DNA of 64,000 nucleotides, from NCBI RefSeq assembly GCF_003574735.1, contig NZ_QORW01000001.1:186001-250000 (forward strand), in the 5' to 3' direction. Source of the stretch: Dongia deserti (GTDB lineage Bacteria; Pseudomonadota; Alphaproteobacteria; Dongiales; Dongiaceae). Below, piece by piece: positions 1 through 64,000 of the stretch. Each line of letters starts with the position of its first letter. Position 1 is the first letter of the stretch. Below the pieces are notes generated by a model that made no database searches, had not been told where the DNA came from, and saw only the letters and a list, made by a program, of their open reading frames with translations. The translations under genes were made by a program, and so were the position numbers.

Positions 1-718
1 ATTCAAAGAAATCGCCAGGGACGAACGCGCATCGCCCGTCGAGATCAGGATGGTTCTTCTTGAAGTTCCCGGCCGCTCCCTCGACCGCAATCGCGAGGTC
101 GAACAGAATGCCCGACGCTTCGGGATTTGCCCGCAGGACATAGGCGAGCATCTCTCCATGGCCGCCGCCGACATCTACAACCCGCTTCAGCCCCGAAAAA
201 TCGTAGGCTTGCATCACGAACTGCGCCGTTAAGCGGGTCAATTCGATCGTGACCCGGTAGAATATGGCGGCGGCTTCCGGATTGTTCTGGAGGTGCTCGA
301 AACCATCCGTTCCGAACAGGTGCTTCCGGGCGCTCTTACCGGTCCTGACGCTGTATAAGAGGTTGCCCCAGACCGGCCAGAGATGGTGTCCCCACCACAG
401 CGTCCAGGCTCGCAGCGAGTGCGGGGAGTCGTCCCGCAGCAGCGCTCCGAGAGGCGTCAGTTCGAAACTGCCGTCAGCGCGCTCGGCACAAATGTCGAGC
501 GCGCTCAGAGCTCTCAGAAGGCGATGCAGGGAATGCGGATGGGCTTTCACGGATAGGGCCAGATCGGCGCTCGTCCGGGGCCCCGCTGCCAGAAGGTCCG
601 CGAGCCGCAACTCCGCGGCCACATGAAGCGCCTGGGTCTTCCAGCTGCCCGTGAGAATTGATTGAAACCGTTCAACCAATTCCGGGGCATTGAGACTTTG
701 AGGAGTTTCCGAACTCAT
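1..718 (-). CDS. SAM-dependent O-methyltransferase (methyltransferase family 2 type), C-terminus cut by window edge
   Basis: Reading leftward from the ATG at 718, 239 residues are open to the window edge. The first ~95 residues form a helical winged-helix/dimerisation region (ADLALSVKAHPHSLHRLLRAL), as in plant-type and hydroxyneurosporene-type O-methyltransferases. Residues 180-189 are the glycine-rich SAM-binding motif (VVDVGGGHGE), followed by an acidic strand end (LFDLAI, ~206-210) and a late GDFF motif at ~235. The family usually runs to ~330-350 residues, so about the last 100, including the catalytic histidine region, lie outside the window. It should transfer a methyl group from SAM to a hydroxyl of a small molecule; the substrate cannot be read from the sequence. 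The next gene to the right on the same strand is small and hypothetical, so context does not help. Confidence 0.85.
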   Translation of the reverse strand, partial: MSSETPQSLNAPELVERFQSILTGSWKTQALHVAAELRLADLLAAGPRTSADLALSVKAHPHSLHRLLRALSALDICAERADGSFELTPLGALLRDDSPHSLRAWTLWWGHHLWPVWGNLLYSVRTGKSARKHLFGTDGFEHLQNNPEAAAIFYRVTIELTRLTAQFVMQAYDFSGLKRVVDVGGGHGEMLAYVLRANPEASGILFDLAIAVEGAAGNFKKNHPDLDGRCAFVPGDFFE

Positions 719-1074
719 GGGGGATCACGACACCAACTGCATTCCAGCCGACAGATATCGCAACGAACTGCGTTGCGGGGCGGACCACCAGCTCGGCGTT
801 CGGCCCTCATCCCATCGAGCGAGGGCATTCAGCAGAGGCAGGTCAGTCAGCCAAATGATATCGGCCGTCCGGCCTCCAGGCGACAGTTATCCCGTCCGGG
901 CAAAGACAAGCTTGCTTCTCACGGGCCCGGTCCCGTTGGAAGCCTCCGCTAAGGTGTTGATGTTCCAGTGCCCATTTCCATCCAGGCGATGCGCCCTCAT
1001 GGTATGGACGGCGACTCCTGCCGTCCCGTGCCTTCGGCAGGGACTTGCGCGGTCGCCGCCAGCGCTCGCGTGGC
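719..1074. other. Intergenic stretch without a supported gene
   Basis: About 356 bases between the methyltransferase start and the next leftward gene. Several frames are open on both strands, but their translations are low-complexity, rich in Arg, Ser and Pro, and resemble no domain I know. No convincing ribosome-binding site, hairpin or repeat was seen. It presumably holds the promoter of the methyltransferase. Confidence 0.4.
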
Positions 1075-1323
1075 TCAGCTCTGCGACTCTTCCCTTGAGT
1101 CCTTCTGCAGAAGGCAAGTTGCCTCGAAGTCATAGTAGTGGTCGACATCATCAATGACAGGAGGGCAGACCTCATAGATGCGGACTTGGTACGCCAGCTT
1201 GGCGCTGTCGCCAAGTTCGCGAAGGAACCGCTTGGGGTCGTTCGTGTGCGTGTATCCCAAGACCCTGGAGTCGCCATCGAGGGCGACAAGTTTCGACGTG
1301 GTTTGACGCTCAGCAGTAACCAT
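1075..1323 (-). CDS. Hypothetical protein, 82 aa
   Basis: Begins at the ATG at 1323. The composition is balanced and protein-like (for example KLVALDGDSRVLGY and YQVRIYEVCPPVIDD), unlike the Arg/Ser-rich shadow frames around it. No signal peptide or membrane segment is visible; it looks like a small soluble alpha/beta protein with an acidic, Gln/Ser-rich C-terminus. A GGAG lies about 10 bases upstream of the start. I do not recognise a family. It is read in the same direction as the next hypothetical gene to the right (ends 1404), but the 80-base gap does not prove an operon. Confidence 0.5.
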   Translation of the reverse strand: MVTAERQTTSKLVALDGDSRVLGYTHTNDPKRFLRELGDSAKLAYQVRIYEVCPPVIDDVDHYYDFEATCLLQKDSREESQS

Positions 1324-1403
1324 AGTCCGCTATCTCCAGCGGCCGACGGCAATGCGCGCGGCATGGCCGCTCGGCAATCAGACGCGACGGCGTTGACGAC
1401 GCA

Positions 1404-1763
1404 TCAACCCTGCCCGGCTTTCGACAGCGCGCCTGCGCAGGCGGCTGCCAAGTCCCGGTCCGGTTGCTCGGCTGCCGGCATCGTCGCCCATCCAGTCTTC
1501 ATCACGAAATCGCGCTGTTCATAGCTCGTCTTTATCGCGGCGAATTGCGCAAGCTTGGCTGTCGAGTCCGGGTCCAGCTTCGATTGACTGAGGCAGATTG
1601 GAATCAGTGCATCGATAACCGCAGCGGTGGACTTCTGGTCGGCCATGCGCTCAGCCGAGTTGCCCGTGTACCAGCCGCCCTGCGAGAAACCGAAGACCAT
1701 GGTGGCGACTGCACCTACGATCGCACCAAGGATCGCGGGCTTCGTCCATGTCGGAACGTTCAT
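1404..1763 (-). CDS. Hypothetical membrane-anchored protein, 119 aa
   Basis: I chose the ATG at 1763 because the next 35 residues then make a clean N-terminal anchor: a short polar start, a hydrophobic Gly/Ala-rich helix (residues ~9-24, AILGAIVGAVATMVFG) and then a soluble domain. An upstream ATG at 1799 would add 12 residues without the character of the family. The soluble part has Cys in DALIPICLSQS and in LAAACAGAL. It resembles conserved hypothetical proteins of Hyphomicrobiales that I recall without an assigned function. The protein probably faces the periplasm from the inner membrane. No partner is evident next to it. Confidence 0.65.
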   Translation of the reverse strand: MNVPTWTKPAILGAIVGAVATMVFGFSQGGWYTGNSAERMADQKSTAAVIDALIPICLSQSKLDPDSTAKLAQFAAIKTSYEQRDFVMKTGWATMPAAEQPDRDLAAACAGALSKAGQG

Positions 1764-1898
1764 TGAGAGAGTCCTTGCTCCGGAACGGTAGCATATCACC
1801 GTTCCTCCAAGCCATGATCATGCGCTCATGCTCTCTACAATGATACGGAAATCGCGGAACGTGGACGGTGGCCTTGTCAGGTGCTTGGTTCCGTGGCG

Positions 1899-1988
1899 TC
1901 AGACGGCGCTGCGGAACAGATAAACAAGCGTCACCACGATCAGGATCATGAGCGGCACGCCAACGGGAGGAGTAAACCAGGACTTCAT
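1899..1988 (-). CDS. Very small single-span membrane protein, 29 aa
   Basis: The 29-residue frame starts at the ATG at 1988. It has a polar start (MKSWFTPPVG), one hydrophobic segment (residues ~11-24, VPLMILIVVTLVYL) and a basic end (FRSAV). Its start lies 4 bases after the stop codon of the small membrane frame to its right (stop 1993-1995), which suggests translational coupling. The polar start, single transmembrane helix and short basic tail are typical of accessory small membrane subunits, but similar arrangements also occur by chance. No function can be assigned from sequence. Confidence rests on the tandem arrangement rather than on homology. Confidence 0.45.
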   Translation of the reverse strand: MKSWFTPPVGVPLMILIVVTLVYLFRSAV

Positions 1989-1992
1989 CCGG

Positions 1993-2130
1993 TCATCCTC
2001 CAAAGAAGACATTCTGGGGGGAAGGCCGTGAAATAAGCCCCACGTTCGCCAGCGCGACAAAAAGGGCAAAGACGATCACCAACGTGGCGAGGCCATTCAT
2101 CATGTGGGATAGCAAGAGTCTAAAGGTCAT
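1993..2130 (-). CDS. Small membrane protein, 45 aa
   Basis: ATG at 2130. One long hydrophobic segment (about residues 11-33, MNGLATLVIVFALFVALANVG) is followed by a short polar tail ending NVFFGG. An internal Met pair at residues 10-11 could be an alternative start. The frame stops 4 bases before the start of the next 29-residue membrane peptide, so the two form a coupled pair read leftward. I do not recognise the family. It could be an accessory subunit of a membrane complex or, less likely, a membrane-active toxin peptide; nothing nearby decides between these. Confidence 0.45.
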   Translation of the reverse strand: MTFRLLLSHMMNGLATLVIVFALFVALANVGLISRPSPQNVFFGG

Positions 2131-2638
2131 GTGCGGCTCCGAAGCGATGACATGCGTTCTAGGTGATCGGGCGCGCTGCGCAGCGGCCATGTCGCCGACG
2201 GCGAAGAAGCCACTGATCGAGTCAAGCAGTGCTAACTGTCGTGTGGAGCGGACCTGTAGTGGAAGGGCAGGCACGACATCGCGCGCGGTCCGACCGAAAC
2301 ACAGTACGCCCATTGGACTCGAAACACAAGGTTTCAACGGCTCGGTGGATGGCAAAGCACCAACCCGAACCCGTGATACGGCCACGGGCGAATTGGTGGA
2401 TTCCTGAGCGTATCGAGGTGCCTAAGGACAGCCTCGTTCCACGAGAATAGGATCGGCACACTGAGAGCCGGCACTCGACGTTGCAAACGCAGGCGAAAGA
2501 GTTCATGGTGCGGCTATCCATCCCGTCAACGGGCTCGACCCGTTTTTTGCTCTTCGTGAGCAGATTCGGCTTCATCCGTTTCGAAGCACAACCGCCAAGT
2601 TGAGTGCGGCGGAGCATTTCCCTTTTGGAGGTTTCAGA
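2131..2638. other. Intergenic region upstream of first cold-shock gene
   Basis: About 508 bases without a frame I can support on either strand. Open frames here translate to Arg/Ser/Thr-rich strings with no domain character. The right half probably carries the promoter and a long 5' leader for the cold-shock gene at 2639, as is common for csp genes, and includes a terminator-like hairpin at 2528-2548. Confidence 0.4.
2528..2548 (+). terminator. Hairpin with T-run in the leader of the first csp gene
   Basis: AACGGG (2528-2533), a five-base loop CTCGA and CCCGTT (2539-2544), followed directly by a run of T to 2548. This is a short but classic intrinsic-terminator shape on the + strand, about 90 bases before the csp start. 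No gene upstream on this strand needs it, so it may be an attenuator in the csp leader. The stem is only 6 bp. Confidence 0.4.
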
Positions 2639-2902
2639 ATGAAGACTGGCAAGATCAAGTGGTTCAATGTCCAGAAGGGCTTTGGTTTCATCCAACCTGA
2701 TGGGGCGGCCAAGGACGTGTTCCTGCATATATCGACGGTGGAGCGCGCCGGCATCGGCTTCCTGAGCGAAGGACAAGCGGTCAGTTTCGAAATCGTGAGA
2801 GAGCGCGGGAAAGAGGCAGCCGCAAACTTGAAGCTCATCCGACCGCAACAGCGGTGTGCGACTGTTCAAGTCCAAACCCCAACAAGGAACGTGCCGTCGT
2901 GA
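2639..2902 (+). CDS. Cold-shock domain protein (CspA family), 87 aa
   Basis: Single-stranded nucleic-acid-binding beta-barrel protein, acting as an RNA chaperone. The ATG at 2639 has a GGAGG at about 2626-2632. Residues 1-66 are a full cold-shock domain with the RNP1-type motif KGFGFI (about residues 13-18) and the RNP2-type motif VFLHIS (about 28-33), plus the aromatic K-x-K-WFN start. About 20 extra residues follow (rich in Gln, Arg, Thr, Pro), which most CspA proteins lack. The stop codon overlaps the GTG start of the next gene (GTGA), so the two are translationally coupled. It differs from the second csp copy at 3519 mainly in the linker after RNP2 and in this tail. Confidence 0.95.
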   Translation: MKTGKIKWFNVQKGFGFIQPDGAAKDVFLHISTVERAGIGFLSEGQAVSFEIVRERGKEAAANLKLIRPQQRCATVQVQTPTRNVPS

Positions 2903-3138
2903 ATAATGCAAGATTTCGGAGGTCCGAAGAAGTACGCAAACAGGCGATGACTGTCGCGCTCGAGGCGAAGGAGCGCGAGAACGCCGTGCTCCAGGAACGA
3001 GCGGCGATTTTCGCGATCGAAACACAAAAGGTCGAAAACCTGCGCGCCCTGCGCTTGGCCCGAGAAGCGGCGATGCAGGTTGAGGCACGTAAAGAGCTTG
3101 GGAAGACGCCGACCGCGCGCAAGAATCTCGCGGCGTGA
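2899..3138 (+). CDS. Small charged helical protein coupled to csp, 79 aa
   Basis: I chose the GTG at 2899, which overlaps the csp stop as GTGA and has AAGGA about 10 bases upstream. An in-frame ATG at 2854 lies inside the csp gene. The protein is almost entirely predicted helix, rich in Glu, Arg, Lys and Ala, with no hydrophobic segment. Residues ~48-57 carry LRALRLAREA, nearly identical to LRALRLAKEA in the small protein at 3860, which also follows a csp gene. Both therefore look like members of one family duplicated with the csp. I recall similar small Hyphomicrobiales proteins as hypothetical or loosely named regulators; no function is established from the sequence. A basic C-terminus suggests possible nucleic-acid contact, which is inference. 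Confidence 0.75.
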   Translation: MNNARFRRSEEVRKQAMTVALEAKERENAVLQERAAIFAIETQKVENLRALRLAREAAMQVEARKELGKTPTARKNLAA

Positions 3139-3518
3139 GAAGCCAGTCGTCTCGGCCACTCAGATCGCAGAGGGGTGACGGCGGCGAGATCGGAATGGAG
3201 GATCTTGTGGCGGTGTATCGGTGCTCGCGGCTGCTCGGGCCAAGCAGATGAGTCGTAATTCCACAGCACCGCGGTGGGCTTTTGGAGCTAGGCCAAAGGC
3301 GTTAAGGAGCGTGGCCCAGGGCACGAAAGCGTGACGCGGGGAGCGAGATTAGCCCTTGCATTCCGAAGGGCAATCACCACCTATAGGCTATCGAGTTTCG
3401 GCCGAACGACTTGGCCTCGCCGCGAACAGCGCGCCTGACTGACGACCTCTCCCCAATTCTCGAGCTAACTGGCTGCGATAAGCGGCTTTTTCTAAACACG
3501 CACTAGAGGACTATCCCC
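3139..3518. other. Intergenic region and leader before second csp gene
   Basis: About 380 bases without a supported gene. The distal part (roughly 3440-3518) is AT-richer and should hold the promoter and 5' leader of the csp at 3519, with AGAGGA just upstream of its ATG. I saw no strong hairpin or repeat. Confidence 0.4.
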
Positions 3519-3728
3519 ATGAATACGGGAACTGTGAAGTGGTTCAATAACCAAAAGGGCTTCGGGTTCATTCAGCCGCAGGACGGCAGCAAGGACGTTT
3601 TCGTCCACATCAGCGCGGTCGAGCGGGCTGGCATGAGCACCCTGCGAGAGGGCCAAAAGATCTCGTTCGAGGTTGTCGCCGACCGCAAGTCGGGTAAATC
3701 GTCTGCCGAGAACCTGCGCGCTGAGTAA
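3519..3728 (+). CDS. Cold-shock domain protein (CspA family), 69 aa
   Basis: Canonical-length Csp[15 protein letters not shown] carries the first nucleic-acid-binding motif and VFVHIS the second. The C-terminus is the usual [17 protein letters not shown], without the extra tail seen in the copy at 2639. The start ATG has AGAGGA about 10 bases upstream. It acts as a cytoplasmic RNA chaperone that melts structured mRNA, typically at low temperature. A strong hairpin (3785-3821) follows, then the small charged protein at 3860 and a fatty-acid desaturase at 4090, all on the same strand, which suggests a cold-response unit. Confidence 0.96.
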
Positions 3729-3784
3729 CGCGCGCTGATGGCTATACGCTTGACCACGGATGTACTGGCAAGCTTAACGCTATC

Positions 3785-3821
3785 GAAACCCCGCGGCTGG
3801 CATCGTTGGCCGCGGGGTTTC
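3785..3821 (+). terminator. Strong hairpin between csp and downstream small gene
   Basis: A perfect 13-bp stem (GAAACCCCGCGGC at 3785-3797 pairing with GCCGCGGGGTTTC at 3809-3821) with an 11-base loop, followed by CATTTT. It is a good intrinsic terminator or attenuator. It would make csp the main product and let a fraction of transcripts continue into the small protein and desaturase genes. Confidence 0.7.
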
Positions 3822-3859
3822 CATTTTCGGGACGCGAGCACCGAAGAACAGGAGTTGTC

Positions 3860-4075
3860 ATGACCCCGAAACCGAAGAATACCGAGGCCCGCGCGGCCAG
3901 GGAAGCGGAAAGGGAAAAGCGCGCCAAAGATGCAGCGCTGGCGATGCAGCAATACGAGGCGGAGAAGCGAGCCGTCCTCGACAAGACGGCACGCCTTCGC
4001 GCATTGCGCCTGGCCAAGGAGGCCGACGATGCCCTTAAACCCAAACCAAAAAAGCCGATCAAGAAGGCCAGCTAA
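3860..4075 (+). CDS. Small charged helical protein, paralogue of the 2899 gene, 71 aa
   Basis: The ATG at 3860 has an excellent AGGAG five bases upstream (AGGAGTTGTC-ATG). The protein is helical and highly charged: a Lys/Glu/Arg/Ala-rich N-terminal two thirds, the motif LRALRLAKEA at about residues 44-53, then a Lys/Pro tail (KPKPKKPIKK). It shares the motif and the position behind a csp gene with the 79-residue protein at 2899. The desaturase ATG follows 14 bases after its stop, so these two are probably co-transcribed. Function unknown; the lysine-rich tail would suit RNA or ribosome binding, but this is inference. Confidence 0.8.
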   Translation: MTPKPKNTEARAAREAEREKRAKDAALAMQQYEAEKRAVLDKTARLRALRLAKEADDALKPKPKKPIKKAS

Positions 4076-4089
4076 GGACAACAGGTGAG

Positions 4090-5235
4090 ATGCCGCGAGC
4101 GTTCGGGGACGACCATAACGACATCATCTATCCGTCAGCTCTGCCATTTCTGCTGGCTCATCTAGCCTGCTTTGCGGCGTTCTGGTCCGGAATCACGTGG
4201 CAGGCGCTCGTCCTCTGCGCAGTGCTCTATTGGGTGCGCATGTTCGGGGTCGTTGCGGGATATCATCGGTATTTCTCCCATCGCACATTCTCGACCAGCC
4301 GCGTGTTCCAGTTCATGCTGGGATTCCTGGCCCAGACGAGCGCGCAGAAGAGCCTGCTGTGGTGGGCGTCCAAACACCGCGACCATCACCTGCACTCCGA
4401 CATGCCTCAGGACGTGCATTCACCGCGCCATACCGGCTTCCTCTATAGCCATCTGGGCTGGATCTTCGCACGCAAGCACGACAAGGCCGACCTGAGCAAA
4501 GTGGCCGATCTGGCGCGCTATCCTGAGCTGATGTGGCTGCACCGGTACGAGCTGCTGCCGGCGGTCGCCGTTGCGGGCCTCAGCTTCCTGATCGCGGGGT
4601 GGCCCGGCCTGGTCGTCGGATTCCTCTGGAGCACAGTGCTCCTTTATCATGCCACCTTTTGCATCAACTCGCTTGCACACGTGCGTGGCACCAGGCGATA
4701 CGTGACGGGTGACGATTCCCGTAATAATGTGCTGCTTGCCTTCTTCACCATGGGCGAGGGCTGGCACAACAACCATCACGCCTACCAGAGCAGCGTCCGC
4801 CAGGGCTTCCGATGGTGGGAGATCGATCTCGCCTACTATGTCCTGAAGGTGCTGTCCTGGAGCGGCCTCATCTGGGATCTCAAGGCGCCGCCGGAGGCGG
4901 TCCTGCGGAACAACCAGCGCCTTGGCGTGCGCGTGCTTAATCGCGCGGCCGAACAGCTGGCAGCACGCTTCAACGCAGAACGGATCGCGCTTACCATCAG
5001 CTCGGCGCTGCATGGACCCGAACTGACCGAGCTGCAGAGGGCGCTCGGGCAAACGCGCCACCGCATGAGCGAAACGTGGGCGACGCTTCGCGTGCCGCAT
5101 ATGCCCACGCGGGACCATATCATGGCGGAAGCCCGCAGGATGTTTGCCAAGAGTCCGTCGCTCGACGACATCGTCGACCGGGCAGCCGAACTCATTCGCA
5201 CATCCGTCGGCACACGGCTTTGCGCGGCCGGATAA
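4090..5235 (+). CDS. Acyl-CoA (delta-9) fatty-acid desaturase, 381 aa
   Basis: Integral membrane di-iron desaturase that introduces a cis double bond into saturated acyl chains, raising membrane fluidity. The three histidine boxes are visible: HRYFSH (H59-H64), HRDHH (H96-H100) and HNNHH (H226-H230), with hydrophobic segments at ~15-50, ~70-85 and ~160-190. The core matches stearoyl-CoA desaturase length to about residue 270. It then carries ~100 extra, mostly helical residues (roughly 280-375), longer than the minimal family. AGGTGAG directly precedes the ATG, 14 bases after the small charged protein, so it is likely in one transcript with the cold-shock genes. Redox partners are not encoded here. 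Confidence 0.93.
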   Translation: MPRAFGDDHNDIIYPSALPFLLAHLACFAAFWSGITWQALVLCAVLYWVRMFGVVAGYHRYFSHRTFSTSRVFQFMLGFLAQTSAQKSLLWWASKHRDHHLHSDMPQDVHSPRHTGFLYSHLGWIFARKHDKADLSKVADLARYPELMWLHRYELLPAVAVAGLSFLIAGWPGLVVGFLWSTVLLYHATFCINSLAHVRGTRRYVTGDDSRNNVLLAFFTMGEGWHNNHHAYQSSVRQGFRWWEIDLAYYVLKVLSWSGLIWDLKAPPEAVLRNNQRLGVRVLNRAAEQLAARFNAERIALTISSALHGPELTELQRALGQTRHRMSETWATLRVPHMPTRDHIMAEARRMFAKSPSLDDIVDRAAELIRTSVGTRLCAAG

Positions 5236-5359
5236 CGTCGGCGCTGTGGTGCACCCGCGCCAAAGCCGCGGGCCACGGATCCCGATAGCACTGCCACCCG
5301 TTTGATGCGACCATTGTGTCGGTGGCACAATCGCGCGGGCGGCTACTTTCGGGAGATGC

Positions 5360-6286
5360 ATGAATATCATTCATTCCAAGAACCGCAGGGCGGCCAACGT
5401 TGACCCGGTCGTTGCGGACATCCTGGTCGAAGTCTCCGGCGAAAACCTTCGCGCGTTCGTGGAGAGGCTGGCGTTTCCGCGGCATTACTCCGCCCAGAAC
5501 CGGGCAAATCGCAGGGCGCGGGATCTGCTTATGGAGCTCGCAAAAGACTTCGGCTATCAGCCGACGCTGCAGGGCGAGTTCGACAATGTCGTCCTGACCT
5601 CGACCGGCGGCGCCGACGGTCCATTCCTTCTGCTTGGGGCACATTACGATTCGGTGCCGAGCACGCCAGGAGCCGATGACAACGCCAGCGCGGTTGCGGT
5701 CTGCCTTGAATGCGCCCGGCTGATCCGGCGGCATAATCTCGGATCAGTCATGATCGTGTTCTTCAATCGGGAAGAGGATGGATTTCTCGGCAGCAAGGAC
5801 TTCGTAGCTCATCTGACGCGGCAGGCTGCAGGTAGCGTCCGTGAAGCGCACATCTTCGAGATGGTGGGCTATCGAGACCGCGCTCCCAAGTCGCAAAGGA
5901 TGCCGTCGGGATTGCCGCCGCTTCTCGCTCCAACGGTCGGCGACTTTCTCGGGCTCCTGGCAAACAGCGGATCAAACGCCATTGCCGAAGAGCTGGTAAG
6001 CCTCGCTGCGTGCTACGTTCCGCAGTCCCCCGTCGCCGCACTCAAGGTCCATCTGGGACTGGAAAAGGTCTTTGGAGATCTGAATCGCAGCGATCATGCG
6101 CCCTTCTGGCAGGCCGGCGTCCCAGCCATTATGTGGACGGATACCTCGGAATTTCGGAACCCGCACTATCATCTCGCCTCTGATACGCCTGACACGCTGG
6201 ACTATGAATTCATGTGTGACGTGGCGCGGCTGGCGCTCGCGCGGGTCGCTTCCTGCGCCAAGCCCGACAATTCAAGTTCGGACTGA
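5360..6286 (+). CDS. M28-family zinc metallopeptidase, 308 aa
   Basis: Co-catalytic two-zinc aminopeptidase fold. The metal and catalytic residues are in place: H95-x-D97 (GAHYDS), the bridging Asp in GADDNAS (~105-107), the catalytic Glu pair in NREEDG (~138-139), SDHAPFW near residue 255, and the final metal-binding His in the HYHLASDTPDT block. It probably removes N-terminal residues from peptides or acts on a related amide. No signal peptide is evident, so I expect a cytoplasmic enzyme. GGGAG lies about 5 bases before the ATG. It stands alone between the desaturase and the convergent DUF72 gene, and its natural substrate cannot be inferred. Confidence 0.88.
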   Translation: MNIIHSKNRRAANVDPVVADILVEVSGENLRAFVERLAFPRHYSAQNRANRRARDLLMELAKDFGYQPTLQGEFDNVVLTSTGGADGPFLLLGAHYDSVPSTPGADDNASAVAVCLECARLIRRHNLGSVMIVFFNREEDGFLGSKDFVAHLTRQAAGSVREAHIFEMVGYRDRAPKSQRMPSGLPPLLAPTVGDFLGLLANSGSNAIAEELVSLAACYVPQSPVAALKVHLGLEKVFGDLNRSDHAPFWQAGVPAIMWTDTSEFRNPHYHLASDTPDTLDYEFMCDVARLALARVASCAKPDNSSSD

Positions 6287-6324
6287 CGCCGGCCTTGTCC
6301 GTCCGGTGGTCCCTGCCCAGCCAT

Positions 6325-7053
6325 CTAAGGTAGATGGTTCCGAACACGCGCCTGAAGCCCGAGCGCATTGACCGTCGCAGAGCCGGAGGCGGTGTTGTCG
6401 AAGATGCACCAAATAGGGGCCTGGCCGTCGCACGTGGCGATCAGTTGGCGTGCGAGCTGCTCGAGCCGGTCTTCCGTGTATTCCGAATAATAGACGCGTG
6501 GCGACCCGTGTAGCCTGAAATAGATCAGCCCGTCCCATCCTCCAGGGACGGCAGCTGCATCGACGATTGCCGGATCCACGGCGGCCCGGGCGATTCGAAA
6601 CTCCTTGAGCAGATCATCGGCCCGTCGGGTGAACCAACCGCGATGACGCGGCTCACAGGCCACGTTTCCATCGAACCCTGCCCGGAGCGTGTGAAAGAAC
6701 GACCGGTGTAGCGATTCGTCAAAGGCAAGGCTTGGCGGCAGCTGAAACAGCAGCGGCCCGAGCTTGGCGCCGAGCCCGCGCGCTTGCGCCAGGAACGCGT
6801 CGAGGGCCGGGCCGGCGTCGACCAGGCGAAGGTCGTGCGTGATCGTCCGCGGCGCCTTCGTGGCAAAGGCGAAGCCCTCCGGGACGGTGGCCGCCCAGCG
6901 CCGGTAGGTCGATTGCCGATGCGGCCGACGGAACGAGTTGTTGATCTCGACCGCGGTGAAACGCTGCGCATAGCGTTCGAGATGGCTCCCCGCAGGCGGA
7001 AACAAGGGCGCGTGTTGCGTGGGGACGGTCCACCCGGCGCACCCGACGCGCAT
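6325..7053 (-). CDS. DUF72 family protein (TIM-barrel), 242 aa
   Basis: Starts VGCAGW, has FTAVEINNSFRRP near residue 35 and the typical FKAPR-like block (FATKAPRTITHDLRL), FQLPPSLAF, FRLHGSP and a WCIFDNTASGSA end. All of these are signature segments of DUF72 (YecE-like) proteins. The biochemical role of the family is not established. I chose the ATG at 7053; a GTG at 7077 overlapping the protease stop (GTGA) is possible and would add 8 residues. It follows the Ste24-type protease on the same strand with a 20-base gap, so the two are probably one operon. The same frame stays open far upstream inside the protease gene, but that part is a shadow. Confidence 0.88.
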   Translation of the reverse strand: MRVGCAGWTVPTQHAPLFPPAGSHLERYAQRFTAVEINNSFRRPHRQSTYRRWAATVPEGFAFATKAPRTITHDLRLVDAGPALDAFLAQARGLGAKLGPLLFQLPPSLAFDESLHRSFFHTLRAGFDGNVACEPRHRGWFTRRADDLLKEFRIARAAVDPAIVDAAAVPGGWDGLIYFRLHGSPRVYYSEYTEDRLEQLARQLIATCDGQAPIWCIFDNTASGSATVNALGLQARVRNHLP

Positions 7054-7073
7054 CTCCTCGGGCCTCGCACGTA

Positions 7074-8315
7074 TCACGTTGCGAGCTTGGCGATCCGCTG
7101 GGCAGCGCTCGGGTGCGAGTGATTGACCGCCGAATAGATCGGGTCCGGCGTCAGGGTCGACGCGTTGTCGCGGTGCAGCTTGACGAGGGCCGTAGCAAGA
7201 TCCTTGGCTCTGGCGTGGTTGGCGGCATAGGAATCGGCTTGGAACTCGTGCCGGCGCGAGACATAGTTTGGAATTGCCCTGAACCATGTCGAAACGAGCG
7301 GGAAGACCAGGAAGAACAGCAGCATGCCGGTCAGCGGCATGTCGCGCGCCATCGCCGGATCGATCCCGAAGCCTTCGTAGAACCAACGCTCGCGGAAAAG
7401 CCAGCCGAGGAACGCGAGAACAAGAAGACTGAGGCCGAAGTAGGCGACCACACGCCGCAAGACATGCCGCAGCTTGAAATGGCCCAGCTCGTGGGCAAGC
7501 ACCGCCTCGATCTCGTCGGGCGTCAGCCGTTCCATCAGCGTGTCGAACAGGACGATCCGCTTGGAAGGTCCGAATCCGGTGAAGAAGGCGTTGCCGTGAC
7601 TGGAGCGCTTGCTGCCATCCATGCGGAAGAGGCCCTTGGCGCGGAATCCACAGCGCTTCATGAGCGCTTCGATCCGGGCCTTCAGGGATTCGTCCTCCAC
7701 CGGTTCGAACTTGTTGAACAGCGGCATGATGAAGGTCGGTACGATCAGCAGCGCCAGCACATTGAACGCGACGAAAATCCCCCAGAGAGCCAGCCACCAC
7801 CATGAGCCCAGCTGCCGCATCGCATAGTCGGCCGCAAGAACGAGCGGCGTCATGAAGAGAATCGCGAGCGCCACGGACTTTGCGAGATCGATGAAGAAGA
7901 GCCTTCTGGTCATGCGGTTGAAGCCGAACTTCTCCTCGATCGAAAAGGTTTGGACATAGTCGAACGGCAGAGACACCAGGCTGCCGATGATTGCGATGGC
8001 CGCCACGAGGGCCAAAGAGCCCAGATAACCGGTCCCGACTGTCGTCGTGACGGTAGAGTGGATAAATGCGAACCCGCCTCCGACCAGGAGCAGGAGGCTC
8101 AGGACTGCACCAGCGGCGTCGCGTTTCATGCCGAAACGCTGCTTTGCCACGGTATAGGCCGCCGCCTTTCGATGATCCTCGCCAGACACCGCGTCGCGAA
8201 AGGCCGAGGGCACGCGCTCCTGATGGGCCAGGACGTGGCGGATCTGTCGGCGGCTCAGCCAGATGTCGAGCAGGAAGGCCGCGATGATGGCGACGGCAAC
8301 GGCGGTCAGGAACAC
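7074..8315 (-). CDS. M48 family metalloprotease, Ste24/CAAX-protease type, 413 aa
   Basis: Membrane zinc endopeptidase with HELGH at residues 275-279 and the third ligand region EFQADSYA at ~355. The family hallmark NAFFTGFGPSKRIVLFDTL sits at ~242-260. Hydrophobic segments at ~1-18, 70-90, 100-115, 145-165, 172-198, 285-310 and 330-350 match the Ste24 multi-span barrel. The start is GTG at 8315 with GAGGT about 7 bases upstream; no better ATG is in frame. The likely role is membrane-associated proteolysis or quality control, since bacteria lack CAAX prenylation. The stop is followed 20 bases later by the DUF72 start. Confidence 0.93.
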   Translation of the reverse strand: MFLTAVAVAIIAAFLLDIWLSRRQIRHVLAHQERVPSAFRDAVSGEDHRKAAAYTVAKQRFGMKRDAAGAVLSLLLLVGGGFAFIHSTVTTTVGTGYLGSLALVAAIAIIGSLVSLPFDYVQTFSIEEKFGFNRMTRRLFFIDLAKSVALAILFMTPLVLAADYAMRQLGSWWWLALWGIFVAFNVLALLIVPTFIMPLFNKFEPVEDESLKARIEALMKRCGFRAKGLFRMDGSKRSSHGNAFFTGFGPSKRIVLFDTLMERLTPDEIEAVLAHELGHFKLRHVLRRVVAYFGLSLLVLAFLGWLFRERWFYEGFGIDPAMARDMPLTGMLLFFLVFPLVSTWFRAIPNYVSRRHEFQADSYAANHARAKDLATALVKLHRDNASTLTPDPIYSAVNHSHPSAAQRIAKLAT

Positions 8316-8536
8316 GTGGCAACCTCGATTGGTTCTATATCACCAAAGATAGCGCGAATGAGATCCCATGCGAACGCCGGTCATCCATTTTTTTTGGGAT
8401 CCGCCGCTGAATCGGCAGCTGGCGGGTGGCTGCGACGACAGGTCATAGGTGTCGGACCTCGTCCTCCATGTGGCCCAGGGCAATCGCATGAATATCCATG
8501 TCAAGGAAAACGCCCCTTCCTCGCTTGCGGGGCAGA

Positions 8537-8769
8537 GCTATCGCATTTGCTGATGCACGTCGCATTTCTCCCTCCCCCAAGCTGGGGGAGGGCTGGGGTG
8601 GGGGTTGTTCTCTCCGCCGAAGATTGTGTCCAGCTGAACCGCCGTCGCCCCCACCCCAACCCTCCCCCGCCTCGGGGGAGGGAACTGCAGTTCGTGCTTC
8701 AGCAGCCATATGCGATAGCCCTGCCTCGCGGGGGAGTATTCTCGTCGTGGGTTCCTCATATGCGATAGC
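8537..8769. repeat. Intergenic palindromic repeat cluster (REP/BIME-like)
   Basis: The 525-base gap between the M48 protease start and the AmrS gene holds no gene but is full of symmetric sequence. CCCTCCCCC (8570-8578) pairs with GGGGGAGGG (8584-8592). The 21 bases at 8584-8604 (GGGGGAGGGCTGGGGTGGGGG) are the inverse of 8648-8668 with one mismatch. CATATGCGATAGC occurs at 8707-8719 and 8757-8769, with the inverse core GCTATCGCAT at 8537-8546. This looks like a composite of two REP-like elements with flanking decamers, as dispersed in many rhizobial genomes. No transposase is present here. Confidence 0.7.
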
Positions 8770-8840
8770 ACTGCACGTAGCCCGGAGGCGCCGATGACGA
8801 GTATAATCCGAACAGATCACGAATAGCCGGTCGGCTTGCG

Positions 8841-9941
8841 ATGGAAGCTCTGTCCTTCGACGGCGTTCCAGGACGCTATTGGCATCGGCTGGACGATGGC
8901 CGCATCCGGTGCGACCTGTGCCCGCGCTATTGCCGGTTGCATGAGGGGCAGCGCGGCCTGTGCTTCGTACGAGCCCGGTCGGGCGACCGTATGGTCCTCA
9001 CCACCTATGGGCGCTCCTCGGGTTTCTGCATCGATCCGATCGAGAAGAAACCGCTGAACCATTTCCTGCCGGGCACGGCCGTGCTGTCGTTCGGTACGGC
9101 GGGCTGCAACCTGACCTGCAAGTTCTGCCAGAACTGGGACATATCCAAGGCGCGCCAGTTCGACCGCCTGCAGGAGAGGGCCTCGCCCGAGGCGATCGCC
9201 GATGCGGCCGTCACGAATGGCTGCCGCTCCGTCGCTTTCACCTACAACGACCCGGTCATCTTCCTGGAGTATGCCATTGATACCGCAGTGGCCTGCCGTG
9301 CGCGCGGCATCCGGACCGTTGCGGTCAGCGCCGGCTATATCTGTCCCGAGCCGCGGGTCGAGTTCTTCCGCCACATGGATGCCGCGAACATTGACCTCAA
9401 GGGCTTCACCGAGCGCTTCTACCGGAATCTCTGCTCGGCCCAGCTGGGCGCCGTGCTGGAAACGCTGGAATACTTGAGGCACGAAACAAAGGTGTGGTTC
9501 GAGATCACCACGCTATTGATTCCGGGTGAGAACGATTCACCGTCCGAGATCGAGGCGCTGAGCGCCTGGGTCATGGAGCACCTGGGACCGGACGTGCCGT
9601 TGCATTTCACGGCTTTCCACCCGGACTGGAAAATGCTGGACACACCGCCGACGCCGCCAGCGACCCTACGCATGGCCCGCACGATCGGACGTGCGGCGGG
9701 CCTGCACCATGTCTACGTCGGAAACGTCCACGATCCGGAAGGCGACAGCACCTACTGCCAGGCCTGCGGCGCCTTGTTGATCGGCCGCGACTGGTACGAT
9801 CTGACAGCCTGGAACCTGACCGACGATGGCCGCTGCAGGGATTGCGACGTTCCCTGCCCTGGCGTGTTCGACGGCCCGCCGGGCGGGTGGGGTCACCGCC
9901 GCCGCGCGCTCTCCGTGCAAGCGTCGGGCTGGAGCACATAG
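8841..9941 (+). CDS. amrS: Radical SAM protein, AmmeMemoRadiSam system AmrS type, 366 aa
   Basis: The radical SAM 4Fe-4S motif C89-x3-C93-x2-C96 lies in CNLTCKFCQNWDISK, preceded by the AmrS-type Cys cluster CDLCPRYC (24-31) and GLCFVRARSGDRM. FTYNDPVIFLEY, DLKGFTERFYR and the C-terminal Cys-rich tail (YCQACG...CRDCDVPCPG) also fit this family. Members reductively cleave SAM; the reaction of the AmmeMemoRadiSam system is not established to my knowledge. The usual partners, an AMMECR1-domain protein and a Memo-like protein, are not next to it or elsewhere in the window. The gene is followed by an exported isoaspartyl methyltransferase and a membrane spermidine-synthase-like protein on the same strand. 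The start ATG has only a weak ribosome-binding site. Confidence 0.88.
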   Translation: MEALSFDGVPGRYWHRLDDGRIRCDLCPRYCRLHEGQRGLCFVRARSGDRMVLTTYGRSSGFCIDPIEKKPLNHFLPGTAVLSFGTAGCNLTCKFCQNWDISKARQFDRLQERASPEAIADAAVTNGCRSVAFTYNDPVIFLEYAIDTAVACRARGIRTVAVSAGYICPEPRVEFFRHMDAANIDLKGFTERFYRNLCSAQLGAVLETLEYLRHETKVWFEITTLLIPGENDSPSEIEALSAWVMEHLGPDVPLHFTAFHPDWKMLDTPPTPPATLRMARTIGRAAGLHHVYVGNVHDPEGDSTYCQACGALLIGRDWYDLTAWNLTDDGRCRDCDVPCPGVFDGPPGGWGHRRRALSVQASGWST

Positions 9942-10007
9942 TTCCCTCGGCGGTTCATGAGGCGGAGGTGCATCGGTCTGGTGCATGCGTGCTCTCGAGG
10001 ATTGCAC

Positions 10008-10748
10008 ATGACGCGACTTTCCTGCCGGCTGGTGATCGCAGCCATGCTCGCCGTCTCGCTTGCGACAGCGGCGCCGGTGGCAGCCGATCAATACTCGGCT
10101 GTCCGGCTGGAGATGGTGCGCACCATCGAGGCCATCTCGGAGCAAGTCAGTGGTGGCGCGACACCGACGAGGCTTGATTCCGGTGTGCTTGATGCCATGC
10201 GTCGCACACCGCGCCACGCCTTCGTTCCGGCACATCTGCAGGACCTGGCCTATTCCGATCGCCCGCTGCCGATCGGCTACGGGCAGACCATCTCCCAGCC
10301 CTACATTGTCGCTCTGATGACCGATCTGTTGCGGCTGGAACCACACAGCCGCGCGCTGGAGATCGGCACCGGTTCCGGCTATCAGGCGGCAGTCCTTGCG
10401 GAACTGGGGCACGAGGTCTTCACGATCGAGATTGTCCCGGCCCTAGCCGACCAGGCGGCGAAACGGCTCTCCGACCTGGGTTATGACACAGTTCGCGCAC
10501 GCGAGGGCGACGGCTATTTCGGATGGCCCGATGCGGCGCCGTTCGACGGCATCGTCGTGACCGCGGCGGCATCGCATGTCCCGCCGCCGTTGATCAAGCA
10601 ACTCAAGCCGGGCGGCCGGATGGTGATTCCTGTCGGTGCTGCCTTCATGACCCAGCAGCTGATGCTGATCGAGAAGCAGGCGGACGGGACGGTCCGCACC
10701 GAGGCATTGCTGCCGGTCTCGTTCGTGCCGCTCACGAGCGCGCAGTAG
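10008..10748 (+). CDS. pcm: Protein-L-isoaspartate O-methyltransferase with signal peptide, 246 aa
   Basis: The methyltransferase core carries LEIGTGSGYQAAVLAELG (SAM motif I, ~117-134), preceded by the PCMT hallmark RHAFVP...YSDRPLPIGYGQTISQPYIV. It should repair isoaspartyl residues using SAM. I chose the ATG at 10008 because it has GAGG 8 bases upstream and opens a textbook signal peptide (residues 1-26, basic start, hydrophobic core LVIAAMLAVSLAT, AxA-type cleavage before DQYS). An in-frame ATG at 9957 would bury that signal. The stop is 2 bases from the next ATG, so it forms a tight pair with the spermidine-synthase-like gene. Export of a SAM enzyme is odd, because SAM is not expected in the periplasm. 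Confidence 0.88.
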   Translation: MTRLSCRLVIAAMLAVSLATAAPVAADQYSAVRLEMVRTIEAISEQVSGGATPTRLDSGVLDAMRRTPRHAFVPAHLQDLAYSDRPLPIGYGQTISQPYIVALMTDLLRLEPHSRALEIGTGSGYQAAVLAELGHEVFTIEIVPALADQAAKRLSDLGYDTVRAREGDGYFGWPDAAPFDGIVVTAAASHVPPPLIKQLKPGGRMVIPVGAAFMTQQLMLIEKQADGTVRTEALLPVSFVPLTSAQ

Positions 10749-10750
10749 CG

Positions 10751-13159
10751 ATGCCGCTGCTCGCGGCCGTTTCACTCCTTTCCCTCGCAGCGATCGCCTA
10801 CGAGATCCTCCTGACCAGACTGTTCGCGATCACGCTGTGGCACCACTACGTCTACATGATCATCAGCCTGGCGCTCCTCGGCTACGGCGCCAGTGGAACC
10901 TTCCTGGTATTTGTCAAGCACCGCCTGATCCCGCATTTCGGCACGAGCTTTGCCGTGCTGGCCATGTTGTTCGGGGTCACCGTCATCGGATGCTACGTGC
11001 TGGCACAGCGCGTGCCATTCAATCCGCTCGAGGTCATCTGGGATTGGCATCAGCAGCTTTATCTGGCCACGATGTATCTGATCCTGGCGGCGCCGTTCTT
11101 TGCCGCCGCCAGCGCGATCGCGTTGGCGCTCGCTGTCTGGCCGGGGCACATCGGTGCCATCTACCGCGCCGACCTGATGGGCGCCGGCGCGGGTGCGCTC
11201 GGCGTCGTCGCAGCCACGTTCGTATTACCGCTCGAGGATTGCTTGCGGGTCATCGCAGCCAGCGGTTTCGGAGCGGCAGCACTTGCAGTGACTCGAGAAA
11301 GGCGGCATTGGGCAGCGGCGGCGATCCTTGTAGTCGCCGTGCCCGCGACGCTCGCCTGGCCGGCGGCGTGGCTCGCGCCGACGCCCTCACCCTACAAGAG
11401 CCTCAGTCTGGCTCTGACCGCACCGGAAGCCCGCGTGATCGCCGAGCGCAGCGGTCCGCTCGGACGCCTGTCTGTGATCGAAAGTCCGAAGGTGCCCCTG
11501 CGCATCGCGCCGGGCTTGAGCCTCGCCACGACGCTGATGCCGCCAGCGCAGCTTGGTGTCTTCACGGACGGAGAGGGCGTGACGCCCATCACGCGCTCTA
11601 CCGGCGATCTGGAGCCCATCGGCTATCTCGACCAGCAGACGTCTGCACTGCCCTACCACCTGCTCGACCGGCCTGAGACTCTCGTGCTCGGTGCCGGTGG
11701 CGGTGCCGATGTGCTGCAGGCCCTCTATCACCGCGCATCGCACATCGATGCGGTCGAGCTTAACCCCCAGCTCGCCGACCTTGTCCGCCACGACTTCGCC
11801 GATTTCGCAGGCCGCATCTATGACCATCCGGCGGTCGCTCTCCATATGGCCGAAGCGCGCAGCTTTGTCGAGGCGAGCAGGAAACGCTGGGACCTGATCA
11901 ACCTGTCTCTGCTCGATTCCTTCGCCACATCAACCGCCGGCGCGCAGGCGCTCAGCGAGAGCCCGATCTACACGATCGAAGCATTCCAAGCCTATATCGG
12001 CCACCTTGCTCCCAACGGGATGCTCGCCATCACGCGCTGGCTGGGCAATCCGCCGCGCGACACCTTCAAGCTCTTCGCCATCGCCACCGCCGCGCTCCGA
12101 GCCAACGGCGCCGCCGATCCTGCCGAGCAGCTTGTCCTCCTGCACAGCTGGAACACGGCGACACTGCTGATCAAGGATGCTCCGTTCAGCCGGGACGAGA
12201 TAGCGGCAGCGCGCACCTTTGCGCGCGATCGGCAATTCGATCTCGCGTGGTTCGCTGGGATACGCGCCAGCGAGACCAATCGCTTCAACCGCATGGCGAA
12301 GCCGACGCTCTATGATGCAGCCGTTGCGCTGCTTGGCCCCGCAAGATCAGACTTCATCGCGAACTACCGGTTCGACATCCGGCCGGCGACCGATGATCAG
12401 CCATTCTTCTTTCGTTTCTTCAGATGGAGCCTTCTGCCGCACTTGGCAGCGATGAAAGGACAGGCCGGGTTCGTCTTCGTCGATGCTGGATATCTTGTTC
12501 TCATCCTGGCGCTGTTGCAGGCCATCGTGCTGTCCGGCATCTTTATCCTGATACCGCTGCTGTGGCTTCGACACGAGCAACGAGTGCCGGCATCTGGCTG
12601 GATGAGCGTGGCGCTCTACTTCCTGCTGGTTGGCTTCGCTTTCCTGTTCATCGAGATCGCATTCATCCAGCGCTTCAGCCTGTTTCTCGGCCACCCGCTC
12701 ACCGCGATCGCCGTGACGCTCGCAGGCTTTCTCGTCTTTGCCGGACTTGGCAGCGGGTTCTCCACGCGCGCCGCCGCGCGCTGGCCACGGGCGACGATCA
12801 TCTTGGCCGTTGGCGCCATCGTCGCCATTGGCGCGGGCTATGTTGCGTTGCTGCCGCTTGTGTTCGACACCCTGATGGGGTGGCCACTGCTTGCGAAGTC
12901 CGCCGTTGCAGCGGGCCTAGTCGCGCCTCTGGGCTTTGCGATGGGATTTCCCTTTCCGCTCGGCCTCAGTCGCGTCGCGGAGAGAACGCCGGCGCTCCTG
13001 CCGTGGGCCTGGGGCATCAATGGCTGCGCGTCGGTCGTGTCGGCTGTAGCAGCCAGTCTGCTCGCCATGCATATCGGCTTCACCGCTGTCCTGGCGGTGG
13101 CAATCGGCCTTTACGGTGCAGCGGCGCTGCTCTTTGGCCGCCTCCGTGGCGCCACGTGA
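10751..13159 (+). CDS. Membrane-embedded spermidine-synthase-like protein, 802 aa
   Basis: An N-terminal bundle of hydrophobic segments (about residues 1-25, 35-55, 65-85, 103-130, 140-180, 187-208) is followed by a soluble nucleotide-binding domain with LVLGAGGGADVLQAL (311-325) and the acidic strand AVELNPQ (~334-340). A second membrane bundle spans roughly residues 565-800. This is the organisation of large polyamine-synthase-like membrane proteins in Proteobacteria, where a SpeE-type Rossmann domain is fused to transporter-like helices. A true spermidine synthase needs an Asp-rich decarboxy-SAM/putrescine site that I cannot confirm, so catalysis is uncertain. It is preceded 2 bases upstream by the exported PCMT, suggesting one membrane-linked process. 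Confidence 0.8.
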   Translation: MPLLAAVSLLSLAAIAYEILLTRLFAITLWHHYVYMIISLALLGYGASGTFLVFVKHRLIPHFGTSFAVLAMLFGVTVIGCYVLAQRVPFNPLEVIWDWHQQLYLATMYLILAAPFFAAASAIALALAVWPGHIGAIYRADLMGAGAGALGVVAATFVLPLEDCLRVIAASGFGAAALAVTRERRHWAAAAILVVAVPATLAWPAAWLAPTPSPYKSLSLALTAPEARVIAERSGPLGRLSVIESPKVPLRIAPGLSLATTLMPPAQLGVFTDGEGVTPITRSTGDLEPIGYLDQQTSALPYHLLDRPETLVLGAGGGADVLQALYHRASHIDAVELNPQLADLVRHDFADFAGRIYDHPAVALHMAEARSFVEASRKRWDLINLSLLDSFATSTAGAQALSESPIYTIEAFQAYIGHLAPNGMLAITRWLGNPPRDTFKLFAIATAALRANGAADPAEQLVLLHSWNTATLLIKDAPFSRDEIAAARTFARDRQFDLAWFAGIRASETNRFNRMAKPTLYDAAVALLGPARSDFIANYRFDIRPATDDQPFFFRFFRWSLLPHLAAMKGQAGFVFVDAGYLVLILALLQAIVLSGIFILIPLLWLRHEQRVPASGWMSVALYFLLVGFAFLFIEIAFIQRFSLFLGHPLTAIAVTLAGFLVFAGLGSGFSTRAAARWPRATIILAVGAIVAIGAGYVALLPLVFDTLMGWPLLAKSAVAAGLVAPLGFAMGFPFPLGLSRVAERTPALLPWAWGINGCASVVSAVAASLLAMHIGFTAVLAVAIGLYGAAALLFGRLRGAT

Positions 13160-13292
13160 TCCTCGGCACGCTGTCCAGGGCCTACAAACCGCCAGCTTTG
13201 CCACCAATATACATGGGTGACCGACATATTCCGCCCCCAAAGTGTTTGCGGATGGTATAGAATAATCTATCGGGCAATCGAGTACCGAGATC

Positions 13293-14012
13293 ATGTCGAA
13301 TGATCGCGACAAGCTGCCCGGAATGCCCGCGAAGGGCGCCGAGGTAGATGCCTTCCTCAAGAAGCTCGCAGCGACGCCTGCGGTTCGACCCGGGCCGGGC
13401 CGGCGTGGCCGGCTGATGTTTGCCCTTGATGCGACGGCCAGCCGACAGCCGACGTGGGATCAGGCTTGTCATATCCAGGCAGAAATGTTCCGGGAGACTG
13501 CGGCGCTGGGTGGTCTCGACATTCAGGTTGTGTACTACCGTGGTTTTGCCGGGTTTGGCGCCAGCCCTTGGTTCAGCGAGGCCGCAGATCTGCTGAAGCA
13601 TATGAGTGGCATTGCCTGCCTTGGTGGCAAGACGCAGATCGGCAGGGTCTTGAAGTCTGCGATCGCCGAAACCAAGCGCCAAAAAATCAATGCACTTGTC
13701 TTCGTTGGTGACTGCATGGAGGAAGATGTCGACGCGCTGTGCCACCAAGCAGGCGAACTGGGATTGCTCGGCGTACCGACATTCATCTTTCACGAAGGAC
13801 GCGATCCAAAAGCTGCGCAAGCCTTCCGGCAAATCGCACACCTGACGCGCGGGGCGTATTGTGCATTCGATGCCAACAGTGCACAGCAGCTGCGCGAACT
13901 CCTCAGCGCTGTCGCGGTCTATGCCGCAGGGGGGCGGGCGGCGCTGGAAGACTACAGCCGACGAGCCGGCGGTGCGACTCTCCTCCTTGCGCGACAGGTC
14001 GCAAAGTCATAG
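13293..14012 (+). CDS. VWA-domain protein, 239 aa
   Basis: After a ~40-residue polar leader comes LMFALDATASRQPTWD, whose D46-A-T-A-S50 fits the metal-ion-dependent adhesion site pattern D-x-T/S-x-S. The rest alternates beta strands and helices as expected for a von Willebrand A fold (IQVVYYRGF, GKTQIGRVL, INALVFVGDCME). No signal peptide or membrane helix is seen, so it is probably cytosolic. It is followed 14 bases later by a membrane J-domain protein on the same strand. I recall this two-gene arrangement in alphaproteobacteria. It may be a chaperone-like adaptor pair; partner and target are unknown. Confidence 0.85.
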   Translation: MSNDRDKLPGMPAKGAEVDAFLKKLAATPAVRPGPGRRGRLMFALDATASRQPTWDQACHIQAEMFRETAALGGLDIQVVYYRGFAGFGASPWFSEAADLLKHMSGIACLGGKTQIGRVLKSAIAETKRQKINALVFVGDCMEEDVDALCHQAGELGLLGVPTFIFHEGRDPKAAQAFRQIAHLTRGAYCAFDANSAQQLRELLSAVAVYAAGGRAALEDYSRRAGGATLLLARQVAKS

Positions 14013-14026
14013 CGACCCGCATACCG

Positions 14027-14746
14027 ATGTTGACGACCTACCTTCTGCTCGGTCTCTTCATACTGGCCGGCATTATCTTCATGCTGCGGACTTATGCGTC
14101 GGCCGATCCGGCTGGTTTGACCCGCGCAGTTCAGCGCGTTGCCATGATCTCGGCAGCACTCGGCGCCCTGTTGCTGCTGTTGCGAGTGCCGCTCGGCTCC
14201 GTCTTTGTCGGCATTGGAGCCATTCTTCCCCTGACACTGCGATGGCGCGCCCTGTGGCCCGTATTTGGGGCGTCACCGAACCAGCCGGCGGGAAAGACCT
14301 CGCGCATCGATACGAAACATCTACGCATGGCGCTCGACCACGATACCGGCGCATTCGACGGCTTGGTGCTTTCCGGCAAGCATCGCGACACGCTGTTGAG
14401 CAAACTGACGCTCGAGCAGCTGCTCGAGGTGAGAGCAGATTGCCTGGTTGACGACCCGGAGGGGGTACCGCTGATCGAGGCCTACCTCGACCGGATCCAC
14501 GGCGCTAGTTGGCGCGGCGCGACGTCCGGTCAGCAGTCGTCCGAAGATGCCGCACCGAAACCTGGGTCAACAACGATGACCCGAGAGGAGGCATTGCAGG
14601 TGCTTGGCCTTGCGCCAGGAGCCACCGACGCAGAGATTCGTGAAGCGTACCACAAGCTGATCCGGAAACTGCACCCGGATCACGGCGGGTCCGATTATCT
14701 GGCTGCCAAGCTCAATCAAGCCAGAGATGTGCTGATTGGCAGCTAA
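14027..14746 (+). CDS. Membrane-anchored DnaJ-domain protein, 239 aa
   Basis: The ATG at 14027 gives an N-terminal membrane anchor (residues ~4-19), a second hydrophobic span (~38-52) and a third at ~58-70. A soluble middle segment (GLVLSGKHRDTLLSKLTLEQLLEV) follows, then a C-terminal J domain (~184-239) with the HPD triad inside KLHPDHGGS. The J domain would stimulate the ATPase of an Hsp70 such as DnaK at the membrane surface, in the manner of DjlA or TIM14-like proteins. The gene follows the VWA protein by 14 bases. It ends 15 bases before the converging radical SAM gene. Confidence 0.88.
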   Translation: MLTTYLLLGLFILAGIIFMLRTYASADPAGLTRAVQRVAMISAALGALLLLLRVPLGSVFVGIGAILPLTLRWRALWPVFGASPNQPAGKTSRIDTKHLRMALDHDTGAFDGLVLSGKHRDTLLSKLTLEQLLEVRADCLVDDPEGVPLIEAYLDRIHGASWRGATSGQQSSEDAAPKPGSTTMTREEALQVLGLAPGATDAEIREAYHKLIRKLHPDHGGSDYLAAKLNQARDVLIGS

Positions 14747-14761
14747 GAGCCTGCCACACCC

Positions 14762-16033
14762 TCAGGTCTCCAGCATTGCCTGCGTCAGGAAATCGCCTCG
14801 CCGATCAAAGGACGCGGTCTCGAACCGGAGGCCAAGTTCGCGGGCGTGGCGCCAGGAGTTGCCGAGTTCTGCTTGGGTCGGTCGGCGGGCGATCTCCGCG
14901 TATTGATCCCGGTATTTGGGATCAGCGGGATCGCAGAAGTTGTCGGGATGGAACTGCTCCATCACATTCACCGGCGCGGCCGGCACATGCTCGGCAATCC
15001 ATTCCAGGACCGGATATGTGCAGCACGCGACGTGATTGGGCATGACCAAGTGGCGGATGGAGAAATCCTCGCCCCATTCGTCGAGCAGGGCAATATTGCG
15101 CGTTACGGTCTCCCAGTACGATGGCGTTTTCGCCAGCGTCATCGCGCAACGACCTGGCCCGAATTTGAAATCCGGCAGCCACACGTCTGTGAGGATGCGC
15201 AGGATCTTCATGCTTTCCGGCGTCATGAAGAAGTTGCTGTTCCACAGCATCGGCGCGTTGAACAGGCCGTCATAGACGCCAGCGCCGGGCACCTCTTCGA
15301 ACCACCAGAAGCGATCTGCCTTGGTCCTGCGCGCTCGCGCCAGTTCAGCTTGAGTCGGCACAAAGCCGCGGCCCAGCAGCACGATGGCTGCGACAATGGC
15401 GTGCAGATGGATCACGACCTCGCCACCGACCCAATTGATGTTGTGGCAGCCTTCGCTGCGCAATGTCCACGCCATGGCCGCCAGCGTGCGCGGATCCGTC
15501 TCCTCGCCGTTATCCTTGTCCGTGCTGATGTCGCCGTTCTGGCAGAATGCGCAACGCATGTTGCAGGAGGTGAAGAAGATCGTGCCGGACCCTTCCGTAC
15601 CGCGATAGAACAGCTCCTCTCCCGTATGATGGAAGTGTGAACTGACCCGCGAACCGGAGGCGAGCTTGCATGCGCCGAACTTGACTCCTGCGATCCGGTC
15701 GACCCGACAGTTCCAGGGACAGAAATTGCAGTGGCCGAGCATGCGGTAGGCAAGTTCGCGGCATAGCTCCAGGAGGCTCGGTCCGTCCGCCTGTGACAGC
15801 AGCGGCGCGCCCGCGCGGATATCCTGCCAGCGCGCGACAAAGACCGGCGTCAGGCGATCGAGCTCCGCCCAGAGCGCGTCCTCATCGCTCGCCGCGGGAT
15901 CGATCTCAGTAGCAATCGTTGCGGCAATGCGAAACTTCGCCGGGCGCCGGTTCTCCGCGACATCGAGGTACCAGCAGAGTGCGCTGCGGATCGCTGGATC
16001 GTCCCAAATGGTCAGCTTGGCCAAATCGCTCAT
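14762..16033 (-). CDS. Radical SAM protein, PflA-like (pyruvate formate-lyase activase-like)
   Basis: Radical SAM Cys motif in SCNMRCAFCQNGDIST, preceded by a Cys cluster (GHCNFCPWNCRVDR) and the block FGACKLASGSRVSSHFHHTGEE, typical of the uncharacterised activase-like branch (COG1313 type) related to AmrS. C-terminal segments such as MPNHVACCTYPVLEWI also belong to this family. Partner glycyl-radical enzymes are not in the window. I took the ATG at 16033 (423 residues); a GTG at 16060 in the same frame, with weak AGG upstream, would add 9 residues. It is convergent with the J-domain gene. A second member of the broader AmrS/PflA group sits only 5 kb away. Confidence 0.82.
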   Translation of the reverse strand: MSDLAKLTIWDDPAIRSALCWYLDVAENRRPAKFRIAATIATEIDPAASDEDALWAELDRLTPVFVARWQDIRAGAPLLSQADGPSLLELCRELAYRMLGHCNFCPWNCRVDRIAGVKFGACKLASGSRVSSHFHHTGEELFYRGTEGSGTIFFTSCNMRCAFCQNGDISTDKDNGEETDPRTLAAMAWTLRSEGCHNINWVGGEVVIHLHAIVAAIVLLGRGFVPTQAELARARRTKADRFWWFEEVPGAGVYDGLFNAPMLWNSNFFMTPESMKILRILTDVWLPDFKFGPGRCAMTLAKTPSYWETVTRNIALLDEWGEDFSIRHLVMPNHVACCTYPVLEWIAEHVPAAPVNVMEQFHPDNFCDPADPKYRDQYAEIARRPTQAELGNSWRHARELGLRFETASFDRRGDFLTQAMLET

Positions 16034-16117
16034 GGGAGCCGGCGCCTGCTGGTCTATCACGGCCTAAAGGTGGAACAAGCCGCGCCTTCGTTCAAGAGAG
16101 ACCATGAGGTCCGAGCC

Positions 16118-19100
16118 TTAGTAATCCCACTCCAGATTGACGCCGGCCTTGCTGGTGGCGTTGGCGCCGATCTCGGTCTCCACCTTGATGTTGGGCGTCA
16201 CCTCGATCTCTACCGTGGCGGCGCTGCTCCCAGCCTTGGCTCCTTGCGACACGCCGACATAGACGCCTTCCGCCACGTAGCGGCCGGCCGTCAGGCTCGG
16301 CCCGGTGGTACCTTCCGCCTGCTCCAGCGACAAGCGATCGAGACCGGTGCTCTTCCGCAGTTTGTCGAGCACGCCCGGGCCGGTGCTGACGCCCGCAAGG
16401 TCGGCCGTCGCCTGCGCCAGCTGCAGCAGCTCGAAGGCACTGAGCGCGCCGGCGGACTTGCTGAACAGCAGGCGCGCCAGGATCTCGTCCTCCGGCATGG
16501 TGGGCACCGATGACAACGTGATGCGCGGCGCGCGGGCCGATCCCTCGACCTTGGCCGTCACCTCCAGGTCCTGCGCGCGCGTGACGGCGGTCAGATCGAG
16601 GATCGGGTCAATCTGATCCCCGCCCTCGAACGTCATTTGACCTTCGGTGAATTCCAGGCGTCTGGCTGCGATGTCGAGTGATCCGCGCCGCAACTTGAAC
16701 GCGCCGTCGATCTCAGGCTTCTCGCTCGTTCCCCCGATGTGGATGTTACCGCCCAGCTCAGCATCCAGCCCACGTCCACGCACAAAGATCTGCTGCGGCG
16801 CGCCGACGGCCAGGTCCAAATCCACGATCACGGTCTGCTGCGGCGGCTGGTCATGCTCGGCGAGACGGGCCGCCACTCGCGGCGGCGCGTTGACCTCCAC
16901 CACCTGGATCTCCTGCACGCTGGGCGGCAGGTGGTCAGGCACGCGGATGTCGGCCTTTACGATCTTCACGCTGCCCCCCAGCTTCATGCGTGATTGCAGG
17001 TTGCCGCTGATCGCAAGATCACTGTCGATGGTCGCCGCCGCGAGATCCGTGTCCAGGATTGTGGCGTTCTGCGCCCGGATCGTGAGCGCCGTTTCAATGC
17101 CGCGCGCGAGATCGACCTGCCCCTCGCCGGTGATGTGGCCACCACCCGGCGTGGTGGCGGATAGGCTGGCAATTTGAATCGCCGGCCCCTCGGCGCGGAT
17201 ATCCGCCTCGATCCGTCGCAGCTTGATTCCATAGCGCAGATTCTCGTAGCGGGAGTCCACGAGGCGCAGACTGCCGCGCAGCTCCGGCGCACTCAGCCTG
17301 CCCGTGGCCGACAGATCGAGTTCCGCCTTGCCTCGGACGCGATCGGCGCCTCCGGCGAGAAAAGCGTCGACCAGCAGCAGATCGAACGTCCCCTTCGCAC
17401 CGGCTTCGAGGCGCGCATCGGATGTCAGGCTCGGTAATGCGGCGGTAAACGCTAGCGTTCCGCCGCTCTTCGGCTTCAGTTCGCCATTCAGCTCCAATCT
17501 GCCTTGCTGCAGGGTGCCGGCAACCTGCAGGTCCGCCTGCTGCTCCGCCACGCCGGTGGCGCCGATGCCTTTGCCGGCAATCGTGAAGCGTCCGCTGGGC
17601 GCGGCGGGGGTGCCACTTACCTGCACCTCCCCATCGAGACGCCCCGTGATCGGAAGATCCGGAGCGAAAGCGCGCGCGATGGAGACTGGCAGCGACTGGA
17701 CCGCGGCGGTCAGCTGCATGTCGTCCGGAGCGACCGATCCGTCCAGCCGAACTGAGCCATCCTCGATGGCCAGAACGAAATCATCGATGCGAGTTGCCTT
17801 GGCGCCGACCTCGATGGTCGCCGGGCGCTCAGCCTTCACCTGAACGTCGCTTACGTCGGCCGTGAGCGTTTGCAGGTTGATGCGATAGCCGTCTGCGATC
17901 TGCGCAATCTCGGCAGCGGCCGCCGCGGTGAGATCGGTGCCGGCCAGCGACAGACGGGTCTGCAGCGCCGAGAGGGGACCTTTCGCCCTTAGCGAGGCCT
18001 CAGTGAATGGGCGATCCGCGATCGTCGGCTGAGCCAGATCGAGATCGGCCGTAATGGCGGGCGCTCCAAACAGATCGTCCGCCGTGGCCCTTACGTCGAG
18101 GCTGCGCGTGGTGAAGGCGTCCGCTGCGGCAATTCGGTGGCCTGTGGCAGATAGAATCGCGCCCTGCCAACCATTTGAGTCATTCAGCTGGAGGCTTGCG
18201 GAGAGATCTCCGCTCACGGCAGTGCCCGCCAGCTGTCCAAGCTCGCGCAGATCAGGCGCATTGAGATCGGCCTTCCCCGTCAGCAGCCCACCCGCCATCA
18301 CGAAATCGCCTGTCATCCTGGTCTGCCCGAGGGTGAGCACCAGATTCGGTACGGCGATCCGCTCGCCTTCGATCGCCACCTTGGTCGCGACCTTGGTTGG
18401 CAGGCGGTCGAGCGTCGCGGTGCCTTCCAACGCGATGTCCGGGTTTGAGAGCAGATCGACCGCAGTCGTGTTCAGCCTCACTTGCTGCAAGCGGCGATCC
18501 GCGATGGTCAGGGCCGGCGACTTGAGCTCCGCCACCAGTGTGGGTGCCTCCATTGTCCCGGAGACCTTGCCGCCCAGCGTGATCTCGCCCCGCAGCGTCG
18601 GATCGATCGCGGCCGTATCTGGCAGTTCGGCGGTGAACGTGAGATCGAGATCCTGCTGCGCCAACGTACCCTGCGCGTCGAACCGCGCCTTCGCGCCGGC
18701 CAGCTGCGCTGTGCTGATCGTCATCTCTTGAGGAAGGTTGCCGGTGAGCACCAGATGCAAGCTTGGCGACTGCCCCAGCAGCCGATCCGCGATTGGCATG
18801 CCGAGCGACAGAGCCTGGCTCGTTCCACTCACCTCCAGACGCTCGCCACTCTCGGCCGGAGCGAGCTTCAGTGTGACTTCGGCCGTGCCCACGCCGGGAA
18901 AGCCAAGAGGTCCTCCGATGGCGGAGATATCGGCGATGGTGAGCGTCGCGTCAGCCTGGCGCGCCGCCGCGCCCCATTGCTCGGCCCGCGCCGTGCCGGA
19001 GAGTGAGAGCTTCGCGCCCCGCAATTCCAGCTTGTCCGCAACGAGCGTACCCGCCTGATCCAAGCTGCCCGCCAGGCTCAGGTGAGCACCGTCTGTCAAG

Positions 19101-20395
19101 AGCGCGGCAAGCCGCTGGTCCGCGGCGGTGAAATCCGACATATGCAGATCGGCGCGAACGCCGATCGGCTGCTCGAACCCCTGCTCGGCCGACACATCAA
19201 ACGTGAGTTTGGTCGTACCGATGCGCAGGTCAGCCGGCGCAAGAGCCTGCGCTACGATCTCACCGGTGACATGCGGCCGATCAATCGGGCCCTGCAGACG
19301 CGCCTGCAGGTTCGCGCCCGACCAGGTGATATCAGGTACGAGCGTTGCGAATGGGCTTGAATCCGCGAGCACGCCCGTCACGGATAGATCGCCCGGCTCG
19401 GTCAGGCCCAGGACACCGGATGCGCTCACCTGTCCCGCCGCGGCGGTCGCGGAGATTCCGGACACACCAATGGTGCCGCCGCCCGGCCTGACCTCGACGG
19501 TACCTTCTGCGTTGACGCCGCCGACAATCAGCGGCCGCATTTTCTCGGGCACGAACTCATCGGGTGCAGCCTGCAGTGCGAACGTGATCGTGCGCGCATC
19601 GTCGCCGCGCACATCGGCTGTCAGATCCAGCAGCTGCTTGCCGTTGAGTTTGGCATTCGCGTGACCCTGCCAAGCTTCAAGCGGACCTTCGCCCTCCAGC
19701 GCGATCTGCAGATTGCTGCCCCGGGGCAATCCTATCAGCTTCCCCAGCACGCCGCCTTGCGGCTCATCAACCTTGCCCATGAGACGGAAGAAGTCCTCGT
19801 TCGGTCGATAGGCCAGATCGATTGTCGCGGTCCCGGTATTGCCGGCGAGCTGCCGCATCGCGAGCAAGACCGACAAGCCTTCAGCAGGTTCGCCGAATTT
19901 CGCGCTCCCTTGAAGGGAGAGTGCGGCGGGCTCGCCGAGAATCGGTGCCGCGAGCGCCAGACGCTCGATGGACAGCGAGCGCAGATCGATTGTGACCGGC
20001 AGCTCCGGAACCAACGGCCCCGACGGCGCGGGCTCAGGCGCCTGCCCGTCCGCAACCGGCGGCCGCGCCAGATCGATGGTGCTGGCCCCGATCTCGTCGA
20101 TCTGCAGGCGCCCGGACAGCAGGGCCAGTGGCGGCCACCTCACGCTGGCGCGATCAGCCGTCAGCCAGGTTCCATCGCGATCCGACAGGCTAATGCCGAT
20201 CAGCCGCATGTCGAACGGCAAGAGCCCTTCGATCGCGTCCAGGCGCACGTGCGTCGAGGTGCCTGCCGTCATATCGGCGATCAGAAGCCGCGCCTGATCG
20301 CGCGCGAAACCGGTCTGCAACGCCGCGAACAGGCCCGCGACCAGCAGCAGGAGAACGCCGATGATCGAGAGAAGGATATAGATCGCGCGGCGCAT
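16118..20395 (-). CDS. tamB: Translocation and assembly module subunit TamB, 1425 aa
   Basis: Very large, repetitive beta-strand protein with one N-terminal membrane anchor (residues ~5-27, YILLSIIGVLLLLVAGLFAAL). It has long stretches of alternating-strand sequence as expected for a bridge-like groove. The C-terminal ~350 residues hold the conserved DUF490/TamB domain, with GNIHIGGTSEKPEIDGAF, LARLLFSKSAGALSAFE and a final beta-strand EIEVTPNIKVETEIGANATSK ending in WDY. It spans the periplasm and works with TamA in outer-membrane protein insertion or lipid transport. The start ATG overlaps the TamA stop (TGATG), so the pair is translationally coupled in the order tamA, tamB. Confidence 0.95.
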   Translation of the reverse strand: MRRAIYILLSIIGVLLLLVAGLFAALQTGFARDQARLLIADMTAGTSTHVRLDAIEGLLPFDMRLIGISLSDRDGTWLTADRASVRWPPLALLSGRLQIDEIGASTIDLARPPVADGQAPEPAPSGPLVPELPVTIDLRSLSIERLALAAPILGEPAALSLQGSAKFGEPAEGLSVLLAMRQLAGNTGTATIDLAYRPNEDFFRLMGKVDEPQGGVLGKLIGLPRGSNLQIALEGEGPLEAWQGHANAKLNGKQLLDLTADVRGDDARTITFALQAAPDEFVPEKMRPLIVGGVNAEGTVEVRPGGGTIGVSGISATAAAGQVSASGVLGLTEPGDLSVTGVLADSSPFATLVPDITWSGANLQARLQGPIDRPHVTGEIVAQALAPADLRIGTTKLTFDVSAEQGFEQPIGVRADLHMSDFTAADQRLAALLTDGAHLSLAGSLDQAGTLVADKLELRGAKLSLSGTARAEQWGAAARQADATLTIADISAIGGPLGFPGVGTAEVTLKLAPAESGERLEVSGTSQALSLGMPIADRLLGQSPSLHLVLTGNLPQEMTISTAQLAGAKARFDAQGTLAQQDLDLTFTAELPDTAAIDPTLRGEITLGGKVSGTMEAPTLVAELKSPALTIADRRLQQVRLNTTAVDLLSNPDIALEGTATLDRLPTKVATKVAIEGERIAVPNLVLTLGQTRMTGDFVMAGGLLTGKADLNAPDLRELGQLAGTAVSGDLSASLQLNDSNGWQGAILSATGHRIAAADAFTTRSLDVRATADDLFGAPAITADLDLAQPTIADRPFTEASLRAKGPLSALQTRLSLAGTDLTAAAAAEIAQIADGYRINLQTLTADVSDVQVKAERPATIEVGAKATRIDDFVLAIEDGSVRLDGSVAPDDMQLTAAVQSLPVSIARAFAPDLPITGRLDGEVQVSGTPAAPSGRFTIAGKGIGATGVAEQQADLQVAGTLQQGRLELNGELKPKSGGTLAFTAALPSLTSDARLEAGAKGTFDLLLVDAFLAGGADRVRGKAELDLSATGRLSAPELRGSLRLVDSRYENLRYGIKLRRIEADIRAEGPAIQIASLSATTPGGGHITGEGQVDLARGIETALTIRAQNATILDTDLAAATIDSDLAISGNLQSRMKLGGSVKIVKADIRVPDHLPPSVQEIQVVEVNAPPRVAARLAEHDQPPQQTVIVDLDLAVGAPQQIFVRGRGLDAELGGNIHIGGTSEKPEIDGAFKLRRGSLDIAARRLEFTEGQMTFEGGDQIDPILDLTAVTRAQDLEVTAKVEGSARAPRITLSSVPTMPEDEILARLLFSKSAGALSAFELLQLAQATADLAGVSTGPGVLDKLRKSTGLDRLSLEQAEGTTGPSLTAGRYVAEGVYVGVSQGAKAGSSAATVEIEVTPNIKVETEIGANATSKAGVNLEWDY

Positions 20396-22236
20396 CAGAA
20401 TGCCTGCCCGATGCTGATGTAGAACGCCACCGGATCGTCATCCTCGCGCGGGTTGAGCGGAACGGCAACATCGGCGCGGATCGGGCCGATCGGCGAGTAA
20501 TAGCGGAAGCCGAGGCCGGCCGCATATTGCACGTCTTCATTAAAACTGGGGAACACCTCCTCCGTCACGGTTCCGGCGTCGAAAAATGGAACAATGCCGT
20601 AATCCTCCAGGAAGCGGTAGCGCACCTCGATGCTGCCTTCGACCAGGCTGCGCCCGCCGGTTGGGTCGCCATCCTCGTCGAGGGGGCTGATGGAGCGAAA
20701 TTCATAGCCGCGCACCGAACCGCCTCCGCCGGCATAGAGCAGCCGGTCTTGCGGCAACTCATCAATGGATCCGCCGAAAACACTCGCGACAGAAAGCCGG
20801 CCGGCCAGCACGAGGTTCCCGCTGCCCGACAGATCGAGATAAGAGCTGCCGGCGGCCCGGGTTTGAAAGACGTCCTGGCTGGAGCCGATGACTTCCGGGA
20901 ATGCTGCGCCCGTCAAACCGAGCCGGACACCTTTTGTCGGGTTCAGAAGGTCATTGCTGGTGTCGTAGTTGATGGCGCCGGTGGGACCGAACAGCTCGAA
21001 ATTCCTGGTCACGCCGTCGTCCGTGATACGCGAGATCTCCGCCTCGCCGCCAAAGCTGACGTTCAACGTGTCACTGAGCCGGCGTTCCAGCCCGAGCGTC
21101 AAGGTGGCTGCTTTCCGGTCGAAGGTCTCGGAATCGTACTCCTGCACCAGCGCAAGATTGCTGCGCAACGTCTGCTGCTCGCTGAGAAAGTCCGGCTTCG
21201 CGAAATCGGCCGAGACGCCATAATTGGGCTCCGACAGCTCGTTCTCGCCGAGACCGGAGATGTCGGCATCGAGGCGCAGGCGCTCCGCGCCGCCAAACAG
21301 GTTGCGATGGCCCCAATAGGCCTTGGCCCCGGCGCCGTCATTGGTCGAATAGTTGGCGCCGAAGCCGATGAAGCGCCGGTCGCGCTCGATGACCTCGATA
21401 TCGACCGGCAGCCGGCCGGCCTCATCTACGCGCTCCGCCGTCGTGATCTTCACGGATTCAAAGACGTCGAGGGACCGGAGATCGTCCCGCAGGCTGGCGA
21501 TCTCACTGGGCGCGTACGACCTCCCCTCGAACTTGGCCACACGGCGATTGACGAAATCAGCGTCCACGCGATCGAGACCTTTCACGCGGATATCGCCGAG
21601 CGTGGCCGGCGGACCGGAATCGACCACATAGTGGACCGACACCGACCGATCCTCGTGGTCCACCACAGCCGGCTCGAGATTCACGGACGCGAAGGGGTAA
21701 CCTTGGGCGAGCACCGCGTTGAGCAGCCGATCCCGCTCCGCCATGATGTCGGCGGCGCGCGCGGGTGCCTTCGGCGCCAGTTCCGGCTGCAGCTTCTCCG
21801 GCAGTGCCTCTCCGCCAGTGATGCGGATTTCGCGCAGGTGATAGAGCTTGCCCGGACGGATCTCGATCGTCACCGGAATTACGGTTTCGGGCGCGGGCTC
21901 TCCATCCGCTGGAGGCAATGCCTCGGCCGGCCGACCAGCAACCAGAACGGACACCGTACCATTATAATAACCCGAGGAGCGCAAGGCCTTTTGAAGCCGC
22001 TCCACATCCTCCTGTGCGCGGCGGTAGAGACCGTAGAGGCTATCGGGGGGCTTGGCCCCCAGCTCGATCAACACGGAACTGGCCCTGGCCGCTTCCTCCA
22101 GGACAGAGTCCTCGATCGGCGCCAACTCGGTCTTGTACTCAAGGGCAACGCCTGGGTGTGCTCCCAGCGACAGTAGAAGCACAAGGAAGAGTAGCCGGAA
22201 AGGCGGGGCCGGCCGGTTTCGGATCAGCGACTTCAT
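20395..22236 (-). CDS. tamA: TamA, Omp85-family outer-membrane assembly factor, 613 aa
   Basis: A signal peptide lies at the N-terminus (residues ~10-32, PFRLLFLVLLLSLGAHPGVAL). POTRA-like segments follow (~35-270) with YHLREIRITGGEALPE and ATLGDIRVKGLDRV. The C-terminal barrel (~290-613) carries the Omp85 hallmarks FIGFGANYSTNDGAG, GGGGSVRGYEFRSISP (the VRGY/F motif) and a final strand FYISIGQAF, ending in the outer-membrane C-terminal Phe. It anchors the translocation and assembly module in the outer membrane. It overlaps tamB by one base. An inverted repeat (22272-22316) lies between its start and the rpe stop. Confidence 0.95.
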   Translation of the reverse strand: MKSLIRNRPAPPFRLLFLVLLLSLGAHPGVALEYKTELAPIEDSVLEEAARASSVLIELGAKPPDSLYGLYRRAQEDVERLQKALRSSGYYNGTVSVLVAGRPAEALPPADGEPAPETVIPVTIEIRPGKLYHLREIRITGGEALPEKLQPELAPKAPARAADIMAERDRLLNAVLAQGYPFASVNLEPAVVDHEDRSVSVHYVVDSGPPATLGDIRVKGLDRVDADFVNRRVAKFEGRSYAPSEIASLRDDLRSLDVFESVKITTAERVDEAGRLPVDIEVIERDRRFIGFGANYSTNDGAGAKAYWGHRNLFGGAERLRLDADISGLGENELSEPNYGVSADFAKPDFLSEQQTLRSNLALVQEYDSETFDRKAATLTLGLERRLSDTLNVSFGGEAEISRITDDGVTRNFELFGPTGAINYDTSNDLLNPTKGVRLGLTGAAFPEVIGSSQDVFQTRAAGSSYLDLSGSGNLVLAGRLSVASVFGGSIDELPQDRLLYAGGGGSVRGYEFRSISPLDEDGDPTGGRSLVEGSIEVRYRFLEDYGIVPFFDAGTVTEEVFPSFNEDVQYAAGLGFRYYSPIGPIRADVAVPLNPREDDDPVAFYISIGQAF

Positions 22237-22271
22237 GGAAGGAACTAATCAGAAAAGAACCCAACGGTCGA

Positions 22272-22316
22272 CGCACCTTTGCTGCACGGAAAAATCACAG
22301 CTTGGTCAAAGGTGCG
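22272..22316. repeat. 10-bp inverted repeat between tamA and rpe
   Basis: CGCACCTTTG (22272-22281) and CAAAGGTGCG (22307-22316) are perfect inverses separated by 25 bases. It sits between the tamA start and the end of the cbb operon. It may be the base of a terminator for the cbb operon or an operator for tamA; there is no clear T-run, so the role is unclear. Confidence 0.4.
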
Positions 22317-22347
22317 AACCAGTGCGGCTCGTTCTGGCCGAGGCGCG

Positions 22348-23025
22348 CTAAGCGGCCTTTGCGGATCGGCCCGCTGCCCGCAGAGATTCGATATTGGCGC
22401 GATAGGTCGTCTCGGTCCCGCCTTTGAAGACAGCCGAGCCGGCGACCAAAACGGTCGCACCGGCTGCGACGACCTGCGGCGCGGTGGCGGGCGTGATGCC
22501 CCCATCGACCTCGATCTCAATCGGCCGGTTTCCGATCAAGGCGCGCACCCGCCGGATCTTCTCGATCGCGGCGGGAATGAAGGCCTGTCCGCCGAAGCCT
22601 GGATTGACGCTCATCACCAGGACGAGGTCGAGGCGGTCCAGCACATGCTCGATCGTATTGACCGGCGTGGCGGGATTGAGCGCGACGCCGGCTTTCTTGC
22701 CGAGCGCCCGGATCGCCTGAAGGGAGCGGTCGAGATGCGGTCCTGCTTCGGCATGAACGGTGATCAGGTCAGCGCCGGCCGCGGCGAATCCCTCGACGTA
22801 GGGATCGACCGGCGAAATCATGAGATGCACGTCGAACGGCTTCGTGCTGAAGCGGCGCAGCGCCTGCACGATCGGCGGGCCGAACGTGAGATTCGGCACG
22901 AAATGGCCGTCCATCACGTCGAGATGGATCCAATCGGCCTTGGCGCGGTCCACCGCCGCCACTTCCTCGCCAAGCCGCGCGAAGTCGGCGGACAGGATCG
23001 AAGGTGCAATGCAGAGGGGAGGCAT
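22348..23025 (-). CDS. cbbE: Ribulose-phosphate 3-epimerase (CbbE), 225 aa
   Basis: Interconverts ribulose 5-phosphate and xylulose 5-phosphate in the regenerative Calvin cycle. The family signatures are complete: [10 protein letters not shown] at the N-terminus, [17 protein letters not shown] with the metal-binding His and Asp, [23 protein letters not shown] and the VDGGI phosphate-binding block, with GSAVFKG at the end. The ATG at 23025 overlaps the cbbX stop (TGATG) and has AAGGTGG upstream; a GTG one codon earlier is less likely. It is the last gene of the leftward cbb operon. Confidence 0.95.
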
Positions 23026-23948
23026 CACTGCGCCACCTTCTGATCCTGTCCGGCGATTGCGAAGACGCGACTGGCGAGGATGTCGGCTGCCTCGATGGTA
23101 GACAGCGCGATGGCATCGATCGGTCCATCGGACGTCTCGAACAAGCGGTTGGCTTGCCGCAGGCGCGCGCGGTCCAGCGCATTGCGGATGGAGCGCGCGT
23201 TGGCGAAGTGCGGCTGGCGCCGGCGCTGCTCGATATATTTGGCCAGTGCGGCGCGGCCGTGGCCCGAGAGTTTGTAGTGGCTCTTGGCCAGCATCAGCTC
23301 GGCGATCTGCAGCAGCTCGTCGTCTGCGTAGTCCGGAAAATCGATGTGATGCGCGATGCGGGAGCGAAAACCAGGGTTGCTCTCGAAGAAGCGCTCCATG
23401 CGGTCGCCATAGCCGGCCAGGATCACCACCAAGTCGCCGCGCTGGTTCTCCATCACCTGCAGCAGGATCTCGATCGCTTCCTGTCCGTAGTCGCGCTCGT
23501 TCTCCGGCCGGTAGAGATAATAGGCCTCGTCGATGAAGAGCACGCCGCCCATGGCGCGCTTCAGCACCTCCTTGGTCTTGGGCGCGGTGTGGCCGATATA
23601 TTGCCCGACCAGATCGTCGCGTGTGACCGTCACCAGATGGCCACGCCTGATGAGGCCGAGGCGATGCAGCAGGTCGGCCATGCGCAGCGCGACCGTGGTC
23701 TTTCCGGTGCCCGGATTGCCGGTGAAGCTCATGTGCAGGGTCGGCGGTTCGTCTGTAAGGCCGAGCTTGCGGCGCGCCCGCTCCACCAGCAGGCGCGCTG
23801 CGGTTTCCTGGATCCGCTGCTTCACCGGGGCGAGGCCAACCAACTCAGAATCGAGCTGGCGGAACACCTCGCCGATCCCGGCTTCCTCATACTCGCGGCG
23901 CAGATCGATGCTGGTCGGCACCGTCTCCGGCACAACCGGTTCAGTCAT
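23025..23948 (-). CDS. cbbX: CbbX, red-type RuBisCO activase (AAA+), 307 aa
   Basis: AAA+ motor that remodels inhibited red-type RuBisCO by pulling on the large-subunit C-terminus. Walker A is GNPGTGKTT and Walker B is [12 protein letters not shown], with the pore-loop region [12 protein letters not shown] and the sensor/arginine-finger segment [14 protein letters not shown] chose the ATG at 23948, which overlaps the end of cbbS by 8 bases; an upstream start at 24014 would run into cbbS. Its presence confirms the red (form IC) nature of the RuBisCO encoded next to it. Activity is normally stimulated by RuBP. Confidence 0.96.
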
Positions 23949-24360
23949 AGCGCGCCCCTTCCGGCCGGTCGGTGGCGTAGGCGCGTGTGCGATAGCGGAT
24001 GCGCCGCCCCGCACCCTCTTCCCGCTCCAGCATGAAGCCGTCCTCCGATTTCGGCCGGTTCACGATGAAGGAGAGGCGGATCGATTCCCAGCCATGACTG
24101 GCATCAAACGCCGAGAGGCGGATGTAGCGATCGCCATAGGCCTTGCGGCAGGCCTGCAGCTCCAGCATGACGCCGGCCGCATCCTTGATGTCGAACATCG
24201 GATGGCCCCACATCTCCCAATACGTGTTGCGGGGGTGCGGATCGTCGGTGAATTCGATGTTCACCGCCCAGCCTTTGCCGAGGCAGTAGTCGATCTGGGC
24301 CGCGATCTGCTGGTCCGTGAGATCGGGCAGGAACGAGAAGGCGCCTTGTGTGATGCGCAT
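23941..24360 (-). CDS. cbbS: RuBisCO small subunit, red type, 139 aa
   Basis: Starts [19 protein letters not shown], the standard red-type small-subunit N-terminus. [13 protein letters not shown] and the C-terminal extension ([19 protein letters not shown] and beyond) complete it. Red-type small subunits have this C-terminal hairpin extension that helps hexadecamer assembly, and the 139-residue length matches. It sits 12 bases after the large-subunit stop, and its end overlaps the cbbX start. Confidence 0.97.
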
Positions 24361-24372
24361 GATGGTTTCTCC

Positions 24373-26935
<2,563 letters not shown>

Positions 26936-26937
26936 GA

Positions 26938-28971
26938 TCATTCCTCTCCTGCAGTGACAATCTGCCGTGCGGCTGCGACGATGGCGTCCGCCGTGATGCC
27001 GAAATGACGATAGAGAGCTTCGGCCGGCGCCGACGCACCGAACCCTTCCATGCCGACGAAAAGTCCGTCCGGTCCGATCCAGCGGTCCCAACCATCGCGG
27101 ACGGCGGCTTCGATCGCGATGCGCGGTGCACCTCCCAGCACGGCGGCGCGGTAGGCGCGCGGCTGCGCGGCAAACAGCTCCCAGCAGGGCATCGAGACGA
27201 CTGCCGCCTTTATGCCGTCCCTGTCGAGACGATCCGCGGCCTCGACCGCCAGCGCGACTTCCGATCCACTGGCCAGCAGGGTGACGTCTCGGCCATTTGC
27301 CGGCTCGCGAAGGATGTAGGCGCCGCGCACGACTGAAAGCTCCGGATCCCCGACCCCACGAAGCAGCGGCAGCGCCTGACGGCTAAGGCACAAGACGCTG
27401 GGCAAGGCTTTCGACTTGAGAGCGATCGCCCACGCTTCGGCAGTCTCGATCGCATCGGCTGGCCGGAACACCAACAGGTTTGGAATCGCGCGCAGGCTGG
27501 CCAGATGCTCGACCGGCTGATGGGTCGGCCCATCCTCGCCGAGGCCAATCGAGTCGTGCGTCATCACATAGATGACGCGCTGGCGCATCAGAGCAGAGAG
27601 CCGCATTGCCGGGCGCGCATAGTCGGTGAAGACCAGGAACGTGCCGCCGTACGGGATGAAACCACGATGCAGCGCGAGCCCGTTCAGGACCGCCGCCATC
27701 GCATGCTCCCGCACGCCGAAATGGATGTAGCTGCCAGCGAAAGCACCCGCTTGCACGACCGGCTGACCCTTGGCCTGGGTCAGGTTGGAATGGGTGAGAT
27801 CGGCGGAGCCGCCGACCAGATTCGGCTGCGCCTTGGTCAGGACCTCGATGCAACGCTGGGATGCCTGTCGCGTCGCCAGCTTTGCCTGTTCGTCCACGAA
27901 CTGCGCCTTCAGTGATTCCAACCCGAGGGCGAGCTTCGGATTGAGCGTACCGGCCAAATCGTCGAGGAAAGCCTGGCGCCGTGTGGGCTCCGCTTGTGCA
28001 AGCCGCCGCTCCCATTCGGCGCGCGTCGCACGGCCTTTCGCACCGACCGCACGCCACGCCGCCGCGACATGCTCTGGAATCTCGAACGGATCGTAGGGCC
28101 AGCCGAGCGCGCGGCGCGTAGCGGCGATCTCATCCGGCCCCAGCGGCGCGCCGTGTGTCGCGGCGCTGCCCTGCTTGTTCGGCGCCCCGTAGCCGATCAC
28201 GGTGCGGCAGGCGATCAAGGTTGGGCGGCTGGATCGCCGCGCGACATCGACGGCGCCGGCGATGATGTCGGGATCGTGGCCGTTGATCCGTGTCGTGTTC
28301 CAGCCGGCGGCACGGAAGCGCATCAACTGGTCCGTCGAGGTGGCGAGGCTGGTCGCGCCATCGATCGAGATGCCGTTGTCGTCGAACAGCACGATCAGGC
28401 GATTGAGGCGCAGATGGCCGGCGAGGTCGATCGCCTCGTGACTGATACCCTCCATCAGGCAGCCGTCGCCGGCGATCACGTAGGTGAAGTGATCGACCAG
28501 TTCGTCGCCGTACCGCGCATTCAGCATGCGCTCCGCCAGCGCCATGCCGACTGCGGTTGTGATCCCTTGGCCCAGAGGGCCGGTCGTGGTTTCGACGCCC
28601 GGGCAGTGACCCGCCTCGGGATGGCCGGCGGTCAGCGCACCCAATTGCCGAAATGACTTCAGCTGATCGAGCGTGACGCCTTGATAACCGGTCAGATGCA
28701 ACAGTGCGTAAAGCAGCATCGACCCATGGCCGGCCGACAGGATGAAGCGGTCGCGATCAGCCCAGTCCGGTACCGTCGGGTCGAACTTCAGGAAGCGCGA
28801 GAACAGCACCGTCGCAACGTCGGCCATGCCCATGGGCATGCCGGGATGGCCCGACTTCGCCTTTTCCACGGCGTCCATCGCAAGAGCGCGCAATGCATTC
28901 GCCATGTCGGGGTGCGCGGCTTCAGGGAGCTCGGTCGTGTCCGGATGTGTATTCGCCATGACGAGATTCAT
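26938..28971 (-). CDS. cbbT: Transketolase (CbbT), 677 aa
   Basis: Thiamine-diphosphate enzyme of the regenerative phase. The N-terminal [15 protein letters not shown], the TPP-binding block [20 protein letters not shown] ending near DDN, and [19 protein letters not shown] of the pyrimidine-binding domain are present, with a normal C-terminal domain. I chose the ATG at 28971 (MNLVMANTH) because GGGAG lies 8 bases upstream; the in-frame start at 28989 lies before that ribosome-binding site and ATG 28959 is possible. It follows the phosphoribulokinase stop by 14 bases. Confidence 0.95.
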
Positions 28972-28985
28972 GGTGGCGTCTCCCT

Positions 28986-29861
28986 TCACGCGGCGCGGCG
29001 CTTGGCTTCGACCAGGCGCAGGATGGTAGGCGTCAGGATAAGCTGCATGGCGAGATCGAGCTTCCCGCCGGGAATGACGATGGAATTGGCGCGCGACATG
29101 AAGCTGTCGTGGATCATCGAGACCAGGTACGGGAAGTCGATACCGCGCGGATTACGGAAGCGGATCACGACCATGGATTCGTCCGGGGTCGGAATCCAGC
29201 GCGCGATGAAGGGATTGGACGTGTCGACTGTCGGCACGCGCTGGAAGTTGATGTCGGTCAAAGTGAATTGCGGGCAGATATAACGGACATAGTCCGGCAT
29301 GCGCCGAAGCATGGTGTCCATCACCGCCTCGGTCGAATAGCCGCGGGTCGCGCGGTCGCGATGGATCTTCTGGATCCATTCGAGATTGATGACCGGCACC
29401 ACGCCGATCTTGACATCCGCATGTTGCGCGACGTTTACCTTGTCGGTGACGACGGCACCGTGCAGACCCTCATAAAACAGCAGGTCCGATTGTTCGGGGA
29501 GATCCGCCCAGGGCGTGAAGGTACCAGGGGCGCAGCCGTACGGTTCCGCTTCCTCGGCGTCGTGGACATAGATGCGGTTGCGGGCCCGGCCGGTCTCGCC
29601 ATAGGTGCGGAAGAGGTGCTCCAGCTCCTCGAACAGGTTCGCTTCCGGGCCGAAATGGCTGAAATGGCGGTTGCCCTTCGCTTCGGCCTCGCTCATCACG
29701 CGCTTCATCTCGGCGCGGCCATAGCGGTGATAAGCATCGCCTTCGACCATAGCGGCCTGGATCCCTTCGCGACGGAAGATCTGCGCGAAGGTGTGCTTGA
29801 CGGTCGTGGTGCCGGCGCCCGAGGACCCGGTGACCGATATGATCGGATGCTTGACCGACAT
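28986..29861 (-). CDS. cbbP: Phosphoribulokinase (CbbP), 291 aa
   Basis: Phosphorylates ribulose 5-phosphate to RuBP, the committed step unique to the Calvin cycle. The P-loop is [16 protein letters not shown] near residue 10, the typical bacterial PRK motif. [13 protein letters not shown] and the block [16 protein letters not shown] fit the octameric proteobacterial form, as does the ~290-residue length. The start ATG at 29861 is preceded by GGAGCGG; an upstream frame start at 29915 lies inside the fructose bisphosphatase gene. It is the second gene of the operon, 10 bases after cbbF. Confidence 0.96.
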
Positions 29862-29871
29862 GCTCCGCTCC

Positions 29872-30912
29872 TCAATTCCGATAAAGGCTGCGCTGGTTGA
29901 AAAGCGGCGCCACATAGATCGGCTCGCTCAGCCCGCGGTAGTAGATCGCCACCCGCTCGACTTCGTCCCGAGCACCGAAGACGAGCGGGGTGCGCTGATG
30001 CAGCTCGCGGGGAATGAGATCGAGAATTGGACGCATGCCGTCGGTCGCAGCGCCGCCAGCCTGCTCCACCAGGAAGGCGATGGGATTGGCCTCGTAGATC
30101 AGCCGCAGGCGGCCTTGGCCATAGCCCTTGCGGCTGTCGCGCGGATAAAGGAAGACGCCGCCGCGGCTGAGGATGCGATAGGCTTCAGCGACCAGGGAGG
30201 CGATCCAGCGCATGTTGTAGTCCGCGCCGCGCGGGCCGTCCTTGCCGGCGACGCAGTCATCCACATAGGCGCGCACCGCCGGTTCCCAGAAGCGGTAGTT
30301 TGATGTGTTGACCGCGTACTCGCGCTTGCCCGCCGGCAGGCGAATCGCCTTCTCCGCTACGACGAAATCGCAGAGGCCCGGGTCGAACTGTGCCACATGG
30401 GTGCCGGCGCCCAGCGAGAAGACCAGGATTGTCTGCGGCCCGTAGATCGCAAAGCCGGCAGCGAGCTGCATCCGCCCTGGTGCAAAGAAGGCCGAGAAGT
30501 CCGGATCGGCCTCCGAGCGCGCCGGCAGGATCGAGAAGATCGTGCCGATCGAAACGTTGGCGTCGATGTTGGAGGAGCCGTCGAGCGGATCGATGGCGAC
30601 GGCAACCTTGCCGGAGCGATCGAGAATCCGAATGTCGTCCAACTCCTCGGACGTGACGGCGGAGACCGGCGCATCCTCCAGGGCGGTGAGGATGATCTCG
30701 TTGGCCCTGAGGTCGAGCAGCTTCTGGGAATCCCCGCCGGCATTGCCGCCGACCGTGCGGTTGAGTGTGCCGGCGGCGGCGCCTTCGACCAAGCCGGCGA
30801 TCTCCGCCGCAGACCGGCTCAGCGCCAGCATAGCAGCCGCGGTCGGGCCGCGCTCTGGCCGGCCGTCGGCCCACGCCTTCAAGAATGCCCTTAGCCTTTG
30901 ATCTACCGCCAT
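29872..30912 (-). CDS. cbbF: Class I fructose-1,6-bisphosphatase (CbbF), 346 aa
   Basis: First gene of the leftward Calvin-cycle operon. The lithium-sensitive phosphatase signature AIDPLDGSSNID is present, with SEELDD as the metal-binding acid block, GPQTILVFSLG, and a C-terminal active-site region GGVFLYPRDSRKGYG and LRLIYEANPIAFLVEQAGG. It hydrolyses FBP and probably sedoheptulose bisphosphate. The start at 30912 (MAVDQRLRAFL) has GGAAGG upstream. The promoter must lie in the 124 bases between it and cbbR, where CbbR-type sites are visible. Confidence 0.95.
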   Translation of the reverse strand: MAVDQRLRAFLKAWADGRPERGPTAAAMLALSRSAAEIAGLVEGAAAGTLNRTVGGNAGGDSQKLLDLRANEIILTALEDAPVSAVTSEELDDIRILDRSGKVAVAIDPLDGSSNIDANVSIGTIFSILPARSEADPDFSAFFAPGRMQLAAGFAIYGPQTILVFSLGAGTHVAQFDPGLCDFVVAEKAIRLPAGKREYAVNTSNYRFWEPAVRAYVDDCVAGKDGPRGADYNMRWIASLVAEAYRILSRGGVFLYPRDSRKGYGQGRLRLIYEANPIAFLVEQAGGAATDGMRPILDLIPRELHQRTPLVFGARDEVERVAIYYRGLSEPIYVAPLFNQRSLYRN

Positions 30913-31007
30913 TTTTCCTTCCCAGTCCGAGTGTCGCCTGGACTTCAGCAGGCGCACTGTTTGTTGCTGGGATCGTGGCGGGATTAATACCTGAAAGAAA
31001 TTTGAAT

Positions 31008-31036
31008 TAACTGACGCTCTCTGTTAGAAAAACTAA
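31008..31036. promoter_or_regulatory. CbbR (LysR-type) operator sites in the cbbF/cbbR divergent region
   Basis: TAAC-N11-GTTA (31008-31026) matches the LysR T-N11-A pattern with an inverted repeat. A second element TTA-N7-TAA (31024-31036) directly abuts the cbbR start codon and fits the described CbbR half-site spacing. Together they suggest that CbbR both activates cbbF and represses its own gene. The sites are read from sequence; binding is inferred. Confidence 0.6.
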
Positions 31037-31963
31037 ATGTCCCTCAATCGCGCCACTTTGCGTCAGCTGAGGGCGCTCGCTGCGACAATCCGCAGCGGCA
31101 GCGTCACGGCCGCCGCCCAGGAATTGAACGTGACCCCGCCCGCGGTTTCGCTGCAGCTGAAGCTGCTGGAGGAGCTGGCCGGGATCGCGTTGCTGGAGCG
31201 GGCGGAGACCGGCATGCGCGCCACCGGCGCCGGACGCGAACTCGCCGACACGGCCCTGCGCATCGATGCGCTGCTGAGCGAAGCGGAGGATGCGATCGGG
31301 GCGCTCAAGGGCGCACGCGCCGGTCATGTCCGCGTCGGTGTGGTCTCGACCGCGAAGTATTTTTCACCCCGCGTGCTGGCGGCGTTCAAGCGTGCGCATC
31401 CCGGCGTCGAGATCCAGCTTTCGGTCGGCAATCGCGAGCAGACCATCGCCGCGCTCGAGACGTTCGCGATCGACTTTGCCGTGATGGGGCGGCCGCCGAA
31501 CCGCTTCGACGTCGACCGGTCCATCATCGGCCCGCATCCGCACATCATCGTGGCGCCGCCGGACCACGTGCTGGCGCGGCGCCGCTACATCCCGCCGCGG
31601 GAGCTGTCGAGCGAGACTTTTCTGATGCGCGAACCGGGGTCAGGCACCCGCATGCTGACGGAGCGGCTGCTGGCGGATACCGGCGCGACCCCCTCCATCG
31701 GGATGGAGATCGAGTCTAACGAAACCATCAAGCAGGCGGTGATGGCGGGGCTCGGTATCGCACTGCTGTCGGCGCACACGGTTTCGGTCGAGCTCGAGGA
31801 CGGCAGACTGGTCATGCTGGACGTGGTCGGCCTGCCGATCATGCGGCAATGGTTCGTGGTCCGGCGCGCGGAGCGGCGCATGATGCCGGCCGCCGCGACG
31901 CTGTGGGAGTTCTTCGCGGCCGAAGGCGGCAGCTTCCTGCCGCAGCTGGTGATCGAAGAATAG
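31037..31963 (+). CDS. cbbR: CbbR, LysR-family regulator of the cbb operon, 308 aa
   Basis: An N-terminal winged helix-turn-helix (residues ~5-62, LRQLRALAATIRSGSVTAAAQELNVTPPAVSLQLKLLEE) is followed by a substrate-binding domain with AMRATGAGRELADTA-type linker. Its position divergent from cbbF is the classic CbbR position. The ligand is probably RuBP or another Calvin-cycle metabolite, from family knowledge. The start ATG lies directly behind a TTA-N7-TAA palindrome, suggesting autorepression. The 308-residue length is normal. Confidence 0.93.
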   Translation: MSLNRATLRQLRALAATIRSGSVTAAAQELNVTPPAVSLQLKLLEELAGIALLERAETGMRATGAGRELADTALRIDALLSEAEDAIGALKGARAGHVRVGVVSTAKYFSPRVLAAFKRAHPGVEIQLSVGNREQTIAALETFAIDFAVMGRPPNRFDVDRSIIGPHPHIIVAPPDHVLARRRYIPPRELSSETFLMREPGSGTRMLTERLLADTGATPSIGMEIESNETIKQAVMAGLGIALLSAHTVSVELEDGRLVMLDVVGLPIMRQWFVVRRAERRMMPAAATLWEFFAAEGGSFLPQLVIEE

Positions 31964-31978
31964 CCGCCGGACAGCGCG

Positions 31979-32638
31979 TCAGCTGATTCCCATGGCGCGG
32001 TTGCGCGCATTCTCGATGTGGGCGGAGATCGCAGCTGCGGCCTTCCTGCCGTCGCGCGTCTCGATCGCTTCGAGGATGCCGAGATGCTCGCGCATCACCG
32101 GCGCAACCACGGGATCGATCCGCACCAGCTCCTCACGGATGAGGCGGGTCTTGATCGCGTTGACGCGGTAGGCCTTGGAGATGATCTCGTTGCCCAAGGC
32201 ATCGATGATGGTGTCATGCATGCCCCAATCGACCGCCTGCGCTTCCGCGATCACGTCGGGCGTGTTGCCTTCGCGGGCAACACGCTCCAGCACGCGCTCG
32301 TGATCGGCACGCAGCTTTGCCAGCAATTCGTCCGGCGCGCGCTCTGCAAACAGCGCGACGGCCTCGCGCTCCAGGAACAGCCGGAACTGATAGGCATCGC
32401 GGATCAAGTTGAGATCGATGTGGGCCACCTGCATGCCGCGCTGCGGGACGGTCTTGATCAGGCCTTCTGCCTCCAGCCGCGGCACCAATTCGCGGATCGC
32501 GCCCAGCGGCAGGCCGGTCAGCTCCACCAGCTCGCGTTGTGAGATGAACTGGCCGGGCCTGACATCGCGCGCCAGCAGATGCCGCGTGAAACTATCATAG
32601 GCCTGTTCTCGCAACTTGGTCGGTTCGCGCTCCAGCAT
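31979..32638 (-). CDS. GntR/FadR-family (FCD-type) transcriptional regulator, 219 aa
   Basis: An N-terminal winged helix (about residues 10-70, ISQRELVELTGLPLGAIRELVPRLEAEGLI) is followed by an all-helical FCD ligand-binding domain with metal-site His residues (HDTIIDALGN, MREHLGILEAIE). It lies 35 bases after the DapA-family gene, in the same direction, and across from a TRAP transporter. The likely role is a repressor that releases the palindrome at 33623-33634 when bound to the transporter substrate or its product. Alternative upstream starts run into non-coding sequence, so I chose the ATG at 32638. Confidence 0.88.
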   Translation of the reverse strand: MLEREPTKLREQAYDSFTRHLLARDVRPGQFISQRELVELTGLPLGAIRELVPRLEAEGLIKTVPQRGMQVAHIDLNLIRDAYQFRLFLEREAVALFAERAPDELLAKLRADHERVLERVAREGNTPDVIAEAQAVDWGMHDTIIDALGNEIISKAYRVNAIKTRLIREELVRIDPVVAPVMREHLGILEAIETRDGRKAAAAISAHIENARNRAMGIS

Positions 32639-32673
32639 GGCCCTCTCCTTCTCGCGCCGAGGCTCCCCTCGCC

Positions 32674-33570
32674 TCAAGCCGCCGCCGCGGCAAACAGCAT
32701 GTCGTAAGTCTGGCTCAATCGCTTGGCATCCGCCGTTCCGAGACCGACCAGAGGAGCGCGGGTCGCAAGCCAGGCATCGTCGCGTGTTCGGTGGGCAAGC
32801 ACCGCCTTGATCGCCGCCGTGACCGGATATTTCAGTACTTCCTCGACCAGGGGCGCAATGCGCGCGTCTTCGCTGCCGGTCTCGATGATCTGCGCCAAGA
32901 CCTGCGGGCAGAGATTGGCGAGGCCGGAGATGGCGCCTTGTGCGCCGAGCCGTACGGACTTGGCCAGCAGCCGTTCGTCGCCGATCAGGATCGCGAGATC
33001 CTTGTGCGCCGCCAGCAGTCGCTGTGCGTAATCCCAATCTCCCGACGAATCCTTGACCCCGATGATCACGTTCGGAAAGGCAGCTCTCAGCCGGCCGATC
33101 AGGTCCAGCGTCAGCGTCACGTGCGTGACCGACGGAATGTTGTAGAGGATGAAGTCGCGCGCGCTGTCGCCAAGCGCCCAGATCAGCTGCGCAAACCAGG
33201 TATAGACTCCTTCGTCATCGACATTCTTGAAATAGAACGGCGGCGCCACCAGCAAGGCGCGGCAGCCGGCATTGAGGGCGACCTGAGCTTGCGATACCGC
33301 TTCGGCCAATGAAGGCGCCGAGACGCCTGCCACTACCGCGCGACGCATGGTGAAGCCAGCATCCATCATGGCCCGCAGTGCGGCTTGACGGTCGGCGAGG
33401 CCGATGGAGGCGCCCTCTCCCGTCGTGCCGAACACAGTCACGCTGCCGCAGCCATTGTCCAGGCACCAGCGCGCATGGCGGGTGAGCCGGCCCAAATCGA
33501 TCGCCGCCCGAGGATCGAACGGGGTTGTCAAAGCGGCCGAAAGTCCGAACCGGGAAGACTGTGACGGCAC
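32674..33570 (-). CDS. DapA-family (N-acetylneuraminate lyase superfamily) aldolase/dehydratase, 298 aa
   Basis: TIM-barrel Schiff-base lyase. VFGTTGEGASIGLADRQ is the substrate-carboxylate binding block (GTTGE), YNIPSVTHVTL holds the catalytic Tyr region, and the Schiff-base Lys is in GVKDSSGDW. True dihydrodipicolinate synthase genes are usually not paired with a GntR regulator and TRAP transporter, so I expect a catabolic 2-keto-3-deoxy-acid aldolase or dehydratase, for example for a sugar acid. The divergent TRAP genes would supply the substrate. The promoter side (33571-33744) contains a perfect palindrome. Confidence 0.88.
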   Translation of the reverse strand: MPSQSSRFGLSAALTTPFDPRAAIDLGRLTRHARWCLDNGCGSVTVFGTTGEGASIGLADRQAALRAMMDAGFTMRRAVVAGVSAPSLAEAVSQAQVALNAGCRALLVAPPFYFKNVDDEGVYTWFAQLIWALGDSARDFILYNIPSVTHVTLTLDLIGRLRAAFPNVIIGVKDSSGDWDYAQRLLAAHKDLAILIGDERLLAKSVRLGAQGAISGLANLCPQVLAQIIETGSEDARIAPLVEEVLKYPVTAAIKAVLAHRTRDDAWLATRAPLVGLGTADAKRLSQTYDMLFAAAAA

Positions 33571-33622
33571 GAAATGGTTCCTTGTGTTTAGAATTAAGCT
33601 TTTGAGAACATTGCTGCGCCAT

Positions 33623-33634
33623 CTAACATGTTAG
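33623..33634. promoter_or_regulatory. Palindromic operator (FadR-type) in divergent intergenic region
   Basis: CTAACATGTTAG is a perfect 12-base palindrome lying 53 bases from the DapA-family start and 111 from the TRAP dctP start. Its TAAC...GTTA arms and short spacer are the shape preferred by GntR/FadR-type repressors, and such a repressor is encoded at the end of the neighbouring operon. Confidence 0.55.
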
Positions 33635-33744
33635 TGCGTTAAAAAATGTTTGCAACTGAGTTCTTACGCAGCATAATGCGCCCGGAGGCTTGGCGGCACG
33701 AACCGTTCCGTCACCAATAGACCTCGAAACCCTGGGAGGAACTC

Positions 33745-34746
33745 ATGCGGACCCTGATTTCCCGCCGAACCCTGCTTGGCGCCGCCGCCATCGCGATGAC
33801 CTTGGGATTGATGCCGGCCGAAGCCGCCGATCCAATCCAGGTGCGTATCTCCACGCCGGCTGTCGAAACGGACTGGCACGCCAAGATGCTGACCGTGTTC
33901 AAGGACAGGCTCGAGGAGCTGGCGCCCGGTCAGTTCGCGGTGGAGATCCATCTCAACGGCACCCTGTTCAAGCAGGGCACGGAGCCGGCCGCGATGCAGC
34001 GCGGCAACCTCGAGATGGCCATGATCTCCGCCTTCGACATCGCCAAACAGATTCCCGAATGGTCGATCTTCACGGCCGGTTATCTGATCCGCGATCCCGA
34101 CCATCAGGCCAAGGTGTTCGGCGGCGACATCGGCAAGGAGATGTATCAGCGCGTGCAGGATGAGATGGGCATCAAGGTCCTCGCCGCCGGCTATCTCGGC
34201 ACGCGAGAACTCAACCTCCGCACAGACAAGGAGATCAAGGTTCCGGCCGACCTCGCCGGCGTGAAGTTGCGCATGCCGTCATCGGACACCTGGCTGTTCC
34301 TCGGCAAGGCGCTGGGCGCTAATCCTCTGCCGCTCGCATTCGGCGAGGTCTATACCGCGCTGCAGACCGGCGCCATCGATGCACAGGACAATCCGTTGCC
34401 GACCGTGAAGGCCGCCAAGTTCTATGAGGTCACCAAGCAGGTGGTGATGACCAACCATCTGGTCGACGCCATCTTCCTGTCCATGGCCGGCGAGACTTGG
34501 GAGAAGCTGGACGAAGCGCAGCAGAAGGCCGTGCTGGAAGCAGCCGATGCCGCCGTCAAATACAACAACGAGAACCGCATCAAGGACGAAGCGGAGCTGG
34601 TCACTTTCCTCAAGGAGCAGGGGCTGAAGGTCTACTCGCCGGACGTCGAGGCGTTCCGCAAGACCGTGCAGCAGGCCTATCTGGACTCCGAATGGTCGAA
34701 GACCTGGCCCGAGGGCATGGTCGACCGCATCAACGCCGTTCAGTAA
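33745..34746 (+). CDS. dctP: TRAP transporter substrate-binding protein, DctP type, 333 aa
   Basis: Cleaved or twin-arginine-like signal at the N-terminus (SRRTLLGAAAIAMTLGLMPAEA, residues ~6-27). This is followed by a DctP fold: TDWHAKMLTVFKDRLEELAPGQF, GNLEMAMISAFDIA, and the central carboxylate-clamping region GVKLRMPSSDTWLFLGKALGANPLPLAFGEVYTALQTG with its conserved Arg. The periplasmic protein delivers an organic acid to the permeases encoded next. A strong terminator hairpin (34753-34780) lies just after its stop, as usual when more binding protein than permease is needed. Confidence 0.93.
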   Translation: MRTLISRRTLLGAAAIAMTLGLMPAEAADPIQVRISTPAVETDWHAKMLTVFKDRLEELAPGQFAVEIHLNGTLFKQGTEPAAMQRGNLEMAMISAFDIAKQIPEWSIFTAGYLIRDPDHQAKVFGGDIGKEMYQRVQDEMGIKVLAAGYLGTRELNLRTDKEIKVPADLAGVKLRMPSSDTWLFLGKALGANPLPLAFGEVYTALQTGAIDAQDNPLPTVKAAKFYEVTKQVVMTNHLVDAIFLSMAGETWEKLDEAQQKAVLEAADAAVKYNNENRIKDEAELVTFLKEQGLKVYSPDVEAFRKTVQQAYLDSEWSKTWPEGMVDRINAVQ

Positions 34747-34752
34747 CTCAGC

Positions 34753-34780
34753 GCGCATCCCGGCACCGCCCGGGATGCGC
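34753..34780 (+). terminator. Intrinsic-type hairpin between dctP and dctQ
   Basis: GCGCATCCCGG (34753-34763), loop CACCGC, CCGGGATGCGC (34770-34780): a perfect 11-bp stem followed by TTTCTCTTT. It probably reduces transcription into the permease genes. It also shows that an in-frame ATG at 34775 is part of the hairpin and not the dctQ start. Confidence 0.8.
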
Positions 34781-34795
34781 TTTCTCTTTGAGCCC

Positions 34796-35302
34796 ATGCG
34801 ATCATCCATCCATCGATTGAAGGATGTGGCGGCCTGGCTGGCGGCTCTGGGTTTCGCCATCATGTTCGTGGCTTTCATCGTCCAGATCTTCAGCCGGTAT
34901 GTGCTGAACGACCCCACGGCGTGGACGCAGGAAGTGACACTCATCTGCTATGTCTGGGTCGTGTTCTGGACCGCGGCCTTCCTGCTGGAGGAGCGTGACC
35001 AGATCACCTTCGACATGGTGGCGATCGCCTTGCCGCCCTCAATCCGCCGTTGGCTGGCGCTCGCCTGCGCAGTCCTGGTGGCGGTCGCCTTCGCGATAAT
35101 CCTGCCGGAGACGCTCGACTGGATCCGATTCATGCGGTTCGAGAAATCGCCGGTGCTGGGCCTGCGCTATGACTGGCTGTACTCGATCTTCATCCTGTTT
35201 TCCGGCGTCGTGATCGTGCGTGCGATCCTGCGCGCACGACGCCTCATCTCGAGCGGCTGGAAGCGCGAATTCTACGCGCAACCTGAAGAGCCGCACGAAT
35301 GA
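34796..35302 (+). CDS. dctQ: TRAP transporter small permease, DctQ type, 168 aa
   Basis: Four hydrophobic segments (about residues 10-32, 44-63, 83-102 and 125-145), the standard small-permease topology. Family blocks FIVQIFSRYVLNDPTAWTQEVT and WTAAFLLEERDQITFDM are present. I chose the ATG at 34796 because the earlier ATG (34775) sits inside the terminator hairpin. The stop overlaps the dctM start (ATGA). Works with DctM as the membrane part of the carrier. Confidence 0.9.
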   Translation: MRSSIHRLKDVAAWLAALGFAIMFVAFIVQIFSRYVLNDPTAWTQEVTLICYVWVVFWTAAFLLEERDQITFDMVAIALPPSIRRWLALACAVLVAVAFAIILPETLDWIRFMRFEKSPVLGLRYDWLYSIFILFSGVVIVRAILRARRLISSGWKREFYAQPEEPHE

Positions 35303-36594
35303 GCCTGGCTTTCGTCCTGGTCCTGGCGGCCTTTCTGGGGCTTGCCGCCGTCGGCATGCCGATCGCCTATGCCATGTTTGTCGCGGCGATCGGCTATCTG
35401 CTCTTCACGCAGAGCGACCTCGCGCTGTTCGCCGAGCAGATCCTCAACAACTTCATCGACAGCTTCGTGCTTCTGTCGGTGCCGCTGTTCATTCTGGCGG
35501 CCAACCTGATGAATGCTGGCGGCGTCAGCGAGCGGCTGCTGCGCTTTTGCCAGGCGCTGGTCGGGCGGTTCCGAGGAGGTCTGGCGCATGTCAATGTAAT
35601 CGCCAGCATCATCTTCGCCGGCATGTCCGGTTCCGCCATTGCCGATGCTGCAGGCGTCGGCAAGCTTCTGACCGAGATGATGGTGAAGTCCGGGCGCTAC
35701 ACGCCGGGCTTTGCCTCAGCGATCTCCGCCGCGTCTGCAACCATCGGGCCGATCATTCCGCCCTCGATCCCGATGGTGCTGTATGCACTCGTCTCCGATA
35801 CCTCGGTCGGCTACCTGTTCCTCGGCGGAGTCGTTCCCGGCTTGTTGATGGGTCTCGCTCTGATGGCGGCCATTGCCTTGATCGCGCAGCGCCGCAACTT
35901 CGCCCGCGATCCGGGTGTGCCGCTGTCCCAATTGCCGCGCGCCACCGTGCAAGCATTTCCGCCTTTGATGCTGCCGGTCATCCTGCTGGGCGGGATCTAT
36001 GGCGGCGCAGCGACGCCGACCGAGGCAGCCTCCCTCGCGGCGCTTTATGCCCTCGCCTTGGCCGTCTTGTTCTATCGCTCGATCTCACTGCGCGAGATCG
36101 TGAAGATATTCGTGGAATCGACCCGGGCCACCTCGGTCGTCGCCCTGTTGATCGCCGGTGCCTTCGTTCTCAACTACATCGTGGCGACCGAGCGCGTGCC
36201 CCAAATGGTGGCGGACTGGCTCGACGGATCGCAGATGTCGCCGGTGGTTTTCCTGCTGCTGATCAATTTGCTGTTCCTGGCGCTAGGCTGCCTGTTCGAT
36301 GCGACCACCATGCTGCTGGTCCTGGTGCCCTTGTTCATTCCGACCTGCCGCGCTCTCGGCATCGATCTGGTGCATTTCGGCGTGGTGATCGTGATCAACA
36401 TCATGATCGGCCTGATTACGCCGCCTTATGGGGTCCTGCTGTTCGTCATGAGCGGGCTGATGAACGTTCCGCTCGGCGCCATCATCCGCGAGATCTGGCT
36501 GTTCCTCGGCATCCTGGTTGCCGCGCTGCTGCTGATGGTGTTCGTACCGGAGACCGTGCTCTGGCTGCCCCGGCAATTCGGCTACGAAGGATAG
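35299..36594 (+). CDS. dctM: TRAP transporter large permease, DctM type, 431 aa
   Basis: About twelve hydrophobic segments. The family signatures GMSGSAIADAAGVGKLL and SAASATIGPIIPPSIPMVLY (first repeat) and IGLITPPYGVLLFVMSGL (second repeat) are intact. It carries the transport path and couples uptake to the sodium gradient. It is translationally coupled to dctQ. No other gene of the uptake unit follows; the next gene is a small membrane protein 216 bases on. Confidence 0.93.
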   Translation: MSLAFVLVLAAFLGLAAVGMPIAYAMFVAAIGYLLFTQSDLALFAEQILNNFIDSFVLLSVPLFILAANLMNAGGVSERLLRFCQALVGRFRGGLAHVNVIASIIFAGMSGSAIADAAGVGKLLTEMMVKSGRYTPGFASAISAASATIGPIIPPSIPMVLYALVSDTSVGYLFLGGVVPGLLMGLALMAAIALIAQRRNFARDPGVPLSQLPRATVQAFPPLMLPVILLGGIYGGAATPTEAASLAALYALALAVLFYRSISLREIVKIFVESTRATSVVALLIAGAFVLNYIVATERVPQMVADWLDGSQMSPVVFLLLINLLFLALGCLFDATTMLLVLVPLFIPTCRALGIDLVHFGVVIVINIMIGLITPPYGVLLFVMSGLMNVPLGAIIREIWLFLGILVAALLLMVFVPETVLWLPRQFGYEG

Positions 36595-36810
36595 GCATGC
36601 CGCCCATCGCGCTTCACTATGCGCCGCCTCGAGGGCGCGAGGCGAGCCTCGCTTCCGCGTGAGCAAGAAGCGAATGCACTTTTCCATTTTAGATCAAGCA
36701 GGCATGGCGATTTTCGGAGAGCCGGGAGGCCCTGCGGAACGGCGAGCGCCGCCCGATTGCAACGCTGATGATGGCGGAAGGTTCTCTTCCAATCGAAGGG
36801 AGAGCTCCGG

Positions 36811-37104
36811 ATGGGTCGCGACGCCCCCAAGGCAACTACGGACCAACTGCGCGACGACATTGACCGCGGCCGAACCGGGGATAAGGTTCACTTCCCCGAT
36901 CCTGCGGCTGCTCCACTCGGCACCGATGACGAGGCCGGAGGCCATGCGCCGCACCCCCGCACCGTCGCCGAGGTGCGCCAACATGAGCGGGCCAGGACGG
37001 ACCGCATGCGGGACAATGCCTCGAGGGTGCAGGTGCGGACCTGGTTGCTCCTCGCAGCTGTTATCGGCGTCCTGGCCGTCCTCCTCTGGGCGGTCGTAAG
37101 CTAG
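36811..37104 (+). CDS. Small C-terminally anchored membrane protein, 97 aa
   Basis: A polar, Asp/Arg-rich first 75 residues (DQLRDDIDRGRTGDKVHFPDPAAAPLGTDDEA) is followed by one C-terminal membrane segment (about residues 77-95, WLLLAAVIGVLAVLLWAVV). GGAGAGCTCCGG lies just before the ATG. I recall similar conserved hypothetical proteins in Hyphomicrobiales, with the GRTGDKV segment and AAAPLGTDDEA, but no function. The soluble part would face the cytoplasm if it is tail-anchored. Confidence 0.7.
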   Translation: MGRDAPKATTDQLRDDIDRGRTGDKVHFPDPAAAPLGTDDEAGGHAPHPRTVAEVRQHERARTDRMRDNASRVQVRTWLLLAAVIGVLAVLLWAVVS

Positions 37105-37532
37105 CGTGCTTGGTCTGATCAAGTGCCAGCGTTTCGGCTGGCCGCTATGAAATGACGGGTGACGGAACCACTTCGCATCAGCTCGTGTTGTCTTTTGTTG
37201 AGCAATTGCGATCGAGCCTTGTGTGACCGACACCGTCCCTTCCCCAAAAAGGTCTCGGTCACGGGCGGCGAAGCGCCACGGAATGGCCCTCACCCGCTGG
37301 CCAACTTCGCCGCCGAACTTTCTTGCAATTTCGCCTGATCACCCAGCCGTCCTGGCCGTTTGAAATCACGGCATTCTCAACTTTTGTTTGCGGATATCGG
37401 GAAGATATACCATTGTCACATGAGTGTTCCGTGCAGTGAGGCCCGCACTAAAGGCCTCGCCGCTCTTTTCAGCTCGATCGGCTGGCCGCGCCGCAACTGC
37501 AGCAACGTGCGTCAGTGGCTTGCCTGCAGACG
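37105..37532. other. Intergenic region without a supported gene
   Basis: About 428 bases between the small membrane protein and the end of the leftward glutamine-synthetase-like gene. No frame on either strand has protein character, and no clear terminator with a T-run was seen. It presumably holds the ends of both transcripts. Confidence 0.4.
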
Positions 37533-38879
37533 TTAACCGGCCTCCAAATAGCGCTGGACCTCGGCAGCGCTGACGGCGCGACGCAGCGCCGCGTCCTCTG
37601 CTTCGCAGAGCATCGCAAAGTGGTCGACGAAGGCGACGCCGAACAGGCGCCGCACCTTGTCGCTCGCCCGGAAGCGCTGCGTGGCCTCGCGCAGGTCCGA
37701 TGGCAAGCGTGGGGCGTCCGCCGGAATTTCGTTCGGGCCGCCCGAACCGATCGGCTCGTCGGCGAGCGCAAGGCCGCGCTCCAATCCCTCCAGCCCGGCG
37801 CCCAGCATGAGGGCGAGCGCGAGATAGACGTTCACATCGCTGCCCGGCAGGCGCAGCTCCAGTCGCGTCGCCTCTTCCGTTTCCGCGGCGGTGCGCACCG
37901 CCGCGGCGTAGTTGTAGGGCGCCCAGCTCACCGTCTTCGGCGCCCAGCTTCCCGGCGCAAACCGGCGATAGGCATTGACGGTATGGGCGCACATCGGGAA
38001 CGCCTCCGGCACCATGTCAATGATGCCCGCCAGGAAGGATTGCGCCGCCTCGCTCAGCCCGTACCGCTGGTGCGCATCGGCGAACAGATTCCGGCCGGAT
38101 TGCCGATTACGCAGCGAGAGGCACACATGGCCGCCGATCCCGGGAAAACCAGCGCCGAGCAGCGGCATGAAGGAGGCGGTCAGGCCACGCTGCCGGCAGA
38201 AGGCCTTGGTGAACATGCGGAAGAACGCCGCGTCATCGGCCGCGCGCATGGCCGCCTTGTGCCGCAGGGTCGCCTCGAGGCAGCCTGGACCAAGCTCGAC
38301 GCCGAGGGCGAACAGGTCGATGTCTGCCGCCCGCAACAGGCTCTCGAGGTCGGCGACAAAGCTTGCATAGGTCGCTGCGGTCTGCCCGGACCAGCAGCGA
38401 TTGTCGGCGGCAAAGTGGCTGAGATCGGCAAAGCCCTTCGCGCGCAGCGAGTCCGCCGTCTCGTTGAGAAGGATGAACTCGAACTCATAGGCGGCGAGCA
38501 CGTCGAGGCCGGCCGCCCTCGCGCGCTCCACTTGGCGCGCCAGCACACGGCGCGGCATGATCTCCGCCTGCGGGCCAGTGTAGTCCGCCACCAAGGCGAC
38601 GGCGCGCGGCTCGAACGGATAGGGGCGGATCGAATCCGGATCGTAGGCGATTGTTTCGCTGCCGTAAGGGCCTGGCGCCAGGATGGATTCGGCCGCGTCC
38701 CATTTCGGCAGAACGTTGGCGAACACGGCGTGATCGGCGCCGCTCAGCAGATCCTCGCGCCGTAGCCGCCGCTCGCGGAACATGGTGGCGAAATCGAACA
38801 GGCCGACATGCACGATGTCGGCATCGAGACGGTCCAATTCCTTGGCAATCCGTGCGGAAACGTCGCTGTGACTGGTCAC
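37533..38879 (-). CDS. Glutamine-synthetase family protein (gamma-glutamyl ligase type), 448 aa
   Basis: GS fold with the glutamate/metal-binding Glu block AAYEFEFILLNE near residue 135, a GIGGHVCLSLRN block (GGHVH-like ATP site) and NAYRRFAPGSWAPKTVSWAPYN as in GlnA-like ligases. FELRLPGSDVNVYLALALMLGAGLEGL completes the active site. The length (448) and divergence from true GlnA suggest a gamma-glutamyl-polyamine or -amine ligase, or another GS-like ligase. The substrate is unresolved, as no polyamine genes are adjacent. The start is a GTG at 38879. It follows the SDR gene in the same direction with a gap of 53 bases. Confidence 0.82.
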   Translation of the reverse strand: MTSHSDVSARIAKELDRLDADIVHVGLFDFATMFRERRLRREDLLSGADHAVFANVLPKWDAAESILAPGPYGSETIAYDPDSIRPYPFEPRAVALVADYTGPQAEIMPRRVLARQVERARAAGLDVLAAYEFEFILLNETADSLRAKGFADLSHFAADNRCWSGQTAATYASFVADLESLLRAADIDLFALGVELGPGCLEATLRHKAAMRAADDAAFFRMFTKAFCRQRGLTASFMPLLGAGFPGIGGHVCLSLRNRQSGRNLFADAHQRYGLSEAAQSFLAGIIDMVPEAFPMCAHTVNAYRRFAPGSWAPKTVSWAPYNYAAAVRTAAETEEATRLELRLPGSDVNVYLALALMLGAGLEGLERGLALADEPIGSGGPNEIPADAPRLPSDLREATQRFRASDKVRRLFGVAFVDHFAMLCEAEDAALRRAVSAAEVQRYLEAG

Positions 38880-38932
38880 TGTGCGCCCCGCCGGTGCTGC
38901 TCCCCCGGGGCAATTCTGCCCGAATCGGCTTA

Positions 38933-39841
38933 TTACCGATAGCCGGTCGTGTCGGCCGGCTTGCCCGCGTCCTGCACCTCTACGACATAGCGCCAGGCAT
39001 CCGGCCGAGAGCCGTCGAGATCCGTGAAGCCGTAGAGCTGCGCCAACTGACCGCTCGACAAGGAATTCCCGTTCCAGCGCGCGCGGTCAGGATCGGCGGC
39101 AAGCGCCGCGATGGCACGCCCGACAAAGCGCGGTGTCTCGGAGATGGCGAAGTGCGGGATGCGCTGGGTGGCGTCGCGCCAGTTTTCTTCCGCGACGCCG
39201 AACGCCTCCAGCATCATCTCCGAGCGCAGCCAGCCGGGCGTGACAGAGACCGCGGTCCCGCCGTGGGGCGCCAGATCCTTGGCATGCGCCCAGGCCATGC
39301 GACTCACCGAAACCTTCGCAAGGTCGTAGAACGGGTTGATCCGGTAATGGTCGGCATTGTACGCGTCCGTGCCATCGGTGACTTCGACCAGCAAGCCGCC
39401 GGGCCGCTCGATCAGCAGCGGCAAGGCGAAGTGCGCGGTGATGAGGTGCGTGCGCACGCCGAGATCGAGCAGGCGCAGCCCATTCGCCAGATTGTGCGCC
39501 CAGACCGGCTTGTTCCACTCCTTGAGAGTCTCGCCGCCCCACGCGTCATTGACCAGGATATCGAGGCGCCCGTCTTCCGCCCGTATGCGGGCGACCAGCT
39601 GCTCGACCTGCTCAGCGATGAGATGATCAACCTGGATCGCAATCCCGTTGCCGCCGGCGGCGGTCACAAGCTCCGCCGTCTCCTCGATGGTCTCGGGCCG
39701 CCGATATTCCGATTGTTGCGCACGCGTGGTCCTGCCGGTCACATAGACCGTGGCACCCGCCGCGCCCAGCTCAACGGCGATTCCGCGACCGGCCCCGCGC
39801 GTGGCACCCGCGACCAGGGCGACTTTGCCTTGCAACGACAT
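38933..39841 (-). CDS. Short-chain dehydrogenase/reductase, 302 aa
   Basis: Rossmann NAD(P) motif VAGATRGAGRGIAVELG near the start and the catalytic Y-x3-K in FYDLAKVSVSRMAWAHAKDLAP. The usual catalytic Ser seems replaced by Thr-containing VEVTDGTD. Substrate unknown. I chose the ATG at 39841; upstream in-frame codons run through the operator repeats. It is divergent from a TetR regulator with two copies of an operator-like sequence in between, so TetR very likely controls it. Confidence 0.88.
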   Translation of the reverse strand: MSLQGKVALVAGATRGAGRGIAVELGAAGATVYVTGRTTRAQQSEYRRPETIEETAELVTAAGGNGIAIQVDHLIAEQVEQLVARIRAEDGRLDILVNDAWGGETLKEWNKPVWAHNLANGLRLLDLGVRTHLITAHFALPLLIERPGGLLVEVTDGTDAYNADHYRINPFYDLAKVSVSRMAWAHAKDLAPHGGTAVSVTPGWLRSEMMLEAFGVAEENWRDATQRIPHFAISETPRFVGRAIAALAADPDRARWNGNSLSSGQLAQLYGFTDLDGSRPDAWRYVVEVQDAGKPADTTGYR

Positions 39842-39882
39842 GGCAACCTCCACCTGGGATTGACGGACCGCCCTCGCTCCGG

Positions 39883-39934
39883 AATATATAAACGACCGTT
39901 CGGTTATGCAATATATAAATGATCGTTCGGTTAT
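39883..39934. promoter_or_regulatory. Duplicated TetR-type operator with overlapping promoter elements
   Basis: AATATATAAACGACCGTTCGGTTAT (39883-39907) and a near-identical copy at 39910-39934 differ at two positions. Each contains an AT-rich block followed by the palindrome-like ACCGTTCGGTT, typical of TetR-family operators. They fill the gap between the SDR and the TetR gene. Confidence 0.75.
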
Positions 39935-39950
39935 AAACAGGAGCAAGGGA

Positions 39951-40589
39951 ATGCCCAGGCCCAAGACGCTGCCCGACAAGGATGTGCTCGATACAGCCTA
40001 CAGGCTCATGCACCGGCACGGTCCGGAGGCGCTCACCTTTTCCACCCTGGCGCAGGCCTGCGGACTCTCCGCTTCCACTCTGGTGCAGCGGTTCAAGAGC
40101 AAGGCCAAGCTCGTCCACAGCACGCTTCTCTACGCCTGGGACGGACTGGATGAGAAGACCGCGCGTTTTTCCGCCAAGGTACCCAAGACACCGGAAGGTG
40201 CGATCAGGCTGCTCACGATGCTGTCCCAGGACTATGGCGGGATCGAAGCCTATGCCGATGCCCTGCTGATCCTGCGCGAGGACCTGCGCGATCCCAGCCT
40301 GCGGGCGCGCGGCGCAAAATGGAAATCAGCGCTCTCGAGGGAGCTGGATAATTGCTTCGCCGGAACCGCTCGCCGGCCCAAGGACGTCGGCCTCCTGATG
40401 GCAACGCAATGGCAAGGCTCGCTGCTGTGGTGGAGCTTCGACCCAAACGGACGGGTGGAGGATTACGTCGAAGAGAACTTGAAACGCTTCGTCGCCGCCA
40501 TCCTCGACACCAAAAGTCAGACCACCGCAAGAGAAGCGGCATTGAGGGCCAGCAGCCGCTCCAAACCATCAAGGAAACGGCGGCGGTAG
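39951..40589 (+). CDS. TetR-family transcriptional regulator, 212 aa
   Basis: An N-terminal helix-turn-helix (about residues 8-55, DVLDTAYRLMHRHGPEALTFSTLAQACGLSASTLVQRFKSK) followed by a helical ligand domain. The C-terminus is strongly basic (SSRSKPSRKRRR). The ATG at 39951 follows AGCAAGGGA. It faces the SDR gene across duplicated operators, so it probably represses both. The ligand is unknown, likely an SDR substrate. Confidence 0.9.
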   Translation: MPRPKTLPDKDVLDTAYRLMHRHGPEALTFSTLAQACGLSASTLVQRFKSKAKLVHSTLLYAWDGLDEKTARFSAKVPKTPEGAIRLLTMLSQDYGGIEAYADALLILREDLRDPSLRARGAKWKSALSRELDNCFAGTARRPKDVGLLMATQWQGSLLWWSFDPNGRVEDYVEENLKRFVAAILDTKSQTTAREAALRASSRSKPSRKRRR

Positions 40590-40654
40590 CGTGACCGCGA
40601 GGTTGCGGGAACGGATGAGATTGGAGACAATTCCGGCCGCACTGCGAGGAGACC

Positions 40655-40996
40655 ATGCAACGCTCGACTGGATCGCAGATTACCAACCGTCAGGAAGATC
40701 AGCGACAGCGGCCTGGTCCTTTCCGGATCTGGGTGCTGTGCGCCGTTCCGTGGCTGATGCTCGTCTCGGCACTTTCGGTCTATGACCATCATCGGGCAAT
40801 CGACCGCATGGCTGGCGCCAATGCCCCGGAAGGCAGCCCCGCCTTCGCAGTCCAATGGGTCGCGGCGGCATTGGACTATGCCGGCAGCGCTATTGCGTTC
40901 TACGGCCTTCTTCCCCTCGGTATCGCGTTCTTTCTGTTCGTCGTATTCCTGCCCTGGGCGATTCCGTGGGCGCAGAGCGGAGACTATGAAAGCTGA
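40655..40996 (+). CDS. Small membrane protein, two predicted spans, 113 aa
   Basis: GAGGAGACC-ATG gives a good ribosome-binding site. The protein has a polar start of about 22 residues, a membrane segment (~25-41, WVLCAVPWLMLVSALSV), a loop with charged residues, and a second long hydrophobic stretch (~69-105). The C-terminus overlaps the converging GlxA-type regulator by 13 bases. I do not recognise the family; it may be co-expressed with the TetR gene 65 bases upstream. Confidence 0.65.
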   Translation: MQRSTGSQITNRQEDQRQRPGPFRIWVLCAVPWLMLVSALSVYDHHRAIDRMAGANAPEGSPAFAVQWVAAALDYAGSAIAFYGLLPLGIAFFLFVVFLPWAIPWAQSGDYES

Positions 40997-41991
40997 GCGG
41001 CGGCGGCGCTGGACGAAAAGCGCTCTCGATAGGCCTGCGGCGAGGCGCCGAAGAGGCGCAGAAAGCTCCGGCGCATCGTCTCTTCCGAGCCAAATCCGCA
41101 GCGCGCCGCAGTGCGCTTGACGGGCAGGCCGAGCTCGAGCGCACGGCGTGCGGCTTCGACCCGGATCTGCTCCACGGCGCGCGCCGGTGTCGTGCCGGTG
41201 GCTTGGCGATAGTGACGGACGAAGCTGCGCTCGCTCATGCCGCTGGCCTTCGCCAGACCGGCGATGGAGAGATCGCCGGTAAGATTGTCCGCGATCCAGG
41301 TATGCAGGCCTTCGAAACGCGCATTGCCGTGCTGCAGGGCGAGCGTGGCGCTGAACTGTGCCTGGCCGCCCGGCCGCTTCAGGAACACGACGAGCTGGCG
41401 CGCCACGGCGAGCGCTAGATCGCGGCCGAGATCCGCTTCCACCATCGCCAGCGCAAGATCGATGCCGGCGGTGATGCCGGCCGAGGTCCACACATGGCCG
41501 TCCTGGACGAAGATCGGATCCGGCTCCAATCGCACCTTGGGGAAACGCTGTGCGAACTCCCGGCAACGGCTCCAATGAGTCGCCGCGCGCCGCCCATCCA
41601 GCATACCAATCGTCGCCAGCAGGAACGCACCACTGCACACAGAGGCGACGCGGCGCGCATGCTTGGCACGCGCCTTGATCCAGGTGATGAGCTTCCGATT
41701 CGCGCACGCTGTAGAGACGCCCCACCCGCCCGCGACGATCAGCGTATCCACGGCCGAATGCGGCTTCGGCAGCGTCTGCGCGGCGAGGCCAAGTCCGGCT
41801 GACGACATCGCCAGCGAGCCTTCCGCAACAACGACCGGCTCATAGGGCGTTGGGCGCGCCGCCGCGCGGCTCAGATCGTTGGCGGTGGCGAACACCTGCA
41901 GCGGGCCTGCAACATCAAGCAGCTGCACATCCTGGAAGGCAAGGATCTCGATGCGGCGCGGCCTTGGCGTGAAACGTGGGGTCTTTGGCAT
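40984..41991 (-). CDS. GlxA-family AraC-type transcriptional regulator, 335 aa
   Basis: The N-terminal DJ-1/PfpI-like domain (residues ~10-180, RIEILAFQDVQLLDVAGPLQVFATAN and SVCSGAFLLATIGMLDGRRAATHW with its Cys) is joined to a C-terminal AraC helix-turn-helix pair (~230-330, LSIAGLAKASGMSERSFVRHYRQATG and TAARCGFGSEETMRRSFLRLFG). Members sense small metabolites. It is divergent from a DJ-1/PfpI enzyme gene 51 bases away, which it probably controls; the two share the same N-terminal fold. I used the ATG at 41991; a longer frame extends to 42144 but would overlap the neighbour. Confidence 0.9.
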   Translation of the reverse strand: MPKTPRFTPRPRRIEILAFQDVQLLDVAGPLQVFATANDLSRAAARPTPYEPVVVAEGSLAMSSAGLGLAAQTLPKPHSAVDTLIVAGGWGVSTACANRKLITWIKARAKHARRVASVCSGAFLLATIGMLDGRRAATHWSRCREFAQRFPKVRLEPDPIFVQDGHVWTSAGITAGIDLALAMVEADLGRDLALAVARQLVVFLKRPGGQAQFSATLALQHGNARFEGLHTWIADNLTGDLSIAGLAKASGMSERSFVRHYRQATGTTPARAVEQIRVEAARRALELGLPVKRTAARCGFGSEETMRRSFLRLFGASPQAYRERFSSSAAAAQLS

Positions 41992-42042
41992 TTCCGCCAA
42001 ATCCTGACCCACTAAGATCGCGCCGTCAACCAGGAGGGAGTC

Positions 42043-42717
42043 ATGGCTCTTCAGATCGGCATTCTTGTGTTTCCCGGCGTGCAGCAGCTCGACCTGACCG
42101 GCCCCTATGAGGTGTTTGCCACGCTGCCGGATGCGAAGGTTCATCTGCTCTGGAAGGATCGCGCGCCACTCGCCTCCGCGACTGGTCTCGTACTCTCACC
42201 AACCATGACGTTCGGCGAATGCCCAGCGCTCGATGTGCTGTGCGTGCCGGGCGGCGGCGGTGTCAATGCGCTGCTGGAGGACGCAATGGTGCTGGACTTT
42301 CTGCGCAGCCAGGCGAAACAAGCGCGCTATGTCACGTCCGTCTGCACCGGTTCCCTAGTGCTCGGCGCCGCGGGATTGCTCAAAGGCCGCCGGGCCACGA
42401 CGCATTGGTTCTCGCACGATTTCCTGGAGCGGTTCGGTGCCATTCCCGTCCATGGGCGCGTGGTGCGCGACGGCAACCTCATCACTGCCGGTGGCGTCAC
42501 GGCGGGTATCGACTTCGGCCTTGCGGTTGTCGCCGAGCTGGTCGGGAAAGCACAGGCAGAAGCGATCCAGCTTGGATTGGAATACGCGCCGGAACCGCCC
42601 TTCAACGCAGGCACGCCCGAACAGGCGCCGCCTGCGGTGCTTGCGGCGGTGAAAGATCGCCTCGGCGCAACGCGGAAGGCACGCGAGGCGATCATCGCAG
42701 GGCTGACAGCGGCGTAG
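42043..42717 (+). CDS. inhA: DJ-1/PfpI family protein, isonitrile-hydratase-like, 224 aa
   Basis: Starts ALQIGILVFPGVQQLDLTGPYEVFA and has the nucleophile block VTSVCTGSLVLGAAGLLKGRRATTHW with the active Cys. GGVTAGIDFGLAVVAELVG and LEYAPEPPFNAG follow. From memory this is close to the Pseudomonas isonitrile hydratase, which converts isonitriles to N-substituted formamides. I have not aligned it against other DJ-1 families, so the specific activity is uncertain. AGGAGG lies just upstream. The divergent GlxA-type regulator probably controls it. Confidence 0.8.
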   Translation: MALQIGILVFPGVQQLDLTGPYEVFATLPDAKVHLLWKDRAPLASATGLVLSPTMTFGECPALDVLCVPGGGGVNALLEDAMVLDFLRSQAKQARYVTSVCTGSLVLGAAGLLKGRRATTHWFSHDFLERFGAIPVHGRVVRDGNLITAGGVTAGIDFGLAVVAELVGKAQAEAIQLGLEYAPEPPFNAGTPEQAPPAVLAAVKDRLGATRKAREAIIAGLTAA

Positions 42718-42722
42718 GTCGA

Positions 42723-43667
42723 TCAACCGCGCCTGGCAAGCAGCGCTTCCACTTCCGCGAGGTGCGGCATGGAAGGCGCGGTGCCGGGCCGCGTAACGGA
42801 GATGCCGGCGACGGCGCAGCCGAAACGCGCGGCTTCGATAGGATCGATACCGCGTGCGAGCGCGGCGGCAAACCCGCCCACGAAGGCGTCGCCGGCGCCG
42901 GTGGTTTCCACCACGGGGCCTGCCCTTACGGCCGGGATCTCGACCGATCGTTCGCGATTGTGGAACAAGGCGCCGCGCTCGCCCAAGGTGATAAGCGCGG
43001 TCTTGGCGCCCTTCGCCAGCAATGCGTCACCGACGCGCTGCGCGTCGGCCAGAGTCGCAACAGGCGTACCGGTCAGCGTCGCAGCCTCGGTCTCGTTCGG
43101 CACGATGTAGTCGCAGAGCGGATAGATCGAATCCGGGATCGGCTCCGCCGGCGCGGGATTGAAGACCGTGGTCACGCCGGCTGCACGTGCGATCTCCAGA
43201 CCGCGCTGCGCTGCGGCGACCGGCTGCTCTAATTGCGTCACGAAAACTTTCGCGCCGCGGATGGCATCCGCTGCGGCTTCGACATCGGCAGTTGAGATCG
43301 TGCCTGCCGCACCGGGATAGACGATGATTGCGTTCTCGCCGGTTTCGTGATTGACGAAGATGAAGGCGCCGCCCGTCGGCTCCTTGTCCGACTGCGCGGC
43401 GCGCGCAACGACGCCTTCATCCTTCCAGGTCTTGAGCGCGATGTCGCCGAAGGCATCGCGCCCGATCTTGGAGATGAAGGTCACCTTGGCGCCGAGGCGT
43501 GCGGCGGCGACTGACTGGTTCGAGCCCTTGCCGCCCGGGCCCATCGCGAAGCCGGAGCCCGCGATCGTCTCGCCAATTTTCGGCAGCCGCCCCGCGCGGA
43601 ACGCGAGGTCGGCGACGAAGATGCCGAGAATGGCCACCCCCTCTTGCGCGGCCGCCGCTTGAACCAT
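42723..43667 (-). CDS. rbsK: Ribokinase, 314 aa
   Basis: PfkB-family sugar kinase with the N-terminal GGKGSNQSVAAARLGA (di-glycine motif, ~45-60), FNPAPAEPIPD, and the C-terminal anion-hole/catalytic signature TTGAGDAFVGG with its Asp. It phosphorylates ribose or a related pentose at C5. AGGAG 8 bases before the ATG at 43667. It follows the RbsD/FucU-like gene by 6 bases and is the last gene of a five-gene leftward pentose/deoxyribose set; a deoxyribokinase activity is possible given the neighbouring deoC. Confidence 0.9.
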   Translation of the reverse strand: MVQAAAAQEGVAILGIFVADLAFRAGRLPKIGETIAGSGFAMGPGGKGSNQSVAAARLGAKVTFISKIGRDAFGDIALKTWKDEGVVARAAQSDKEPTGGAFIFVNHETGENAIIVYPGAAGTISTADVEAAADAIRGAKVFVTQLEQPVAAAQRGLEIARAAGVTTVFNPAPAEPIPDSIYPLCDYIVPNETEAATLTGTPVATLADAQRVGDALLAKGAKTALITLGERGALFHNRERSVEIPAVRAGPVVETTGAGDAFVGGFAAALARGIDPIEAARFGCAVAGISVTRPGTAPSMPHLAEVEALLARRG

Positions 43668-43673
43668 GGGCGC

Positions 43674-44123
43674 CTACTCCTTCGGTGGGATCACGCCCTT
43701 GGTGAAGATGAAGCAGCCGTAGAAGCGGGTCTCGGCGGTGGTGATGACGCAATAGGCCTTCTTGGCATGCTCGTAGAATGCCATGCGCTCGATCGAGCCC
43801 ATGGGCCAGGGCTTGCCTTCCGCGTGGTCGATCTCCACCTGTACTTCCTTCTGCACCGGCTGGATGTCCTTGGGATCGCCAACCACTTCCATGCGGTAAG
43901 TGGCATGCTCGACGAAGCTGTCGAGCGGCATCACCGACAGAATGGCCCGGGCCGCGCGTGGACAGCTGGCGTCGATGCGCAGGAGCTTGCCGAGGCGGGT
44001 TTGGCGGGCGATGGAGTCGGACGGGAAGTTGGTGTCGCTCAGCACCAGCGTGTCGCCGTGGCCCATGGCGCGCAGCGCATAGAGCACGTCCGCGTTGAGC
44101 AGCGGGTCGAGATTCTTCAGCAC
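43674..44123 (-). CDS. RbsD/FucU family sugar mutarotase, 149 aa
   Basis: Starts LKNLDPLLNADVLYALRAMGHGDTLVLSDTNFPSDS, the RbsD/FucU signature with the conserved His. It interconverts pyranose/furanose or anomeric sugar forms so that the kinase receives its substrate. GTG start with GGGGAGG seven bases upstream. It sits between the aldehyde dehydrogenase and rbsK. Sequence alone does not decide between ribose (RbsD) and fucose (FucU) specificity; length and neighbourhood favour ribose or deoxyribose. Confidence 0.88.
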   Translation of the reverse strand: MLKNLDPLLNADVLYALRAMGHGDTLVLSDTNFPSDSIARQTRLGKLLRIDASCPRAARAILSVMPLDSFVEHATYRMEVVGDPKDIQPVQKEVQVEIDHAEGKPWPMGSIERMAFYEHAKKAYCVITTAETRFYGCFIFTKGVIPPKE

Positions 44124-44159
44124 GTCAGCCTCCCCTGATTTCTGGACTGCCTATCTTGG

Positions 44160-46544
44160 CTATTCGCCGTACGGAATCCAGATATTCTTCACCTGCACCG
44201 CGTGGCGCAACAGGATCGGCCCTTCCGCGGCCGCAGGGTCGTTCCAGTCCGTCTCCAGCCCATGATCGACCAGCGTCCGCTTGAGATTGCCGATGGAGTG
44301 TTTCTCCGCCGTGGCGGAGGCTGTTTTCGACCCGAACACCCAGAGCGCATCGACGTCGTCGTGGTCTGCCAGGACCTTAGTCAACTCCTCCCGCGAGCCC
44401 GTGACGATGTTCACCACGCCGGCCGGAACGTCCGAGGTCTCCAGCACCTGGTAGAAGTCGGTGGCGCAGAGCGGATGACGCTCGCTCGGCACCACGACGA
44501 CGCGGTTGCCGACCGCAATCAGCGGCGCCACCAGGCTGATGAAGGAGAGCAGCGGCGCTTCGTCCGGGCACACGACGCCGGCCACGCCGATTGGCTCGTT
44601 CATCGCCAACGCGACGCCGCGCAGCGGCGGCGCATGAACTGTGCCTTCGAACTTGTCGGCCCAGGCGCCATAGCTGAACAGGCGGTTGATCGTCGCCTCG
44701 ACTTCGGCTCTGGCGCGCGCCGGCGACGCGCCGGTCATGGCGGTGATGCGGCCCGCAAATTCTGCGGAGCGCGCGGAAAGGTTCTCCGCGATGTAATAGA
44801 GGATTTGCGCGCGGTTGTGGCTGGTGGCGCGCGACCAAGCTTCCGCCGACCGTGCCGCAGCAACGGCGTTGCGGACGTCCTTGCGGTTGCCTTCGCCCAC
44901 TTCACCGACCAGCTTGCCTGCAGGTGAGACGATGACGCGCGAATAGTTGCCGTCCGGCCGCGCCTGCTTGCCGCCGATGAACAGCTTGGCGGTGCGGTCG
45001 AGCGCCGGCGTTTCGAATCCACCCGACGCGGTCTGGAGCTGAGGCTGCTCGGTGACCTGCCGCGGCTTGCGATTGGCCCAGGCTTTCGGCTTCAGATATT
45101 CGTAGGCGCCTTCCTTGCCGCCCTCGCGGCCGAACCCGGATTCGCGATAGCCGCCGAAGCCGACCGCCGCGTCGAACAGGTTGGTGGCGTTGACCCAGAC
45201 CACGCCGGCCTGCAGCTTGGGCGCGATGTCGAGGGCGAGGCCGATGGTCTCGCTCCAGATGCTGGCGGCCAGGCCATAGCGCGTGTTGTTGGCGAGCACG
45301 ACCGCTTCGTCCGGGGTGCGGAAGGTCATCGCGACGATCACCGGGCCGAAGATCTCCTCCTGCATCACCGTCGCAGTCGGCTGCACGTCGCTGATCAACG
45401 TCGGCGGAAAGAAGCAGCCGCCCTTGGGCGGGCTGAGATCAGGCTGGAAGATCGAGGCGCCTTCGGAGATTCCGGTCTCGACCAGCGACTGGATGCGCTT
45501 CAGCTGAACGGGCGCAACGATCGCGCCCATATCGATGGCCTTGTCCAGCGGATGGCCGACCCGGAGCTTGGTCATGCGCTGCTTCAGCCGCGCCAGGAAG
45601 TCCTCCGCGATGCCCTCCTGCAGCAGCAGGCGCGATCCGGCGCAGCACACCTGGCCCTGGTTGAGCCAGATGCCGTCGACCACGCCTTCGACCGCGCCGT
45701 CGAGATCCGCGTCGTCGAACACGATGAACGGCGACTTGCCGCCAAGCTCGAGCGTCAGCGCCTTGCCTGTGCCGGCAGTCTTCTCGCGGATCAGGCGGCC
45801 GACTTCCGTCGATCCGGTGAAAGCGATCTTGTCGACATCGGGATGATCAACCAGCGCCGCGCCCGTCGAGCCGTCGCCGGTCACGACGTTGAGCACGCCG
45901 GCCGGCAGTCCAACCTGCGTCGCAATCTCCGCGAACAGCAGCGCCGTCAGCGAGGTGAACTCCGCCGGCTTCAGCACCACCGTGTTGCCAAGCGCCAGGG
46001 CCGGCGCCAGCTTCCACGCCAGCATCAGCAAAGGGAAGTTCCAGGGGATGACCTGCCCCACCACCCCGACGGGCACATGATCGGCGAACGCGTGTTCCTG
46101 CAGCTGTGCCCAGCCGGCATGGTGATAGAAATGCCGCGCCACCAGCGGGATATCGAGGTCGCGGGATTCCCTTACCGGCTTGCCGCCATCCATCGATTCG
46201 AGAACCGCGAACAAACGGCCGTGGCGCTGAACCGCGCGCGCCAGGGCATAGAGATGACGCGCCCGGGCCGCACCGCCGATCTTGGCCCACGCTCCCTGCG
46301 CCTTGCGCGCGGCGGCGACGGCCATATCCACATCCGCTGCTGCGCCGGCCGCGATCTTCGCCAGCGTGGCGCCCGTCGCCGGTTCCATCGTGTCGATGTA
46401 GGTGCCGGAGGCTGGCGGAACGAACTTGCCGCCGATGAAATGGCCGAAGGTGGCGTCGTGGCACGTCAGCCAGGCCCGCGCCTCGGTGTCGGCTTCCGGC
46501 GCGGGGCCATAGGACATCTCGTCGAAATAGCGTGCAACGCTCAT
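44160..46544 (-). CDS. Two-domain aldehyde dehydrogenase, ALDH16 type, 794 aa
   Basis: Residues ~30-490 form a full ALDH: PWNFPLLMLAWKLAPALALGN, TGSTEVGR, the catalytic Glu in LTLELGGKSP (~266) and the nucleophile in NQGQVCCAGSR (~C300). Residues ~520-794 repeat an ALDH-like fold (GGKQARPDGNYSRVIVSPAG, EPIGVAGVVCPDEAPLLSFISLVAPLIAVGN) that lacks the catalytic block, ending IWIPYGE. This arrangement matches ALDH16, whose second domain is non-catalytic; bacterial members are active. I chose the ATG at 46544; a GTG at 46553 overlaps the deoC stop. Next to deoC, it would oxidise acetaldehyde or another aldehyde released there. Confidence 0.88.
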   Translation of the reverse strand: MSVARYFDEMSYGPAPEADTEARAWLTCHDATFGHFIGGKFVPPASGTYIDTMEPATGATLAKIAAGAAADVDMAVAAARKAQGAWAKIGGAARARHLYALARAVQRHGRLFAVLESMDGGKPVRESRDLDIPLVARHFYHHAGWAQLQEHAFADHVPVGVVGQVIPWNFPLLMLAWKLAPALALGNTVVLKPAEFTSLTALLFAEIATQVGLPAGVLNVVTGDGSTGAALVDHPDVDKIAFTGSTEVGRLIREKTAGTGKALTLELGGKSPFIVFDDADLDGAVEGVVDGIWLNQGQVCCAGSRLLLQEGIAEDFLARLKQRMTKLRVGHPLDKAIDMGAIVAPVQLKRIQSLVETGISEGASIFQPDLSPPKGGCFFPPTLISDVQPTATVMQEEIFGPVIVAMTFRTPDEAVVLANNTRYGLAASIWSETIGLALDIAPKLQAGVVWVNATNLFDAAVGFGGYRESGFGREGGKEGAYEYLKPKAWANRKPRQVTEQPQLQTASGGFETPALDRTAKLFIGGKQARPDGNYSRVIVSPAGKLVGEVGEGNRKDVRNAVAAARSAEAWSRATSHNRAQILYYIAENLSARSAEFAGRITAMTGASPARARAEVEATINRLFSYGAWADKFEGTVHAPPLRGVALAMNEPIGVAGVVCPDEAPLLSFISLVAPLIAVGNRVVVVPSERHPLCATDFYQVLETSDVPAGVVNIVTGSREELTKVLADHDDVDALWVFGSKTASATAEKHSIGNLKRTLVDHGLETDWNDPAAAEGPILLRHAVQVKNIWIPYGE

Positions 46545-46549
46545 GGCGA

Positions 46550-47551
46550 TCACCCCACCGGATGGCGATTGAAGGCCGAGTAACGGCCAGTCACGTGATG
46601 CTCGAGCTGGCGCTCGATATCGGCGAGCAGGCTGGAGGCGCCGATGCGGAAATAGTCAGGCTCCAGCCATTCGCGCCCCAGCTCTTCCTTCATCACGAAC
46701 TGGTAGTTCAGCACGTCCTTGGCGCTGGAAATGCCGCCGGCCGGCTTGTAGCCGACCATGAAGCCGGTCCGCTCATAATAGGCGCGGATCATGCGCACCA
46801 TGATGAGCGTGACGAGCAGCGTCGCGTTCACGCTTTCCTTGCCGGTCGAGGTCTTGATGAAGTCGGCGCCGGCCATCATGCAGACCAAAGACGCACGCGC
46901 CACGTTGCGCATGGTCTTGAGATCGCCGGTCGCCAGGATCGCCTTGACGTGCGCGTTGCCGCAGGCGGCGCGGAAGTCGCGCATCTCGTCATAAAGCGCC
47001 TGCCAATTGCCGGTCAGCACATGCTCACGCGTGATGACGATGTCGATCTCCGTCGCGCCGTCGCGCACCGAGGATTCGATCTCCTTCAGCTTCACGTCGT
47101 GCGGAACGAGACCGGCGGGGAAGCCCGTGGAGACGGCCGCCACCGGAATTTCGCTGCCTTGCAGAGCCTCCACCGCCGTCTTGACGAAGCGGTGATAGAC
47201 GCAGAGCGCGCCGGTCGTGATGCGCCGATCGGCCATCCCGAGCGCTTCCAGGATATCGCGGCGGATTGGCGACTTCGCCTTCGCGCACAGACGGCGCACG
47301 CGGCCCGCCGTATCGTCGCCGTTGAGCGTGGTGAGGTCGATGCAGGTGACAGCCTTCAGTAACCAGGCGGCCTGCGCATCCTTCTTGACCGTGCGGCGCC
47401 CGGGCAGGGTGGCCACGCGCCGCTCCGCCGCCGACAGATTCACGCGGACGTCGCGCACCCAGCCGAGATCGAGCGGGCAGGCTTCATTGCGCGCCGGCAC
47501 ATTTCGGCCGGTCTCGGGACGCACCATGGGGGCGATTTTCAGTTCCGCCAT
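46550..47551 (-). CDS. deoC: Deoxyribose-phosphate aldolase, long form, 333 aa
   Basis: Class I aldolase cleaving 2-deoxyribose 5-phosphate to glyceraldehyde 3-phosphate and acetaldehyde. The Schiff-base Lys lies in DFIKTSTGKE, the second catalytic Lys in VGYKPAGGIS, and GATEIDIVITREHVL is the Asp-bearing strand. It has ~80 extra N-terminal residues compared with short DeoC, a form common in rhizobia. ATG at 47551; the gene ends next to the ALDH16 start. The neighbouring ribokinase, mutarotase and dehydrogenase fit deoxynucleoside or deoxyribose use. Confidence 0.93.
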   Translation of the reverse strand: MAELKIAPMVRPETGRNVPARNEACPLDLGWVRDVRVNLSAAERRVATLPGRRTVKKDAQAAWLLKAVTCIDLTTLNGDDTAGRVRRLCAKAKSPIRRDILEALGMADRRITTGALCVYHRFVKTAVEALQGSEIPVAAVSTGFPAGLVPHDVKLKEIESSVRDGATEIDIVITREHVLTGNWQALYDEMRDFRAACGNAHVKAILATGDLKTMRNVARASLVCMMAGADFIKTSTGKESVNATLLVTLIMVRMIRAYYERTGFMVGYKPAGGISSAKDVLNYQFVMKEELGREWLEPDYFRIGASSLLADIERQLEHHVTGRYSAFNRHPVG

Positions 47552-47696
47552 GCTGGCTCTCCAATGCTGGCGCTGCGACGAAAACGGCGCGGGCGGCCGA
47601 TCATTGCCGCGATGATACGGCCATCCTTGCCGCTCCATCGCAGTATCTCAGAATGTCATAATTCTAACAACTGTTAAAAAGGTAACATCATGCGGA

Positions 47697-48740
47697 TTAT
47701 GGCCTCTGGTCGGTGCTCGGCTTCTCCCAGAGATTGATGCCCAGGTCGACCGCATGCTGCTCGATCGCGGCCAATTCGGCTGCGGTGAAATCGAGATTCT
47801 TGAGCGCGGCGACATTTTCCTTGAGCTGCTCGACACTACTCGCGCCCAGCAGGGCAGAGGTCACGCGCTGGTCTCGCAGGGCCCAGGCAAGCGCCATCTG
47901 CGCTAGGCTCTGGCCGCGCTTCTTGGCGATTTCGTTCAACGCTCTGACGTGTGCCAGGTTCTCCGGCTTCAGATGGTCCTTTTTGAAGGACCCGCCGCCC
48001 GGCCGGTTGATGCGCGCCTCCGCCGGAACGCCATCGAGGTATTTCTCCGACAGCAAGCCCTGCGCCAGGACCGAGAAGGCGATGCAGCCGATGCCGGTCT
48101 CCTCCAGCGCGTCGAGCAGGCTGCCCTCGATCCAGCGATTGAACATGTTGTAGGACGGCTGGTGGATCAGGCAGCGCACGCCCACGCCCTGCAGCAGCTT
48201 CGCCGCCTCGCGCGTCTTGCCGGCTGAGTAAGACGAGATGCCGACATAGAGAGCCTTGCCCTGTTGCACGGCTGTCGCGAGCGCGCCCATCGTCTCCTCG
48301 AGCGGCGTGTCGGGATCGAACCGGTGCGAATAGAAAATGTCGACATAGTCAAGGCCGAGCCGCTTCAGGCTCTGGTCCAGGCTCGCCAGCACATATTTGC
48401 GGCTGCCGCCGCCTCGGCCGTATGGACCGGGCCACATGTCCCAGCCGGCCTTCGACGAGATGATGAGCTCATCGCGATAGGACTTCAGCTCCTCGCGCAG
48501 CAGGCGGCCGAAGTTGATCTCCGCACTGCCCGGCGGCGGGCCATAATTGTTGGCGAGGTCGAAATGTGTGATGCCGAAATCGAAGGCCGTGGTGACCATC
48601 TCGCGCTGCGCAGCATAAGGCGTGGAATTGCCGAAATTGTGCCACAGGCCGAGGGAGAGCACCGGCAGTTGCAGGCCGCTCTGCCCGCAGGTGCGATAAT
48701 GCATCATCTCATAGCGCTGCGAATGGGCGGTGTAAGTCAT
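47697..48740 (-). CDS. Aldo/keto reductase (YghZ/GPR type), 347 aa
   Basis: The AKR14-type start YRTCGQSGLQLPVLSLGLWHNFG is followed by FDLANNYGPPPGSAE (catalytic Asp and Tyr), DIFYSHRFDPDTPLEE (active-site His) and a C-terminal NADPH-binding segment LLGASSVEQLKENV. Family members reduce L-glyceraldehyde 3-phosphate and methylglyoxal. The ATG at 48740 has GGAG upstream. It precedes deoC by 145 bases in the same direction and may be the first gene of the pentose set, or separate. Confidence 0.9.
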   Translation of the reverse strand: MTYTAHSQRYEMMHYRTCGQSGLQLPVLSLGLWHNFGNSTPYAAQREMVTTAFDFGITHFDLANNYGPPPGSAEINFGRLLREELKSYRDELIISSKAGWDMWPGPYGRGGGSRKYVLASLDQSLKRLGLDYVDIFYSHRFDPDTPLEETMGALATAVQQGKALYVGISSYSAGKTREAAKLLQGVGVRCLIHQPSYNMFNRWIEGSLLDALEETGIGCIAFSVLAQGLLSEKYLDGVPAEARINRPGGGSFKKDHLKPENLAHVRALNEIAKKRGQSLAQMALAWALRDQRVTSALLGASSVEQLKENVAALKNLDFTAAELAAIEQHAVDLGINLWEKPSTDQRP

Positions 48741-48907
48741 GGTGAGATTCTCCGGCGAGGGGATGAGTAGAAGTAGCGGTGAAAGGCGGATAAGGGCAAC
48801 CGCGAACCAATTAGGGACATCGCCAAATTCTTCCTGGAATCGGTTGCGGTTTTCCGCGAGCGCCCTAGTGTTGTCCTTCGCTGTTCGCCGCGAGAATGAG
48901 GGAATTC

Positions 48908-49888
48908 ATGAAAGTCATCATCACCGGAGGGGCGGGCTTCATCGGGCTGCAACTGGCGCGCCGCCTGACAGCACTCGGCGCGCTGACAGGCCCCTCCGGG
49001 AAGTCGGAGCGCATTGACGAGCTCCTGCTGTTCGACATGGTGGTGCCGGACGGGCGGCCCTCAGGGCTCGATGATCGCGCAAGGTTCGTAGCGGGCGAGA
49101 TTTCCGACAAGGCGACGGTGAAGCGGCTGTTCGATCGGCCGGATATCTCCGTCTTCCACTTGGCCTCGGTGGTGAGCGGCGGCGGAGAGCAGGACTTCGA
49201 CCTCGCGATGCGAGTCAACCTGGACGGCAATCTGCATGTGCTGGAATCGGCGCGCGCATTGGGCTCCAAGCCACGTGTGGTGTTCGCGAGCTCGATCGCC
49301 GTGTTCGGCGGCAAGACAATGCCCAAACACGTCGGCGATACCACCAAGCAGACGCCGCAGACCACCTACGGCATGACCAAGGCGATCGGCGAGCTGCTGG
49401 TCAATGACTACACGCGCAAGGGCTTTATCGACGGCCGTTCGGCACGTCTGCCGACCGTCATCATCCGCCCGGGCAAGCCGAACAAGGCGGCCTCCAGCTT
49501 CGCGAGTGGCGTGTTCCGCGAGCCGCTGAACGGCGTCGAATGCGTGCTGCCGGTCGGCACCGAGGCCGTGATGCCGCTCGCCGGATACCGCACCATCGTC
49601 GAGTGCTTTGTGAAGCTGCATGAAGTCGCTGGCGAGAAGCTGGGCGAAGACCGCGCGGTCAGCCTGCCGTCTCTTGACGTCACGGTCGGCGACATGATCG
49701 CGGCCCTGAAGCGCGTTGCCGCCGACCGCAGGCTCGGCGAGATCCGCGTGGAGAAGGACCCAGTCATCGAACGCATCGTCGCCACCTGGCCGGTCGGCAC
49801 CACCTATGAACGCGCCCTGTCGCTCGGCTTGCCAAAGGACCCGGACCTGGATGCGATTGTGAAGGCCTACATCGAGGACTTTCTCTGA
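48908..49888 (+). CDS. denD: DenD-type D-erythronate dehydrogenase (NAD-dependent epimerase fold), 326 aa
   Basis: Extended SDR with GGAGFIGLQLARRL near the start and Y-x3-K in TTYGMTKAIGE. SSIAVFGGKTMPKHVGD and IRPGKPNKAASSFASGV are typical of the DenD family that oxidises D-erythronate at C2. The ATG at 48908 has GAGGG upstream and gives the normal start MKVIITGG; an ATG at 48896 adds four residues. OtnC and OtnK-like genes are on the opposite strand just beyond the terminator, the set described for tetronate use. A related acid such as D-apionate is also possible here. Confidence 0.88.
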   Translation: MKVIITGGAGFIGLQLARRLTALGALTGPSGKSERIDELLLFDMVVPDGRPSGLDDRARFVAGEISDKATVKRLFDRPDISVFHLASVVSGGGEQDFDLAMRVNLDGNLHVLESARALGSKPRVVFASSIAVFGGKTMPKHVGDTTKQTPQTTYGMTKAIGELLVNDYTRKGFIDGRSARLPTVIIRPGKPNKAASSFASGVFREPLNGVECVLPVGTEAVMPLAGYRTIVECFVKLHEVAGEKLGEDRAVSLPSLDVTVGDMIAALKRVAADRRLGEIRVEKDPVIERIVATWPVGTTYERALSLGLPKDPDLDAIVKAYIEDFL

Positions 49889-49901
49889 CACGGGCTCACT
49901 T

Positions 49902-49934
49902 TCGTCATGGTCGTGCTTGGCACGACCATGACGA
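49902..49934. terminator. Perfect 14-bp hairpin between convergent denD and otnC
   Basis: TCGTCATGGTCGTG (49902-49915), five-base loop, CACGACCATGACGA (49921-49934). It lies in the 61-base gap between the converging genes and would serve as a bidirectional terminator, although there is no clean T-run on either side. Confidence 0.6.
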
Positions 49935-49949
49935 GGTAAGAGTGTCACA

Positions 49950-50579
49950 TCACGAATTCGGAAAGCGCTGGCGCAGGTCCGCGACTTGCTCCGGCGTCAA
50001 ATAGCGCGTCGGCCGGCCGTGCAGCAGCAAGTAGAGCCGCGCCGTCTCTTCCAGCTCCTCGATCGCATTGACGGCGGCGCTGAGCGATGAGCCGGCAACC
50101 ACGGGGCCATGATTGGCGAGCAGGACGGCGGAATGTTTGGCGGCCAGTTGGCCGACGGCTTCGCCTAAGGTTGGATCGCCAGGCGCGTAGTAAGGAATGA
50201 GCGGCAGCTTGCCAACGCGCATCACGTAATAGGCGGTGATGGGCGGCAGCACATCGTCCGGATCGATGCCGTCCAGGCACGACACCGCAACCGAATGCGT
50301 GGAATGGAGATGCACGACGGCACCGGCGCCGGCACGCTCGCGGTACATCGCAAGATGCAGGAAGCTCTCCTTGGTCGGCGCATCGCCCGAAATGTGCTTG
50401 CCTGATCCATTCAGCTTGGAGAGCCGCGCCGGGTCGAGGGCACCGAGCGAGACATTGGTCGGCGTCATCAGCCAGCCATCGTCGGTCTTGACGCTGATGT
50501 TGCCGGAGCTGCCGAAGGTTAGGCGCCGCTCGAATATGGAGCGGCCGCTAGCAACCAGGGAGTCTCGGGCGTCCGTCAT
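49950..50579 (-). CDS. otnC: OtnC-type 3-oxo-tetronate 4-phosphate decarboxylase (class II aldolase fold), 209 aa
   Basis: Metal-binding histidines in AVVHLHSTHSVAV, with ILANHGPVV-like LLANHGPVVAGSS, and the N-terminal SSGNISVK. All are class II aldolase/adducin-family traits; members in this context act as decarboxylases giving dihydroxyacetone phosphate. The start ATG overlaps the otnK stop (ATGA), so translation is coupled. A 3-oxo-isoapionate 4-phosphate decarboxylase (OiaC type) is a close alternative that sequence alone cannot exclude. Confidence 0.85.
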   Translation of the reverse strand: MTDARDSLVASGRSIFERRLTFGSSGNISVKTDDGWLMTPTNVSLGALDPARLSKLNGSGKHISGDAPTKESFLHLAMYRERAGAGAVVHLHSTHSVAVSCLDGIDPDDVLPPITAYYVMRVGKLPLIPYYAPGDPTLGEAVGQLAAKHSAVLLANHGPVVAGSSLSAAVNAIEELEETARLYLLLHGRPTRYLTPEQVADLRQRFPNS

Positions 50580-51859
50580 CGCAACCTGTCGATCGCCTTG
50601 AGGAAGAAGTCTTCGGCCCCAAAATTCCCGGATTTGAGCGCGAGCGCAAGCTTCGGCTCGCCTAGCGACAGGGTCGCGGGAATGCCGGGATCGATCTGCG
50701 GCCCGATCTGCAGCGCGCGGATGCCCACCGCCTGCACGACGGCCCCAGAGCTTTCGCCGCCGGCGACTACCAGGCGCCGCACGCCCGCTTTCACCAGCCC
50801 ATCCGCCAGCGTCGCCAGCGCATGTTCAACCAGCGATCCCGCACGCTCGCGGCCAAGCTTGGCCTGGATGGTCTTCACCGCTTCGGGCGGCGCACTCGCA
50901 TAGACCAGGACGGGTGAGGTTTCCAGTTCGGCCGTGGCCCAGGCCAAAGCCTCTGCCACTACGGCGTTACCGCGCTCTGCGAGATCCAATGGATCGAGCT
51001 TGAGCGCGGGATGTCGCGCTCGCATCCGCTCGACCTGCGCCAAGGTCGCAGGCGAGCAGGAACCGGACAACACAGCCGCTTTGCCGCCGACGGGCGGCAG
51101 CTCCTCTTCGCCCGCTCTGCGCGCGAGCAAACCGGCACGGCGGAAATTCTCCGGCAGTTCCATCGCCGCGCCTGATCCGCCGGTCACCAACGTGAGATCG
51201 GCGCAGGCCGCGCCCAGGCGCCGCAGATCCCCATCCTCGATCGCATCCACGACGGCGTAGGCGACATCATTGCGCCGCAAGGTCTCGAAAGCATTGCGGA
51301 TTGCAGCCGGTCCTCTCCGCACCGTGCCGACGGGAACCAGACCGACGGACGCCCGGGTCTGACGCCCCAGCACACGCACCAGATTGGCATCGGTCATGGG
51401 TGTCAGCGGATGATTGCGCATCGGTGAATCGGACAGCAGCACCTCGCCGACAAAGAGATGGCCGAGGTAGATCGTGCGGCCGGTCTCGGGAAAGGCCGGG
51501 CAGACAGTGGCGAAGTCCGTCTTCAGCTCCGCGCGCAAGGCGTCGGTAACCGGGCCGATATTGCCCTCGTCCGTCGAATCGAAGGTCGAGCAGTATTTGA
51601 AATAGATCTGGCGCGCGCCTGCCTGCCGCAACCACCGGCAGGAGGCGACCGATTGCTCCACCGCTTCAGCCACCGGCGCCGTGCGGGATTTCAGGGCTGC
51701 GACGATCGCTTCGGCATCGGCCGGCACATCAAGGCCATCGGGCATGCCGATGATCTGGATCGTGCGCATGCCATTGCGCACCAGCGTGTTGGCGAGGTCC
51801 GTAGCGCCTGTGAAATCGTCGGCAATGCAGCCGAGCAGCAGTGCACCGTTCTGCGCCAT
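50576..51859 (-). CDS. otnK: OtnK-type four-carbon acid-sugar kinase (DUF1537), 427 aa
   Basis: N-terminal domain GCIADDFTGATDLANTLV with the acidic substrate-binding DDFTGA motif, YFKYCSTFDSTDEGNIGP, and a C-terminal nucleotide-binding domain with VAGGESSGAVVQAVG (glycine-rich). It phosphorylates a 3-oxo or 2-oxo tetronate at C4. It overlaps the lactonase gene upstream by one base (TGATG) and otnC downstream by four. The DUF1537 family also contains 3-oxo-isoapionate kinases, so the substrate is open between erythronate- and apionate-derived acids. Confidence 0.88.
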   Translation of the reverse strand: MAQNGALLLGCIADDFTGATDLANTLVRNGMRTIQIIGMPDGLDVPADAEAIVAALKSRTAPVAEAVEQSVASCRWLRQAGARQIYFKYCSTFDSTDEGNIGPVTDALRAELKTDFATVCPAFPETGRTIYLGHLFVGEVLLSDSPMRNHPLTPMTDANLVRVLGRQTRASVGLVPVGTVRRGPAAIRNAFETLRRNDVAYAVVDAIEDGDLRRLGAACADLTLVTGGSGAAMELPENFRRAGLLARRAGEEELPPVGGKAAVLSGSCSPATLAQVERMRARHPALKLDPLDLAERGNAVVAEALAWATAELETSPVLVYASAPPEAVKTIQAKLGRERAGSLVEHALATLADGLVKAGVRRLVVAGGESSGAVVQAVGIRALQIGPQIDPGIPATLSLGEPKLALALKSGNFGAEDFFLKAIDRLR

Positions 51860-53826
51860 CAGGCTCCCACAATCCGTGCAACGGCATAGGGTGCCAGCTC
51901 GACCGTGCCGACCTTCTTCAATGTCTTGCCGGCTTTGCCAAGATAGCCCGCGTCCTTGGTCGCGGCGACGAAGCTGCCTTCATCGAGCATGTGCAGCAGC
52001 GCACCGCCGCTGAAGCCCGAGATCTTCGCTTTCTGAGTCTCGCCAGTCAGATTGGCAAGCCATAGAACCGGACCGGACTTGGCTCGGTAAGCGAGCGCCG
52101 CGATCTTGCCGGGCGCGGCGGACTTCGCGTGCACCAACTTGCTGCCGCTGGCACCGGTGAGGCTGGCGATCACGTGGTAGAGCGGATAAACCGCCGGGCC
52201 GCCCACGCCGTCGAAATAGGGCTGCGCATAGTTGGTGCGGCGGTAGATCATGCCGGCCGGACCTGTCGCAGCGCCGAGCGTGATCGCCGATAGGCCACCC
52301 GGCGCGAGTGCGGCGACATAACCAAGAGTCCACGCGGCCCCGAACAGCCCACGCTGGCGCGGGTCCATGTTCGACAGGCACACGCGGCCATTGTCGGGAT
52401 TCGGCGCAGTCGATGCGCCGTAGGGGTTGAGGCGTGCCGGGATGCTGCTGGGCCCTACGCAATAATCCTTGCCCTTGACGAAGGCCTTGGCCGATTGCGT
52501 GACATAGGGCAACGCCTCCAGCGTCTCCATCACGGAGATATCATCGGCCGCATGCACGATCGGACACGTGGTGTGCGTGACGAAATCGAGCAGCTCCGCC
52601 GGCGGACGCTTGCGGTTGAGTTCCGTGAAGAAGGCGAAAGTGCCGCCGCCCAGGCGCACGCCGGGGAACGCCGCGCGCGCCGCTTTGTAGATCTGCTCCA
52701 GCGTCGGGCCAGCTGGTCCCTTGCTGCCCGGCAGGACGCCGCGCAAATCCATGGCGGGGGAAATCGCGATTGCGGCCGGCATCAGCTTGGCGCTCTTGAT
52801 CGCCGCGGAGATCGGCGCGAGCTCCGCCGCCGGCGCCTGCTCACCGGGCAGGATGACTTCCAGGATCACGTCGGCCTTGGTTGCCTGGCCCAGCTTCTCA
52901 TAGACGCTGAGCGTGCCGGCCAATCCGCCGCGCCGTGCATCGACCTCGCAGACGAGATGCTTGGGTGCCGCCGCCGCAATGTGGGGTGCGTTGACCAAGG
53001 CGGCATCGGCTTCGGCCTCGGGAATCGCAACGCCGATCGCCGGCAATGTACCGCCACTGCGGCCAAGCGCAATCTCGACCGGCTTGGCGCGGCCAGCCGC
53101 CTTCGGCCGCGGGAGCTTGCCGGAGAAAGTGAGGTTGACCGATTGCTTGATCTCCACGCCTTTCGGCAGCGTGTAGGGCCAGGGTTCCGCCAACGGGCGG
53201 ACATAGGTCTTGAAGGATGAATCCGTCCAGTTCCGATGATCCTCCATCTCGAACTGATCGCCTTCCATGCGGCAGGTTGCGAAGATGCCCGGCGCCGCCT
53301 TGTGCCGCAGCGATCGGATGGCGAAGAAGGGCTGGACCGGATTGATGATGGCGGGGAACTTGTCTTTCACCTTGCGGCCATCGACGTGCTCGACCTCGAC
53401 CGGATAGCCGGCGACACCGGTCAATGGATGCAGCACGATGAATCCGGTGCGATTGGTGAGGAAGTCTGTCTCCGGCAATGCCGTGGCATTGAACCGCAGC
53501 GCGCCGTCGGCTCCGCAGGAAATCTCCGCATGGTAGGTCAGTAAGCGCTTGGCATCCTTGCAGCGCGCGTCGTAGGTCACGCGGAAATCGCTCTTGCCTT
53601 GCCTGATCTTGAGATTGCTGATCTCCGGAGTGAAGGTGCCCCAGTTCTCATCCCGCACCAGGAAGGCGATGGCACGCAGCACCTCGGTCTCGCCGAGCTT
53701 GATATAACGGAGCGCACCATTATCGAACACAGCGGACAAAGCACCCGCCTGCAAGGTGCGGAGCTTGGGCTCGGGCACCTCCGTGCCGAACAGCTTGATG
53801 GCGCGTTTCGGCTTAATGGGTCGCAT
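51859..53826 (-). CDS. Large lactonase-like protein (D-apionate lactonase family candidate), 655 aa
   Basis: Three parts can be told apart: an N-terminal beta-rich region (1-~255, with VRDENWGTFTPEISNLKIRQ and EMEDHRNWTDSSFKTYVRPL), a middle TIM-barrel-like region (~260-560, with VRLGGGTFAFFTELNRKRPP and VHAADDISVMETLEAL), and a C-terminal beta domain (~575-655). I recall this layout for D-apionate lactonase (ApnL) proteins, often annotated hypothetical; it could also be another glycosidase-like hydrolase. I chose the ATG at 53826 (GGGGAG 8 bases upstream); a GTG precedes it. It lies 19 bases after the ABC ATPase and is coupled to otnK. Confidence 0.6.
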   Translation of the reverse strand: MRPIKPKRAIKLFGTEVPEPKLRTLQAGALSAVFDNGALRYIKLGETEVLRAIAFLVRDENWGTFTPEISNLKIRQGKSDFRVTYDARCKDAKRLLTYHAEISCGADGALRFNATALPETDFLTNRTGFIVLHPLTGVAGYPVEVEHVDGRKVKDKFPAIINPVQPFFAIRSLRHKAAPGIFATCRMEGDQFEMEDHRNWTDSSFKTYVRPLAEPWPYTLPKGVEIKQSVNLTFSGKLPRPKAAGRAKPVEIALGRSGGTLPAIGVAIPEAEADAALVNAPHIAAAAPKHLVCEVDARRGGLAGTLSVYEKLGQATKADVILEVILPGEQAPAAELAPISAAIKSAKLMPAAIAISPAMDLRGVLPGSKGPAGPTLEQIYKAARAAFPGVRLGGGTFAFFTELNRKRPPAELLDFVTHTTCPIVHAADDISVMETLEALPYVTQSAKAFVKGKDYCVGPSSIPARLNPYGASTAPNPDNGRVCLSNMDPRQRGLFGAAWTLGYVAALAPGGLSAITLGAATGPAGMIYRRTNYAQPYFDGVGGPAVYPLYHVIASLTGASGSKLVHAKSAAPGKIAALAYRAKSGPVLWLANLTGETQKAKISGFSGGALLHMLDEGSFVAATKDAGYLGKAGKTLKKVGTVELAPYAVARIVGA

Positions 53827-53845
53827 CACGATCTCTCCCCTATTC

Positions 53846-54937
53846 TCAAATCACGCGATTGCTCTCTGGATCGATCAAGACGGCTCGGTTCATGTCGAGG
53901 TCGAGGTCGATCCGCTCGCCCGGCCGCTGCACGTCGTGCGATTCCAGCTCCGCCACGGTCGGAACGCCGCCCAGCGGGAAGGTGATATAGGCGCGCGAGC
54001 CGGTCGGTTGGACCAGCTCGACCGTCACGCCGAGGCGCTGGTGCCCCGGCCGGTCGCTACCATTGGCGCGCGTCACATATTGCGGTCGAAGCCCGAGAAC
54101 GACGGATTGTCCGTCGGAGAAGCCGTTGCGCTGCCGCGGCGGCAAGGCGAGGCTAATATTGTCCCCGAACTTGATCGCCCAACCGCCCCCCGATTGCGTG
54201 AGTTGCGCCGGAATGAAATTCATCTGCGGCGAGCCCAGGAATCCCGCCACGAAACGCGTTGCCGGACGCTCATAGAGATCGAGTGGCGTGCCGGCCTGCT
54301 CGATCAGCCCCTCGCGCAGCAGCACGATCCGATCCGCGAGGGTCATCGCCTCGATCTGGTCATGGGTCACATAGATCATGGTGGTGCCCAGCTCCTGGTG
54401 CAGGCGCTTGATCTCGCTGCGCATCTCGTCGCGCAACTGGGCATCGAGGTTGCTCAAGGGCTCGTCGAATAGGAACAAGCGCGCATTGCGCACGATGGCA
54501 CGACCGATGGCGACCCGCTGCCGCTGGCCACCCGACAGCTGGCGCGGCAGGCGGTCCAGCAGCGGCGTGATGCCGAGCATGTCGGCGGCGCGCCGGACCC
54601 GGGTCTCGATCTCCGCCTGAGGCGTCTTGCGAGCGCGCAGACCGAACGCGATGTTCTCGAACACGTTCATGTAGGGATAGAGCGCATAGTTCTGGAACAC
54701 CATGGCGATGTCGCGGTCGCGCGGGCGAACATAGTTCACCACGCGTCCGCCGATCTCCAATGTCCCGCCGTCGGGTGTCTCCAATCCCGCAATGGTGCGC
54801 AGCAAGGTGGACTTGCCGCAGCCGGATGGGCCGACCAGGACCGTGAACTCGCCCGAGGCAACTTCGAGGTCGATGCCGCGCACCGCCTGAACGCCACCAT
54901 AATGCTTGTGGAGATTGGTGATCTTGAGATCGGCCAT
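53846..54937 (-). CDS. Sugar ABC transporter ATP-binding protein (UgpC/MalK type), 363 aa
   Basis: Walker A GPSGCGKST, Q-loop FQNYALYPYM, signature LSGGQRQRVAIGRA, Walker B LFLFDEPLSNLDAQ and H-loop YVTHDQIEAMT are all present. A C-terminal OB-fold regulatory domain follows (~235-363, VVLGLRPQYVTR), as in MalK-type importers. It powers the importer whose two permeases and binding protein lie immediately upstream (15-base gap to the permease). Confidence 0.95.
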   Translation of the reverse strand: MADLKITNLHKHYGGVQAVRGIDLEVASGEFTVLVGPSGCGKSTLLRTIAGLETPDGGTLEIGGRVVNYVRPRDRDIAMVFQNYALYPYMNVFENIAFGLRARKTPQAEIETRVRRAADMLGITPLLDRLPRQLSGGQRQRVAIGRAIVRNARLFLFDEPLSNLDAQLRDEMRSEIKRLHQELGTTMIYVTHDQIEAMTLADRIVLLREGLIEQAGTPLDLYERPATRFVAGFLGSPQMNFIPAQLTQSGGGWAIKFGDNISLALPPRQRNGFSDGQSVVLGLRPQYVTRANGSDRPGHQRLGVTVELVQPTGSRAYITFPLGGVPTVAELESHDVQRPGERIDLDLDMNRAVLIDPESNRVI

Positions 54938-54952
54938 ATGCCCTGCCCCGCT

Positions 54953-55795
54953 CTACCCTTTGACTGCGCCCATGGAGATGCCGCGCACCAGATAACGCTG
55001 CAGCGTCGCGACCGTGAAGAATACCGGAATGGTGCCAAGCACCGACATGGCCGCGATCTTGGCCCAGAAATTCGACTGGCCGCCGAAATAGTGCGTCACC
55101 TGCACGGTGTAGGTGATGACCTCCGTTCGGGTCAGAACCAGCGCGAATAGAAAATCGTTCCAGGCGAACACGAATGTGAAGACGGCGGTTGCAAACAGCC
55201 CCGAGCGCACCATGGGGAACACCACCTTCCACAGCACTTCCCAGCGCGTGCAGCCGTCGACCAACGCACTTTCCTCCAGCTCCAGCGGAAGATCCTCGAT
55301 ATAACCGCGCATCATCCAGATGACGTACGGCAGGCTGAACGCGGTGTAGAGGATGATGAGGCCGTGATAGGAATCCACCCAGCCGAAGAACACGTAGAGC
55401 AGGAAGATCGGAAATGCGATCGCGATCGGCGGCATCATGCGCTGCGAGATGATCCAGACCGCGAGGTTCTCGCCGCCCGTCTTGAACCGCACCAGGCTGT
55501 AGGCGCAGATGGTGCCCAGCACCATGGCGATCACCGTGCTGACGCCCGCCAGCACCAGGCTGTTCCATACCGTCACCGCGTCGCCGTCCTTGAACAGCAC
55601 GCGGTAGTTCGCGAACTGGATGCTCTCCGGATACCAGACCGGCGGGAAGGCGAATATCTCCTCCGGCGTCTTGAACGAAATGATGAACAGCCAATAGACG
55701 GGAAACAGGAACACGATCGTCAGCGCGAGCACGGCGAGGTAACGCAGCGCGAGGACGGTGCCAGGCCGGCGCAGGAAGGGCGCTTGCGGGGTCAT
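54953..55795 (-). CDS. Sugar ABC transporter permease, MalG type, 280 aa
   Basis: Six predicted spans with the cytoplasmic EAA-like loop EESALVDGCTRWEVLWKVVFPMVRSG contacting the ATPase. An N-terminal LAVLALTIVFLFPVYWLFIISFK span is typical of MalG-type proteins. Its ATG overlaps the MalF-type gene stop (ATGA). Confidence 0.93.
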   Translation of the reverse strand: MTPQAPFLRRPGTVLALRYLAVLALTIVFLFPVYWLFIISFKTPEEIFAFPPVWYPESIQFANYRVLFKDGDAVTVWNSLVLAGVSTVIAMVLGTICAYSLVRFKTGGENLAVWIISQRMMPPIAIAFPIFLLYVFFGWVDSYHGLIILYTAFSLPYVIWMMRGYIEDLPLELEESALVDGCTRWEVLWKVVFPMVRSGLFATAVFTFVFAWNDFLFALVLTRTEVITYTVQVTHYFGGQSNFWAKIAAMSVLGTIPVFFTVATLQRYLVRGISMGAVKG

Positions 55796-56715
55796 TTCGC
55801 CAACCCCATGCGGCGGATGGCCCAGACCACGATGACGGTGAGCATCGCGATTACCAGGAAGGCGATGGCGGCGGTGTAGCTGGTCTCGAACTGCTGAAAG
55901 CCCTGGACGTAGGTATAGATCGAGATCGTCTCCGTCATGGTGCCCGGCCCGCCCTGGGTCAGCGCCCAGATCACGTCGAAGATGCGAACGAGATCGAGGC
56001 CGCGGATCAGGATGGCGATCGCCATGACCGGCCAGATCGACGGCAGCACGATCTTGAAGAAGGTACGCCAGTAGCCCGCGCCGTCAATCTCCGCCGCCTC
56101 AGTCAGCGACTTGTCCACGTTCGACAGCGCAGCCAGCAGGATCAGGAACATGAACGGCGTCCACTGCCACACTTCGCAGATGAAGATGGAGGGGTAGACG
56201 AGATTCGGATTGACGGTCCACAGGATGGTCATAGGCTCGCCCGCGAACCACCCGATGATCTGGTTGATCGGCCCATAGCGATTGTCGAACATCAACCGCC
56301 AGGTGGCGCCAGCCACGATCGGCGAGATGACCGTCGGCAGAACCAGCAGCGACACGAAGATCTGCCGGCCCGGCATGCGTTCCAGGAACAATTGCGCCAT
56401 CAGAAGCCCGAGCACGAGCTCCAGCGGCAGGGCGATGATGGTGATGAGCGCCGTGTGGAGCAGCGCCTGCCACAAGCGCGCATCCTTGAAAAGTTGCGCA
56501 TAGTTGATGAAACCGGCGAAGGAGGTATCGACCTCCATCATGGTGATGTTCTGGAAACTGACGATCAGCGAATAGATCAGCGGGAACAGGCCCACCAGCA
56601 GCAGCAGGAAGATCGCTGGCGCGATCAGCCAGTATTTGAAGAAGCGGTCGGGCGCATGGCCGGCGGGCGCGGCCACGCCGCCCGCCGCCATCGCCGATGT
56701 TGCACTCTCGCTCAT
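55792..56715 (-). CDS. Sugar ABC transporter permease, MalF type, 307 aa
   Basis: Six spans, starting LIAPAIFLLLLVGLFPLIYSLIVSF, and the EAA-type loop EAAEIDGAGYWRTFFKIVLPSIWPVMAIA. GGPGTMTETISIYTY is typical of this family. The ATG at 56715 was preferred; an in-frame ATG at 56745 and longer starts are possible. A hairpin (56756-56782) lies between it and the binding-protein gene. Confidence 0.93.
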   Translation of the reverse strand: MSESATSAMAAGGVAAPAGHAPDRFFKYWLIAPAIFLLLLVGLFPLIYSLIVSFQNITMMEVDTSFAGFINYAQLFKDARLWQALLHTALITIIALPLELVLGLLMAQLFLERMPGRQIFVSLLVLPTVISPIVAGATWRLMFDNRYGPINQIIGWFAGEPMTILWTVNPNLVYPSIFICEVWQWTPFMFLILLAALSNVDKSLTEAAEIDGAGYWRTFFKIVLPSIWPVMAIAILIRGLDLVRIFDVIWALTQGGPGTMTETISIYTYVQGFQQFETSYTAAIAFLVIAMLTVIVVWAIRRMGLAK

Positions 56716-56755
56716 GCGCGTGACGCATCCCCCTGAGGTCGCCATCACCGCTGCG

Positions 56756-56782
56756 CCCCGCCCTGCGCGAGGCAGAGCGGGG
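56756..56782 (-). terminator. Stem-loop between binding protein and permease genes
   Basis: CCCCGCCCTGC (56756-56766), five-base loop GCGAG, GCAGAGCGGGG (56772-56782), an 11-bp stem with one wobble pair. There is no T-run, so it is more likely an RNA-stabilising or attenuating hairpin that keeps the binding-protein mRNA abundant than a full terminator. Confidence 0.5.
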
Positions 56783-56810
56783 GAGCGGTGTTGGGTGACT
56801 GCCGAACGCT

Positions 56811-58247
56811 CTATTGCGGATAGGCGCCCGACTTCGCTGCCCAAGCCTGATACACGGCCTTTTGCTTGTCGACCCCGATTTTCGCGGTGATCGCGTCCCA
56901 CTCGGCGGCGGCAGCGTCGAGGATGGACTTGGCGTCTTCACCGGCCCATAGCTTGCTGATTGCCTGGCGCAGGACCTCTTCGTACTTATCGGTCTGGAGC
57001 AGAGACAGATCGAGCAGGCCGGTCTTAGCCCCTTCGCTCAGCGTAGCCAGGTAGTCCTTCGCGTCGGGCCACTTGGCCAAATATTCCGGGCTGGTGAAAT
57101 GCGAATCCCGGAACGGATCGCGCAGAGCGTAGGGCAGCTGCACGCGCTGGAGGCTGACGTCTTCGCTGTTCAGCCACTGGATGAAGAGATAGGCCGCGTC
57201 CTTGTTCTTGCTGGTCGAGGCGACCGACAGCGCGAAACCGGCCGCCAGCTCCGGATGGCCGCCCGGCGGCAGGGCATAGCCAACCTTGCCGGCGATCTGC
57301 GATTTCGGCACCCAGCTCAGCACTTCCTGGTCGGTGCCGTATCCGGCGGCCCAGCGGCCGTAGGGCGGCCAGGAGATGGTCATGGCCGTCTGCCCCTGCA
57401 GGAACGCGGCGAGGTTCTCGACGAAGCCCCACTGCTCCACGCCCGGCGGCATGAACTTGTTCTCGGCCCGCATGCCTTCGAGCACCTTCACGCCGACGTC
57501 GCTGTTGATGGTCGCCTTCATCGTCTCGGCATCGAAGAACTTGCCGCCTTCGGTGCGGAACCGCTCCTGGAACATGAACATGCCGTACGGTGGCTGGCGG
57601 AAGAACGCGGCGCCGTACATGTCCGGCTTGTACTTGTCGGTCAGGAACTGGCCGATCTCGGCGAACTCCTTCCAGGTCTTGGGCGGCGCGAGGTCGTAGC
57701 CGTGCTTGGCCTTGAACTCATCCTTGGTCGCCTGGTCGCCGAAGATGTCCTTGCGGTAGTAGAAGACGAAGACGTCGCCGTCATCCGGGAAGCCGTAGAT
57801 CTTGTCGCCCACCTTCATCTGGTTGTCGCGATAGGTCGGGGCGATGGTTTGCAGCTCCGCCGCATAACCGTATTTCTCGACATAGGGATCGAGCACCTCC
57901 AGGGCGCCGGCATTGGCAAGATCGGGCATCCAAGCGGGCACCACGTTGAGCGCATCATAGGCGCCGGTGCCGGCCCGGTATTCCTGCATGATCTTGGTGA
58001 ACATCTCGGCGATCGGCAGCTCAACCACCTTCACCTTGATGCCGGTCAGCTCTTCCCACTTCGGACCCGAGAAGTTCAGGGGATCCAACGCCTGCAAGCC
58101 TGCTTCCCAGGCGATGGTGATGGTCTGCCCGCGATATTTCTGGGCCTCCTTCACGGCGATCTCTGCCGCGCTCTCGGCCATTGCAGCGGACGCCCACGAC
58201 ATCGCCAAGCCGGCGACGGCGCCCACCCATGCCACTGTCTTGATCAT
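56811..58247 (-). CDS. Extracellular solute-binding protein family 1 (sugar/polyol ABC importer), 478 aa
   Basis: A signal peptide (residues 1-24, IKTVAWVGAVAGLAMSWASAAMA) is followed by a large periplasmic binding fold: IAEMFTKIMQEYRAGTGAYDALNVVPAW, the hinge and GQTAMTISWPPYGRWAAGYG. Family-1 proteins bind mono- to oligosaccharides and polyols. It is the first transport gene of the leftward unit and stands 97 bases after the dehydrogenase; that gap may hold an internal promoter. Confidence 0.93.
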   Translation of the reverse strand: MIKTVAWVGAVAGLAMSWASAAMAESAAEIAVKEAQKYRGQTITIAWEAGLQALDPLNFSGPKWEELTGIKVKVVELPIAEMFTKIMQEYRAGTGAYDALNVVPAWMPDLANAGALEVLDPYVEKYGYAAELQTIAPTYRDNQMKVGDKIYGFPDDGDVFVFYYRKDIFGDQATKDEFKAKHGYDLAPPKTWKEFAEIGQFLTDKYKPDMYGAAFFRQPPYGMFMFQERFRTEGGKFFDAETMKATINSDVGVKVLEGMRAENKFMPPGVEQWGFVENLAAFLQGQTAMTISWPPYGRWAAGYGTDQEVLSWVPKSQIAGKVGYALPPGGHPELAAGFALSVASTSKNKDAAYLFIQWLNSEDVSLQRVQLPYALRDPFRDSHFTSPEYLAKWPDAKDYLATLSEGAKTGLLDLSLLQTDKYEEVLRQAISKLWAGEDAKSILDAAAAEWDAITAKIGVDKQKAVYQAWAAKSGAYPQ

Positions 58248-58344
58248 GATCTCTCTCCCATTTACGGCGATCGCGCCGTGGCGCTCGCCTTGTTATCCCT
58301 TGCCGGCCTCCCCGACCGGGTAGGGATTCCTTGCAGCCGCGGCG

Positions 58345-59394
58345 CTAAGCGCCGAAGCGGTTGCGATAATTGTCCAGCCGCGTCTTGAAGGGCGGTTGAT
58401 CCAGAACAGCGCGATTGACGACGCCGCGTGGCACGCGGCCGTGCTGGATGTCCAGAACTGCTTTGACGTCCGCTGCGCCGTTGCCGGCGAAGCACTGATC
58501 CGTCCAGCACAGAGCGTGCGGCGCCAGGATCACGTTGTCGAGTTTCAGGATCGGATCATCCGGTGCCGGCGGCTCCACCTCCAGCACGTCCAGGCCAGCC
58601 CCCGCGATGCGCCGTTCGCTGAGCACTTTGGTCAGCGCCGCCTGATCGACGATCGGCCCGCGCGCGGTGTTGATGAGATACGCCGTCGGTTTCATGAGCG
58701 ACAGGCGTTCTGCATTGACCAGGTGTCGAGTCTCCGGTGTCAGCGGGCAATTGACGCACAGCACGTCGGAGCGCCGGAACACATCCTCCAGCCCCACCAG
58801 CTCGATCCCAAGCTCTGCAGCGATCGCCTTGTCGGCCAATGGATCGTGCGCGATGAATTTCATGTCGAACGGCTTGGCCAGGCGAAACAGCTCCGCCCCG
58901 ATATTGCCGATGCCGACGGAACCCAAAGTGCGCCCCACCAGCCCCACCCCCATGTGCTCGGCGCGCTTGTTGAAGGTCTCGGGTCCGCCGCGCGTCAGCT
59001 TGTCCTTGATCATCAGCTTGCCGGTCAACGCCAGCATGAACGTGATGATCGAGACGGCAACGGGCCGGCGCACGCCGTCGGGCGTAATCACGAGGGGAAT
59101 ACCCGCTTCGGTGCAGGCCGGAACGTCGACATTGTCGTAGCCGACGCCGAAGCGAGCTACCACCGAGAGGCGGCCATTCGGATGGATGCTCTCGCGCGCG
59201 AACCGCGGCATCAGCAGAATGAGCGCGTCGAAATCGGCGATCTGGTCCGCGCGAACTGGATTGGCGTTCTCCAGGAACGCGACCTCGACGCCCGGCGCCG
59301 ATTGCAGCGGCGCAAGATCGAAGTCCGGGAAAGTCGGCGAACCGTCCGCCTTCCTGAAATCGCCTGACAATGCGACGCGGAACGTGTCGGCCAT
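58345..59394 (-). CDS. D-isomer 2-hydroxyacid dehydrogenase, 349 aa
   Basis: Rossmann motif GRTLGSVGIGNIGAELFRLAKPF, the catalytic Arg in NTARGPIVDQ, the Glu in the LDVLEVEPP block, and His in LAPHALCWTD, all standard for the family. It oxidises or reduces a 2-hydroxy acid with NAD(P). I used the ATG at 59394; a GTG at 59403 is possible. It follows the HpcH-type aldolase by 12 bases and suggests a hydroxypyruvate-like or glyoxylate-like intermediate. Confidence 0.92.
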   Translation of the reverse strand: MADTFRVALSGDFRKADGSPTFPDFDLAPLQSAPGVEVAFLENANPVRADQIADFDALILLMPRFARESIHPNGRLSVVARFGVGYDNVDVPACTEAGIPLVITPDGVRRPVAVSIITFMLALTGKLMIKDKLTRGGPETFNKRAEHMGVGLVGRTLGSVGIGNIGAELFRLAKPFDMKFIAHDPLADKAIAAELGIELVGLEDVFRRSDVLCVNCPLTPETRHLVNAERLSLMKPTAYLINTARGPIVDQAALTKVLSERRIAGAGLDVLEVEPPAPDDPILKLDNVILAPHALCWTDQCFAGNGAADVKAVLDIQHGRVPRGVVNRAVLDQPPFKTRLDNYRNRFGA

Positions 59395-59406
59395 TTCTGC
59401 CACCGT

Positions 59407-60183
59407 CTATTTGCAGCCGGCGCGAAGCTGGTTCACCGCTTCGGTCAAGGCACCCTGCAGCACCCAGACATCGCCCGAGTAACAGATGAAGTCGAAGCCC
59501 CACTTGTAGTAGTCGATACCAGTCTTGACGTCCGGCACCAGGCGGCCCGTCGCCTTGTTGTGCTTGCGGCAGGCCGCGACCACGCGGTCGATCGCGCCGG
59601 TGAACTTGGGATTGCCGAACTCGCCCGGAATGCCGAGCGATACCGACAGGTCGAAGTGCCCGACCCACAGGCAATCGACGCCGTCGACCGCCGCGATGGC
59701 CTCGGCGTTCTCGACGCCTTCCGCGGTTTCGATCTGGCAGAACAGAGTCGTGCGCTTGTTGGCACCGGCCAGCTTCTCCGGCACAGGCCCTGCGGTGTAG
59801 CCATCATGCGCCACGCCGAGCGCCACACCACGCTTGCCTTCCGGGTAGTACTTCATGCAATCGAGGATCGCCCGCGCTTCCTTGGCATTGCCGACCATCG
59901 GCAGCATGATGCCTTCGGCACCCATATCGCAGGCGCGCGCGATGTGGTGATATTCCTTGGACGGCACGCGCACGACTGGCGCGATGTCGGCTGCCTCGAA
60001 GTAGCGGATGGCGCTCTTCACCGTCTCGTAGCCGAATCCTGAATGCTCCAGATCGAACAGGACGAACTCGCAGCCGGCATTCTTCATGATGTGGCCGATG
60101 CCAGGTGTCGCAAACTCCACAATGAAGTGGCCCAGCTTCAACCCCCTGGTACGCGACATCGCTTTCAAGCCGGTCTCGGCCAT
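59407..60183 (-). CDS. HpcH/HpaI family aldolase, 258 aa
   Basis: Metal-dependent class II pyruvate aldolase fold: FVLFDLEHSGFGYE (with Glu/Asp residues), VRVPSKEYHHIARACDMGAEGIMLPMVGNAKEA and CQIETAEGVENAEAI, the metal-ligand Glu segment. It cleaves 2-keto-3-deoxy acids to pyruvate or hydroxypyruvate and an aldehyde. The ATG at 60183 has GGAGG five bases upstream; an adjacent ATG at 60186 is nearly as good. Confidence 0.9.
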   Translation of the reverse strand: MAETGLKAMSRTRGLKLGHFIVEFATPGIGHIMKNAGCEFVLFDLEHSGFGYETVKSAIRYFEAADIAPVVRVPSKEYHHIARACDMGAEGIMLPMVGNAKEARAILDCMKYYPEGKRGVALGVAHDGYTAGPVPEKLAGANKRTTLFCQIETAEGVENAEAIAAVDGVDCLWVGHFDLSVSLGIPGEFGNPKFTGAIDRVVAACRKHNKATGRLVPDVKTGIDYYKWGFDFICYSGDVWVLQGALTEAVNQLRAGCK

Positions 60184-60219
60184 CATTTCCTCCCTGTTCC
60201 TTGCCGAGGATGGCAGTCT

Positions 60220-60528
60220 TCAGGCTGCCGATCCCTCGCACACCAAATTCAACTCCGTAACTTTCTTGTCTGCCACGAGATCGGCGCTCGCCTCGTTGAA
60301 GCGCGCGAAGTGGCTGGTGTTCACATGCGCCTGGAACGCGGCGCGATCGTCATAGATCTCATAGAGCACGATGCGGTCGGTGTCGCTCGGCGATTCCAGC
60401 ACATCGAAGCGGCGGCAGCCGGGCTCGTCACGGCACGATGCTCGGGCATTTTCGTCGATCAGGCGGCGAAAGTCGCTCCTGGCGCCCGGCTTCAGGCGGA
60501 AATCCACCATGATCACGAAGCCGTTCAT
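60220..60528 (-). CDS. ABM-domain (antibiotic biosynthesis monooxygenase-like) protein, 102 aa
   Basis: Starts MNGFVIMVDFRLKPG and has the ferredoxin-like dimeric fold typical of ABM proteins: FDVLESPSDTDRIVLYEIYDDRAAFQAHVNTSHFARF. Such proteins are usually small accessory enzymes or stress-related monooxygenase folds; role here unknown. Its start overlaps the GntR stop (ATGA). Confidence 0.82.
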   Translation of the reverse strand: MNGFVIMVDFRLKPGARSDFRRLIDENARASCRDEPGCRRFDVLESPSDTDRIVLYEIYDDRAAFQAHVNTSHFARFNEASADLVADKKVTELNLVCEGSAA

Positions 60529-61232
60529 TCCGCGCTCCCCCTCACCCGCCAATAGAGATCGGCGACCTGATCGAGGTGCGCGCGGATCACGCGCTCGGCG
60601 CGATCCGGATCGCGCGCGGCGATCGCCTCGTAGATCTGGGCATGATACGTGAAGGCGATCTCGTTCTGGCCGGGATAGGTCAGCGTGACGTGGCGCTGTT
60701 CCACCAGCCATTCGGCGATGGCGGCATGGATCGATTCGAAGATCGGATTGCCAGGGATGACCGCCAGGATGTGGTGGAACTCGACGTCGGTGCGCTCGAA
60801 CTTCGCGGTATCGCCCAGCGACCGGCGGTTCGCCTCCAGCGCCTCGCGCAGGTCGCGCAACTCCTCATCGGTCGCGTGCACTGCCGCGTAGCGCGCCAGG
60901 CCACTCTCGAAGAAAGAGCGCGCCTGCTGGAAGTGCCGCACGCCGTCGGGCTGGGCCAGCAGATAGCGCGCGGTCCCGGCCAGGGATTCGACCACGACCT
61001 TCGGTGTCGGCCTGGTGGCGCGCGCCCGTCCCCCCGAGCGCAGCTCCACCAGCCCCATCTTCTGCAGGTGGAACAAAGCCTCGCGCACCGCAGGACGGCC
61101 GACGCCGAATTCGCGCATCAGATCGCGCTCCGAGGGCAATTGCTCGCCGGGCGCAACAGCCTGGTCCCGGATGCGCTGCTCCAGGTGCTGGGCGATCTCC
61201 TCGTAGAGCTTCCGACGGCGGATGACGGTCAT
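60525..61232 (-). CDS. GntR/FadR-family regulator of the sugar-acid cluster, 235 aa
   Basis: N-terminal winged helix (LYEEIAQHLEQRIRDQAVAPGEQLPSERDLMREFGVGRPAVREALFHLQKMG) followed by a helical FCD-type ligand domain with metal-site His residues (HHILAVIPGNP, YHAQIYEAI). An inverted repeat (61234-61254) ends 2 bases before its start codon. It is the first gene of the leftward 60-50 kb set and probably represses all of it until an uptake product binds. Confidence 0.93.
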   Translation of the reverse strand: MTVIRRRKLYEEIAQHLEQRIRDQAVAPGEQLPSERDLMREFGVGRPAVREALFHLQKMGLVELRSGGRARATRPTPKVVVESLAGTARYLLAQPDGVRHFQQARSFFESGLARYAAVHATDEELRDLREALEANRRSLGDTAKFERTDVEFHHILAVIPGNPIFESIHAAIAEWLVEQRHVTLTYPGQNEIAFTYHAQIYEAIAARDPDRAERVIRAHLDQVADLYWRVRGSAE

Positions 61233-61233
61233 T

Positions 61234-61254
61234 TTGGTATACCTGTCATACCAA
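61234..61254. promoter_or_regulatory. Inverted repeat operator at the GntR gene start
   Basis: TTGGTAT (61234-61240), seven-base spacer, ATACCAA (61248-61254), a perfect inverted repeat. It contains GGTAT elements as used by FadR-type repressors and starts 2 bases upstream of the GntR start codon, so it could mediate autoregulation. Confidence 0.65.
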
Positions 61255-61660
61255 TTTCGGCTCGAAACCTAACGAGATTGCGGAGCCGAGTCAAACACGG
61301 AAATTTTGTTGCACAGCACACACCTAAGAGGCGCCACGTGTGCGTTGGATGCGAGGCAAGAGCCATCCGCTCGGCAGCGGCAACGCACCACCAGCACTTC
61401 GCTCCGGCAGCTCGCTCGCTCACTCGCTTGCGCGCACCTCTGCAGCTCGGCGGGTTCGGACCTTCCGCGCACGCCTTGGCCGTCATGTGTTTGAGTGAGT
61501 TGTGCAGGCCTTACGGATGACGCGATTCACTGATGAAAGGACGGAGCGCGTCGGCCTCCGTCCGATCAATGCATTCGCTGCGCCGATCCTGGCTCACCCT
61601 ATGGCCGGCGTCAGTGTGATCCAAGATCGGCGCAGCGCAAGCGATACCCGCTCGCCAAAT
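61255..61660. other. Intergenic region without a supported gene
   Basis: About 406 bases between the GntR operator and the end of the leftward flavodoxin-like gene. No frame has protein character and no strong hairpin was seen. The GntR promoter should lie at its left side. Confidence 0.4.
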
Positions 61661-62125
61661 TCAAATGATCCCCGCCTCCAGGCTCACGGCCATGAGAGTG
61701 CCAAGCTCCTCGCACTGCACGACAAAGCTTTCCTGCCAATCGCCGCGCAGAATCAAGGGCGGCTGCACGGCGCGCCAGCGCAGGCCGGTCACGATCGTCT
61801 CCACGCCGCGCCTTGTTCCAGTGCCGTCGTGGCGGCCGCGAATGTAGAGCGCGTAGGGCTTGCCTTCCGTCCGCTCCAGGCAGGGGTAGTAGGTGCGGTC
61901 GAAGAAGTCCTTGAGCGCGCCGCTCATGTAACCGAGATTCTCGGTCGTGCCGAGAATGATTGCGTCCGACCACAGAACGGAATCGGCCGACGCTTCGAAT
62001 GGCGTCAGCGCCCGCACTTCGACCTCCATGATCTCCGGCTTGGTCGCGCCCGCCACCGCCGCATCGCGCAAGCGCAGCGTATTCGGCGAGGGCACGTGGG
62101 CCACGATCAGCAAGTGCTTGGCCAT
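61661..62125 (-). CDS. Flavodoxin-like NAD(P)H-dependent oxidoreductase, 154 aa
   Basis: Starts KHLLIVAHVPSPNTLRL with the phosphate-binding loop of the flavodoxin fold, then DAIILGTTENLGYMSGALKDFFDRTYYP, the aromatic FMN-flanking block. The protein probably carries FMN. No redox partner is adjacent. ATG at 62125. Confidence 0.85.
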   Translation of the reverse strand: MAKHLLIVAHVPSPNTLRLRDAAVAGATKPEIMEVEVRALTPFEASADSVLWSDAIILGTTENLGYMSGALKDFFDRTYYPCLERTEGKPYALYIRGRHDGTGTRRGVETIVTGLRWRAVQPPLILRGDWQESFVVQCEELGTLMAVSLEAGII

Positions 62126-62277
62126 GAGGTCGGCGCTTCCCTGGGATTGCGGGCCGCACTATCCGCCCGAGCCTCGGGCTGAATCAAGGTCTCGAGGCCC
62201 CGGACGTGACGGAACCAACGCCGCGTGTGGAGGGTTTCCAGAGCGGCATCGTCCGTGTCCGCGGGGAGGTGCGCGTC

Positions 62278-63447
62278 ATGTCGAACGGGAGTCATGGCGG
62301 ACCAGTGACCAAGGCGCTCAAGGACAAGGAGCGGGCAACGACCCCACAACAGGGCGCCAGACAGGGCGCCGAAGAAGAGGCCGTAGAGCAGATAGGCCGT
62401 ACCATCAACGTTCAGACCGTCTTTCTGGGCGTCATCGCCGGGATCCTGGTGCTCTATACGCTCTACGTTACGCGCACGGTCGCAATCCCCATCGTCCTGG
62501 CCTGCATGCTCAACCTGGTCTTGACACCATTGGTGCTGGCCCTTGCGCGCATGCGGATTCCGGAGCCGATCGGCGCCGTATTGGTGGTAGTGCCGTTCCT
62601 GCTGTTGTTCGGGCTTGGCCTGTCGACCTTGGCGGAGCCTGCAGCCGGCTGGCTGCGGCGCCTGCCTTTTGTGATCGACCAGCTGAGCGATCGGCTCGAC
62701 TTCCTGCGGGTCCCCGCCGAACAGCTGCGGCAAGCCGAGGAAGCGCTCGGCAACGTCGGTGCGGAGGAGGAGACCGTCGAAGACGTCACGCAAGTGGTCG
62801 TGGCACGGCAGACGACATTGCGCGACGTGCTCCTCAACGAAACCACGCGCTTCACAGTCGGCGCGGTCGCAACTCTGGTGCTGCTCTATTTCATGCTGGC
62901 AATGGGCGACAAGTTCCTGCGCCACCTGGTGTCGGCACTGCCCGACTTCCGCACCAAGAAGCAAGCGGTCGAAATCGCCCATCAGCTGCAGAGCGACATG
63001 TCGCACTATCTGCTCACCATCACCGGCATCAATGTGGCTTTCGGCGGCGTTGTCGCCGGCGCGATGTTCGCAACCGGTATGCCCAATCCCTTGTTGTGGG
63101 GCGCGATGGCGGGGCTGCTCAATTATGTCCCATTCCTGGGACACACCGTCTCGGCCATTGTCATCGGCATGGTGGCGCTGCTCAGCCTTCCCGATGTTAC
63201 GACGGCGCTGATCCCGCCGGCCATCTTCATCGTGATTGCGGCTCTAGAGGGCAACGTGATAACCCCCATGATCGTGGCGCGACGCCTCACGCTCAACCCG
63301 GTTGCAGTGGTGACCGCACTCCTGATCTGGGGTTGGATGTGGGGAATCGTTGGCTTCCTGTTGGCCGTGCCGCTTCTGGTCGTGATGAAGATCGCCTGCG
63401 ATCAGATCGAGCCTCTGAAGCCGGTAGGAGAGTTTCTGGGCAGCTGA
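62278..63447 (+). CDS. AI-2E family transporter, 389 aa
   Basis: Seven or eight hydrophobic segments beginning at ~48 (VFLGVIAGILVLYTLYVTR). The family block GAMAGLLNYVPFLGHTVSAI and a C-terminal ALEGNVITPMIVARRLTLNPV are clear. The ATG at 62278 has GGGGAGG upstream and begins with a ~45-residue polar tail; longer starts are unlikely. Family members export signals or act as sodium-linked antiporters; the cargo here is not known. Confidence 0.9.
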   Translation: MSNGSHGGPVTKALKDKERATTPQQGARQGAEEEAVEQIGRTINVQTVFLGVIAGILVLYTLYVTRTVAIPIVLACMLNLVLTPLVLALARMRIPEPIGAVLVVVPFLLLFGLGLSTLAEPAAGWLRRLPFVIDQLSDRLDFLRVPAEQLRQAEEALGNVGAEEETVEDVTQVVVARQTTLRDVLLNETTRFTVGAVATLVLLYFMLAMGDKFLRHLVSALPDFRTKKQAVEIAHQLQSDMSHYLLTITGINVAFGGVVAGAMFATGMPNPLLWGAMAGLLNYVPFLGHTVSAIVIGMVALLSLPDVTTALIPPAIFIVIAALEGNVITPMIVARRLTLNPVAVVTALLIWGWMWGIVGFLLAVPLLVVMKIACDQIEPLKPVGEFLGS

Positions 63448-63622
63448 GCCGGGCGGCTACGCCCACACCAATTTCGGTATTGGGCGGGGGCGATCATCCG
63501 CCAAAGGTCGAAACCTGACCCTTTGCCGTTTCCCTCCCCGGCCTTTCTGTGCATTAATCTAGAAAAACAACAATCAACCCGCCAAAGACGGGTAATCACA
63601 AATAACTAGCGGAGGAAAAATC

Positions 63623-64000
63623 ATGACGGGCACTCATCAATCCAAATCACGCCGCGCCTTTCTCAAGGGTGGCGGCATTGCCGCCGGTGCGGCAGCGGCT
63701 TCTGTCATCGCAGCCCCCACCGTCGTCGCGCAAAGCCCGGTCGTCATCAAGATGCAGTCCTCGTGGCCCGCATCGGACGCTTTCCACGAAATGGCCGGGC
63801 AATACGTGAAGCTGGTTGAGGCAACCTCAGGCGGACGGCTGAAGATCGATCTTTTGCCGGCGGGCGCTGTGGTCGGTGCGTTCCAGGTCATCGATGCCGT
63901 GAATGACGGCGTGATCGACGCCTCCCACACGGTGCCGGTTTATTGGTACGGCAAGCACAAGGCAGCCTCCTTCTTCGGAACCGGTCCGGTTTGGGGCGGC
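63623..64000 (+). CDS. TRAP transporter substrate-binding protein with Tat signal, partial
   Basis: GGAGG lies 8 bases before the ATG at 63623. The start KSRRAFLKGGGIAAGAAAA is a twin-arginine signal, followed by VVIKMQSSWPASDAFHEMAGQYVKLVE and GRLKIDLLPAGAVVGAFQVIDAVNDG, typical of TRAP binding proteins of the TakP/mannitol type. The frame is open to the window edge (126 codons seen), so the C-terminal two thirds and any permeases are outside. Confidence 0.9.
   Translation, partial: MTGTHQSKSRRAFLKGGGIAAGAAAASVIAAPTVVAQSPVVIKMQSSWPASDAFHEMAGQYVKLVEATSGGRLKIDLLPAGAVVGAFQVIDAVNDGVIDASHTVPVYWYGKHKAASFFGTGPVWGG

Follow-up and report, generated by a model that had tools for sequence, protein, structure and literature searches.

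A GntR-controlled gene cluster joining an ApnL-type lactonase to a dehydrogenase-aldolase pair and tetronate enzymes, with D-apionate as a candidate substrate

The stretch of DNA analysed here (the window, 64 kb) carries eleven co-directional genes in one run on the minus strand behind a putative operator, with a twelfth, DenD, converging on them from the plus strand. That the region 48908-61232 holds a dedicated import-and-catabolism unit, as proposed in a sequence-only reading, was borne out, and the genes named there are all intact open reading frames. Tentatively, we propose that D-apionate or its lactone enters through the importer of this GntR-controlled operon, that the acid is then oxidised at C2 and cleaved by an HpcH-type aldolase, and that the product passes to the Otn route leading to dihydroxyacetone phosphate. 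The enzyme set looks unlike the published apiose routes and has steps in common with the known erythronate route.

Cluster layout and the tetronate genes

The run comprises the eleven genes from gntR to OtnC in the list below. Neighbouring genes of the cluster overlap by no more than 4 bp or are separated by gaps of no more than 97 bp, given the starts chosen for the ABM gene and the first permease.

61234..61254, minus strand: putative palindromic operator with GGTAT direct repeats, just before gntR
60525..61232, minus strand: GntR/FCD regulator, NCBIfam 'NanR' subfamily (288.9 bits, cut-off 260)
60220..60528, minus strand: ABM-domain protein, 102 aa, distantly like LsrG (family scan)
59407..60186, minus strand: HpcH/HpaI-type aldolase (family scan; active-site positions kept)
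58345..59403, minus strand: D-isomer-specific 2-hydroxyacid dehydrogenase, HADH (family scan)
56811..58247, minus strand: importer solute-binding protein, SBP_bac_1 (family scan)
55792..56745 (start 56745 or 56715), minus strand: importer permease 1 (named by position and relatives)
54953..55795, minus strand: importer permease 2 (named by position and relatives)
53846..54937, minus strand: MalK/UgpC-type importer ATPase (NCBIfam 452.6 bits, cut-off 432)
51859..53829, minus strand: ApnL-family protein, probable aldonolactone lactonase (NF049900, 689.4 bits, below cut-off 750)
50576..51859, minus strand: OtnK, 3-oxo-tetronate kinase (NCBIfam 615.6 bits, cut-off 350)
49950..50579, minus strand: OtnC, 3-oxo-tetronate 4-phosphate decarboxylase (NCBIfam 321.1 bits, cut-off 250)
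48896 or 48908..49888, plus strand: DenD, D-erythronate dehydrogenase, convergent (NCBIfam 378.1 bits, cut-off 325)

The putative operator, TTGGTATGACAGGTATACCAA at 61234-61254, lies directly ahead of gntR. With up to three mismatches allowed, its pattern was found at a single place on the two strands of the 64 kb, where 0.05 matches are expected; in a shuffle control, one of 100 shuffles gave two matches. A similar site, as judged by eye, precedes the gntR relatives at 12 of 14 other loci, the exceptions being L019 and L102. The nearest solved relatives of the binding protein are trehalose/maltose-type binders, and the structure comparison indicated no ligand.

DenD, OtnK and OtnC all lie above their NCBIfam equivalog cut-offs, confirming the tetronate part of the earlier proposal. 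The path drawn from them to dihydroxyacetone phosphate keeps its three enzymes in the cluster but omitted one step, the D-erythronate route also requiring OtnI, the 2-oxo-tetronate isomerase. None was seen in the cluster; a genome search located an OtnI equivalog on contig 33 of the window genome (333.9 bits, cut-off 325). The cluster's OtnK is the only OtnK-type kinase found in that genome, and its identification as OiaK was rejected on a score of 150.3 of 700 bits against the OiaK model. The ABM protein was likewise rejected as a plain substitute for OtnI, the two occurring together at four loci (L075, L076, L079 and L081). At the first three of these, collinear operons carry the core, ApnL, OtnK, OtnC and OtnI, with DenD also present at L075 and L076; OtnI scored above its cut-off at both loci tested, L075 and L079. 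For comparison, an excerpt of PMC10580937 presents a Brucella operon with DenD-OtnI-OtnK-OtnC route genes and an MFS gene. Both systems have DenD, OtnI, OtnK and OtnC. The window cluster differs in its ABC importer, in the additional ApnL, HADH, HpcH and ABM protein, in the unlinked position of OtnI and in showing no LtnD.

ApnL and its genomic partners

The window ApnL matches the D-apionate lactonase model NF049900 over the full profile with 689.4 bits, and all nine ApnL matches in a survey of 17 genomes of the window's family likewise fall under the cut-off of 750. An ApnL relative in R. etli reaches 1063.8 bits on the same model, and the window protein is 43.7% identical to ApnL of R. etli. 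Residues E324, E403, N405, R406, H426, D429 and D430 are among the columns invariant across 23 ApnL sequences of core and apiose types. The ApnL-family protein is probably an aldonolactone lactonase.

Its partners were counted at 53 loci, made up of 25 of 29 from a search with window-protein peptides (and so biased towards the window clade), five of 236 matching plasmid records, eight family genomes, the window itself and 14 class-survey loci. HpcH and HADH accompany ApnL at 26 of the 53, ApsD, for D-apiose oxidation, at 14, and both at none: HpcH/HADH and ApsD are mutually exclusive around ApnL. OtnK is rarer (16 of 53), and among the 26 HpcH/HADH loci OtnC is found at eight and OtnK at nine. 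The set leaves out L011, L022, L036 and L028 (the same places as L078, L077, L081 and L041), the short first pieces L001-L010 and L046-L073, and ApnL of G311 and of G377, each above the cut-off; near-identical L020 and L041 are each counted, and at contig ends (e.g. L013, L015, L021, L025, L033 and L039) absences say little. Outside the count lie ApnL at L107 and L108, where ApsD is present, and at L118, where DenD, OtnK and OtnC are. Across 387 genomes, ApnL and the HADH orthologue occur together in 10, against 19 and 15 for each counted by itself (p 1e-11; p 7e-10 outside the window's family). HADH loci lacking ApnL (L087-L091; five of the 15 HADH genomes) showed no clear pathway. A gene combining FAD and folate (GCV_T) domains lies nearby at L081, L088, L089 and L099, its domains having been displayed at three of these loci; it is a possible C1 link.

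The HpcH protein belongs to PF03328 and, in alignment to GarL, retains the His, Arg and metal-ligand positions, whose roles we take to be those familiar in the family. It shares domain and active-site positions with the HpcH/HpaI pyruvate aldolases GarL, HpaI and RhmA, but its best equivalog score is only 144.6 of 368.8, proteins of the window type have their own motifs EHSG, AHD.Y and GHFDLS (32 sequences), and no dehydratase partner was identified for it. HADH is closest to glyoxylate reductase and phosphoglycerate dehydrogenase. A second branch ending in a 2-keto-3-deoxy acid, as earlier suggested, was rejected since the 12 cluster genes yielded no identifiable sugar-acid dehydratase (10 of them family-scanned, the two permeases being outside the scan); the conserved HADH-HpcH pair points instead to C2 oxidation followed by aldol cleavage. 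In an excerpt of PMC7610986, hydroxypyruvate is a donor for HpcH-family enzymes and formaldehyde an in vitro acceptor for RhmA.

The proposed route and its rivals

Apiose is a branched sugar of pectin and many plant glycosides. The oxidative D-apiose route of Carter et al. 2018 reportedly proceeds through ApsD, ApnL, ApnO, OiaK and OiaX, and an excerpt of PMC6302742 has RuBisCO-like proteins of the described acid routes acting on 3-oxo-isoapionate 4-phosphate. With that route, as encoded by the R. etli CIAT 652 cluster, the window shares an ApnL-family lactonase. It differs in lacking ApsD at the locus examined, in having OtnK rather than OiaK, in the type of importer and in the additional HADH, HpcH and ABM protein; in the window genome, a search with the R. 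etli protein gave no match to ApnO, and the sole match to the OiaX model was a form I RuBisCO. Since ApnO and OiaX were not found, the published isomerisation and decarboxylation of the acid are probably unused here.

At L014, L018, L023 and L032, apnO adjoins the core. The binding proteins there are 75-78% identical to that of the window, and the four genomes encode OiaX (over cut-off) and OiaK elsewhere, with a single ApnL match each, in the core. G399 and G400 have a D-apiose cluster without ApnL, their only ApnL match lying in the core, and binding proteins that share just 47% identity with that of the window. In addition to the core, M. ciceri (G405) and G403 have a complete D-apiose cluster that includes a separate ApnL. 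The apnO/OiaK/OiaX context makes D-apionate or its lactone the likeliest imported acid, an assignment that is moderately supported; the earlier guess of apionate is upheld in part.

The genes, their operon layout and conservation, the exclusion between ApsD and HpcH/HADH and the genome contexts are observations; which acid enters, what HADH and HpcH catalyse and in what order the steps run is inferred. The MalK-type ABC importer would bring in D-apionate or D-apionolactone under GntR control, and the ApnL-type enzyme would open the lactone. HADH may then oxidise the acid at C2 to 2-oxo-apionate, from which the HpcH aldolase would split off one hydroxymethyl branch, released as formaldehyde, to leave 2-oxo-tetronate. 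OtnI, encoded elsewhere in the window genome and within the operon in three relatives, would convert this to 3-oxo-tetronate for phosphorylation by OtnK and decarboxylation of the product by OtnC to dihydroxyacetone phosphate; DenD would admit D-erythronate at the same point.

The exclusion between HpcH/HADH and ApsD, the co-occurrence of ApnL and HADH and the collinear Otn operons argue for this scheme, as do apnO beside the core, OiaX and OiaK in the same genomes, the sole ApnL lying in the core, and the donor and acceptor precedents excerpted from PMC7610986. Arguing against it are the window ApnL score under the D-apionate lactonase cut-off, the 47% binding proteins of G399 and G400, the separate ApnL beside the core in the D-apiose clusters of G405 and G403, and the retention of HADH and HpcH at apnO-bearing loci, which the scheme leaves unexplained. 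So do G015, with core, DenD and OtnI present and OtnK absent, and five genomes (G081, G323, G398, G402 and G409) in which OtnK had no match and OiaX did not exceed its cut-off.

A further objection comes from L080 and L082, where ApnL stands with DenD, OtnI, OtnK, OtnC and a ribose-type importer without HpcH/HADH; these gene sets favour erythronolactone as the substrate there. The whole window cluster could itself serve D-erythronate or D-erythronolactone, with ApnL a tetronolactonase, DenD-OtnI-OtnK-OtnC the main route to dihydroxyacetone phosphate and HADH, HpcH and ABM kept for a side substrate. The equivalog scores of all four tetronate enzymes, remote OtnI included, the gene set at L118 and the overlap of OtnK/OtnC genes with the ApnL gene within one run are consistent with such a unit. 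We nevertheless consider it rather doubtful: the L080 and L082 lactonases fall outside the window clade (100/100 branch), HpcH/HADH are steadier partners of ApnL than the Otn genes, and genomes of the window's clade contain apnO, OiaK and OiaX. A literature search returned nothing on erythronolactone together with a lactonase; one on apiose, formaldehyde and aldolase returned apiose only once, within a reference list. Alternatively, HADH, HpcH and ApnL might suffice by themselves, C2 oxidation and cleavage, perhaps twice, turning apionate, a tetronate or a linear pentonate into hydroxypyruvate and formaldehyde or glycolaldehyde, with the Otn genes a separate erythronate branch. Six genomes with the core and no OtnK anywhere (G015 and the five named above; completeness 99, 100 and 98 for the three with figures), three HpcH copies at both L092 and L096, the core standing alone on plasmids of M. 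ciceri and Bradyrhizobium CB82, and the nearest relatives of HADH would fit. This appears unlikely, however, given OtnK and OtnC directly after ApnL in the window, their recurrence at nine (OtnK) and eight (OtnC) of the 26 HpcH/HADH loci and the single HpcH at the locus in most of the genomes concerned.

The fold of ApnL raises another reading, in which the protein is a glycosidase that works inside the cell on an imported glycoside and the remaining genes degrade the freed acid. No solved structure matched ApnL by sequence, and residues 247-656 resemble GH30/GH79/GH51 (clan GH-A) enzymes in fold, with Z up to 26.5 and identities of about 8-18% in the rows shown; the trehalose/maltose-type relatives of the binding protein would also suit a glycoside. 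Clan GH-A enzymes carry their catalytic Glu pair where barrel strands 4 and 7 end; by strand count alone, no invariant Glu was seen at those positions in ApnL. With the lactonase model matched over its full length and the score of the R. etli relative, a glycosidase seems highly improbable.

Implications of the proposed apionate route

The apionate scheme might possibly represent a further D-apionate route, without ApnO or a RuBisCO-like protein, in which a branched C5 acid becomes a linear C4 acid and enters the 3-oxo-tetronate route. If so, ApnL, HADH and HpcH together would form a debranching module of Alphaproteobacteria, and the formaldehyde-releasing step, if true, an unexpected means of taking off a sugar branch. 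A gene set replacing RuBisCO-type steps around the same lactonase family would predict substrates for an aldolase and a dehydrogenase at present annotated merely as 'aldolase/citrate lyase family protein' and 'NAD(P)-dependent oxidoreductase'.

Arrangement and identities of the cluster proteins

Eleven co-directional genes, preceded by a palindrome, converge with a dehydrogenase gene:

61232 to 49950, minus strand: gntR-abm-hpcH-hadh-SBP-perm1-perm2-ATPase-apnL-otnK-otnC, 11 co-directional genes (hadh, D-isomer-specific 2-hydroxyacid dehydrogenase; SBP, importer solute-binding protein)
plus strand: denD, convergent towards otnC
61234-61254: palindrome TTGGTATGACAGGTATACCAA, directly before gntR

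Neighbouring genes overlap by no more than 4 bp or are separated by gaps of at most 97 bp (starts as chosen), a spacing so tight that the sequence makes a single transcript from gntR to otnC likely. With up to three mismatches allowed, the palindrome is the sole match to the operator pattern in the window (0.05 expected), and one of 100 shuffles yielded two matches. Judged by eye, a comparable site lies ahead of the gntR relative at 12 of 14 other printed loci, and was not seen at the remaining two (L019 and L102).

OtnK (615.6 bits, equivalog cut-off 350), OtnC (321.1, cut-off 250) and DenD (378.1, cut-off 325) all exceed their thresholds, in keeping with the D-erythronate route that the sequence-only reading had assigned to them; that reading omitted OtnI, which is found on contig 33 of the window genome (333.9 bits, cut-off 325). 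The cluster's OtnK is the only kinase of its type found in the genome. NCBIfam models place the regulator in the 'NanR' subfamily and the importer ATPase in the UgpC subfamily, while neither HpcH nor HADH reaches any equivalog cut-off there. The usual active-site positions are nevertheless present on alignment of HpcH with GarL and of HADH with phosphoglycerate dehydrogenase and glyoxylate reductase. The ABM protein (102 aa) bears a distant likeness to LsrG.

A minus-strand run next to denD (44160-48740) comprises an aldo/keto reductase gene, a DeoC gene (147.3 bits against a cut-off of 117.3) and a double aldehyde dehydrogenase. The DeoC/aldehyde dehydrogenase pair also occurs beside the cluster at loci L077, L078 and L013, next to OiaK/OiaX at L113 and L114 (at L112, where the contig ends, only DeoC is seen) and downstream of OtnK-OtnC at L116.

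Conservation of the neighbourhood

We compared 53 loci encoding ApnL, the D-apionate lactonase family: 25 from genome contigs, five from annotated plasmids, eight from family genomes plus the window, and 14 found by surveying 387 alphaproteobacterial genomes; two ApnL loci above cut-off stand outside this set. Of the 53, 26 have both HpcH and HADH and 14 have D-apiose dehydrogenase (ApsD); no locus combines the pair with ApsD. Partners at those 26 loci are SBP (20), ABM (17), OtnK (9, eight of them with OtnC), DenD (6), OtnI (4) and ApnO (4); ApsD and OiaK are found at none, and a partial RuBisCO-like match at one. GntR-ABM-HpcH-HADH-importer-ApnL-OtnK-OtnC-OtnI-DenD is collinear at L075 and L076, and at L079 the run stops at OtnI. 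On Mesorhizobium ciceri pMESCI01 and a Bradyrhizobium CB82 plasmid, ApnL is the last gene of the run, and the plasmid stretch has no other annotated sugar-acid enzyme.

Among the 387 genomes, ApnL occurs in 19 and the HADH orthologue (E <=1e-120) in 15, both being present in 10 (p 1e-11, phylogeny ignored); without the window's family the figures are 15, 13 and 8 (p 7e-10, phylogeny likewise ignored). Within that family, ApnL is present in nine of 17 genomes, and all seven with the HADH orthologue are among the nine.

In a maximum likelihood ApnL tree of 51 rows, the window protein falls inside a 23-row clade (support 99/99) with HpcH and/or HADH at 19 rows, the remaining four being truncated there by contig ends. 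An ApsD-linked clade of 11 rows, including Rhizobium etli, has support of 100/100, and L080 and L082, where DenD, OtnI, OtnK and OtnC stand with a ribose-type importer, make up a separate branch (100/100).

Three HpcH relatives surround ApnL and HADH at each of L092 (342-12051) and L096 (763-6136). At L099 (11497-14315), HpcH and a second ApnL copy flank partial ApnO-like (24% of the query) and OiaX-like (41%) matches, which resemble what is left of an apiose-type cluster adjoining the HADH/HpcH core. Near HADH or ApnL at L081, L088, L089 and L099 lies an FAD oxidoreductase that carries a folate-binding GCV_T domain (domains displayed for the last three), a possible C1-folate link.

The lactonase-type protein and the probable imported substrate

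The 656-residue ApnL-type protein matches a single model, D-apionate lactonase NF049900, over nearly its full length, scoring 689.4 bits, below the required 750; its relative in R. etli CIAT 652 scores 1063.8. In an AlphaFold2 model (23-sequence alignment, mean pLDDT 89.5, pTM 0.91), residues ~247-656 match GH30, GH79 and GH51 enzymes (best match Z 26.5, with 13% identity and an rmsd of 3.7 across 333 residues; Foldseek E 3.5e-15). By strand count, barrel strands 4 and 7 have no invariant Glu at their ends, while E324, E403, N405, R406, H426, D429 and D430 are invariant across 23 sequences of both apiose and window types. For this reason the model suggests a glycosidase-like barrel adapted to a different use.

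Sequence comparisons point to D-apionate or its lactone as the imported substrate. At L014, L018, L023 and L032, nested within the window's ApnL clade, the core (HpcH, HADH and ApnL) adjoins a divergent gene (PF16896) that we take to be apnO from context; it is 76-77% identical to the R. etli apiose-cluster gene and has no match among NCBIfam models. The binding proteins there are 75-78% identical to the window's. Each of these four genomes has one ApnL match, the core's, and carries OiaX above cut-off with OiaK at a separate locus, where ApnL, ApsD and ApnO were not found. The L016 and L017 genomes contain an ApnO-RbsBAC-ApsD-OiaX-OiaK cluster without ApnL, their sole ApnL match again being the core's, and binding proteins just 47% identical to the window's. 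Against this assignment, M. ciceri (G405) and a second genome (G403) have the core together with a complete D-apiose cluster bearing its own ApnL, and lactones can also open spontaneously or through other lactonases.

In the apnO-bearing subgroup and near relatives, a D-serine dehydratase/alanine-racemase-fold gene (PF14031, PF01168) lies downstream of the cluster: at L014 (13887-14984), L015, L018, L021 and L023, and farther away at L032.

A candidate route for D-apionate

The window genome has no match to ApnO, and its lone match to the OiaX model is its own form I RuBisCO, so that D-apionate, if imported, is probably broken down by another route. The large subunit of that RuBisCO scores 802.5 bits (cut-off 438) and lies with CbbX (521.7, cut-off 459.25) at 23025-25926 (minus strand) in what is, as predicted from gene content, a Calvin-cycle operon; a small-subunit-like ORF between them has no NCBIfam match at 1e-20, and transketolase- and aldolase-like ORFs were recognised upstream by eye.

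The family of HADH acts on D-2-hydroxy acids, and D-apionate and D-erythronate share their C2 configuration. HADH would oxidise D-apionate at C2 to 2-oxo-apionate, whose ketone OtnI could not shift since C3 carries no hydrogen. As a 4-hydroxy-2-oxo acid, this compound might undergo retro-aldol cleavage by HpcH to formaldehyde and 2-oxo-tetronate, the OtnI substrate, which OtnI, OtnK and OtnC would then convert to DHAP. Hydroxypyruvate is reported as a donor for HpcH-family aldolases, and formaldehyde as an acceptor for RhmA (PMC7610986). The scheme, whose HADH and HpcH steps we infer, accounts for every enzyme except ABM. Several genomes speak against it: G015 has the core, DenD and OtnI, with OtnK not found, and G081, G323, G398, G402 and G409 have neither an OtnK match nor OiaX above cut-off (completeness figures for G081 and G323 only). 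Also against it, the triple HpcH of L092 and L096 could mean two cleavages, down to hydroxypyruvate. Nor does the scheme explain the retention of HADH and HpcH at apnO-bearing loci. One genome of the family, G013, combines the collinear operon with an OiaK-like gene next to an OiaX-like one (449.9 of 700 bits). A further D-apionate route lacking ApnO and the RuBisCO-like protein, and proceeding through C2 oxidation by HADH, formaldehyde loss by HpcH and the 3-oxo-tetronate route, is put forward as a tentative and somewhat doubtful proposal.

In the open-licence literature consulted, the apionate gene set reported is the published one; the original apiose paper or other subscription literature may already mention the HpcH/HADH neighbourhood. 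Relative to that literature, what is new here is the conserved combination of known modules, the ApnL family and the 3-oxo-tetronate route, with an unassigned aldolase-dehydrogenase pair.
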